Source: Alphaproteobacteria bacterium
Lineage (GTDB): Bacteria > Pseudomonadota > Alphaproteobacteria > TMED109
Direction of reading: 5' to 3'
Assembly (NCBI GenBank): GCA_022824395.1
Contig: JAJDZX010000058.1
Coordinates: 1 to 33,953 of the forward strand
DNA: 33,953 bases
The notes under the pieces are model-generated. The model was not told the origin of the DNA. It saw only the letters and a program-made list of their open reading frames with translations, and searched no databases. Each line of letters begins with the position of its first letter. The stretch's first letter is position 1. The translations under genes and the position numbers were made by a program. This document shows positions 1 to 33,953 of this stretch, one piece after another.

Positions 1-2
1 CA

Positions 3-626
3 CGCCCCTCCACTCCCACAGCGCGCCCCCGCGGCCCGCGCCCCCCCGGGCGCCCGCTCCTCGGAGCCTTTCTCGCAGGCGCCCTCGGGGTTTTCCCGGC
101 AACGGCCCACACGCCCTACCGGCAGTGGCAGGTCTACCGCCAGCGCCACCTCGTTATCGGCGCCTCGCGGGAGGACGCCGGGAGCTATCCCAAGGCCAAG
201 GAACTCCAGGCGTTCCTCGAGGAACACCTGCCCGAGGCGAGCGCGCGCGTCGCCCGGGCGCGGACGCTGCAACGCCTGGCCGACCTGATCGCCACAGACC
301 AGCTCAGGGTTCTCCTGCTGTCGCTTGGCGACGCCGAAGCGCTGATGCGGGGCGACGATCCCTTCGCATACGCCGTCCCCGACCTTCGGGCGCTGGCCCG
401 CTTCGGAGACCATTTGCTCTGTGCGCGAACCGAGTTTCCGGACGCGCACGCCTGGATCCTGGCCTGGGCGTTTGCGGAGCATGATCGGGCCGGGCAACCG
501 GCCGGCCTGCCTGTCCCCGTGCACACAGGCGTCGAGCTGGCCCTGGCGGGAGAGCCGATGCCGCCACTCCCGGACGACCTGGAAGCTGACGCCTCCGGAG
601 AGGTTGAAGTTCCGCACCGGCATTGA
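3..626 (+). CDS. Secreted substrate-binding-like protein (possibly TAXI-type), 5' end cut or unclear
   Basis: An open frame runs from the window edge to a stop at 626. An arginine/proline-rich start is followed by a hydrophobic stretch (LLGAFLAGALGVFPATA, about positions 54-104), which reads as a signal peptide. The mature part begins HTPYRQWQVYRQRHL and continues with a VIGASREDAGSYPKAKEL segment, which looks like the start of a type-2 periplasmic binding fold. From memory the pattern resembles TAXI/NMT1-like binding proteins, but no family motif is decisive. No ATG lies upstream of the signal peptide in this frame, so the true start is either outside the window or a non-ATG codon. The protein would be periplasmic. 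No transporter partner is visible. The secreted nature is fairly sure and the family is not. Confidence 0.5.
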   Translation, partial: RPSTPTARPRGPRPPGRPLLGAFLAGALGVFPATAHTPYRQWQVYRQRHLVIGASREDAGSYPKAKELQAFLEEHLPEASARVARARTLQRLADLIATDQLRVLLLSLGDAEALMRGDDPFAYAVPDLRALARFGDHLLCARTEFPDAHAWILAWAFAEHDRAGQPAGLPVPVHTGVELALAGEPMPPLPDDLEADASGEVEVPHRH

Positions 627-1010
627 AGGGTTGGCGCTCCCGATGCCGACTGTCTTGGGATGCTCAGAGGAGAAATCGTAGCGTAGATATAAGATAGTGT
701 TTACACATCATATTTTTCTATTCTGTTGCCACTTGCCTCACGATGGCCCCCGCGCACCATTCCCAGCTGCTCGGCGGGGAGTGGTGAAGCGTATCTTCCG
801 TTGTGCAAGGGTGCCGTTTCCCGCGACCATCTTGTTGATTGCCGCCTGTAGGTCGTTGGCCTTCTCGCGGAACCCGGTCGCACGGATGGGAGACCGGTCA
901 CCTTCCGCCAAACATGTTGCGCCCGAATAGCTGGCCCGCGTCACCTGAACATTGTCAGAAACGGCGGCGATTCCGAGCCTGCCTCGATCCTCCTTCTGCC
1001 TACTCGTTTT
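627..1010. other. Gene-free stretch with an AT-rich patch
   Basis: No credible gene is seen. Around 678-725 the DNA becomes AT-rich compared with its surroundings. Short open frames here have no recognisable product or ribosome binding site. Confidence 0.5.
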
Positions 1011-1445
1011 TCAGTCACGGGAATCAATCTCGGCATCCGTTGTGCGCACTTCCAACTGGCACCCGATCGCCCTCAATGCAGCATCCATCCGGTCGAGGCG
1101 CGAGCGATGATGGACGTCGAGCACCCTATCGACCTGCGGGAGATGCCAGCCGACCCGTCGTGCCAGCTCTGCCTTGCCGATGCCCTGCTCGCGCATGCCC
1201 CGGTAGAGCATTGCCTTGATCGCCGTGAGTGTCGGCACGGTCACGCGCACCACTCCCGCTGATGGCTCCGGGAGGTCCTGCCTGGCCGCGATGCGCGCGC
1301 CAATCGCTTCTTCGAGGGCATTCGTGGCCCTAGCCAGCGCCTCGTCGCGATCCTCCCCAAATGTCGTAAGTTCCGGGAAGTCGATCGACGTCACGAAGAC
1401 CGTGCCGTCGTCGTCCTCCAATGAAACCGGATACGTCAGCATCAC
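1011..1445 (-). CDS. hicB: HicB antitoxin
   Basis: This 144-residue protein has the two-part HicB layout. Residues 1-60 form the partially degraded RNase-H-like HicB domain (MMLTYPVSLEDDDGTVFV, then a FPELTTFGEDRDEALARA segment). The C-terminal half holds a helix-turn-helix (about residues 95-117, GIGKAELARRVGWHLPQVDR) that would bind the module's own promoter. It neutralises the HicA mRNA interferase encoded just upstream. Its ATG overlaps the hicA stop by 4 nt, which implies translational coupling. All parts are present and uninterrupted, so this is the only toxin-antitoxin module in the window that looks functional. Confidence 0.93.
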   Translation of the reverse strand: MMLTYPVSLEDDDGTVFVTSIDFPELTTFGEDRDEALARATNALEEAIGARIAARQDLPEPSAGVVRVTVPTLTAIKAMLYRGMREQGIGKAELARRVGWHLPQVDRVLDVHHRSRLDRMDAALRAIGCQLEVRTTDAEIDSRD

Positions 1446-1630
1446 TTCAATCCCAGGTCCTTCTTGATTTTGGCAACAAGTTTCCGACCAAGCTCCTTGC
1501 GCGAACCGTGCGCGGGAAGCTGCGACGTCCTGTCTCCCAAGCGAACCGTAAGGTGTCCGCTACCACCTTTGTGTTGTTCGAACGAGCATCCTCTGCTCCG
1601 CAGCCAGCGCTGGAATTCTCGCGAATTCAC
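1442..1630 (-). CDS. hicA: HicA mRNA interferase toxin
   Basis: This 62-residue protein matches the HicA double-stranded-RNA-binding-like fold: MNSREFQRWLRSRGC, then the catalytic segment KGGSGHLTV with His26, then a basic C-terminus rich in Lys/Arg. HicA cleaves mRNA independently of the ribosome. The start is a GTG at 1630. The nearest ATG is out of frame and meets a stop at once. A weak AGAAAG purine tract lies upstream. The gene order toxin then antitoxin with an ATGA overlap is the standard hicAB arrangement. The expected SH dipeptide appears as SGH, a mild variation. Confidence 0.9.
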   Translation of the reverse strand: MNSREFQRWLRSRGCSFEQHKGGSGHLTVRLGDRTSQLPAHGSRKELGRKLVAKIKKDLGLK

Positions 1631-2003
1631 ATGACAGTTTCTTTCTGAAAGTGCTTCCTGGCGAGAGAACAGCCATGATTCCCCTCCTCAGGATCGGCAC
1701 GATTCACCGTTCTGAAACGGTCGTCGACTCAAGAAACGTACCCTCCGGCCAACCTTACATCAACATTTCTGTTGTGCTCTCCGCTTCGCCGCCTTCTTCG
1801 CCTCTAGCAGCGCCTCCCGCGTCGAACCCTGCGTTGTCCGTGGTCCGCCCCATACCCGGAGGTGCCAGGTCCCCCAGGAACTCCGCGGCAAGCGGACCCT
1901 GCCAACGCTGCGAATTCGGCTTGCCGCAGACCACGCCCGGTCGGGATGGCCCACTGCGGGAAGATCGCGACTCCGCAGCGTCGAGCGGCCGGGCCCGGCA
2001 CAA
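1631..2003. other. Intergenic stretch with one GC palindrome
   Basis: No gene is supported. A perfect 12-bp palindrome GCCGGGCCCGGC lies at 1988-1999, 5-16 nt beyond the stop codon of the minus-strand stress protein. It could fold in the transcript, but no T-run follows, so I do not call an intrinsic terminator. The promoter of hicAB should lie next to 1631-1680. Confidence 0.4.
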
Positions 2004-2840
2004 TCAGTGCGACAGGAGCACGGGCACCGTCATCCTCTGCATGAGGTCCCGCGTGACTCCTCCGAACCAGAGTTCGCGCACGCGCGCATGGCCGTACGCC
2101 CCCATCACCAGGAGATCGATTCCCTCGTCCGAGATCCGGTTCAGGATCAGGTCGGAGATCGGAACGTCGGGCGCGTTCAGCTTCTCCACCTTCACGTTGA
2201 CGCCGTGCCGCGCGAGATGCCTGGCGAGATCGGCGCCGGGAATGGGTCCGTGCCGGTCCCCTCGCTCCTCGGGGTCGACCGAAAAGGTCAGGACCTGCTC
2301 GGCACGCTGCAGGACTGGCAGCGCATCAGCCACCGCCCGCGCGGCCTCCCGGCTGGCGTCCCACGCCACCATCACGCGCTCGCCGGCCTTTGGAAACTCG
2401 CCGAAGCGAGGGAACACGATGACCGGGCGTCCGCTGGCGAGGACGACGTGCTCGGCGAGATCCCGCGATGTGCCAAAGGCAGCGCCATCGCGGCCGCTCT
2501 GTGCAATGACGGCGACGTCCGCGTGTCTGCTGAAGAGCGACACCGTCCTGACCGGGTCCCCTTCCACGGAATGCCACTCGTGCGGGACCCCCTCCGCCTT
2601 CGCACGCCGCTCGAACCCTTCACGCACCCGCGCATGCGCCGCGTTCTCCGCCTCTCGTTGCGCGTCCAGATTGGCCGAGAACACGTCCGCGGCCGCATAG
2701 CCTGCGAAAGACAAGTCATCGCGGAGCATCATCCCCATCACGTGGGCTTCGTGCCGCGCAGCGAGTCGGATCGCGTACTGCGCCCGTTTGCCGCCTTCCG
2801 GCGTGTCATCCGCTACCAGCAGAACGTCCTTGTACGCCAT
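2004..2840 (-). CDS. Tandem-domain universal stress protein
   Basis: This 278-residue cytoplasmic protein holds two UspA folds. The first opens with MAYKDVLLVADDTPEGG. The second starts near residue 147 (VMVAWDASREAARAV) and ends with the nucleotide-binding motif G-x2-G-x9-G-(S/T) in the stretch around GAYGHARVRELWFGG. That motif predicts ATP binding in the C-terminal domain. The start at 2840 is chosen because GAGGAG lies 7 nt upstream; the frame extends further upstream but without family similarity. It stands alone, 389 nt downstream of the enoyl-CoA hydratase gene. Its likely role is stress or starvation survival; no specific ligand can be named. Confidence 0.92.
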   Translation of the reverse strand: MAYKDVLLVADDTPEGGKRAQYAIRLAARHEAHVMGMMLRDDLSFAGYAAADVFSANLDAQREAENAAHARVREGFERRAKAEGVPHEWHSVEGDPVRTVSLFSRHADVAVIAQSGRDGAAFGTSRDLAEHVVLASGRPVIVFPRFGEFPKAGERVMVAWDASREAARAVADALPVLQRAEQVLTFSVDPEERGDRHGPIPGADLARHLARHGVNVKVEKLNAPDVPISDLILNRISDEGIDLLVMGAYGHARVRELWFGGVTRDLMQRMTVPVLLSH

Positions 2841-3229
2841 GTCTAGCTCCTCGTAGCCGGCTCCGGGATCGGTCCGGCTCCCGACATTCAGATGGTGTGT
2901 AGCCCCGCATTCCGCCAGAGGTCGGCGGGGCCAAGAAGGGTGCGATCCGCTGGTTCGTCCCGACCCACGCCGATTCGATGGCCTGCTGAAAGGACCTGCG
3001 TGGAAGGTTGCCAAACAGCGTCTACCCATTGGGGAGAATACCGTCTATTGCGCAGCTGTTCCTGTCTCTCCGAAGGTCAGCGGCCCCAGCCTGGCCGAGA
3101 GGTCCGCTCCGCGGATGCCGTGCGGTGCCCGTCTCGGCCACTGACGCTGGACCGATATCGTGACCGGGTCGCAACCAGGCCACGGAAGCGACTTGCTGCC
3201 CGGATGCCGGACCCGTTCATGGAGGCAGG
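2841..3229. other. Intergenic stretch before the stress protein gene
   Basis: No gene, RNA or repeat is recognised. It presumably holds the promoter of the universal stress protein gene, but no clear -35/-10 pair can be read with confidence. Confidence 0.4.
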
Positions 3230-3985
3230 TCAGTCACTCCGGTCGAGAAACCGGGCCATGGCCGCCTGCGGCTCACCGCTCGCATAGGCCATGGGCTGCA
3301 GCCGATTCGCCGCCTCGAACGCAGAGTCCCAGCCGGCCTGGGTCATCTCCCTCAGCCTGAGCTTCGACAGCCGGAAAGCGGTGGGCGGCTTTTCGGCCAG
3401 CATGCGGGCCTCGCGCAGCGCCGCTGCCATCAACTCTTCCGCACCAACCAGGCGATCGAGAAGCCCGATTCGCAGGGCCTCCTCGGCCTTCACCAAGCGC
3501 CCGGACAGGGCAAGGTCCCGCGTGCGGCTGTGCCCCAGGGCCATTTCCATCAGCTGCACGCCAATGACGCTCGCAAGGCCGACATTGACCTCCGGCTGGC
3601 CAATGCGGGAGCCCGGATGACCGATCCGGAGATCGCAGAGGAGGGCGATCTGGAGCCCGGCGCCGGCCGCCACGCCGTTGATCGCCGCGACACAGGGCTT
3701 GTCGAGGTTGCGGAAGGCGTCGTGGTGGCGCCGAAGATCCGCCACCCAGGTCCTGCTGGTTCGTTCGTTCAAACCGGCTGTCTCCGCAAGGTCGTTGCCG
3801 GCGCAAAACGCTTTGTCCCCTGCACCGGTGACGATGACGGCGCGGATCCGGGAATCGCCGTTCACCGGAGCAAGCGCCGTCAGGACCTCGGTTCGCATAC
3901 CGGCATGGCTTGCATTGCGCGCCCGGGGCCGGTTCAACGTGATGGTCCTGATCCCGTGTTCATCGCGAACGTCAATGAACTTCAT
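3230..3985 (-). CDS. Enoyl-CoA hydratase/isomerase family protein
   Basis: This 251-residue protein has normal crotonase length. The first oxyanion-hole segment is seen in DKAFCAGNDLAE and the second in INGVAAGAGLQIALLCDLR. The GQPEVNVGL segment carries the Glu usually involved in acid-base chemistry. Such enzymes hydrate or isomerise acyl-CoA esters in fatty-acid or aromatic-acid breakdown; the exact substrate cannot be told. The start at 3985 (MKFIDVRDEHGIRTITLNRP) fits the family and has a GGGAAG-like binding site upstream. The gene is not in an evident operon, and the next gene upstream is divergent. Confidence 0.92.
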   Translation of the reverse strand: MKFIDVRDEHGIRTITLNRPRARNASHAGMRTEVLTALAPVNGDSRIRAVIVTGAGDKAFCAGNDLAETAGLNERTSRTWVADLRRHHDAFRNLDKPCVAAINGVAAGAGLQIALLCDLRIGHPGSRIGQPEVNVGLASVIGVQLMEMALGHSRTRDLALSGRLVKAEEALRIGLLDRLVGAEELMAAALREARMLAEKPPTAFRLSKLRLREMTQAGWDSAFEAANRLQPMAYASGEPQAAMARFLDRSD

Positions 3986-4451
3986 GTATCGCTTCCCACA
4001 TCTCTCGCTAAGGCATCTTCCCGGGCCGCACGCCGGAGAAACCGTAGCAGGCCGCACCCGACCCCCAATCGCGGCGAAGCGCGATCTGCCCTGCGATCCC
4101 AACGTCGCCGCCAAGGTCTCGCCGATCCAGATCGCGCCGTACCGACAGACCGCTATCGGGAGATCCGCTGTGGATAGCCGCTCTGCCGGATGGTCGATGC
4201 GCGCCGCTTGCAACTGCGCTCTTGTCCGCATCGGATAACCCGCTCTCCGGTTTGACGAACCGGGGGCCGGTCTCTCGGAGCAGGGGCGCTGCCGGGTCCG
4301 ACGGCCGGATGACCGGCACACTTCTCCGGGTTTTCCGGGCAACGGTCGCAGGATTGCGGCCCGCGCCGCGTCCCCAGCAGGCCGAGCAGTACCCCGTCAG
4401 GCAATGTCGGTAATCTGCGCGGATCCTGGTATTGGACGAGGGTGCCCGCCG
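3986..4451. other. Divergent intergenic region
   Basis: It lies between the minus-strand enoyl-CoA hydratase gene and the plus-strand porin gene, so it should hold both promoters. No coding frame here has family similarity, and no repeat or RNA is recognised. Confidence 0.4.
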
Positions 4452-5909
4452 ATGAGCGTGAACGGGGAACGCCGCGCATCGCGGCCTCGGTGCGATCGAC
4501 GCCTGCCGCGCCGCGCCGCGCCGGAAGACCGCGGGATCGGCATTCCGCCATCCGGACGAAGGCGCGGCGCGAGGCCGGCCGTGCTTCTCACCGGGGCACT
4601 CGCCTGGGTGGTCATGACTGGTGGAATCGGTACGACGCGGGCCGGGGAGACACTTCCGGACGGTGACGATTTCACGCTGAACGCCGACATGTCGGTCTCG
4701 GCGTACTACGCGTCATCCTTCAACAGCTTTTTCGGCGCCGGGGTCCTGTCGGGAGATGACGCAGGGAAGGTCGACCACTCCTGGTTCGAGGCCATGGCCC
4801 ATCCGAGCCTGCGTTTTTCCTGCGAATGCGGCGATGGCGGGGGCCGTTGGCACGGCGAGGTCAGTGCCGTGGCGGCCACGCGCGAGAATCATATTGGCGG
4901 ATGGAGTCCGAAGAACGATCGAGTGAGCCACGAGTTGGCCTACGTCGGCTGGGCGTCGGGCACCATGTTCGAAGGGCTCGGCGAGGATGCGCTCCGGATC
5001 AGCGTCGGGAACCAGCGCTTCTCGATCGGCGACGGGTTCCTCGTCCACGACGGCGGCAGTGACAGCGCCCTCGGCGCGCCCTACTGGCTGGCCCCGCACC
5101 GGGCATTCAAGGATTCGATCGTGGTCCGAATGGAAGCTGCCCCCATCCGGATGGCGGCCTTCCGTCTCGTCCGCCGGGGCGGGCCGGGCGCGGACACGCG
5201 ATTTGCCGGGGTCGACCTGAGCGTCGTTGACGATGCGCTGGGAGTCCTGGGCGTCAGCGCGCTCCATATCTTCGATGATGAAGATCAGGACAACCGTGAC
5301 GGCATGGAGGTCGTCAGCGTGCGGGGGCAGGGGCAACCATTCGCTGAAGCCGGTCTGCCCGGGGTGTTCCTGTCGGGCGAGTTTGTCCGACAGACCAACG
5401 ACGACACGACGGTGCGGCAGGAAGCCAGGGCCTGGTACCTCGAGGCCGGGTACGCGCTCCCGGATCTCGCCTGGTCGCCGTACGCCGGTTACCGGTACAG
5501 CAGTTTTTCGGGCGACGATCCCGGTACCACGGAGACCAACGAAGGCTACGATCCCCTCTTCTATGGCTTCGGCCGCGGCTGGGGAAGCTGGTTTCAGGGC
5601 GAGATCATCGGCGGGTACGACATCTCCACCAACATGGGCGTGCACATGGCCAAGCTTGAAGTCCGACCAGCCGACAACCTGATCGTGAGCCTCCTCTACT
5701 TCGACTTCGACCTCGATCAGCCCCAAGGGGCTGCCGGAGCGGGCAGTTACGCGCGGGAATTCGACGTGTACGTGGACTGGTCGCCGATCGAGTCGCTTGC
5801 CGTCAGCGCATTCTGGGGCATTGCCGCTCCCGACGACGGCGCAGCCCGGATCTACGGCCACGGCGATGACGCGACGATTGCAGGCGTGTACGCGTCGTAC
5901 AACTTCTGA
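4452..5909 (+). CDS. Outer-membrane beta-barrel porin, alginate-export-like
   Basis: This protein has about 485 residues. A long basic N-terminus precedes a hydrophobic signal segment (AVLLTGALAWVVMTGGIG) and a mature barrel rich in alternating aromatic and polar strands, for example WYLEAGYALPDLAWSPYAGY. It ends in GVYASYNF, with the terminal Phe typical of barrels inserted by BamA. The layout and length fit the alginate export (AlgE-like) porin superfamily, often used for organic anions or alkanes rather than alginate. I chose the ATG at 4452 because GAGGG lies 9 nt upstream; an in-frame ATG at 4404 lacks this. No alginate genes are near, so the substrate is unknown. Confidence 0.75.
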   Translation: MSVNGERRASRPRCDRRLPRRAAPEDRGIGIPPSGRRRGARPAVLLTGALAWVVMTGGIGTTRAGETLPDGDDFTLNADMSVSAYYASSFNSFFGAGVLSGDDAGKVDHSWFEAMAHPSLRFSCECGDGGGRWHGEVSAVAATRENHIGGWSPKNDRVSHELAYVGWASGTMFEGLGEDALRISVGNQRFSIGDGFLVHDGGSDSALGAPYWLAPHRAFKDSIVVRMEAAPIRMAAFRLVRRGGPGADTRFAGVDLSVVDDALGVLGVSALHIFDDEDQDNRDGMEVVSVRGQGQPFAEAGLPGVFLSGEFVRQTNDDTTVRQEARAWYLEAGYALPDLAWSPYAGYRYSSFSGDDPGTTETNEGYDPLFYGFGRGWGSWFQGEIIGGYDISTNMGVHMAKLEVRPADNLIVSLLYFDFDLDQPQGAAGAGSYAREFDVYVDWSPIESLAVSAFWGIAAPDDGAARIYGHGDDATIAGVYASYNF

Positions 5910-6080
5910 GTGGCCGTAGCCGGCAAGGACGCGGAGCCATGCCGCCCGCCGGCCGGATCGGTACCGTCGCGGACAAGTTCGGTCTGCCGCCGCGCGGCCC
6001 GGTGAGGCCTCGGTACCACCCCCCGGGGTCGCCAGTGCCGCGCTCGACGCAGCGTCTCAAAGGTTTGGAAGGAGCAGCAT

Positions 6081-6434
6081 GTGACCTATGTCGACGGCTT
6101 CGTCACTGCCGTGCCGACCGCCAACAGGATCGCCTTTCGCGACCACGCCCGGGCAGCGGCAGCGGTATTCAGGGAGCATGGGGCGCTCTCGGTGGTCGAG
6201 TGCTGGGGCGACGACGTGCCGGACGGCGAGATCACCTCGTTTCCACAGGCCGTGAAGAGCCGACCGGACGAGACGGTCTGCTTCTCGTGGATCCTCTGGC
6301 CGTCCAGGGACGTCCGCAACGAGGCCATGCCGAAGATCATGTCCGATCCCCGGATGGACCCAACCTCGGTACCGATGCCCTTCGATGGCAAGCGCATGAT
6401 CTACGGGAGTTTCGAGGTTCTCGTCGACGCCTGA
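6081..6434 (+). CDS. DUF1428 family protein
   Basis: This 117-residue protein begins (M)TYVDGFVTAVPTANR and includes GALSVVECWGDDVPDG and CFSWILWPSRDVRNEAM, the signature segments of the DUF1428 (YbaA-like) family. Members fold as dimeric alpha/beta barrels, and their function is unknown. The GTG at 6081 is taken as start because GGAAGGAG lies directly upstream; the ATG two bases before is followed at once by a stop in its own frame. It appears to be a single gene. Confidence 0.9.
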   Translation: MTYVDGFVTAVPTANRIAFRDHARAAAAVFREHGALSVVECWGDDVPDGEITSFPQAVKSRPDETVCFSWILWPSRDVRNEAMPKIMSDPRMDPTSVPMPFDGKRMIYGSFEVLVDA

Positions 6435-6670
6435 CCCGTATCGGTGCCTCGTGCGACCGGTCCATGGGTCTAATGGGTTGGGATCCCCGCCCGCAGGCAG
6501 CTGCCCCGGCTAGTGCCGCGAGGACAGGCTTGGCTTGACCGCACGGTCATCGATCCTCCAGCGGTATGATCACCATGAACCGGAAGGTCGTCCGGGAAGT
6601 GCCGGCTTGCACGTCCGGTCGCGTAACGGAGCCTTCCCGGTGGCGCATGAAGCGACGGAGGCGCACGAAG

Positions 6671-7036
6671 ATGAGGCTCTTGTTCAGCACGGTTCTGGCC
6701 TTGGGGCTCACGGCTCCGATGATCGGGGCCCTGGCTCATCACGGCTGGTCGTGGACGACCGGCGGCAACATCGACCTGACCGGCATCATCACGGCCGTCA
6801 GCCTGGGCAACCCCCACGGCGTCCTGAAGATCGACGTGGAGGGCGAGGAATGGACGGCCGAGGTCGGTCAGCCCTGGCGCAACGAACGCGCCGGCCTCGA
6901 GGACGGTGACCTGGCCGAAGGGGTCGAGATCCGGGTAATCGGCGAGCCGGCCGCAGATCTGTCGAAGAAACTGGTGAAGGTGGAACGGTTCTTCCTCGGC
7001 GAACGGGAGTACATCCTCTACCCCAATCGCGACTGA
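6671..7036 (+). CDS. DUF6152 family secreted protein
   Basis: This 121-residue protein has a clear signal peptide (MRLLFSTVLALGLTAPMIGALA), and the mature protein begins HHGWSWTTGGNIDLTG. The His-His-Gly-Trp start and a small beta-rich domain with NPHGVLKIDVEGEEW and YILYPNRD match the DUF6152 family of small periplasmic proteins, often encoded beside membrane proteins such as DUF6644. The start at 6671 has GGAGG 9 nt upstream. Upstream in-frame ATGs would place a long basic tail before the signal peptide and were not used. The paired His at the mature N-terminus could bind a metal such as copper, which is inference only. Confidence 0.8.
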   Translation: MRLLFSTVLALGLTAPMIGALAHHGWSWTTGGNIDLTGIITAVSLGNPHGVLKIDVEGEEWTAEVGQPWRNERAGLEDGDLAEGVEIRVIGEPAADLSKKLVKVERFFLGEREYILYPNRD

Positions 7037-7040
7037 GACC

Positions 7041-7511
7041 TTGGAGGACCTGTTCGCGGCGCTCGAGGGGACGGCCCTGGCGCAAACCCTGCGGGGCTCG
7101 CGCTGGCTCTATGCCGGGGTCAACGCCGCGCACATCTTCGCGATCGCCTTGCTGGTCGGGTCCGTCATCCCGCTCAACCTGCGGCTGCTTGGCGTGTGGC
7201 GTGGTATTTCGCGCGAAGCGGTGGTGCGGGTGCTCGCGCCCGTTGCGGCGAGTGGGCTGGCCCTTGCCCTGATCACGGGACCGCTGCTGTTCTCCGTCCG
7301 GGCGCGGGAATACAGCGACGTCGGCTTCATGCAGCTCAAGCTGGCCTTCATCACGGTCGGGGTCCTGTCCGCACTTGCCCTGAGCCGGGCCCACGGGTTC
7401 CTGCTCCAGGACGCCCCGCGCGCCCACCTGGTCGGCCACGCCATCCTCTCGACGGCTTGCTGGCTGGAAGCGCTCGTCTGCGGGCGACTGATCGCGTTCG
7501 CGGGGGATTGA
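7041..7511 (+). CDS. DUF6644-like integral membrane protein
   Basis: This 156-residue protein has four or so membrane spans: around GVNAAHIFAIALLVGSVI, VAASGLALALITGPLLF, LKLAFITVGVLSALAL and AILSTACWLEALVCGRLI. It resembles small membrane proteins of the DUF6644/DUF2214 type. The proposed TTG start at 7041 lies 4 nt after the stop of the DUF6152 gene; no ATG or GTG exists in frame nearby, so translational coupling is likely. The two products probably work together at the inner membrane. Function is unknown. Confidence 0.75.
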   Translation: MEDLFAALEGTALAQTLRGSRWLYAGVNAAHIFAIALLVGSVIPLNLRLLGVWRGISREAVVRVLAPVAASGLALALITGPLLFSVRAREYSDVGFMQLKLAFITVGVLSALALSRAHGFLLQDAPRAHLVGHAILSTACWLEALVCGRLIAFAGD

Positions 7512-7792
7512 GGAGTTCGGTTCAACCGCAGGGCAACGGAAGTATTGCCCTGTCAGCAGGCGACGAAGATCCAGCGCGACCGAATCGACCGATGTCCAGT
7601 TTCACATCCAGAGCTTTGCGGCAACGGCGGCTGATTCAAGAACCTCGTTCAGTCTCTTTTTCGACCGTCCCGGCAGTCAACAGTTCGTCGCCCAAGCAAA
7701 GGCTGCCAGCGTGTCGCAACGATCCCGAAAGGTCGCCATGGCCGGAATCGAGTTGCGGCCCGCTCCCGCATTTGCCCGCCGGGAATTGTTGT

Positions 7793-8099
7793 CTACCCGA
7801 TCCGCCCTTCGAGCGTCGAAATCCAGGAGACATCAACCGCCCGCTTTGCGAGCGCCAGATCGTAGATGCGCTGCAGATTGACCCAGAAACCGGCACCATT
7901 ACCGAACAACTTTCCGAAGCGCACGGCCATCTCAGCCGTCACCGGCTGCTTCTCGTTGAGCATGTCGTAGAGCGTCTGGCGGGAAATCCCCAAAGTCTCC
8001 CGCGACAGCCGTCTTGCTCATCGCCAGCGCGGGCAGGATGTCTTCGCGCAGGATCTCTCATGGATGCACAGGATCGACAGAAGGGTGTCGCTCGACCAT
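7793..8099 (-). pseudogene. higA: higA antitoxin remnant (stop plus frameshift)
   Basis: Read from an ATG at 8099, the frame gives MVERHPSVDPVHP, then TGA at 8058-8060 exactly where the conserved Gly of the HPGEIL motif belongs, then EILREDILPALAMSKTAVA. One extra base in the CCC run at 7999-8001 then shifts the frame to ETLGISRQTLYDMLNEKQ and on through the helix-turn-helix to the end. Repairing both lesions gives a normal 101-residue HigA (XRE-type antitoxin). The ATG overlaps the higB stop by one base. A TTG at 7993 could start a fragment of about 66 residues, but it lacks the first half of the helix-turn-helix. I regard the gene as inactive. Confidence 0.85.
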
Positions 8100-8377
8100 C
8101 AGTGGTAGTCCTCAATGTTGACCTCGGTCGCACCATCTTCGGACCAACCAAAGGTGACGCGGACGTTGGCTGTCAGGCGGACAGCGTAGCGACCAGCACG
8201 GTCTCCCTTGAGTGAATGAAAGTATGAACCTGGTTAGTTCATCTGCTCCGGCCTTTCGGCTGCTTCCAGCGCCGCGAGAATGCGGCGCAGCTTGGGGATC
8301 CATTCAGTGGTGGGGCCTTGCGTCCGCCCCCTACTCCAGTAACTCCGAAGACCCCTGTGTCGAATATGCCCGATCAT
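8099..8377 (-). pseudogene. higB: higB toxin remnant (in-frame stop)
   Basis: From an ATG at 8377 the frame reads MIGHIRHRGLRSYWSRG and RRILAALEAAERPEQMN. It then meets TAA at 8234-8236 and continues in the same frame with PGSYFHSLKGDRAGRYAVRL to EVNIEDYH and its proper stop. The restored product is 92 residues, the usual HigB length, and the C-terminus matches the RelE-fold HigB ribosome-dependent mRNA interferase (LKGDRxGxYxVR, W, VxIEDYH). A single substitution (for example Leu TTA to TAA) explains the break. The truncated product lacks the catalytic C-terminal strands, so it should be inactive. Confidence 0.85.
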
Positions 8378-8456
8378 GACGATCGACTCGCTCACGCCCA
8401 GCGGGCTGTCGAGTTGCACCTTACATTTCTGCCATTCGCGAACGCAGTTCGAGATG

Positions 8457-8918
8457 GAGCCGCCTGCGCTGTGACTTGGCCGCTGTCGCGTAGGGGGTTA
8501 CGCGAAGGGGTCTGACGGCGGTACCCCACGGGTGGTGAGAAAAGCAGCGGGGTTCGAGCTTGGCCGGCGTCGGATTCGCCGGATTCCACCCCACGGCCCG
8601 ATGCGGGGCAAGATTTTCCCGGGCGGCGGACCGCGTCTGCCGAAACCACACAGATTCAAGATTTAAGGCGCGTCTTCCCTGGCGGAAGCGGTCGCCACGG
8701 CGTACGATTGAAGGTCACGACAACACCAGCCGGGCTCCCCGGAGGAAGCGCCATGGCGACCACGCAGAATCTTGTTCTCATGGGACGATGTCGACCGGCT
8801 GGGGAACCTCGAGCGGCTGCGCCTGGCCCTCGAGGCGTTGCCGGACGGGCCCCTGCTGACGGCGCTGGAGAAGCGCCGCGGCCGTGACGACTACCCGGTG
8901 CGGGCGATGTGGCGTGGC
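8457..8918 (+). mobile_element. Decayed insertion sequence, left copy
   Basis: About 300 bp of noncoding sequence is followed by the first 45 or so codons of a transposase (WDDVDRLGNLERLRLALEAL, then RGRDDYPVRAMW). This is a diverged direct repeat of 19833-20124 plus 20936-21110. Shared blocks include GTCTTCCCTGGCGGAAGCGG (8672-8691) and CCCCGGAGGAAGCGCCATGG. The reading frame is damaged between the presumed start and the WDD motif. The remnant ends 2 nt from the stop codon of the minus-strand moxR gene. The transposase resembles large DDE transposases with a WDDVDRL start; I do not assign an IS family. Confidence 0.8.
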
Positions 8919-8920
8919 GC

Positions 8921-9913
8921 TCAGGGCACCGGCATGCGTTCGAAAATCTGCCGAATGATCTCCTCGACCGATATTTCGGCCGCCTCCGCCTCGTAGGTAA
9001 TCTGCACCCGGTGGCGTAACACGTCGTGGCCGATCGACTTCACGTCGTGTGGCGTGACGTAGCCGCGGCCCTGAATGAAAGCCATGGCCTTGGCGGCCAG
9101 CGCAAGATAGATCGAGGCCCGCGGCGACGCGCCGGAGTCGATGTGGTGCGCAAGGTCTTCCAGTCCGTGCGCCGCCGGCTCGCGAGTCGCGAGCACGAGA
9201 TCGACGATGTAGTGCTTGATCTTCTCGTCGATGTAGACCGTGTCCACAACCTTGCGTGCCGCGAGGACGGCGGCGGTATCGGTGACCGCGTCCACCGGTT
9301 TCTCGGGCGTCGTCGTCGCCATGCGGTCCAGAATCTCGAGTTCCTCGCCGCGCACCGGATAGGTGATGCGCAGCTTGAGCATGAACCGGTCCGTTTGCGC
9401 TTCCGGAAGCGCATAGGTGCCTTCCTGTTCCAGTGGGTTCTGCGTCGCGAGAACCAGGAACGGCTGCGGCAGAGCAAAGCTTTCCTCGCCGATGGTCACC
9501 TGGTTCTCCTGCATCGCCTCCAGCAGTGCGCTTTGCACTTTCGCGGGTGCCCGGTTGATCTCGTCGGCGAGCACAAGATTTGCGAAAACCGGGCCCTTGC
9601 GGACTCGGAACTCGCCGGACTGAGGCTGGTAGATGAGAGTGCCGATGAGGTCAGCGGGCAGCAGGTCGGGCGTGAACTGGATGCGCTGGTAGTCGGAGTG
9701 CAGCGCCTGCGCGAGCGCTGTCGCCGCACGCGTCTTGGCGAGCCCGGGCTTGCCCTCGATTAGCACGTGGCCGTTCGCCAGCAACCCCACTAGCAGCCGC
9801 TCGAGCATGTATTCCTGGCCGACAATGGTGCGCTCCAGCGCTGTCATCAAGCGGCTGACGAAAGCACCGTGCTCCTGCACGCGCGCGTCGATCTCTCCGA
9901 CATCAAGCGGCAT
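8921..9913 (-). CDS. MoxR-type AAA+ ATPase
   Basis: This 330-residue cytoplasmic AAA+ protein has Walker A GKPGLAKT (residues 54-61), Walker B LVLADE (113-118) followed by INRAPAK, and sensor 1 ATQNP (156-160), all hallmarks of the MoxR family. MoxR proteins act as ATP-driven chaperones that work with VWA-domain partners; MxaR in methylotrophs is needed for active PQQ methanol dehydrogenase. The start at 9913 (MPLDVGEIDARV) fits the family length. The upstream in-frame extension is low-complexity and rejected. Its usual partners (DUF58, VWA, VWA) lie 3.9-8.7 kb away across a PQQ-dehydrogenase operon, also on the minus strand. It is divergent from the cytochrome gene. Confidence 0.93.
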   Translation of the reverse strand: MPLDVGEIDARVQEHGAFVSRLMTALERTIVGQEYMLERLLVGLLANGHVLIEGKPGLAKTRAATALAQALHSDYQRIQFTPDLLPADLIGTLIYQPQSGEFRVRKGPVFANLVLADEINRAPAKVQSALLEAMQENQVTIGEESFALPQPFLVLATQNPLEQEGTYALPEAQTDRFMLKLRITYPVRGEELEILDRMATTTPEKPVDAVTDTAAVLAARKVVDTVYIDEKIKHYIVDLVLATREPAAHGLEDLAHHIDSGASPRASIYLALAAKAMAFIQGRGYVTPHDVKSIGHDVLRHRVQITYEAEAAEISVEEIIRQIFERMPVP

Positions 9914-10774
9914 GGTCGTCTTTCGTCTGTTGTCTGGGATAGGTGGCCCGCGACGGCAGCTATAGCACAGCCTCCGAACCACAAACAGCGACAGGCATGG
10001 CACGCCGCACGGCGGCGAGCACGATCGGCAGTCGCCGATCAGCACCACTTGCTCTTGCCGCTCCTGACTCGCCGTCTCCCCGCCAAGTCGTTGATTCGGC
10101 CTGGCCGAAGCCGTATGGCGGCGGCGCGATTTGGCGATCCGCATGCGACGGAGGGCAGCCGGTGAAGCAGACCTACTAGCCAAGCATTCACGCGCGTAAG
10201 CCGCGGCACGGCTTCCGCGCCCGCATCATCAGCGGCGGTGGCTGGTGGGTGCAGTCGTGGCGCCGCGCCAATGGCGGAAACGCCTGTCGTCCTGGCCTTT
10301 CCCTGACCTCCCTGACCGAAACCGTATCTCCGACTTCCGCGACTCACGCGGTGCGGAGAATTTGTCCGCCTGGCGCGGCGCGGTCAGCACATGGCGGCGG
10401 CCGGTCTGGTGTTGCTATTCGCGCGGCGGCCGGCCGGCGTCGGCGGGGTGCCCACGGCTGGCAAGTGGAAAAGCGTTCTGGCAGCACTCCGGATCTTGGT
10501 CTCGGCGATCCGGACAACACGCGGGAAAATAACCGTATGGCAGCAAAGGACTGCAGAAAATACCCAAGTGGTTGTAAAAGCATCCACAAGTAGCCACATG
10601 GCCGTATAGCAGTAACCTCTCCTCTCCCAATGAAGTGCGACGGGAAATCCGGGAAATCCCAGAAGCAGGTATTGACCCCGCTTCTGGAATTAGCTACTAG
10701 GTTGATTGTTAGACGGGCAAGTGTTTCGCCATTGCGCGCTGAGTTCTTGGATTCGGGTGCAGAAGTGCTTTGCG
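9914..10774. other. Long gene-free divergent region
   Basis: This 861-nt stretch separates moxR (minus) from the cytochrome gene (plus), so it should carry both promoters. The open frames here are arginine/proline-rich and have no family resemblance. It holds a related pair CCGTATGGCAGCAA (10533-10546) and CCGTATAGCAGTAA (10602-10615), a 9-bp tandem repeat and a hairpin listed separately. I see no tRNA, small RNA or riboswitch. Confidence 0.45.
10641..10687. repeat. 9-bp tandem repeat next to an 8-bp-stem inverted repeat
   Basis: CGGGAAATC occurs twice in tandem at 10641-10658. Immediately after, CCAGAAGC (10659-10666) and GCTTCTGG (10680-10687) form a perfect 8-bp inverted repeat around a 13-nt centre. 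The site lies about 90 nt before the cytochrome start codon, so it could be a regulator site or a leader hairpin. No known motif is recognised. Confidence 0.5.
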
Positions 10775-11233
10775 ATGTCTAATGCGCGGTCGTGCCTGCC
10801 CGCCGTGTCGGATTTGCGGCCAGTGTTCGCCGCAGTCGCGTTGACGGCAGCCGCAAACGTGGCTTGTGCCGACGACGTTTCGCCGGCCGCGACAGACCGC
10901 TTTATCGACCCCCCGCTCATGACCTCCGAGGAGGTAGCGCTAGTCGATCGCGGGGCCGAACTGTACCGGCACTGTTCCGCCTGTCACGGCGGGGCGGCCG
11001 CCGGAGGTGCGGCGCCCGACTTGCGCTATGGCAGCGCCGCCGTTCACGCGGTGGATACGCTGGCTCGGGTCGTGTTCGGCGGCGGTGATCAGGGTCATCC
11101 CAGCGCGATCGAGTTCTCCGAGATTCTCGGCACGAACGAAATCGCGGCGATCCGCGCTTACGTACTCTACCAAGCACATAGCAATTACGAAGCGGAACTC
11201 TTTCTGCGCCGACCGGCCGACGTTTCTGAATAG
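10775..11233 (+). CDS. Small periplasmic c-type cytochrome
   Basis: This 152-residue protein has a signal sequence (about residues 15-32) and one haem-binding motif C67-S-A-C-H71. It is the first gene of an operon with a PQQ dehydrogenase and a Rieske protein, so it is the likely electron acceptor or shuttle for the dehydrogenase. Unusually, no Met follows the haem motif. Where class I cytochromes of this kind usually show a GMPSF loop, this one reads GHPSAIEF with His108, suggesting His/His haem ligation and a lower redox potential. The start at 10775 is inferred from the signal peptide; a longer in-frame start at 10706 exists. Confidence 0.9.
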   Translation: MSNARSCLPAVSDLRPVFAAVALTAAANVACADDVSPAATDRFIDPPLMTSEEVALVDRGAELYRHCSACHGGAAAGGAAPDLRYGSAAVHAVDTLARVVFGGGDQGHPSAIEFSEILGTNEIAAIRAYVLYQAHSNYEAELFLRRPADVSE

Positions 11234-11292
11234 CGTTGGCATCCCGCGGCTACGGCGTTCTCGATATCCACAACGTCTGGGAGACCAATTGG

Positions 11293-13035
11293 ATGAAACT
11301 CCTGAAACTCTATAGGTACCTTGCGCTAGCGGGTATCGCCATCGTGCCGTTTTCCGGCGCGCTGGCGGACTACAACTCGGTCACGGCTGATCGGTTGGCC
11401 AATCCGGAGCCGGAAAACTGGCTCATGCAGAAGGGGAACTACCTCGGCTGGATGCACAGCCCGCTCGATCAGATCAATGCAAGCAACGTCGCGAATCTGA
11501 AGGTGGCCTGGACGTTCGGTACGGGCGTAGACTCGGGCCACGAAGCACCGGCGATCGTTAACGGCCGCTACATGTACGTCACCACGCCGTACAATCAGGT
11601 CATCGCGCTCGACGCGGGTACCGGCGAGCTTCTGTGGCGGTACAAGCACCCGTTACCCGAAGATCTCAGCGTGCTTCACAACACCAATCGCGGGGTCGCG
11701 CTCTGGGGCGACATGGTGTTCACCTCGGCACTCGACGGCACGATGAACGGCCTTGACGCCAAGACCGGCGAATTGATCTGGCGCACATGGGTGGGCGACT
11801 GGAAGGTCGGCGCCTACATCACTTCCGGTCCGCTTGCCGTAAAGGGCAAAGTCATGGTCGGCCCATCGGGCGGTGAGTACGGTGTCCGCGGCTTCTTGCA
11901 AGCCTTGGATGCCGAGACGGGCGAAGAAGTGTGGCGCACCTACAGCGTGCCCGCCCCGGGCGAGCCGAACAGCGACACCTGGGCACAGGAAGGCGAATGG
12001 GCCGACTCGTGGATGCGCGGCGGCGGCAGCATGTGGATGCCCGGCAACTACGACCCAGAAGCCGATATCCTCTATTGGGGCGTCGGTAACGGCTCGCCGT
12101 GGTTCGGCGATCAGCGACCCGGCGACAACCTCTATGTCGCCTCGGTTTTGGCGATGAACCCCGACACCGGCGAGATCCTGGGTCATTTCCAGTACCACTG
12201 GAACGACTCGTGGGACTGGGCCGCCATGAATGCCCCGACCCTGCTCGACTACGAGCGCGACGGGCAAACCGTCCGCGGCCTCGTATCGCCGCAACGCAAC
12301 GGTTACATGTACTGGCTCACGCGTGAGGCCGACGGCACGATGAACTACGTCCATTCGCTTCCCTATGTGAAGCAGGACGTGTTCGCGAGCGTCGATCCGG
12401 TGACGGGCCGGCCGACCTACAACGCCGAGCACATTCCGGGAACCGGCAAGCGCGCCGAATACTGCCCGAGTCTGTGGGGCGGCAAGGACTGGCCCTATGA
12501 AGCCTACAACCCTGTTACCGGGTTGATGTACGTCCCGGCGAACGACCATCACTGCATGGCCATCGAGGGCAAGGTGATGGAGTACATCCCCGGCCAGTGG
12601 TGGGCGGGAGTCGACATCCCCGACATCGAGTTCTGGGTGGATGAAAACGCCGACTACTACGGCCAGATCCAAGCGTGGAACGTCCACACCGGCGAGCCCG
12701 CCTGGAACGTAGACTACCCCGAGTCGATGAACTGGGGCTCGATCCTGTCGACGGCCGGCGGGGTCATCTTCCTCGGCGGCACCAATGACCGCTATTTCCG
12801 CGCCTATGACGCGACGTCGGGCGAGCTGCTTTGGCAGATCCGCACCAACTCGGGGATCATTTCCCCGCCGTCATCCTACGCCATCGACGGCAAGCAGTAC
12901 ATCGCCGTGGTATCCGGCTGGGGGGTGGACGCGCGCGTCCAGAACGAGATCATCGCCAACCAGCTCGGCTGGCGTCCCGATCTCGCCGACGTGCCGAAAG
13001 GCGGTGAAGTCTGGGTCTTCACCCTGGACGACTGA
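11293..13035 (+). CDS. PQQ-dependent dehydrogenase, methanol/ethanol family-like
   Basis: This 580-residue periplasmic protein has a signal peptide ending near ALA (residues 23-25) and an eight-bladed propeller with repeated tryptophan-docking motifs such as ALDAGTGELLWRYK and ALDAETGEEVWRTY. Probable metal and catalytic residues are present: E195 (GGEYG), N266 (GVGNGSPW) and the catalytic D308 (DSWDWA). The residue two places after D308 is Ala, as in calcium enzymes; lanthanide (XoxF) enzymes carry Asp there. The adjacent Cys-Cys disulfide that precedes the NRG motif in most relatives is replaced by Leu-His (SVLHNTNRG). Substrate is unknown; an alcohol or aldehyde is likely. It lies 59 nt after the cytochrome gene and before the Rieske gene. 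Confidence 0.93.
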   Translation: MKLLKLYRYLALAGIAIVPFSGALADYNSVTADRLANPEPENWLMQKGNYLGWMHSPLDQINASNVANLKVAWTFGTGVDSGHEAPAIVNGRYMYVTTPYNQVIALDAGTGELLWRYKHPLPEDLSVLHNTNRGVALWGDMVFTSALDGTMNGLDAKTGELIWRTWVGDWKVGAYITSGPLAVKGKVMVGPSGGEYGVRGFLQALDAETGEEVWRTYSVPAPGEPNSDTWAQEGEWADSWMRGGGSMWMPGNYDPEADILYWGVGNGSPWFGDQRPGDNLYVASVLAMNPDTGEILGHFQYHWNDSWDWAAMNAPTLLDYERDGQTVRGLVSPQRNGYMYWLTREADGTMNYVHSLPYVKQDVFASVDPVTGRPTYNAEHIPGTGKRAEYCPSLWGGKDWPYEAYNPVTGLMYVPANDHHCMAIEGKVMEYIPGQWWAGVDIPDIEFWVDENADYYGQIQAWNVHTGEPAWNVDYPESMNWGSILSTAGGVIFLGGTNDRYFRAYDATSGELLWQIRTNSGIISPPSSYAIDGKQYIAVVSGWGVDARVQNEIIANQLGWRPDLADVPKGGEVWVFTLDD

Positions 13036-13062
13036 CGCGAACTGCGTTGACGCCGACTTACG

Positions 13063-13090
13063 AGGGCCGGGGCCGCAAGGCCCCGGCCCT
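13063..13090 (+). terminator. Strong GC hairpin between dehydrogenase and Rieske genes
   Basis: AGGGCCGGGGCC, loop GCAA, GGCCCCGGCCCT form a perfect 12-bp stem closed by a GNRA-type tetraloop, 27 nt after the dehydrogenase stop. No run of T follows, so it is not a classic intrinsic terminator. It may act as a partial terminator or as a 3' stabiliser that sets higher expression of the upstream genes than of the Rieske gene. Confidence 0.7.
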
Positions 13091-13117
13091 ACTACTGTGT
13101 CCAAGGAACGGGAAGAT

Positions 13118-13738
13118 ATGACGCAAGCGACAACAGAGCCGGGCGCGGAGCGGCGTCCGGCGACCCGCAGAACCGTGTTGGGTGGCCTCGCCGTCGCGGT
13201 TTGCGGATGCGGAACGGCGCAGTGGGCACCCGCCCGCGCGGAAGACGGCGAGGACGCCGCAGCCGGGCCCGATGCGCTTCCGCCGCAAATCGGCGATCGG
13301 TTCACATACATATACGGTGAGAAAATGGGCGACGTCATTCGGCCCGAGGATTTGCCGCTCGGCGGCGACCAAAAACTAGTCTATCCGATGGACCCCACTA
13401 CCGGCACGATCCGCGATGGCTCGCGCCTAAATATGATGCTGCTTGTTCGCCTCGACCCCGACACTCTCGACGAGGAAACGCGCGCCGCCGCCGCCGAGGG
13501 GGTGGTCGCCTATTCCGCGGTGTGCACCCATCACGGCTGCCCGGTGTCGATGTGGAGCAAGCGGGCGGGTACGCTTTACTGCTCGTGCCACGGAACGGAA
13601 TACGACCCGAAGGCCACGGCCCGGGTGGTGGCTGGGCCGGCACCGCGCCGCCTGCCGATGATGCCGGTCGGCATCGAAGACGGTGAAATCGTCGTTGCGG
13701 GACAATTCACATCGTGGGTCGGCAGCCAGAATACCTGA
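13118..13738 (+). CDS. Tat-exported Rieske [2Fe-2S] protein
   Basis: This 206-residue protein has an N-terminal twin-arginine signal (TRRTVLGGLAVAV, RR at 17-18), consistent with export of a folded Fe-S protein. Both Rieske boxes are intact: C136-T-H138-H-G-C141 and C155-S-C157-H158-G. Cluster ligands are C136, H138, C155 and H158; C141 and C157 would form the stabilising disulfide. The arrangement resembles periplasmic Rieske subunits such as those of bc1 or arsenite oxidase, but no such partner enzyme is near. As the third gene after a cytochrome and a PQQ dehydrogenase it probably carries electrons from that enzyme. The start at 13118 is preceded by GGGAAG. Confidence 0.92.
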   Translation: MTQATTEPGAERRPATRRTVLGGLAVAVCGCGTAQWAPARAEDGEDAAAGPDALPPQIGDRFTYIYGEKMGDVIRPEDLPLGGDQKLVYPMDPTTGTIRDGSRLNMMLLVRLDPDTLDEETRAAAAEGVVAYSAVCTHHGCPVSMWSKRAGTLYCSCHGTEYDPKATARVVAGPAPRRLPMMPVGIEDGEIVVAGQFTSWVGSQNT

Positions 13739-13767
13739 TCGTCCACCGGCAAAAGCGCAACCTACCA

Positions 13768-14604
13768 TTACCATATCTTGTCGATAGCAGCTTCGCGCAG
13801 GCGCGCGTGACGCGCTTCTCGCCGTTGGTCACGCGCCGCCTGCGCGTGTTCACGAGTCGCATCAAGAAGTTCGTTGGCTTCTTCCTCGGTCATAGGGGGC
13901 GGCGGCTCCACTGGAGCTTGCGCCTGCGCGCCGATGTCCGCTGGCGCGTCGGTTATCTGCGCTAGGCGGTGCAGCCTTTCCAGGAGCGCGCGCGTGCGAC
14001 CTGCGTGCGCCTCCCGTTCCGACGGTGATCCCACCAGTGCGCGATCGTCCTCTTCGGAGAGACCTTTGCTGTCCGTGGTGCCGGGCTCGCGCTCGCGCGG
14101 GTTGGCTCGCGGCGTCGAAACGTCGCCCTCGTACCTGCGCAAAAGCCGATGCGCGAGCTCCAGGTTGTATCGCGCATCGAGGAAATCGGCATCGAGAGCT
14201 AGAGCCTTGCGGTAGTGCGCCGTCGCCGCGCGCAACGGGCCGACGGGGTCGCGAAATGCCTGCATCGCATAAAGCGCACGTTGATACATTACGTTGCCGA
14301 GATTGTACTGACTGCGGCTTGCGAGGCGCGGATCGTCGCCGTCCAGCGCCTCGACGAACGCCTCCTGGGCCTGGACGTAGTTCCCCAGCCTGTACGCTGC
14401 CGTGCCGAGGTTGAAGCGGGCGATCGCCGAGCGCGGATTGGCGGCGGATGCCGCTTCGTAGCTCTGTCGGGCGTCCTCGTAGGCGCCGGCGTGGAAATTG
14501 GCGTTGCCGCGCTCGAGCGCATCCCGGGCGCTTTCATCCTGCGCCGTAGCGGGCACCGCAACGAGCACGGCCACGAACGCAGCTGCCAGTATCGCGCGAT
14601 TCAC
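13768..14604 (-). CDS. TPR protein, BatC/MxaK-like position
   Basis: This 278-residue protein has a signal peptide (AILAAAFVAVLVAVPATAQ) followed by tetratricopeptide helices from about residue 25 to 155 (for example GNANFHAGAYEDARQSYEAA and RFNLGTAAYRLGNYVQAQEA). A charged low-complexity tail rich in Glu, Arg and Ala follows. It is the last gene of the operon. The GTG start overlaps the preceding VWA stop in a GTGA, so it is translationally coupled; the longer frame upstream is rejected. TPR proteins in this place are typical of Bat operons, where they bind the VWA proteins in the periplasm. It ends 29 nt from the convergent Rieske gene. Confidence 0.88.
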   Translation of the reverse strand: MNRAILAAAFVAVLVAVPATAQDESARDALERGNANFHAGAYEDARQSYEAASAANPRSAIARFNLGTAAYRLGNYVQAQEAFVEALDGDDPRLASRSQYNLGNVMYQRALYAMQAFRDPVGPLRAATAHYRKALALDADFLDARYNLELAHRLLRRYEGDVSTPRANPREREPGTTDSKGLSEEDDRALVGSPSEREAHAGRTRALLERLHRLAQITDAPADIGAQAQAPVEPPPPMTEEEANELLDATREHAQAARDQRREARHARLREAAIDKIW

Positions 14605-15638
14605 GGCACTGTCGTCCGCGCTTGGCCAGAGCGCGGCCGACCCGGCCGCACGGCAAACGCTCGCTGGGCAGCATCGACAGCGAGCAGCGCGAGCGCCAGC
14701 GCCACGAACCACTGGAAGCGGTGGGCCGTTCTCTCGTCGTCCGTGTCTTCCCGAGTTTTGCGCGGCTTGCCTGCAATGCCGTCGCGGTAGAGCTGCTCCA
14801 TCACCACCGGGTCGGCACCGACGCCAAGCGCAATCCCGCCGGAGATCTCGGCGATCTGTGCCAACAGGTCGCCACGTGGCCGCGAATTTACGGGCTCTCC
14901 ACGATAGACAAGCAGCGTGCGCGCGGAGTTGCGGCCGGGTACGGGGATAAAGGCGCCATCGCCGCCGACGGCGACGGTGTGGATGGCGACTCCTCGCCCC
15001 GCGGCCTCGCGCGCGGCGTCGAGCGGCACGCTGCCGTGGTCTTCACCGTCGCTGATCATGACGATATCGGTGTACCCTTCGTCAAACACCTCGAATCCGT
15101 CGAGAATTTGCCGGATCACGGCGTCTATCCGGGTTCCCTGCACCGGACCCGCGCCCGCTTCGAGGCTGTCGAGGCGCACGTCGAAGAGGTTGTAGTCGAG
15201 CGTCGGCGGCGCGAGCATGCTGGCGCGGCCCGAGAAGCCGACCAGCGCTAGGCGGTGGCCGCCGTCGCGTCCAAGCGCCTCCGCCAGGCGGCGGGCGGCC
15301 AGTTTGGCGCGGTCGAGGCGGTTCGGCGCCGTGTCCTCCGCGAGCATGCTCAACGACGCATCGATCGCGACGACGACATCGCGCCCACGCAGCGGCGCGG
15401 CGCCTTCCTCCCGACCCCAGCGCGGTTGTGCCAAGGCGACGGCCAGACTCGCCAGTGCGGCGGCGACGAGAACGGAACCAGCCCAGCGTGAGTATCGCGT
15501 CGATTGCAGGCGGACGCGGTCAGCGAGCCGAGGTGCGGCGAACGCGCCAGCACCGCGCAGGTGACCGCTAAGGTACAGCGCGCCGATTGCAGCGACCGCA
15601 ATGCCCAGGGACGCGAACCATGGCGTGGCGAAGGTCAT
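14601..15638 (-). CDS. VWA-domain membrane protein, BatB/MxaL-like
   Basis: This 345-residue protein has N-terminal membrane spans (about residues 8-24 and 55-70), a von Willebrand factor A domain with an intact MIDAS motif D93-A-S-L-S97 and MISDGEDHG, and a C-terminal span near WFVALALALLAVDAA. The MIDAS predicts divalent-metal-dependent protein binding. Such proteins pair with MoxR ATPases. The start at 15638 lies 7 nt after the previous VWA gene's stop; the upstream extension is rejected for lack of similarity. With the other VWA gene it parallels MxaC and MxaL of methylotrophs or BatA and BatB. Confidence 0.92.
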   Translation of the reverse strand: MTFATPWFASLGIAVAAIGALYLSGHLRGAGAFAAPRLADRVRLQSTRYSRWAGSVLVAAALASLAVALAQPRWGREEGAAPLRGRDVVVAIDASLSMLAEDTAPNRLDRAKLAARRLAEALGRDGGHRLALVGFSGRASMLAPPTLDYNLFDVRLDSLEAGAGPVQGTRIDAVIRQILDGFEVFDEGYTDIVMISDGEDHGSVPLDAAREAAGRGVAIHTVAVGGDGAFIPVPGRNSARTLLVYRGEPVNSRPRGDLLAQIAEISGGIALGVGADPVVMEQLYRDGIAGKPRKTREDTDDERTAHRFQWFVALALALLAVDAAQRAFAVRPGRPRSGQARTTVP

Positions 15639-15645
15639 CGGCGCG

Positions 15646-16665
15646 CTACAAGAGCGCGCGCATGCGCGTCGCCCTGAAGACGGCGTCGAATGCGAGCAGC
15701 GCAAAAGCGAGCAAAAGGAACGGAGGGAATACCTCACGGTATCGCTGGTAATTCTCGGCGACGGTCGGGGCCGTTTCGAGCTGGTCGATGCGCTCGTAAA
15801 CGCGGCGCAGGCTGTCGGTGTCGCCGGCCGCGAAATACGCGCCGCCTGTACGCTCTGCCAAGGCCCCTAGGGTCCCTTCGTCGACATGGGAGCGGGTTTG
15901 GCCAAACGTAACTGTTCCATCGGGGTTGCGCAGGCGCTTGCGGGCCATGCCGGGTCGACCCGCACCGATGGCGTATATTCGAACGCCGAGCGCTTCCGCG
16001 GCGCGCGCCGCCTCGAGCGGTTCGATGTCGCCAGCATTGTTGCTGCCGTCCGTAAGTATGATCATGGCCTTCCCTGCGTGGCCGGACGCACGCAAGAGGT
16101 CAAGTCCAAGTGCCACCGCATCGCCGATAGCGGTTCCGTCCTCCTCGGCGTGCGGCACGATTTCTACTCGGTCGAGCAGCGTCAGCAGAGCGTCGTGGTC
16201 GCGGGTCAGCGGGGTCAGGGCATCGGCGTAGCGGGCGAAGGCGATCAGGCCGATGGCGTCTCCGCTGCGCCCGTCGCCTTCTGCCGCGTCCCCTTCGATG
16301 AAGCCGCGGAAGGTCTCCTTGACGATCTCAAGCCGGTCCACGGGCTCTCCATCGATTTCGAAATCGAGCGCGGCCATGCTGCTCGATATATCCACGACCA
16401 TCGCGATGGCGATACCCGGGCTGTATGTGCGCGTCGCTTCGACGCCCCATTGCGGGCGCGCCAACGCGATAACGCACAGCGTGACCGCCGCCGCGCGTAC
16501 CCACGGAAGTGCCCGCGCCACGCTTTCCGCTCCGGTGCGCGGGAGGCCGTCGAGCCCCGCCACCGACGGGAAGGCAAGGCGCACGGGATGCCGGTAGCGG
16601 AACGCCCAAAAGACCGCGACGGCCAGTGGCAGCAGCGCCAGCGCGTGAGGCAGGGCGAGTTTCAC
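15646..16665 (-). CDS. VWA-domain membrane protein, BatA/MxaC-like
   Basis: This 339-residue protein has two N-terminal membrane segments (about residues 5-21 and 55-70), a VWA domain with complete MIDAS D92-I-S-S-S96 and the later ILTDGSNNAGD, and a C-terminal span (FPPFLLLAFALLAFDAVF). The IALARPQWG segment before the VWA domain is typical of BatA-like proteins. The start is a GTG overlapping the previous stop in GTGA. It presumably forms a membrane complex with the neighbouring VWA, DUF4381 and TPR proteins and is acted on by MoxR. Confidence 0.92.
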   Translation of the reverse strand: MKLALPHALALLPLAVAVFWAFRYRHPVRLAFPSVAGLDGLPRTGAESVARALPWVRAAAVTLCVIALARPQWGVEATRTYSPGIAIAMVVDISSSMAALDFEIDGEPVDRLEIVKETFRGFIEGDAAEGDGRSGDAIGLIAFARYADALTPLTRDHDALLTLLDRVEIVPHAEEDGTAIGDAVALGLDLLRASGHAGKAMIILTDGSNNAGDIEPLEAARAAEALGVRIYAIGAGRPGMARKRLRNPDGTVTFGQTRSHVDEGTLGALAERTGGAYFAAGDTDSLRRVYERIDQLETAPTVAENYQRYREVFPPFLLLAFALLAFDAVFRATRMRALL

Positions 16666-17681
16666 CCGCGTTCCTGTGGTGGAAAACCGGCCGGCGCGCG
16701 CATGCCGCCATCGCCGGCGCGCTCGAAGAAGAGTGCAACTGCGTCGAGTGATTCCGCTGCCTCGCCGTCACTCGGGACGCGGCGCGCGAATTTCACCGAG
16801 TCGCCGCGGCGCAACACGTCGTAGAGCGCTGCTGCGAGTGGCGGGGCCAAGGCAATCCTCCGCGCGGAAGTTGCAATCTCCTCAGTGGTACGGTGCGGCG
16901 CGTCGACATCGAATCGCTCTTTGACATAGTGCCGCAGGATTGCGGTCATGGCGACATAGAGTTCATCGAAGCGACCCTGTTCGGGCAGACCCTGCGCACG
17001 CAGCCGCGCAAGAGCCGCCAACGCCGCGCAATGCAGTGGCTGCGGCTGGGGCTCCGCCGCCGTGCCCCGCCGTCGGAGCGCCCAAGCCGCCGCAAGCGCG
17101 CACACGCCGGCGAATGCAACCACCAACCAGTGGGTGCGGCTCGCGCGCGCCGCGCTAGGCGCGGCACCCGGCCGAGGGTCGAACGGCATGGCGATGTCAC
17201 GGGGTGCCAAAAGGTCCGCATCGGCGGGCGCGACGGAAACGACGTCGACGCGAATCTCCTCGACGCGCAGGGAGACGGCAGGGCGACCTTCTTCGCCCGT
17301 TGCGTCTTCGAACGAGAAAACCAGCGGCGGCAGTGTGAGTACCCCACTCTCCACTGTCACAGGTTCAAGGACGAGTTCGTGGAGCCATTGCCAGGTCCCA
17401 CGCGTATCGCGCGGCGCTTTCGCGTCGCGCACGACGACACGGAACGGGCCAAGGGTCCGGGATATGTCCGGCAACCTTAGCGTCGTTCCGGCGGGGGCTT
17501 CGAGGCGATGGCGCACGCGCCAGCGGTCGGTGGTGAATACCGGCCCTCCCTCAGCTTCCACCGTCACCCGATAGGCGCTGGATTCATATGTCCGCGTATA
17601 GGGTTCGCGTTCAGCCGCGGTAGCGGCGGACCACAGCATGAGGGCCGCCAGGGCCGCAAAGCGTGCACTCGGCGGGATCAT
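16662..17681 (-). CDS. DUF4381/MxaA-like membrane protein
   Basis: This 339-residue protein has a signal peptide (AALAALMLWSAATAA), a periplasmic beta-rich region to about residue 180, one membrane span (184-202, HWLVVAFAGVCALAAAWAL), and a cytoplasmic helical domain (VKERFDVDAPHRTTEEI, then DSVKFARRVPS) typical of DUF4381 and the C-terminus of BatD and MxaA. In mxa clusters MxaA sits at this same place, between the DUF58 protein and the first VWA protein, and is required for calcium insertion into methanol dehydrogenase. ATGA overlap with the DUF58 gene and GTGA overlap with the VWA gene show coupled translation. Confidence 0.85.
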   Translation of the reverse strand: MIPPSARFAALAALMLWSAATAAEREPYTRTYESSAYRVTVEAEGGPVFTTDRWRVRHRLEAPAGTTLRLPDISRTLGPFRVVVRDAKAPRDTRGTWQWLHELVLEPVTVESGVLTLPPLVFSFEDATGEEGRPAVSLRVEEIRVDVVSVAPADADLLAPRDIAMPFDPRPGAAPSAARASRTHWLVVAFAGVCALAAAWALRRRGTAAEPQPQPLHCAALAALARLRAQGLPEQGRFDELYVAMTAILRHYVKERFDVDAPHRTTEEIATSARRIALAPPLAAALYDVLRRGDSVKFARRVPSDGEAAESLDAVALFFERAGDGGMRAPAGFPPQERG

Positions 17682-18595
17682 GCCGTGGTCGGCCGGCGGC
17701 GCGCCCGAGCGCGAAACATGTGAAGCAGCGGGGGCGCCACCGGTTCGTCGGCGGACAGTTCCACCGTATCAAGGTCCATCGACCGGAATAGCCGGGCGCG
17801 CGCCGCGGCGACGGCTTCGTGACGCGCCCGCCAGGCCGCGCGGACCCTCGGGCTGGAGGAGTCGACCATGCGCAGCGCACCCGTTTCAAGGTCGTCCAGC
17901 AGGAGCAGGCCGGCATTCGGGAGTTCCACCTCGCGCGGGTCGTGAACAACGACCGGGATCGTATCGTGACGGCGACCCGTCGCACGTAAGGCAGCCTCGT
18001 AACCCTCAGCACAAAAATCGGAAACAAGGAAAACAACGGCCCGTTTCCGCACGACCCGGCGAAGGCAATCGAGCGCGCAAACGATGTCGGTTCCGCGCCC
18101 GAGCGGGCGATGGGCGAGCGCGAGGCGGAGCGCGGCGCGGGCGCGATGCCTGCCCTTTCGCGCCGGCACAATGCGCTCGACCCTGTCAGTAAACAGAATC
18201 ATGCCGACACGATCGTTGTTGGCGATGGCGCTGAGGGCCAAGGTGGCGCACAATTCGGCAGCGGCTTCGATCTTGAAACGGGTTGCGGAGCCGAAGCGGC
18301 CGGAGGCACTGACGTCGAGCACTAGCATGACCGTCAGCTCGCGCTCTTCTACGTGGCGGCTGACGAACGGACTTCCGGAACGCGCGGTAGCATTCCAGTT
18401 GATGCTGCGCACATCGTCGCCAGGCGCATATTCGCGAACGTCGGAGAATTCCGTTCCGCGTCCCTTGAAAACACTGCGGTACTCGCCTGCAAGCGTGCTG
18501 TCGACCAGGCGGCGGGCACGAACGTAAATGCGGTCTACCCGCGCCAGCGCGTCGGGGGACAGGTCCTCATCGAAGTTCCGAACCGCGGTGCCCAC
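17678..18595 (-). CDS. DUF58 protein, MxaS-like
   Basis: This 305-residue soluble protein has the DUF58 signature GRGTEFSDVREYAPGDDVR (residues 45-63) followed by SINWNATARSG, then a VWA-like fold with DVSASGRFGS (94-103). DUF58 proteins are the cytoplasmic partners that nearly always follow MoxR genes; MxaS is the methylotroph example. Here MoxR is displaced and the SUMF1-like gene precedes instead, 18 nt upstream. The start is a GTG at 18595. The product likely links MoxR to the membrane VWA proteins. Confidence 0.9.
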   Translation of the reverse strand: MGTAVRNFDEDLSPDALARVDRIYVRARRLVDSTLAGEYRSVFKGRGTEFSDVREYAPGDDVRSINWNATARSGSPFVSRHVEERELTVMLVLDVSASGRFGSATRFKIEAAAELCATLALSAIANNDRVGMILFTDRVERIVPARKGRHRARAALRLALAHRPLGRGTDIVCALDCLRRVVRKRAVVFLVSDFCAEGYEAALRATGRRHDTIPVVVHDPREVELPNAGLLLLDDLETGALRMVDSSSPRVRAAWRARHEAVAAARARLFRSMDLDTVELSADEPVAPPLLHMFRARARRRPTTA

Positions 18596-18613
18596 GGTCT
18601 CTGGCGCGTCCGC

Positions 18614-19741
18614 TCACTCCGGCGCGCGCAGGCCCGCGCCGAGCGATCGGGCCACGCGGAAACCCACCGGGTCGTTACGGGCGCCTGCCCTTTCCGCGGC
18701 GCGCCCGGCTGATCGCGCGCCGCGCGGCGGGTCCATCCAGGAGCCGCCGCGAATCGCGCGATAGGCGCAATTTCCGTCTGTCCGCGCAGCACCCGACGCG
18801 GGCGCCCCCTTGTAATCGTCGTTCCAGCAATCCTCGGTCCATTCCCAGACATTGCCGAGCATGTCGTACAGACCGAACGAATTGGGTGGAAAACTCCCGA
18901 CGGGGGATGTCCAGCCGAAGCCGTCGTCGCAGAAATGTGGCTCCCAGCGTAGTTTGTTTTGCTGCTTGCCGGTCAGGTCGTGAACATTGGCGTAAGCACA
19001 AGCCCGATCGTGCCCCTCGCCCCAGAAGCGCGCCGAAACCGTACCGGCACGGGCGGCGTATTCCCATTCGGCTTCGGATGGCAGCCGGTACGCGGCACCG
19101 GTCTTAGCGGATAGCCAGTCGGCATAGGCCCGTGCGTCTTCCCAACTGACGCACACAACTGGGTGGCCGTCATCCTGCGTAAAGCCGGGAGCGAACCAAT
19201 CGGCGGTGTCGGCGAACGTGCGCTTTCGGGCTCGATGGTCCCATATCCCGCATCCCGCGCTCTCGTGTCCGGTATCGCGCACGAAGGCGGCGAACTCGGC
19301 ACGTGTGGTTTCGTGGCGGGCGATAGCAAACGGCGCAACGATGCGCGCTTTGTGCGCCGGTCCTTCGTCTTGCCCGCGACCGCCCTCACGCTCCGGCGAG
19401 CCCATGACGAACGACCCCGGCGGCAGCGTCGCCATCTCAGGGCAATGCGGGCAGTCGCGAAACGCCGTCCCCGGCGCGGGCTCGGCGACGCGGAAGGCGC
19501 ACGTGCCGTCGCGGCAGAAGACGGCGCCGGCAGAGACGGTGGGTGCCTCTCCCCCGCAGCGGACATCGAATACCAGGAAGGCGCCCTCCCGGCGCGATTC
19601 CTCGATGATGCCAGCGGGGCAGCCCACGCTTGCCGCTGCCTGAAGGGCCTGTTCCGAAAGATCGGGATCCTTGGCGGCGGCGAGCCCCGCTGCTACCACC
19701 AACGCCGCACACAGCAGCGCGCCAGGCAAAAGTCTACCCAT
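18614..19741 (-). CDS. SUMF1/FGE-fold protein without catalytic cysteines
   Basis: This 375-residue protein has a signal peptide (LLCAALVVAAGLAAA), a Cys-bearing N-terminal segment, then an FGE-sulfatase domain from about residue 100 (CPEMATLPPGSFVMGSPERE) through LPSEAEWEYAARAG, LYDMLGNVWEWTEDCW and RGGSW to GFRVAR. In true formylglycine-generating enzymes the stretch after GGS holds two copper-binding cysteines five residues apart. Here those places are D337 and A342, so formylglycine formation is not expected. No sulfatase gene is near. It leads the operon with DUF58, DUF4381, VWA, VWA and TPR genes and has AGGA 7 nt before the ATG. It is probably a periplasmic binding or scaffold protein. 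Confidence 0.88.
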   Translation of the reverse strand: MGRLLPGALLCAALVVAAGLAAAKDPDLSEQALQAAASVGCPAGIIEESRREGAFLVFDVRCGGEAPTVSAGAVFCRDGTCAFRVAEPAPGTAFRDCPHCPEMATLPPGSFVMGSPEREGGRGQDEGPAHKARIVAPFAIARHETTRAEFAAFVRDTGHESAGCGIWDHRARKRTFADTADWFAPGFTQDDGHPVVCVSWEDARAYADWLSAKTGAAYRLPSEAEWEYAARAGTVSARFWGEGHDRACAYANVHDLTGKQQNKLRWEPHFCDDGFGWTSPVGSFPPNSFGLYDMLGNVWEWTEDCWNDDYKGAPASGAARTDGNCAYRAIRGGSWMDPPRGARSAGRAAERAGARNDPVGFRVARSLGAGLRAPE

Positions 19742-19832
19742 CAGAGGTCCTTTGCCCTGCTTCCGCGTCGCGACAATGGGCGGCGCGGAGTATGGCGGGA
19801 CGGGTAGGACACGTCAACCGTGGACCCGACTT

Positions 19833-20124
19833 GAGCCGCCTGCGCTGTGATGCTCGGCCGTTGTCGCATAGGGGGTTGACGGCAGTACCTCACGGGGGTG
19901 AGGACAGCAGCGGGGTGCGGGCTTGGGCAGCGGCGGATTGCCGGATTCCACCCCAGGGCCCGATGCGGGCCCGGATGTTCCCGGGCCGCGGACCGCGCCT
20001 GCGGAATCGCACGCAGATTCAGGATTTAAGGGGCGTCTTCCCTGGCGGAAGCGGTCGCCATGGCGTACGATTGACCATCACCACAACAAGCAACCGGGCT
20101 CCCCGGAGGAAGCGCCATGGCGAC
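19833..20124 (+). mobile_element. Decayed insertion sequence, right copy, first part
   Basis: It aligns in the same orientation with the start of the remnant at 8457, from GAGCCGCCTGCGCTGTGA onward to GCGCCATGGCGAC, with many substitutions and small gaps. It shares GTCTTCCCTGGCGGAAGCGG at 20035-20054. At 20124 it is cut by an IS5-type insertion; the sequence resumes near 20936. Confidence 0.85.
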
Positions 20125-20139
20125 TAGTGGTCGTTAACA

Positions 20140-20897
20140 CTAACGCAGTGCCTCGACAATGAATGCGAAGAGGATGAACCCGAGGAACACGGCGTCAAGC
20201 TTGTCGAAGCGCGAGAAAACCCGTCGGAAGCCCTTGAGATGGCGGAAGAGCCGCTCGACCTCGTTGCGCCGCTTGGGCATCTCCCGGTCGTATTCCCAGG
20301 GGTCCACGCGGGTTCGCCACGGCGGCACGACCGGGGTGAAGTCCAGGTCGAGGGCGAGCTGGCGGGTTTCGTCGCCCTCGTAGGCGCGGTCCATGATCAA
20401 CGCCGGACGGCCCGGCTGCCGGCCCCGGCGACGCAGCAGCTTCCGGCCTTCCGGGGCGTCATGCTCCTGGCCGGGGGACAGCGCGAACGTCAGAGCCGTT
20501 CGAGCATCCGCGGCAACCAGATGAATCTTGGTGGTCCAGCCGCCGCGGGACCTGCCGATGGCCTGCGGACCGTTTTTTTTCGCGCCCCGGTACCGTCCGG
20601 ATGGACCTTCACGATGGTGCTGTCCAGCGACACCGCCTCCAGCTTGATGCGCACGATCTGCTCGCGCTGCAGGTGCTCGAACACCCGGTCCAGCACCCCG
20701 CTCTTCGACCAGCGGTTCATCCGGGTATAAATCGTGTGCCAGTTACCGAACCGCGCCGGCAGCCTGCGCCACTTGCAGCCATGCTCGGCCACATACAGGA
20801 TCGCGTTCAGCACCTGCAGGTTCGACAGGCTGACGTTGCCGCGCTGCACCGGCAGGTGCGGCGCCAGCCGCTCGTACTGAGCTTCCGTAAGCTCCAT
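20140..20897 (-). CDS. IS5-family DDE transposase made by -1 frameshift
   Basis: The first frame starts at 20897 (MELTEAQYERLAPHLPVQRG) and covers the N-terminal DUF4096-like region and first catalytic Asp (VSLDSTIVKVHPDG). At the A8 run it can slip back by one base and join the second frame, which reads KKNGPQAIGRSRGGWTTKIH, LVAADARTALTFALSPGQEH, IMDRAYEGDE and RRNEVERLFRHLKGFRRVF. The fused protein would be about 252 residues with all three acidic residues in place. The frame is open from the slip to the TAG at 20140. Unshifted translation ends near 20490 and lacks the second Asp and the Glu. Confidence 0.88.
20573..20580 (-). promoter_or_regulatory. A8 slippery run for programmed -1 frameshifting
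   Basis: Eight consecutive A on the minus strand, read in the zero frame as CGA AAA AAA ACG. A -1 slip gives AAC GGT and continues the transposase. This is the usual mechanism in IS5/IS427-type elements with two frames. Confidence 0.8.
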
Positions 20898-20935
20898 CCG
20901 GAAACCATAGCACAGCGATGCCCATTAGTGCTAAC

Positions 20936-21110
20936 ACGCCCCAGGCAGAATCTATTGATCTCGTGGGACGATGTCGACCGGCTGGGGGACCTCGAGCGGC
21001 TGCGCCTGGACGCTCGAGGCGCTGGTGCGAGAGTTGCGGCGCAACCCGGCGCTGCTGCAGCTGTGCGGGTTCGACGCGCTCGGCCGGCAGGGCGCAGGCA
21101 TCATTCGATA
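20936..21110 (+). mobile_element. Decayed insertion sequence, right copy, second part
   Basis: It resumes the interrupted remnant with CAGGCAGAATCTATTGATCT, encoding QNLLISWDDVDRLGDLERLRL. After a one-base shift and an internal deletion it jumps to LEALVRELRRNPALLQLCGF, DALGRQG, a later transposase segment not kept in the left copy. From about 21110 to 21340 no clear element or gene is recognised. Confidence 0.75.
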
Positions 21111-21341
21111 CAGCCGCCGGTTCGGCGTGGACACCGCGGACCCGGCTGAATTCGCGCAAGGCATAGATCGGCCGGTAGTAGGGCAGCCAGCTGCGCCCAT
21201 CTGGCGCGCGATGCGAAGAAAGCGGTCAACGGCATTTCCAAGTCACGCAGGCAGGCCGTCAACGCCGGCTTCTCATTCGACCCAGCACTCCGAAACGCCC
21301 AATTCAGGCGCGTTCCCTTCCGTGTTGATGCACGTGATCAC

Positions 21342-21390
21342 TGTGACATAATGTCGGATAGTTCTATCTGTTAGACGACGTTATATCACA
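21342..21390. promoter_or_regulatory. Inverted-repeat operator candidate of the abiE module
   Basis: TGTGACATAATGTC (21342-21355) and GACGTTATATCACA (21377-21390) are inverted copies with 12 of 14 positions matching. A palindromic core GATAGTTCTATC lies between them (21357-21368). The right arm touches the abiEi start codon. AbiEi antitoxins of other bacteria bind inverted repeats to repress their own operon, which fits the position. Confidence 0.65.
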
Positions 21391-22016
21391 TGCCGCCTGC
21401 ACCCTCCCCATCTCAGAAGGATCGGGCCATCGCACTTTTCGAGGCCTGCGGTCCCATGCGTGGCACCGAGCTCACCGACGCCGGAATCCACCGGGAAACA
21501 CTCTCGCGCATGCTCAAGGACCGGACCCTCACCCGCGTCGCCCGCGGGCTCTACCAACTCGCCGATGCAGAGGTGACGGCAGCGCACGATCTCGCCGAGG
21601 TTGCGAAGCTTGTTCCCAGCGGAGTGGTCTGCCTCGTTTCCGCCCTCCAGTTTCACGACCTCACGGTCCAGCTGCCGAGCCGGGTGTGGCTCGCCATCGG
21701 CCCGAAGGCGCGAAGGCCCAAGATCGAATATCCCCCGACCCGAATCGTGCGCTTCGCGCCCCGAGCCCTTTCCCTCGGCGTGCAAATCCACGCCGTCGAC
21801 GGCGTGTCCGTGCCCATCTTCGATCCAGCCAAGACAGTCGTGGATTGCTTTCGGTTCCGACAGCACGTGGGCCTCGACGTCGCGCTCGAGGGTCTCCGCA
21901 ACGTTGTAAGGTCGGGCAAGGTCAAACCCGCGCAGATCGTCGACTACGCACGCGAACTCCGCATCTGGTCCGTCCTGCGGCCTTACCTGGAAGCAGTGGT
22001 CGCCGATGGCGCGTGA
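21390..22016 (+). CDS. abiEi: AbiEi-type antitoxin/transcription regulator
   Basis: This 208-residue protein has an N-terminal winged helix-turn-helix (about residues 10-55: AIALFEACGPMRGTELTDAG, ETLSRMLKDRTLTRVARGLY) and a C-terminal AbiEi antitoxin domain (VPSGVVCLVSALQFHDL, IFDPAKTVVDCFRFR). In type IV abortive-infection systems it represses its operon and counters the AbiEii nucleotidyltransferase. The gene is intact. Its end overlaps the toxin start by 11 nt, as usual for this pair. The ATG at 21390 directly follows a strong palindromic operator candidate. Confidence 0.9.
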   Translation: MPPAPSPSQKDRAIALFEACGPMRGTELTDAGIHRETLSRMLKDRTLTRVARGLYQLADAEVTAAHDLAEVAKLVPSGVVCLVSALQFHDLTVQLPSRVWLAIGPKARRPKIEYPPTRIVRFAPRALSLGVQIHAVDGVSVPIFDPAKTVVDCFRFRQHVGLDVALEGLRNVVRSGKVKPAQIVDYARELRIWSVLRPYLEAVVADGA

Positions 22017-22930
22017 ACCGAGGAATGTGGCCGCTTCAGTACGGGCACGGCTGCCAAACCTCGCAAGAGCGCAACAGGCCAATTTCCAGCGCGTGCTCAC
22101 CCGATACGCCCTCGAACGATTTCTCTTCCGACTGAGCGTCTCACGCCATAAGGAGCTCTTCGTCCTCAAGGGCGCCATGCTTTATGCCGCATGGCTCGCT
22201 GACCCGTTCCGAACAACCCCGCGATCTTGACCTGCTCTCCCTTGCCGACCGCGAGACGTCGTCTCTCCTCGGGGCAATCCGCGATGTCTGCGCTCAGCCA
22301 GTCGCGGACGACGGATTGCGCTTCGATACCCGGAACATCCTCGCGGAACCGTTCGGCGAGGAGCGCCCTCACGGCGCCTTTCGGGTCCGCACCTCAGCCC
22401 AACTCGGCGCCGCCGTTATTCCGGTCCACGTCGAAGTCGGTTTCGGCGACGCCGTGACTCCCGGCCCCCTGGAACTCGAATATCCCGTCCTTCTCGACCA
22501 GCCCGCGCCCACGCTTTACGCGTACCCACGAGAAACCGTCGTCGCCGAGAAGTTCGAAGCCATCGTTGCGCTTGACCTCGCAAACAGCCGCATGAAGGAC
22601 TTCTACGATCTTCTCGCGATCTCACGACTCTTCGCATTCGATGGCGTGATCCTCGCCGCTGCCCTGCAAGCCACCTTCGAAAGGCGTGCCACGGCCATTC
22701 CCCGCGGACTTCCTCCACCCCTGACACGCGCATTTTCAGAGGACCCCCTGAAACTTCAGCAGTGGCGATCGTTTCTCGCCCGCGATCCGCTGCTGATCAA
22801 CGAACCTGACCTGAACACCGTCATTCGCGAAATCGGGGATTTCATCATGCCTGCAGCCCTCGGAGCCATCGATGATCGCCGCGTCCCGGGGTGTTGGACG
22901 ATCGATGGTGGCTGGATGCCTGCCACCTGA
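22006..22930 (+). pseudogene. abiEii: abiEii toxin (nucleotidyltransferase) with frameshift
   Basis: The frame from ATG 22006 runs MAREPRNVAASVRARL to VLKGAMLYAAWLADPFRTT, then stops soon after because one extra C sits in the CCCC run at 22217-22220. Removing one C continues RDLDLLSLADRE and gives a normal protein of about 307 residues with the second conserved block EKFEAIVALDLANSRMKDFY. The break falls exactly in the catalytic Asp-x-Asp region of the nucleotidyltransferase fold, so the product should be inactive. AbiEii proteins are growth-arresting toxins thought to modify tRNA or bind GTP. A single-base assembly error is an alternative explanation. Confidence 0.85.
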
Positions 22931-23258
22931 CAGCGTACACCCGGGACGCCATTTTCATCAGCCCCGCCGACCCCGGAGACAATGCATTTGCCGTTTCGCC
23001 CGGGCAGCCGCCCGTGTGCCCCGTGCGCCATCCTGTCGTCAAACCGGACACCCGGCTCCACGATACTCCGCCGCCCGGCCGGCTTGGCCGCGGAACCCGC
23101 CGTGCACTAACATTCCGCCTCGACCCATCGTCCGGGCTGGTCAGCTGCCCAGACTGTCCGCCCAGCTGCATCTGATGAACAAATCAACAGCATGTGGGAC
23201 ATTCCCCGCATGTCCATGACGACAGGGTTGCAACAACCAATCGTTTGGTGGCAAGGAC
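22931..23258. other. Gene-free stretch before the monooxygenase
   Basis: No gene, repeat or RNA is recognised. It probably holds the promoter of the flavin monooxygenase gene; AAGGAC precedes that gene's ATG. Confidence 0.4.
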
Positions 23259-25091
23259 ATGGAACAAAACGTGCTGATCGGTTTGGAGGACTCCCCGTCG
23301 CGGGCCGTTGACCGCTGGCTGGCGGATTTCGAGACGGCCGTTTCCGATCCCGATCCGTCGGCGCTCGAATCGCTGTTTCTCCGCGACAGTCACTGGCGCG
23401 ATCTACTCGCCTTCACCTGGCACGTTCAGACCCTCAGCGGCCTGACCAACATCATCGAAGCACTGAAGGAGCACGGTCCAGGCGCCAAACCCCACGATTT
23501 CGAGACGGATCAGGGGCGGACGCCGCCCCGCCTCGTCACCCGGGCGGGGACGGAGGGCATCGAAGCCATTTTCAAGTTCGCGACCGCATCCGGCCCGGCG
23601 GAGGGAGTCCTGCGCCTGGTCCGTGACGGCGAGGATGGCGTCGTCAAGGCGTGGACCCTGCTGACAGCGCTCAACGAGATCGAAGGGTTCGAGGAAGCGG
23701 TTGGGCAGGACAGGCCGACCGGCCAGTCCTATTCGAGGGATTTCCAGGGACCGAACTGGTTCGACGAGCGGCAATCGTCTGTCGCCTATGCCGACCGGGA
23801 TCCGGCGGTACTCGTGGTGGGCGGCGGGCACGCGGGGCTGTCCATCGCCGCCCGCCTCACGCAACTGAACGTCGACACGCTGATCGTCGATCGCGAGGAC
23901 CGCATCGGGGACAACTGGCGTACCCGCTATCACGCGCTGACCCTGCACAACCAGGTGCACGTCAACCACCTTCCCTATCTTCCCTTCCCGCCGAACTGGC
24001 CGACCTACATCCCCAAGGACAAGATCGCCGGCTGGTTCGAGGCCTACGTCGACATCATGGAGCTCAATTTCTGGATTCGCACCGAGTTCATGAGCGCCGC
24101 CTACGACGAGCAGGAAGAACGATGGTCAGCGAAGCTGCGTCTGTCGGACGGCAAGACCCGGGAGATCCATCCGCGCCACATCATCATGGCGACCGGCGTC
24201 AGTGACATCCCCAACGTGCCGGAGATTCCGAGCCTCGCGGACTTTGCCGGCCAGGTCCAGCATTCCAGCGAATTCGGGGCGGGGGCCGACTGGGAAGACC
24301 GCAACGCCCTGGTCATCGGGACGGGCAACAGCGGTCATGACATCGCGCAGGACCTGCATTCGAACGGCGCGCATGTCACGCTGGTCCAGCGCAACCCCAC
24401 CCTGATCGTCAATATCGAACCCAGCGCACAGCTCCCCTATGCCCTGTACGACGAGGGGCCTTCCCTCGCGGACTGCGATCTCATCACCACGTCGATCCCC
24501 CTGAAGTTGATGAGGAAGACGCACCAGCAGATCACCAAGCAGGCCAAGGCGCTCGACCGGGAGCTTCTCGACGGCCTCGCACGCGCGGGATTCAAGCTCG
24601 ACTTCGGCACCGATGGTACTGGCTGGCAGTTCAAGTATCTCGAGCGCGGCGGCGGCTACTACTTCAACGTCGGCTGCTCGGACCTGATCGCCGAAGGCAA
24701 GATCGGGCTGATCCAGTTCTCCGACATCGACCGGTTCGTCGCAGACGGTGCCCGCATGCGCAACGGCGACGTGCGGCCCGCCGACCTGATCGTCCTGGCC
24801 ACCGGTTTCAAGGGCCAGGACTATCTCGTCCGAAAACTGTTCGGCCATGACGTCGCCGATCGGGTCGGTCCCATCTGGGGATTCGACCCGGAGCAACAGG
24901 AACTCCGCAACCTCTGGAGCCGGACCGGACAGCCCGGCCTCTGGTTCATCGCGGGCAGCTTCGCCCAATGCCGGATCTACTCGAAATACCTGGCGCTGCA
25001 GATCAAGGCATGCGACGAGGGCATGATCCCGCTGACGCGTCCGGCATCTCCCAGCAATCGGCTCCATGCCCCGAACGGGGCCACTGGCTGA
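23259..25091 (+). CDS. Flavin-containing monooxygenase with N-terminal NTF2-like domain
   Basis: This 610-residue protein starts with an NTF2-like domain (about 15-140; LESLFLRDSHWRDLLAFTW). Next come an FAD Rossmann motif VVGGGHAG (186-193), a YIPKDKIAGWFEAY segment, the FMO fingerprint-like FAGQVQHS (329-336), and an NADPH Rossmann motif GTGNSGHDIA (354-363). Later ATGF near VLATGFKGQDYL is typical of flavin monooxygenases. The enzyme would oxygenate a heteroatom or ketone using NADPH and oxygen in the cytoplasm; related fused proteins include indole-pyruvate monooxygenase-like enzymes, but the substrate is unknown. It stands alone and converges with the methyltransferase gene. Confidence 0.9.
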   Translation: MEQNVLIGLEDSPSRAVDRWLADFETAVSDPDPSALESLFLRDSHWRDLLAFTWHVQTLSGLTNIIEALKEHGPGAKPHDFETDQGRTPPRLVTRAGTEGIEAIFKFATASGPAEGVLRLVRDGEDGVVKAWTLLTALNEIEGFEEAVGQDRPTGQSYSRDFQGPNWFDERQSSVAYADRDPAVLVVGGGHAGLSIAARLTQLNVDTLIVDREDRIGDNWRTRYHALTLHNQVHVNHLPYLPFPPNWPTYIPKDKIAGWFEAYVDIMELNFWIRTEFMSAAYDEQEERWSAKLRLSDGKTREIHPRHIIMATGVSDIPNVPEIPSLADFAGQVQHSSEFGAGADWEDRNALVIGTGNSGHDIAQDLHSNGAHVTLVQRNPTLIVNIEPSAQLPYALYDEGPSLADCDLITTSIPLKLMRKTHQQITKQAKALDRELLDGLARAGFKLDFGTDGTGWQFKYLERGGGYYFNVGCSDLIAEGKIGLIQFSDIDRFVADGARMRNGDVRPADLIVLATGFKGQDYLVRKLFGHDVADRVGPIWGFDPEQQELRNLWSRTGQPGLWFIAGSFAQCRIYSKYLALQIKACDEGMIPLTRPASPSNRLHAPNGATG

Positions 25092-25275
25092 CCGCGGACT
25101 TTCCAAGACGCCGGAACGGTCGGATTCCTCGATGCACCGGGATTCGCACGAGAATCGGCAGGCATCGAGAACGTGGCTGATTGAGGCGCTTGGAGGTTGT
25201 GTGCGACCGGCCGCCACATGCGAACCCGTCTGAGCGTCTTCGCCTTTTCCGTGGCCCAAATTGCCAGGGCAGAGG

Positions 25276-26019
25276 TCAATCGTCGGTCCGCCAATCGATC
25301 AGGGCGACTTCGCTCCAGGTGCCTGGCGCACGCTCCACCGAATAGACGCGCAGGCGGTGGTGAATCTCCAGTTCCTGCAGGACATCGGCGAGAGCATGTG
25401 CACGCTCACGCTCCCGGAGGCGCCCGTCGAGCTGGACGTGCAGTGGCGGCGCATAAGGGGCGCCGACGCTCTGGACCAGGAGGACGCACCGGGTCGCGCT
25501 GCGGTGCATCTTCAACAATGCGGACGCAACATCCTCCATGCGATAGAAGGCGTTGCATCCGAAAACGACGTCGGCCTCCAATTCGGGCGCATCCTCCCAA
25601 CTGCATGGCCAAAGCCGGGGCGTTGCGCCGGATCGTGCCTCCTCCCAGCGGCGCAGAAACTCGATCCGCATGGCCATCGAGGGCTCGACGGCAGAGATCT
25701 CGCCGACGTGGTCAGCGATCCGCCGGGTGAACGCACCGGATCCCGACCCGATCTCAAGCACACGGTCGCCGGGCTGCAGCAGTGGCAGGAGGTCGGTGAT
25801 CAGGGCGTCGGCGCGCTGCGCCAGCGGGCTCCGCTCGTCGTAGTCCGGCGCATAGTGGCGCCAGAAGGATTCCTCTGCCGTGTCGTCGCGCCAACGCTTG
25901 TCGCGTTCGGCTTTCTGGGCGAATGCCGTTTTCCAGAACGTCGACGGCGTCATCCCGCCGGGCAGTCCTCCCATCTCCCCCTTCCCCGTCTTCCCGACGG
26001 CAGGCAGGCGGTCTCCCAT
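25276..26019 (-). CDS. Class I SAM-dependent methyltransferase
   Basis: This 247-residue protein has motif I RVLEIGSGSGAFTRRIADHV (about residues 86-105) for S-adenosylmethionine binding, followed by the acidic segment ISAVEPSMAMRIEFL. The first part, FWKTAFAQKAERDKRWRDD, resembles no named family I can place. The ATG overlaps the stop of the ABC ATPase gene by one base (TGATG) and has AGGAGG 10 nt upstream, so it belongs to the transporter operon and is its last gene. Its role may be to modify the imported ligand, a metallophore or a corrinoid/haem-like compound; this is inference. Confidence 0.82.
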   Translation of the reverse strand: MGDRLPAVGKTGKGEMGGLPGGMTPSTFWKTAFAQKAERDKRWRDDTAEESFWRHYAPDYDERSPLAQRADALITDLLPLLQPGDRVLEIGSGSGAFTRRIADHVGEISAVEPSMAMRIEFLRRWEEARSGATPRLWPCSWEDAPELEADVVFGCNAFYRMEDVASALLKMHRSATRCVLLVQSVGAPYAPPLHVQLDGRLRERERAHALADVLQELEIHHRLRVYSVERAPGTWSEVALIDWRTDD

Positions 26020-26843
26020 CAACCGAGGTCCTCCTGGCCAGGCAGCACCGCCTGTCCCCAAGGCGTCGGGTACGTCTCGAACCGAACGCCGAAGACCTCG
26101 GTGAGGATCCCGGAGGTCAATACGTCCTCGCTGGTTCCGCACACGACGATCCGGCCTTCGGCCATGACCGCTATGCGGTCGGCAAAGCGTAGCGCGAGGT
26201 TGAGATCGTGCAGCACGACCAGCGACGCGACGTCGCTGAGGGATCGGCGCAGGTACTGCATGGTTCGGAGCTGATGGGCCGGATCCAGACTGGCGATCGG
26301 CTCGTCAGCGAGCAACAGGCTCGGCCTTGCAATCAGTGCCTGCGCCAGCAGCGCGCGGGCGTGCTCCCCGCCCGACAGCGAGGCGAACTGGCGGTCCAGC
26401 AGCCCGGTCAGCTCGAGATCCTGAAGCAGACCGCTCGACTGGTCCGCCGCATCGACGGCCGCGGGTACGGGGGTTCGAATCGCGCGCCATCCGAAGGCCG
26501 TCAGCCCGCGCTCCCGACCAATGTCGAGGAGGTCGGCGACGCTCAGTTCCCAGTGCGGTGCGAAGAACTGCGGGAGATAGGCGATTCGGCGTGCCCTTTC
26601 ATTCGCCGGAAAGTCGGTCAGCCGGCGCCCTTCCAGTTCGATCCTTCCGCTCCACGCCGTTTCGATGCCGCCGAGGCATTTGAGGGCGCTGCTCTTGCCG
26701 GCCCCATTCGGGCCCACCAGGGCAAGCAGTTCCCCGGCGAATACCTCGAGTGCGACGCCGTCCAGAACCGGGCGACGGGCTTTGGTGAGACGCAGGTCTG
26801 ACAGGCGCGCAAGTGGGCTCGGTTTGGCGGGCGCGTGAGTCAT
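26019..26843 (-). CDS. ABC transporter ATPase, FecE/BtuD-like
   Basis: This 274-residue protein has Walker A GPNGAGKS (44-51), signature LSGGEHARALLAQAL, Walker B LLLADEPIASLDP and the switch His in VVLHDLNLAL. The sequence and the FecCD-type partner place it in the iron-chelate/B12 importer class. Two would energise import through the dimeric permease encoded just upstream. The start overlaps the permease stop by 4 nt. Confidence 0.93.
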   Translation of the reverse strand: MTHAPAKPSPLARLSDLRLTKARRPVLDGVALEVFAGELLALVGPNGAGKSSALKCLGGIETAWSGRIELEGRRLTDFPANERARRIAYLPQFFAPHWELSVADLLDIGRERGLTAFGWRAIRTPVPAAVDAADQSSGLLQDLELTGLLDRQFASLSGGEHARALLAQALIARPSLLLADEPIASLDPAHQLRTMQYLRRSLSDVASLVVLHDLNLALRFADRIAVMAEGRIVVCGTSEDVLTSGILTEVFGVRFETYPTPWGQAVLPGQEDLG

Positions 26844-27865
26844 TGTCGGCTGCGCCTTGCCAGAATGAGCATGAAGAAGGGTGCACCGATCAGGGCGGTC
26901 AGCAAGCCGAGCGGAATTTCCGCCGGTGGAAGGAGACTGCGCGCCAGACCGTCAAGCAGGGTCAGGAGAATGCCCCCCACCAGGGCCGAGGTCAGAATGA
27001 GCGGGGCGTGGCGCGGCCCGAGCGTCCAGCGCACCAGGTGCGGCACGATCAGACCGACGAAGCCGATCGTGCCGCCCCAGGTGACCGCGAGCGCGACGAG
27101 GGCGGAGGCGAGCAAGGTCGCCATCACGATGAAGCGCTCGACGGGGAGCCCCATGTTGCGCGCCACGTCGTCCCCGAGGCCGAGGACATCGAGGCCGTGG
27201 GCAAGTCGGCGCGCGAACACCAGCAGGAGCACGCTCGCCAGGGCGATGTAGCCCAGTTCGCGCCAGAAGGGGGTCTGGATGCCGCCAAGCGTCCACGACA
27301 GCACGACCTGGAGGCTGATCGTCTCGTCGGCGAGCGCCAGCATCAGATAGCTCCGCAAGGCGCCGAGGAATGCCGCCATGGCGACGCCGGCCAAGAGCAG
27401 TCCGGCCGTATCTCGCACCTGGGCGATGCGAGCCAGCAGGAGGACGGCAAGCGTTGCGCCGAAGGCGCCCACAAACGACAGGACCGGCAGCAGCAGCAGC
27501 GGGGAGAGCGCCTGGAAGAGCGAAAGCCCCGGGACCAGCAGCGCGAGGGTGGCACCGAGCGCCGCACCCGGCGCGGTGCCGATCAGGAAGGGATCGGCCA
27601 GCGGGTTGCGGAAAATGCCCTGGAAGATCGCCCCGGCCGCGCCGAGCAACCCGCCGACCACGAAGGCGGTCAGCACGCGCGGCAGCCGCCACTCGAACAG
27701 CAGGCGGTCCAGGGGATGATCGCCCGCCGCCGGCCGGAGCAGATCCAGCAACCGGCCGGGGCCGAGCAATTCAGGCCCGAGCATCATGGCGAACCCGATG
27801 GACAGGAGCACCGCGGCAACGAGAGCTGCCAGCCAGCCGGTCGGGATGCCCAGGATGCGCGTCAA
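26840..27865 (-). CDS. ABC transporter permease, FecCD/BtuC-like
   Basis: This 341-residue protein has about ten membrane spans and the FecCD family hallmarks RLPRVLTAFVVGGLLGAAGA, FRNPLADPFLIGTAPGAALG and the ATPase-contact loop GLGDDVARNMGLPVER. GTIGFVGLIVPHLVRW near the end is strongly conserved in this family. It forms the inner-membrane channel for a metal chelate. It overlaps the binding-protein gene by 4 nt upstream and the ATPase gene by 4 nt downstream. Confidence 0.95.
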   Translation of the reverse strand: MTRILGIPTGWLAALVAAVLLSIGFAMMLGPELLGPGRLLDLLRPAAGDHPLDRLLFEWRLPRVLTAFVVGGLLGAAGAIFQGIFRNPLADPFLIGTAPGAALGATLALLVPGLSLFQALSPLLLLPVLSFVGAFGATLAVLLLARIAQVRDTAGLLLAGVAMAAFLGALRSYLMLALADETISLQVVLSWTLGGIQTPFWRELGYIALASVLLLVFARRLAHGLDVLGLGDDVARNMGLPVERFIVMATLLASALVALAVTWGGTIGFVGLIVPHLVRWTLGPRHAPLILTSALVGGILLTLLDGLARSLLPPAEIPLGLLTALIGAPFFMLILARRSRQ

Positions 27866-28797
27866 GTCCGGTGGATCGCAACGAGATCGGGGTGCAGCAC
27901 GCGGGCGACGCTGCGCACGCCCTCGACGACGCGGGGCCCCGGGATCAGGACCAGGCCGCGCGGGATCGCATCGACCCGCCCGGCGGCGACCGCCGGGATG
28001 CCGTGCCAGTGGGGGCGCTCGCGAAGAGCGGCGACATCCGCCTCGCTGCCGGCGACGAGGATGTGGTCGGGATCCGCCCGGAACACGGCCTCGCCGCTCA
28101 CCTGCGAGAGACTCGTGCGGTTGCCGAAGACGTTGAGCCCGCCGGCGTGGCGAAGGATGTCGTCGGTGTAGGTGCCGGGCCGGACCGAGAGGTAGCCGGC
28201 ACGGCCGGCCGCGCCGGTCTCGAAGTAGACCCGCTTGGGTGGCCGCGACGCGAAGCGCTCGGCCAGTGCCGACAGTTCGTCTTCGATCGTCCGGGTCAGC
28301 GCCCGCGCCTCCCGCTCGCTGCCGATCGCGCGCCCGACCAGAGCGATATTGGCCAGGATGCGCGCCAGCGTCGGATGCTCGAGGACGATTACCGGGACGC
28401 CGGCCAGGCGCATCGGCCGCAACAGCCGTGCGGCCGCGTGCCGTGACGGTGTCACGATGACGAGGTCGGCGCCAACCCGGGCAATGATGTCCGGGCTGAA
28501 GCCGACGCGGTTGCCGATGCGCGGACGGTCGAGGACCTCCGGCGGATAACTGGTCAGGCCGTCGATCGCGACGATGCGCCCGGCGCCGCCGAGTGCCGCG
28601 ACGATCTCGGTATTGCTGGAGAACACCGGCACGATGCGGGCAGGCCGGCGGGCGATACGGACGCGCCGGCCCAGCGCGTCGGTCACCTCGCGCGGCCAGC
28701 CGTCGTGCGACCCCGCCATCACCGCGCAGGGTGCGGTGATGGCTGCCGCGAGGGTCCCAGCCGCGGCCGGCAGGAAGCGGCGTCGAGTGAGCTTCAT
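27862..28797 (-). CDS. ABC transporter substrate-binding protein, FecB/BtuF-like
   Basis: This 311-residue periplasmic protein has a Tat-like signal (LTRRRFLPAAAGTLAAAI). The mature part begins with the class III binding-protein pattern REVTDALGRRVRIARRPARI, then NTEIVAALGGAGRIVAID and SPDIIARVGADLVIV. Such proteins deliver siderophores, haem, B12 or zinc chelates to FecCD permeases. The start at 28797 is chosen because the upstream extension would enter the TonB receptor gene and shows no similarity. It lies 7 nt after the receptor stop, so the five genes from the receptor to the methyltransferase form one transcription unit. Confidence 0.92.
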   Translation of the reverse strand: MKLTRRRFLPAAAGTLAAAITAPCAVMAGSHDGWPREVTDALGRRVRIARRPARIVPVFSSNTEIVAALGGAGRIVAIDGLTSYPPEVLDRPRIGNRVGFSPDIIARVGADLVIVTPSRHAAARLLRPMRLAGVPVIVLEHPTLARILANIALVGRAIGSEREARALTRTIEDELSALAERFASRPPKRVYFETGAAGRAGYLSVRPGTYTDDILRHAGGLNVFGNRTSLSQVSGEAVFRADPDHILVAGSEADVAALRERPHWHGIPAVAAGRVDAIPRGLVLIPGPRVVEGVRSVARVLHPDLVAIHRT

Positions 28798-28804
28798 CAG
28801 GACA

Positions 28805-30973
28805 TCAGAAGGTGACCCTGATGCCGGCGGAGAAGAAGCGCCCGCGCATCGAGTTGCCCCGGCCGCCGTTGGAGTTCGAGGGGTCGGAGATGTAGGGCTG
28901 TTCGTCGAGCGCGACGAACATCGGGTGCTGGTTCTTGTCGAGCAGGTTGGTGATCCCACCGTAAACGGTGACCCGGTCAGTCACGTTGTAGTGGCCACGC
29001 ACATTGAAGACCCAGTAGGCATCCTTGCGGTGCACGTGGTTTCTGGCCGGCTCGGCGGTCGGCAGCAGTCTTTCCTCGGTATCGTAGTAGAACGGCCCGT
29101 ACAGCAAGCTGACCAGACTGAAGCCCCAACGCTCGCGCCACTCGTAGCCGAGCCGCAGGGCAGCCAGGTATTCGTTCAACCGCTGCAGTTTGTGACCATA
29201 GGGGCCACTGTCCCGGCGGTCGATGCCGTCGGCCAGCAGCTTGAAGTTCCAGGTACCGTCGGCGCTGAGGGTGAGACGTTGGTCCGCCAGGCCGAGCCAG
29301 GGCGCAGCGTCAAGCTGGGCCTGCACCTCGATGCCTTGGACTTCCGCATCGCCGTCGGCGTTGAGGAACTGACGAATGTCGTCAACGTACGGTCCGGTCG
29401 TGATCCGACCCTTGATCGTCTGATCGAAGACGGCGGCGTCGAAGAAGAGGTTGCCGGGTGCGTACGTAAGGCCGACTTCAAACTGCTCGCTCTCCTCGGC
29501 ATCGAGGTCCGGGTTGCCGCGGGTAATGCGCTCCGGTGTCAGCACCGCTGAGGACTCGCCAGCCAGCTCCCGGCCCGTCGGCGCGCGGAAGCCCGTGGCA
29601 TAGCTTGCCCGGGCCTTGAGGCCGGGCAGCACTGCGTAGGCCAGGCCGACACCGTAGGTCGTGCCGTCGAAGGTGCGGTCGGGTTCGCCGCTCAGGTTGA
29701 GGTTCGGCGTGTCCCTTCGGCTGAGCTCGTTGCGGGTATACCGCACGCCTGCCCGCCCGGTGAGCCGGTCATCGAGGAAGGACTGGGTGAGCTCGGCATA
29801 GCCTGCGGTCAGCAGGTTGTCCTCGTTGTTGTCGTAGTGTGCGACCTGCGAGACCGGTTCGCCGCTGACGGAGGCGCGTGTGCGAGTGCCGCGCAGCTGG
29901 GATGACTCGCCGTCGAAGCCCACGAGCAGCCGCGTGGTCTCGGTCAGTTGGAATTCCGGTGTCAACCTCGCCCCGTATGCCGTGAGTTCCCGGCGAAGGT
30001 TGTCCGTATCGAATCCTCTGACTTCGGAGCCCCAGTGGAAGGAATCGACGTCACGGAAGGCATAGACCTGGGCATTCAGGTCGATGCCCAAATCATCCAG
30101 CACGCCGGCGTAGGACAGGTCGACGGAGTTGTTCCAGCGGTCGTCGTAGTTGTCGTAGTCCCAGGAGGAGCCGCGAAACCCCGCGTCATACACACCGTGG
30201 GTGCGCAAGGTGAGATTCAGCCACTGACTGGGGCCGAGGTCCCAGTTAAGGGCGGCGAGTGCTCCGCGCCGGTCCACCGCGGTGTTGATCTGTTTCGAGG
30301 CACCGGAGCCGCCGTCGAAGTCGTCGCTGGTCATGCCGTTGACCCCGACATAACCGGCGAGCTTCCCGGCAACGGCGCTACCGTACTCCGCCTTCGCCCG
30401 GCCGAACCCGTAGCTGCCGGCTTCGATCGAGGCCGTGCCGCCCGAGACGCTCCGGCCGTCGCGGGTGATCAGGTTGATGACGCCGCCCATCGCCTGGTTG
30501 CCGAATGCGACCGAAGCGGGGCCACGAATAATCTCGATGCGATCAAGCTGGTCCGGCGAGAGCTTCGACAGGTTCGCCGTGCCCGCCCGGCGGCCGTTCA
30601 GCAGCACCAGCACCTGGCCCCGGTAGTCGCGGCCCTGGCCGTCGCCGCGTGCGCCACGCATGGTGATCGACGTCTGGCCCGGGGTCCACTCACTGAAAAA
30701 GGCGACGGCGCGCTCCCGCATCAGTTCGGTGACCGAGTTGTCGAGCGATTCCCGCAGATGTTCCGCGTCGACCACCTGAACCGTGCTGGCGATCTTGCTG
30801 AGCGGCTCAGGGCGGCCAAGCCCGGTGACGACGACTTCGTCGAGGCTGATGATTCGGCTGTCGGTTTCCGGTGACTGTGCCCAAGCGGACATTGGATTCG
30901 TCAGCGCTGCCATCAGCACGGCAGCCGCCACGACGGACAGCTTGCCGCGATACGTACCGTAAATGGCGTTCAT
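28805..30973 (-). CDS. TonB-dependent outer-membrane receptor
   Basis: This 722-residue protein has a signal peptide ending at AWAQ (residue 33), a TonB-box-like segment LDEVVVTGLG (44-53), and a plug domain (MRERAVAFFSEWTPGQTSIT, DRIEIIRGPASVAFGNQAMG). A 22-strand barrel follows, ending in RFFSAGIRVTF with a terminal Phe. It imports a scarce ligand using the proton motive force through TonB. Its gene is followed at once by a FecB/C/E-type transporter, so the ligand passes to that system. The nearby DUF1636 and ZnuA-like genes hint at zinc or a zinc/cobalt chelate. AGGGGGAAG precedes the ATG. Confidence 0.95.
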   Translation of the reverse strand: MNAIYGTYRGKLSVVAAAVLMAALTNPMSAWAQSPETDSRIISLDEVVVTGLGRPEPLSKIASTVQVVDAEHLRESLDNSVTELMRERAVAFFSEWTPGQTSITMRGARGDGQGRDYRGQVLVLLNGRRAGTANLSKLSPDQLDRIEIIRGPASVAFGNQAMGGVINLITRDGRSVSGGTASIEAGSYGFGRAKAEYGSAVAGKLAGYVGVNGMTSDDFDGGSGASKQINTAVDRRGALAALNWDLGPSQWLNLTLRTHGVYDAGFRGSSWDYDNYDDRWNNSVDLSYAGVLDDLGIDLNAQVYAFRDVDSFHWGSEVRGFDTDNLRRELTAYGARLTPEFQLTETTRLLVGFDGESSQLRGTRTRASVSGEPVSQVAHYDNNEDNLLTAGYAELTQSFLDDRLTGRAGVRYTRNELSRRDTPNLNLSGEPDRTFDGTTYGVGLAYAVLPGLKARASYATGFRAPTGRELAGESSAVLTPERITRGNPDLDAEESEQFEVGLTYAPGNLFFDAAVFDQTIKGRITTGPYVDDIRQFLNADGDAEVQGIEVQAQLDAAPWLGLADQRLTLSADGTWNFKLLADGIDRRDSGPYGHKLQRLNEYLAALRLGYEWRERWGFSLVSLLYGPFYYDTEERLLPTAEPARNHVHRKDAYWVFNVRGHYNVTDRVTVYGGITNLLDKNQHPMFVALDEQPYISDPSNSNGGRGNSMRGRFFSAGIRVTF

Positions 30974-31257
30974 GTTCTTCCCCCTATTGATGAACGTTTG
31001 CTGTAGCTGCTAAGGAAGTCCCTCCATGGCGCTGCCACTGAAGCCATCTGGGCCCAGCCGTGGTGAACGACGGGTTCTCTCTTGTCCCGGCGCCACGGCG
31101 AGACCGACGATGGGCCCGGATGACGTCACGGCAGAAATTCAGCGCCCGTCTGCACGGGCGCCGCGTCTGACCGCGTGGAGAGCAACGAGGACTCCAAACC
31201 ACGACGGGTTCGGTCGGGGCGCGCCACGCGACGGCGTGGCTCGGCGGAGGCATGCCT
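30974..31257. other. Leader region of the TonB receptor gene
   Basis: This 284-nt gap between the DUF1636 and receptor genes probably holds a promoter or leader. I looked for a B12 riboswitch: GCCACTG occurs only on the plus strand, the wrong strand for the receptor, so none is called. No Zur-like palindrome is seen here. Confidence 0.4.
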
Positions 31258-31710
31258 TCACGCAGAGACATCTGCGCCCCACACATGTGGCGGCACACGC
31301 CCCACGATGCTCGCGCGGAGTGGCTTCGGACGCCGCTCCCGCGGCATGAACCCGTCGCTGGTGCCGATGTAGAGCGCGACGCACGCCATGATGTGACGTG
31401 CGCTTTCGCCCGGGTGCTGATCCGCGAAGAGGTACGTCCACGCTCCGGGCGACGTGAGCGCGATTCCGCAGGGGCGCGGGCACAGGCTCAGACACTGGGC
31501 CGGCCGGACCTCCACGTGGTGGCCCAACGGGCTCGCCTGGAAGGTCGCGCGAAGCTCTCGATAGAGTTTGGCGCCGGCTCGATTCTCCCGTGGTTCACGC
31601 GGAGAGCCAGGCGCCCTGCAGGACGTGCACACGTGAAGCACGGATGAACGACAGGTGCCCTGAGAAATCGGCGACCCTTTCGCCAGGACCGATGGGGCAG
31701 TTTCGGTCAT
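31258..31710 (-). CDS. DUF1636 family cysteine-rich metal-binding protein
   Basis: This 150-residue protein has C28-T-S-C31 near the start, then C73-L-S-L-C77-P-R-P-C81-GIAL, the thioredoxin-like ferredoxin pattern of DUF1636. It then has YLFADQHPGESARHI and the conserved DGFMPRERRPKPLRASI tail. These small cytoplasmic proteins are predicted to bind a metal or 2Fe-2S centre and are often encoded beside metal or corrinoid uptake genes. The start at 31710 has only a weak AAGAAG site; an internal GTG just before the first Cys is a possible alternative. The protein may act as a metal sensor or carrier in the uptake region. Confidence 0.85.
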   Translation of the reverse strand: MTETAPSVLAKGSPISQGTCRSSVLHVCTSCRAPGSPREPRENRAGAKLYRELRATFQASPLGHHVEVRPAQCLSLCPRPCGIALTSPGAWTYLFADQHPGESARHIMACVALYIGTSDGFMPRERRPKPLRASIVGRVPPHVWGADVSA

Positions 31711-31811
31711 GCTGACTTCTTTGCCGGGCGCCGGGTGCCGTCGGCCCGACCGGTGAGCACAACCCGTGTTATGCGACTGTCGGTCCCGGCGTTCACAGGC
31801 TGCGCGGAGCC

Positions 31812-32825
31812 TTACGAGGCCAGCGCCCGCGCGAGCGTGGTCGCGTTGTGCCGCATCATGTCGAGGTAGGTGGGCGCCGGCCCGTCCGGGCCGGACAGCG
31901 CGCCGGGATAGAGCGTGCCGCCGATGACGGCGCCCGTCTCGTCGGCGATGCGCTTCAGGAGGCGCGGATCGCCGATGTTCTCGATGAAGACGGCGCGGAT
32001 GCCGTCATCGCGTATCTGCCGGATGAGGCGGACGACATCCTGCGCGGACGCCTCCGATTCGGTGCTGAGCCCTTGCGGCGCGATGAAGGTCAGCCCGTAA
32101 TCGCGACCGAAATACGCGAACGCGTCGTGGGAGGTGACGACGGTCCGGCTCTCGGCGGGGAGCCCGGCGACGATCTCGCTGATTCTTGTATCGAGCGCCT
32201 TGAGCGCGTCCACGTAGGCCGCGCGGTTCCGGTAGAACACGCCGGCATTCCCCGGGTCGGCCCTGGCGAGCGCCGCGGTGATGTTGTCCACGTACACCGC
32301 CGCATCGCGGAGGCTCTGCCAGACATGGGGGTCGAGGGCGCCGTGGTCATGGCCGTCGTGATCATCGCCCTCGGCGTGCGTGTCATGGCCGTCGTGGCCG
32401 TGGCGGTCATCGCCCTCGGCGTGGCCGTCGTGGTCATCGTCCTCGGCGTGCGCATCGGCGCCGTGCCCGTACGCCATCGGCTCGATGCCGTCGGTCGCCA
32501 CCACCTGGACGCCGCGGAAGTCCGACGCCTCTATCAGGCGATCGAGCCAGCCTTCGAACTGCAACCCGTTGACGACCAGGATCCGCGCCTCGCTGATGGC
32601 GCGCGCATCGGCCGGGGTCGGCTGGTACATATGCGTATCCCCGTCGGGGCCGACAAGCGTCGTCACGACGACATGCTCGCCGCCGATCTGTTTCACCATG
32701 TCGCCGAGGATCGAGAAGGTGGCGACCACCGGGATCGGCCGGTCGGAGCGCGCGGTGTCCGGAAGGCAGAGCGCCAAGGCGAAGACGGCGGCGACGGAGG
32801 TCAGAAGCGATCTGCGTGTGAGCAC
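31812..32825 (-). CDS. znuA: ZnuA-like zinc ABC transporter binding protein with His-rich loop
   Basis: This 337-residue periplasmic protein has a signal peptide (TSVAAVFALALCLPDTARS). Cluster A-I metal-binding features are VVATFSILGDMVKQIGGEHV and likely ligands H65 (GDTHMYQPTP), H167 (DPHVW) and H233 (TSHDAF). Between residues 120 and 162 lies a loop with 11 His plus many Asp/Gly, the mark of zinc rather than manganese members. No ZnuB or ZnuC gene is adjacent, which is unusual. The GTG start has AAAGGA 7 nt before it, and the gene follows the small membrane protein gene by 12 nt. Confidence 0.9.
   Translation of the reverse strand: MLTRRSLLTSVAAVFALALCLPDTARSDRPIPVVATFSILGDMVKQIGGEHVVVTTLVGPDGDTHMYQPTPADARAISEARILVVNGLQFEGWLDRLIEASDFRGVQVVATDGIEPMAYGHGADAHAEDDDHDGHAEGDDRHGHDGHDTHAEGDDHDGHDHGALDPHVWQSLRDAAVYVDNITAALARADPGNAGVFYRNRAAYVDALKALDTRISEIVAGLPAESRTVVTSHDAFAYFGRDYGLTFIAPQGLSTESEASAQDVVRLIRQIRDDGIRAVFIENIGDPRLLKRIADETGAVIGGTLYPGALSGPDGPAPTYLDMMRHNATTLARALAS
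32345..32462. repeat. Imperfect tandem repeats encoding the histidine loop
   Basis: Repeated units related to GTCGTGGTCATCGTCCTCGG and GTCATCGCCCTCGGCGTG encode the His/Asp/Gly loop of the ZnuA-like protein on the minus strand. The repetition makes the loop prone to length change by slippage and produces a long spurious valine-rich frame on the plus strand. Confidence 0.7.
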
Positions 32826-32837
32826 GGAGACGTCCTT

Positions 32838-33164
32838 TCAGGCTTCGGGAGAGTGGCGCGGGAAGACCCAAGTGATGGAGCGGCCCGCCGGTCCGGGAAC
32901 CAGCGACTGCGCAAGGGCGAGACCCGCTCCAGGGATGATCGCGGCCGCGGAGGGCAGACGGAAATTGCCGGAGTAGCGAAGCCTGTTCGGGCTCGAGCGC
33001 ATCGCAACCGACACGGCGACCGCGATCGACGTGCGGTTGCCGACTCCCCGGAAGCGCACGGCGGCGGGAAGGCCCGCAATGCGGAGGGCCATTAGCGTGC
33101 CGAGCGCGCGGACGCCGGCCAGGAGGTTCCACGCGACAAGGGCTGGAAACGCAACAAGCTTCAT
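32838..33164 (-). CDS. Small probable membrane protein upstream of znuA
   Basis: This 108-residue protein has one or two hydrophobic stretches (LVAFPALVAWNLLAGVRALG, AAIIPGAGLALAQSLV). It holds positively charged segments such as AVRFRGVGNRTSIAVAVS and ends WVFPRHSPEA. I do not recognise the family. It is judged real because it fills the space just upstream of znuA (12 nt gap) on the same strand. The start at 33164 is chosen from the first Met before the hydrophobic segment; a longer frame from 33365 is possible but is arginine/proline-rich. A zinc-linked role is suggested only by its neighbours. Confidence 0.6.
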   Translation of the reverse strand: MKLVAFPALVAWNLLAGVRALGTLMALRIAGLPAAVRFRGVGNRTSIAVAVSVAMRSSPNRLRYSGNFRLPSAAAIIPGAGLALAQSLVPGPAGRSITWVFPRHSPEA

Positions 33165-33381
33165 GGCGCTGAGCCCCCCAAGGCGAAGAGATCGCGGGGC
33201 GGGCGGCATGCGCGGGGCACACCTTCGACACCGTGGAGGATCGGGATCGAAGGCGGGTGGCACGCCGGCGTGCCGGCGCGACCCGTTCGCGCAGCACACG
33301 CCGCCCTCTGCCATCCGGATCGATGCTGGGCCCGGATGAACGGTTCCGTCATTTCTTGGCCTCACCTTGAGAGGCGGACTG

Positions 33382-33399
33382 GTAATGTTATAACATCAC
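33382..33399. promoter_or_regulatory. Zur-box-like palindrome
   Basis: GTAATGTTATAACATCAC is an 18-bp palindrome with one mismatched pair and a perfect 12-bp core ATGTTATAACAT. It closely resembles known zinc-uptake-regulator operators with GTTATA/TATAAC half-sites. It lies 218 nt upstream of the small membrane protein and znuA genes, so zinc-repressed transcription leftward is likely. The GC-rich surroundings make the site stand out. Confidence 0.75.
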
Positions 33400-33494
33400 A
33401 TATCAGAAGACTCAAGCGGATCGCCACACCGGGCGACCCGCCAACGATCGGAGGTCCGGGTCCGGACGCTGCATGGTTCGACCGGTAATGACAG

Positions 33495-33953
33495 ATGGAA
33501 ACTCTAGACCGCCAGTTCCTGTCGCCCGCCAACAGCACCCATCGCCAGTACGAGGCGCTCCGCGCCCACTACGTCGACCGCCTGACGCTGGATGAGGCGG
33601 CCCGGCGCTTCGGCTATTCCGTCGGGACCTTCCGCAACCTCTGTGCCGCCTTCCGCAAGCAGCCCGACCGCTCCTTCTTCCTGCCCGACCGCCGCGGACG
33701 CAGGAAGCCCGGGCCAGAAGCCGACCGCGACCGGCGCATCGTCGAGCTGCGCATCCGCGAGAACCTCTCGGTCGGGGAGATTGCCCGGCGGCTCACCGCG
33801 CGCGAGCGCCTTCCGGTCAGCACCACCACCGTCGCCCGGGTCCTGCGCCGGGCCGGGCTCCCGAAGCTCTGGCGGCGCACCGCCGAGCAGCGCGGCGCCG
33901 CCCGCCCCGAGGCGGCGCCGACCGCCGACCGGCGCGCGCTGGATCTCACGCCG
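33495..33953 (+). CDS. Transposase N-terminal part, cut by window end
   Basis: The ATG at 33495 opens METLDRQFLSPANSTHRQYE, followed by a helix-turn-helix (LTLDEAARRFGYSVGTFRNL) and a second one (NLSVGEIARRLTARERLPVS, TTTVARVLRRAGLP). The frame stays open to the window end (153 codons), finishing at RALDLTP. The pattern matches the double helix-turn-helix head of a DDE transposase; the catalytic part lies beyond the window. The exact IS family is not assigned. Confidence 0.82.
   Translation, partial: METLDRQFLSPANSTHRQYEALRAHYVDRLTLDEAARRFGYSVGTFRNLCAAFRKQPDRSFFLPDRRGRRKPGPEADRDRRIVELRIRENLSVGEIARRLTARERLPVSTTTVARVLRRAGLPKLWRRTAEQRGAARPEAAPTADRRALDLTP

Follow-up and report, generated by a model that had tools for sequence, protein, structure and literature searches.

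MxaACKL has been described as inserting calcium into calcium methanol dehydrogenase (PMC6028718), and the NorQ/NorD pair, a MoxR ATPase with a VWA protein encoded beside a redox metalloenzyme, is described as a metal-insertion system (PMC13036017, PMC9976466). MoxR/VWA pairs also work on respiratory enzymes, since RavA-ViaA is reported to act with complex I and fumarate reductase (PMC3893208, PMC10585395). Bat/Cmd operons have been tied to aerotolerance and envelope phenotypes and their function is described as unclear (PMC5700661), and a 2024 ISME J article describes lanthanide-type XoxF as working without mxaRSACKL-type machines (PMC11845868). Among the open-licence PMC titles and abstract openings listed, none describes a PQQ dehydrogenase-Rieske pair accompanied by MoxR/VWA genes. 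No account of how mxaRSACKL-type genes put metal into PQQ dehydrogenases is known to us.

The window analysed here, the whole 33,953-nt stretch of DNA from an Alphaproteobacteria bacterium, carries ten genes at 8921-19741 (Table 1). The initial annotation described these genes correctly, and signature motifs are present in the MoxR, VWA, DUF58, cytochrome and Rieske proteins. Because they are long open frames with profile matches, the block is not a product of chance. Probable starts were picked by eye for MoxR (9913), the cytochrome (10775), the dehydrogenase (11293), the Rieske protein (13118), TPR (14604) and VWA2 (15638). Of the 4-nt overlaps claimed for the minus-strand genes, those of VWA1 with the DUF4381-like gene (16662-16665) and of the latter with DUF58 (17678-17681) are present, and that of TPR with VWA2 holds if the GTG at 14604 is taken as the TPR start, but VWA1 and VWA2 are separated by 7 nt and DUF58 and the SUMF1-like gene by 18 nt. 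No tRNA or Rfam match was found in the window, and no relative of it among the viral contigs searched.

Table 1. The ten-gene block and its surroundings, in window coordinates
Feature	Position	Strand	Characteristics
Earlier left flank blocks	25-629 and 1820-4086		conserved in G311:C68
Conserved left flank, a DUF6152 gene with its neighbour	6364-7511	+	90.9% identical to G311:C68
G312-like stretch	7719-8230	+	87.9% identical to DNA ~0.5 kb past the 3' end of G312's other dehydrogenase
Left IS remnant	8456-8920	+	leader plus opening codons of a transposase gene, DUF772 type
moxR	8921-9913	-	AAA_3 and lid, 330 aa; Walker A/B
Cytochrome c	10775-11233	+	CxxCH motif, CSACH
PQQ dehydrogenase	11293-13035	+	TIGR03075 at 535 bits; calcium-type DxA motif, WDWA; vicinal Cys pair absent
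Rieske 2Fe-2S protein	13118-13738	+	Tat-like leader; CxHxxC and CxCH
TPR protein, BatC-like	13768-14604	-	profile match
VWA2, BatB-like	14601-15638	-	DxSxS, DASLS
VWA1, BatA-like	15646-16665	-	DxSxS, DISSS
DUF4381-like protein, MxaA position	16662-17681	-	leader and membrane stretch judged by eye
DUF58 protein	17678-18595	-	VWA-like DxSxS
SUMF1/FGE-sulfatase-domain protein	18614-19741	-	Pfam domain; best NCBIfam match PvdO, below cut-off
Right IS remnant	19833-20124 and 20941-21024	+	direct orientation; identity to left remnant 83% over 308 nt and 89% over 84 nt
IS4/5-family element	20125-20940		interrupts right IS remnant
Right conserved flank (flavin monooxygenase-like gene)	22967-25113	+	93.5% identical to G311:C68

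The cluster resembles mxaRSACKLD in its kinds of genes (MoxR, DUF58, an exported membrane protein, two VWA proteins and TPR) beside a DxA PQQ dehydrogenase, and had been called mxaRSACL-like. As a statement of descent this has to be given up. When the window proteins were compared by phmmer with the ORFs of the mxa region of G283, matches at E<1 were confined to the dehydrogenase and MoxR (137 bits), which rules out the operon as a member of the mxa subfamily; the MoxR score falls below those against nearly all other MoxR proteins compared. Unlike the mxa client, the enzyme has a Rieske partner and is part of a clade that lacks the vicinal Cys pair, and MxaI is missing from the genome. Gene order and the DUF58 protein, 42% identical to its Parabacteroides counterpart, match the Bat operon (MoxR-DUF58-X-BatA-BatB-BatC-BatD), and on these sequence comparisons the window operon is Bat-like. 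The Parabacteroides genes are annotated as AAA, DUF58, hypothetical, VWA, VWA, TPR and BatD, which we take to be a Bat (Bacteroides aerotolerance) operon. The order DUF58-X-VWA-VWA-TPR is kept in the window, but where Parabacteroides and a paralogous operon on contig C31 have moxR at the head, here the enzyme genes separate it from its partners, a split that is indeed unusual among the systems compared. The window further differs in its additional SUMF1-like gene and in a block that also takes in the genes for the PQQ dehydrogenase, the cytochrome and the Rieske protein; no separate BatD gene was found in it.

Individual family assignments vary in strength. The BatA, BatB and BatC models match window proteins, all below their cut-offs, and BatD has no match among the window proteins searched against Pfam. 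The DUF4381 label is weak for the window protein alone (E=0.039) and holds for its family, since in an alignment of nine members eight match DUF4381 (best E=3.5e-6) and four match BatD weakly (best E=3.6e-4). The SUMF1-like protein has the Pfam domain of formylglycine-generating enzyme (E=2.2e-67) but not its catalytic Cys pair near the C-terminus: no Cys occurs in the segment after GGSWM (GGSWMDPPRG...), presumably the place where FGE carries that pair.

The dehydrogenase scores 535.2 bits against a TIGR03075 cut-off of 480.05 and keeps E195, N266, D308, R335, W248 and W543, which we assume to form the metal/PQQ site. The columns that hold the vicinal-disulfide CC in methanol and ethanol dehydrogenases read VL here; of the 85 clade loci, L085 is gapped at those columns and the other 84 all lack CC. 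The third motif letter is D in 61/85 loci and A in 24/85; the window enzyme is DxA and not lanthanide-type DxD. On a tree made by a quick method, which leaves out L085, L095 and L106 as fragments, the Ala rows and the window enzyme, two truncated Ala rows aside, form a single clade of 23 (SH-aLRT 100), with DxA arising once within the larger clade. A Rieske gene is the commonest neighbour of the enzyme (70/80 loci). PqqE is present with a score over its cut-off, and the MxaI small subunit (PF02315) occurs in one of 289 genomes of the class (G283) and not in G000. The alcohol-oxidation modules of Alteromonas pTE101a and Paracoccus p429813 likewise encode a 60% identical enzyme followed by a Rieske gene, but have a hypothetical gene after it and an aldehyde dehydrogenase (in Alteromonas also a sigma-54 regulator), whereas the window pair has neither an adjacent aldehyde dehydrogenase nor a sigma-54 regulator; no MoxR/VWA gene is annotated in the examined stretch of these modules.

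The block has borders on both sides. Truncated copies of one transposase gene, assigned to its family through the Pfam match of a third copy at G000:C126, stand as direct repeats that enclose just the ten genes, and the similarity of the left remnant stops at the moxR stop codon. The stretch shared with G312 narrows the left junction to 8230-8456. A chimeric contig is unlikely, as both flanks match one G311 locus and the left flank with the G312-shared stretch reaches to ~700 nt from moxR. These borders enclose the ten genes as a single unit, so the split of moxR from its partners need not mean separate histories. In the close relative G311 the same chromosomal site, between flanks 89.5-93.5% identical, is occupied by another dehydrogenase-Rieske pair, whose enzyme is 55% identical to that of the window, with a different MoxR-DUF58-BatA/VWA system, which suggests from sequence that enzyme and machine belong together. 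The bounded block and this second set support the earlier proposal that a MoxR/DUF58/VWA/TPR machine accompanies a PQQ dehydrogenase that is not a methanol dehydrogenase.

Related genomes repeat the linkage. Of the 31 strong MoxR genes in 11 genomes, 12 have a TIGR03075-type gene within 10 kb (eight over the cut-off, four C31-type below it) where 1.23 are expected. This ratio is inflated because these genomes were picked for kinship with the window genes, and rows from the genus are not independent of one another; if the genus counts as one, it becomes 5/12. In 63 other genomes of the class, counted by eye, 2/54 MoxR genes are near a PQQ dehydrogenase (G078:C22 and G246:C298; 0.87 expected), in a set without G283's true mxaR, which is PQQ-linked but below the limit of that search. 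The genus's own dehydrogenase and its MoxR are both present in G075, G309, G310, G311 and G312 and both absent from G000 and G286. The C31 operon, MoxR-DUF58-(DUF4381-like)-VWA-VWA-TPR, a second one in the same genome, converges on a PQQ dehydrogenase-like gene with a cytochrome c, an arrangement fully spanned in G309, G311 and G312 and partly in G286; its enzyme is divergent, being 33% identical, below the TIGR03075 cut-off and altered at aligned site columns. On a MoxR tree without the fragment L146, the duplicates L180 and L181 and several MoxR genes, the PQQ-linked label requires eight changes, at least seven by well-supported branches, a number raised by two contig-end rows scored as unlinked (G310_C96 and G075_C33, whose contigs end just past the operon).

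The initial annotation also proposed that the machine is dedicated to this dehydrogenase clade, and had fixed beforehand what would speak against it: a clade mostly without the operon, or an operon mostly without a PQQ dehydrogenase. Both were found, and strict dedication was abandoned. MoxR/VWA-system genes occur in the examined flanks, several of them short, of 6/80 dehydrogenase-Rieske loci, and none was counted in the other 74. The six are L060 and L062 (mxa clusters), L091 (a GATase/BatA-like fragment), L108 and L114 (by length the same contigs as G309:C59 and G312:C17, with the same MoxR C-terminal part) and L125 (MoxR-DUF58-transglutaminase, probably unrelated); L053, with a response regulator only, and L100, with a TPR at 21 bits, were left uncounted. 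A scan with the window proteins alone gave MoxR at 3/80 loci and missed the mxa clusters, which the wider scan recovered. Conversely, in genomes beyond the genus and other than G125, none of 19 operons found by their match to the window DUF58 (nine of the class and ten of the phylum, four further phylum matches being left out) has a PQQ dehydrogenase above 80 bits in the examined stretch, some stretches being short. G125:C18, the closest MoxR relative at 80% identity, has no PQQ dehydrogenase in the 20 kb examined. The closest dehydrogenases in the class search, in G131 (61%) and G233 (58%), come from genomes with one strong MoxR each, neither near a PQQ gene; that of G131 falls with a widespread type on the tree, from which that of G233 is absent.

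We think there is about an even chance that the block is an IS-bounded, exchangeable cassette in which a calcium-type periplasmic PQQ alcohol dehydrogenase, with Rieske and cytochrome c acceptors, is matured or kept active by a Bat-type MoxR machine. A cytosolic MoxR ring and DUF58 would spend ATP to pull on the membrane assembly of VWA1, VWA2, TPR and DUF4381-like proteins, whose periplasmic domains may open or hold the apo-enzyme during entry of metal and PQQ, much as NorQD does for nitric oxide reductase; electrons would leave PQQ through the Rieske protein or the cytochrome for the respiratory chain. NorQD has an integral membrane enzyme as its target, whereas the client here would be a soluble periplasmic enzyme reached via membrane VWA proteins. 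The gene content, the borders, the two enzyme-plus-machine sets at one site and the repeated linkage in related genomes are observed. A link between enzyme and machine within this lineage is supported by the single IS-bounded block, the second full set at its site and other MoxR systems adjoining other PQQ dehydrogenases, and we infer from it that the machine acts on this dehydrogenase and that this action would be metal and PQQ loading. The cassette is further favoured by the 7/7 co-occurrence in the genus, the 12/31 linkage, the C31 operon, PqqE, the changes on the MoxR tree and the mxa cluster found upstream of the DxA dehydrogenase-Rieske pair in two of three Methylobacterium loci; the 0/19 and 74/80 counts, G125:C18, G131, G233, the divergent C31-type enzyme, the kinship-chosen genomes and the Bat phenotypes elsewhere weigh against it.

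Those same counts, with the aerotolerance and envelope phenotypes of Bat/Cmd operons (PMC5700661), would suit a composite IS element that happened to carry an ordinary alcohol-oxidation pair and an ordinary Bat-type envelope or stress operon without functional link. We regard this as possible but somewhat doubtful, because the alternative cassette has an equal functional make-up from distantly related genes, the genus-cassette dehydrogenase and MoxR come and go together, and in these genomes other PQQ dehydrogenases too have MoxR systems nearby. It is improbable that the machine serves some other chain partner (the Rieske cluster, the cytochrome, a membrane electron-transfer complex or the SUMF1-like protein) instead of the dehydrogenase active site. 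The clients of RavA-ViaA (PMC3893208, PMC10585395) and the frequency of the Rieske gene beside the enzyme fit such a reading, but the C31-type and G125 linked stretches have a cytochrome c and no match to the window Rieske protein, so the dehydrogenase is the part common to the linked systems. That the operon is a true mxa member, a calcium-insertion machine specific to calcium-type enzymes, is very unlikely: the DxA motif, the similar gene set and the mxa clusters near this enzyme type in Methylobacterium agree with it, and the phmmer result, the lack of MxaI and the lanthanide-type DxD of most other MoxR-linked dehydrogenases do not. The rule that DxA (calcium) enzymes have an activator and DxD (lanthanide) enzymes have none is ruled out, because DxA arose once, only L060 and L062 of 24 other DxA loci have activator genes and most MoxR-linked enzymes are DxD.

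Extending the cassette reading, we tentatively propose, as a possibility short of even odds, that MoxR/DUF58/VWA systems of distant types (mxa, Bat, BatA-GATase and BatD-bearing) are interchangeable activators of PQQ dehydrogenases, lanthanide-type included, that travel as enzyme-plus-activator cassettes. The window would then record one exchange, in which a predicted lanthanide-type enzyme with its activator, as in the sister lineage, and a predicted calcium-type enzyme with another activator occupy one site.

A locus with two natural cassettes that differ in both enzyme and MoxR/VWA system makes a clean test case for activators, and Bat-like operons gain a candidate class of periplasmic clients. 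If activators are interchangeable, the view of lanthanide enzymes as independent of such machines, stated for XoxF (PMC11845868), would be widened, and a PQQ dehydrogenase and its MoxR-type activator would be exchanged together as cassettes at one chromosomal site.

All ten genes that the initial annotation placed in one block (moxR, cytochrome c, PQQ dehydrogenase, Rieske, TPR, two VWA, DUF4381-like, DUF58 and SUMF1-like) were found as described by gene calls and profile matches. The window is the entire contig C19 of the source genome (G000), which has 133 contigs, 3.75 Mb and 92.85% completeness. The dehydrogenase scores 535 bits against a TIGR03075 cut-off of 480, and its closest solved structures are quinoprotein ethanol and quinohemoprotein alcohol dehydrogenases, to whose C-terminal cytochrome domain (in the quinohemoproteins) the separate window cytochrome is similar. 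Metal and PQQ residues are conserved, the metal motif is WDWA, and the vicinal Cys pair is absent. G000 also encodes PqqE, with a score above the model cut-off. The pqqE gene was looked for in five genomes of the genus, and in every one it lies ~19-21 kb from another MoxR gene (G000:C118, G075:C15, G309:C80, G311:C80 and G312:C4).

The block is bordered by a long direct repeat, with 83% identity over 308 nt and 89% over 84 nt, and similarity in the left copy reaches as far as the moxR stop codon. The right copy is split by an IS4/5-family element. A third copy, at G000:C126, has no such insert and reads as the start of a DUF772 transposase gene (E=7e-9). The whole ten-gene set, from moxR to the SUMF1-like gene, is therefore enclosed by two truncated transposase-gene copies in direct orientation, an arrangement that, as read from sequence, resembles a decayed composite transposon. 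Outside the block, the DNA matches contig C68 of the same-genus genome G311 at 89.5-93.5% identity, compared with 86.8% between these two genomes across 17.2 kb of an independent locus. In place of the ten genes, G311 carries another set between the same flanks, one also present in G075: a different dehydrogenase, which has a DxD motif and shares 55% identity with the window enzyme, together with Rieske, MoxR and DUF58 genes and a long BatA/VWA/GATase-like frame. Clear sharing of the flanks is limited to G311, as G312 has one 0.5-kb stretch and G075 only AbiE-like DNA at 65%. We hold this anatomy, and the cassette nature of the block, with high confidence. Near their genus cassette, G311 and G075 have DNA resembling the window's AbiEi/AbiEii pair (65-71%), and the metal-uptake-like genes ~5 kb past the right IS remnant could affect metal supply.

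Features of the window and of the second operon in the source genome
Feature	Contig	Coordinates	Remark
Flank matching G311:C68, left	window	25-629; 1820-4086; 6364-7511	
Direct repeat, left copy	window	8456-8920	
Ten-gene block	window	8921-19741	
Direct repeat, right copy	window	19833-20124; 20941-21024	
IS4/5-family element	window	20125-20940	
AbiEi/AbiEii-type toxin-antitoxin pair	window	21390-22930	between right IS remnant and right flank
Flank matching G311:C68, right	window	22967-25113	
Metal-uptake-like set	window	26022-32825	ABC ATPase (by eye), FecCD permease, TonB receptor, ZnuA-like binding protein
Second operon (locus L136)	G000:C31	4768-13346	MoxR-DUF58-(DUF4381-like)-VWA-VWA-TPR, convergent with a DxD-type divergent PQQ dehydrogenase-like gene and cytochrome c

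The initial annotation proposed that the block is an activation machine dedicated to this dehydrogenase clade, a claim refuted by the very distribution it named as decisive. Among the best 80 of 504 dehydrogenase relatives (one genome per species), a Rieske gene lies within the fetched stretch at 70 loci and MoxR/VWA-system genes at only 6, one of which (L125) is probably unrelated; thus the enzyme mostly functions without a linked machine. Seen from the other side, searches with the window DUF58 brought up operons in 9 more class genomes (E<=1e-30, 289 searched) and 14 more phylum genomes (E<=1e-40, 398 searched) beyond the genus and G125, and none of the 19 fetched operons has a PQQ dehydrogenase above 80 bits in its stretch. 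Nor does G125:C18, which holds the closest relative of the window MoxR. Strict dedication was rejected. Clustering of the 86 listed loci, window included, with family names assigned by reading sequences, gave as recurrent dehydrogenase neighbours a small exported protein (28), molybdenum aldehyde oxidase large (28) and small (16) subunits, a sigma-54 regulator (17), aldehyde dehydrogenase (13) and an outer-membrane protein (12). The exported protein (~130 aa, beta-sandwich-like by eye) is encoded directly downstream of the dehydrogenase, for example at L039, L056 and L057; none was found at the window locus. On annotated Alteromonas and Paracoccus plasmids, the enzyme's neighbours are Rieske, a hypothetical gene and aldehyde dehydrogenase. 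One contig, L112, is filed as a Klebsiella pneumoniae MAG, a label that appears wrong given that its dehydrogenase clusters with Binatota and Myxococcota records.

MoxR systems do adjoin PQQ dehydrogenases in some genomes. In 11 genomes picked as holders of window-gene relatives, 12 of 31 strong MoxR genes lie <=10 kb from a TIGR03075-type gene, where gene counts and genome sizes predict 1.23 (5 of 12 with the genus collapsed to one), and two further MoxR genes sit at contig ends with the partner gene at another contig's end. Elsewhere in the class, 63 genomes that encode a PQQ dehydrogenase gave 2 of 54 against 0.87 expected, a contrast that is only indicative because the choice of genomes favours linkage. 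The dehydrogenase gene exceeds the TIGR03075 cut-off in eight of the 12 linked cases; the other four are C31-type genes, whose PQQ use is less certain because they are below cut-off, 33% identical to the window's and altered at aligned site columns. The C31-type operon and dehydrogenase-like gene are also complete in G309, G311 and G312 and partial in G286. In a 43-row MoxR tree the PQQ-linked label takes 8 changes, 7 of them forced by well-supported branches, part of this being due to two contig-end rows.

The linked systems are of differing kinds: Bat-type in the window and the G000:C31 copy, BatA-GATase in the genus cassette, MoxR-DUF58-VWA-TPR-BatD-like in G197 (same strand as Rieske-dehydrogenase; BatD-like below its cut-off), and two systems in G125, of which one lacks a MoxR of its own. 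At two of three Methylobacterium loci, in M. oryzihabitans and M. aquaticum DSM 16371 (L060, L062), an mxa cluster lies upstream of a DxA dehydrogenase-Rieske pair; none lies upstream of the M. ajmalii pair, and in M. aquaticum 22A the pair is plasmid-borne with no mxa genes within 16 kb. On a short Lautropia MAG contig (L091), a GATase/BatA-like fragment is convergent with the dehydrogenase.

The metal motif is lanthanide-type DxD at 61 of 85 listed clade loci and calcium-type DxA at 24, and the DxA rows with the window form a single clade of 23 (SH-aLRT 100, quick tree method). The window cassette thus puts a predicted calcium-type enzyme at a site occupied in G311 by a predicted lanthanide-type one. 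Of the enzymes linked to MoxR, the window's, MxaF of G283 and those of the two Methylobacterium pairs are the only ones with DxA; the rest are DxD. PMC6028718 places MxaACKL in calcium insertion, and PMC11845868 describes XoxF as doing without these genes. The mxa membership first suggested for the window operon did not hold: it is Bat-type, but with moxR displaced and BatD unsettled.

The genus set, a dehydrogenase and its own MoxR 8.2-8.5 kb apart, occurs in G075, G309, G310, G311 and G312, and neither gene is found in G000 or G286; its enzyme and activator genes are thus co-present or co-absent in 7 of 7 genomes. This pattern, from few genomes, all drafts, is the chief argument for a functional link between machine and enzyme in this lineage, to which we give even chances. 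In NorQD, according to PMC13036017 and PMC9976466, a MoxR protein works with a VWA partner to drive the insertion of metal, and PMC5700661 places the VWA domain of a Borrelia BatA-like protein in the periplasm. By analogy with these two systems, the window machine would transmit the work of cytosolic ATP to a periplasmic apo-enzyme.
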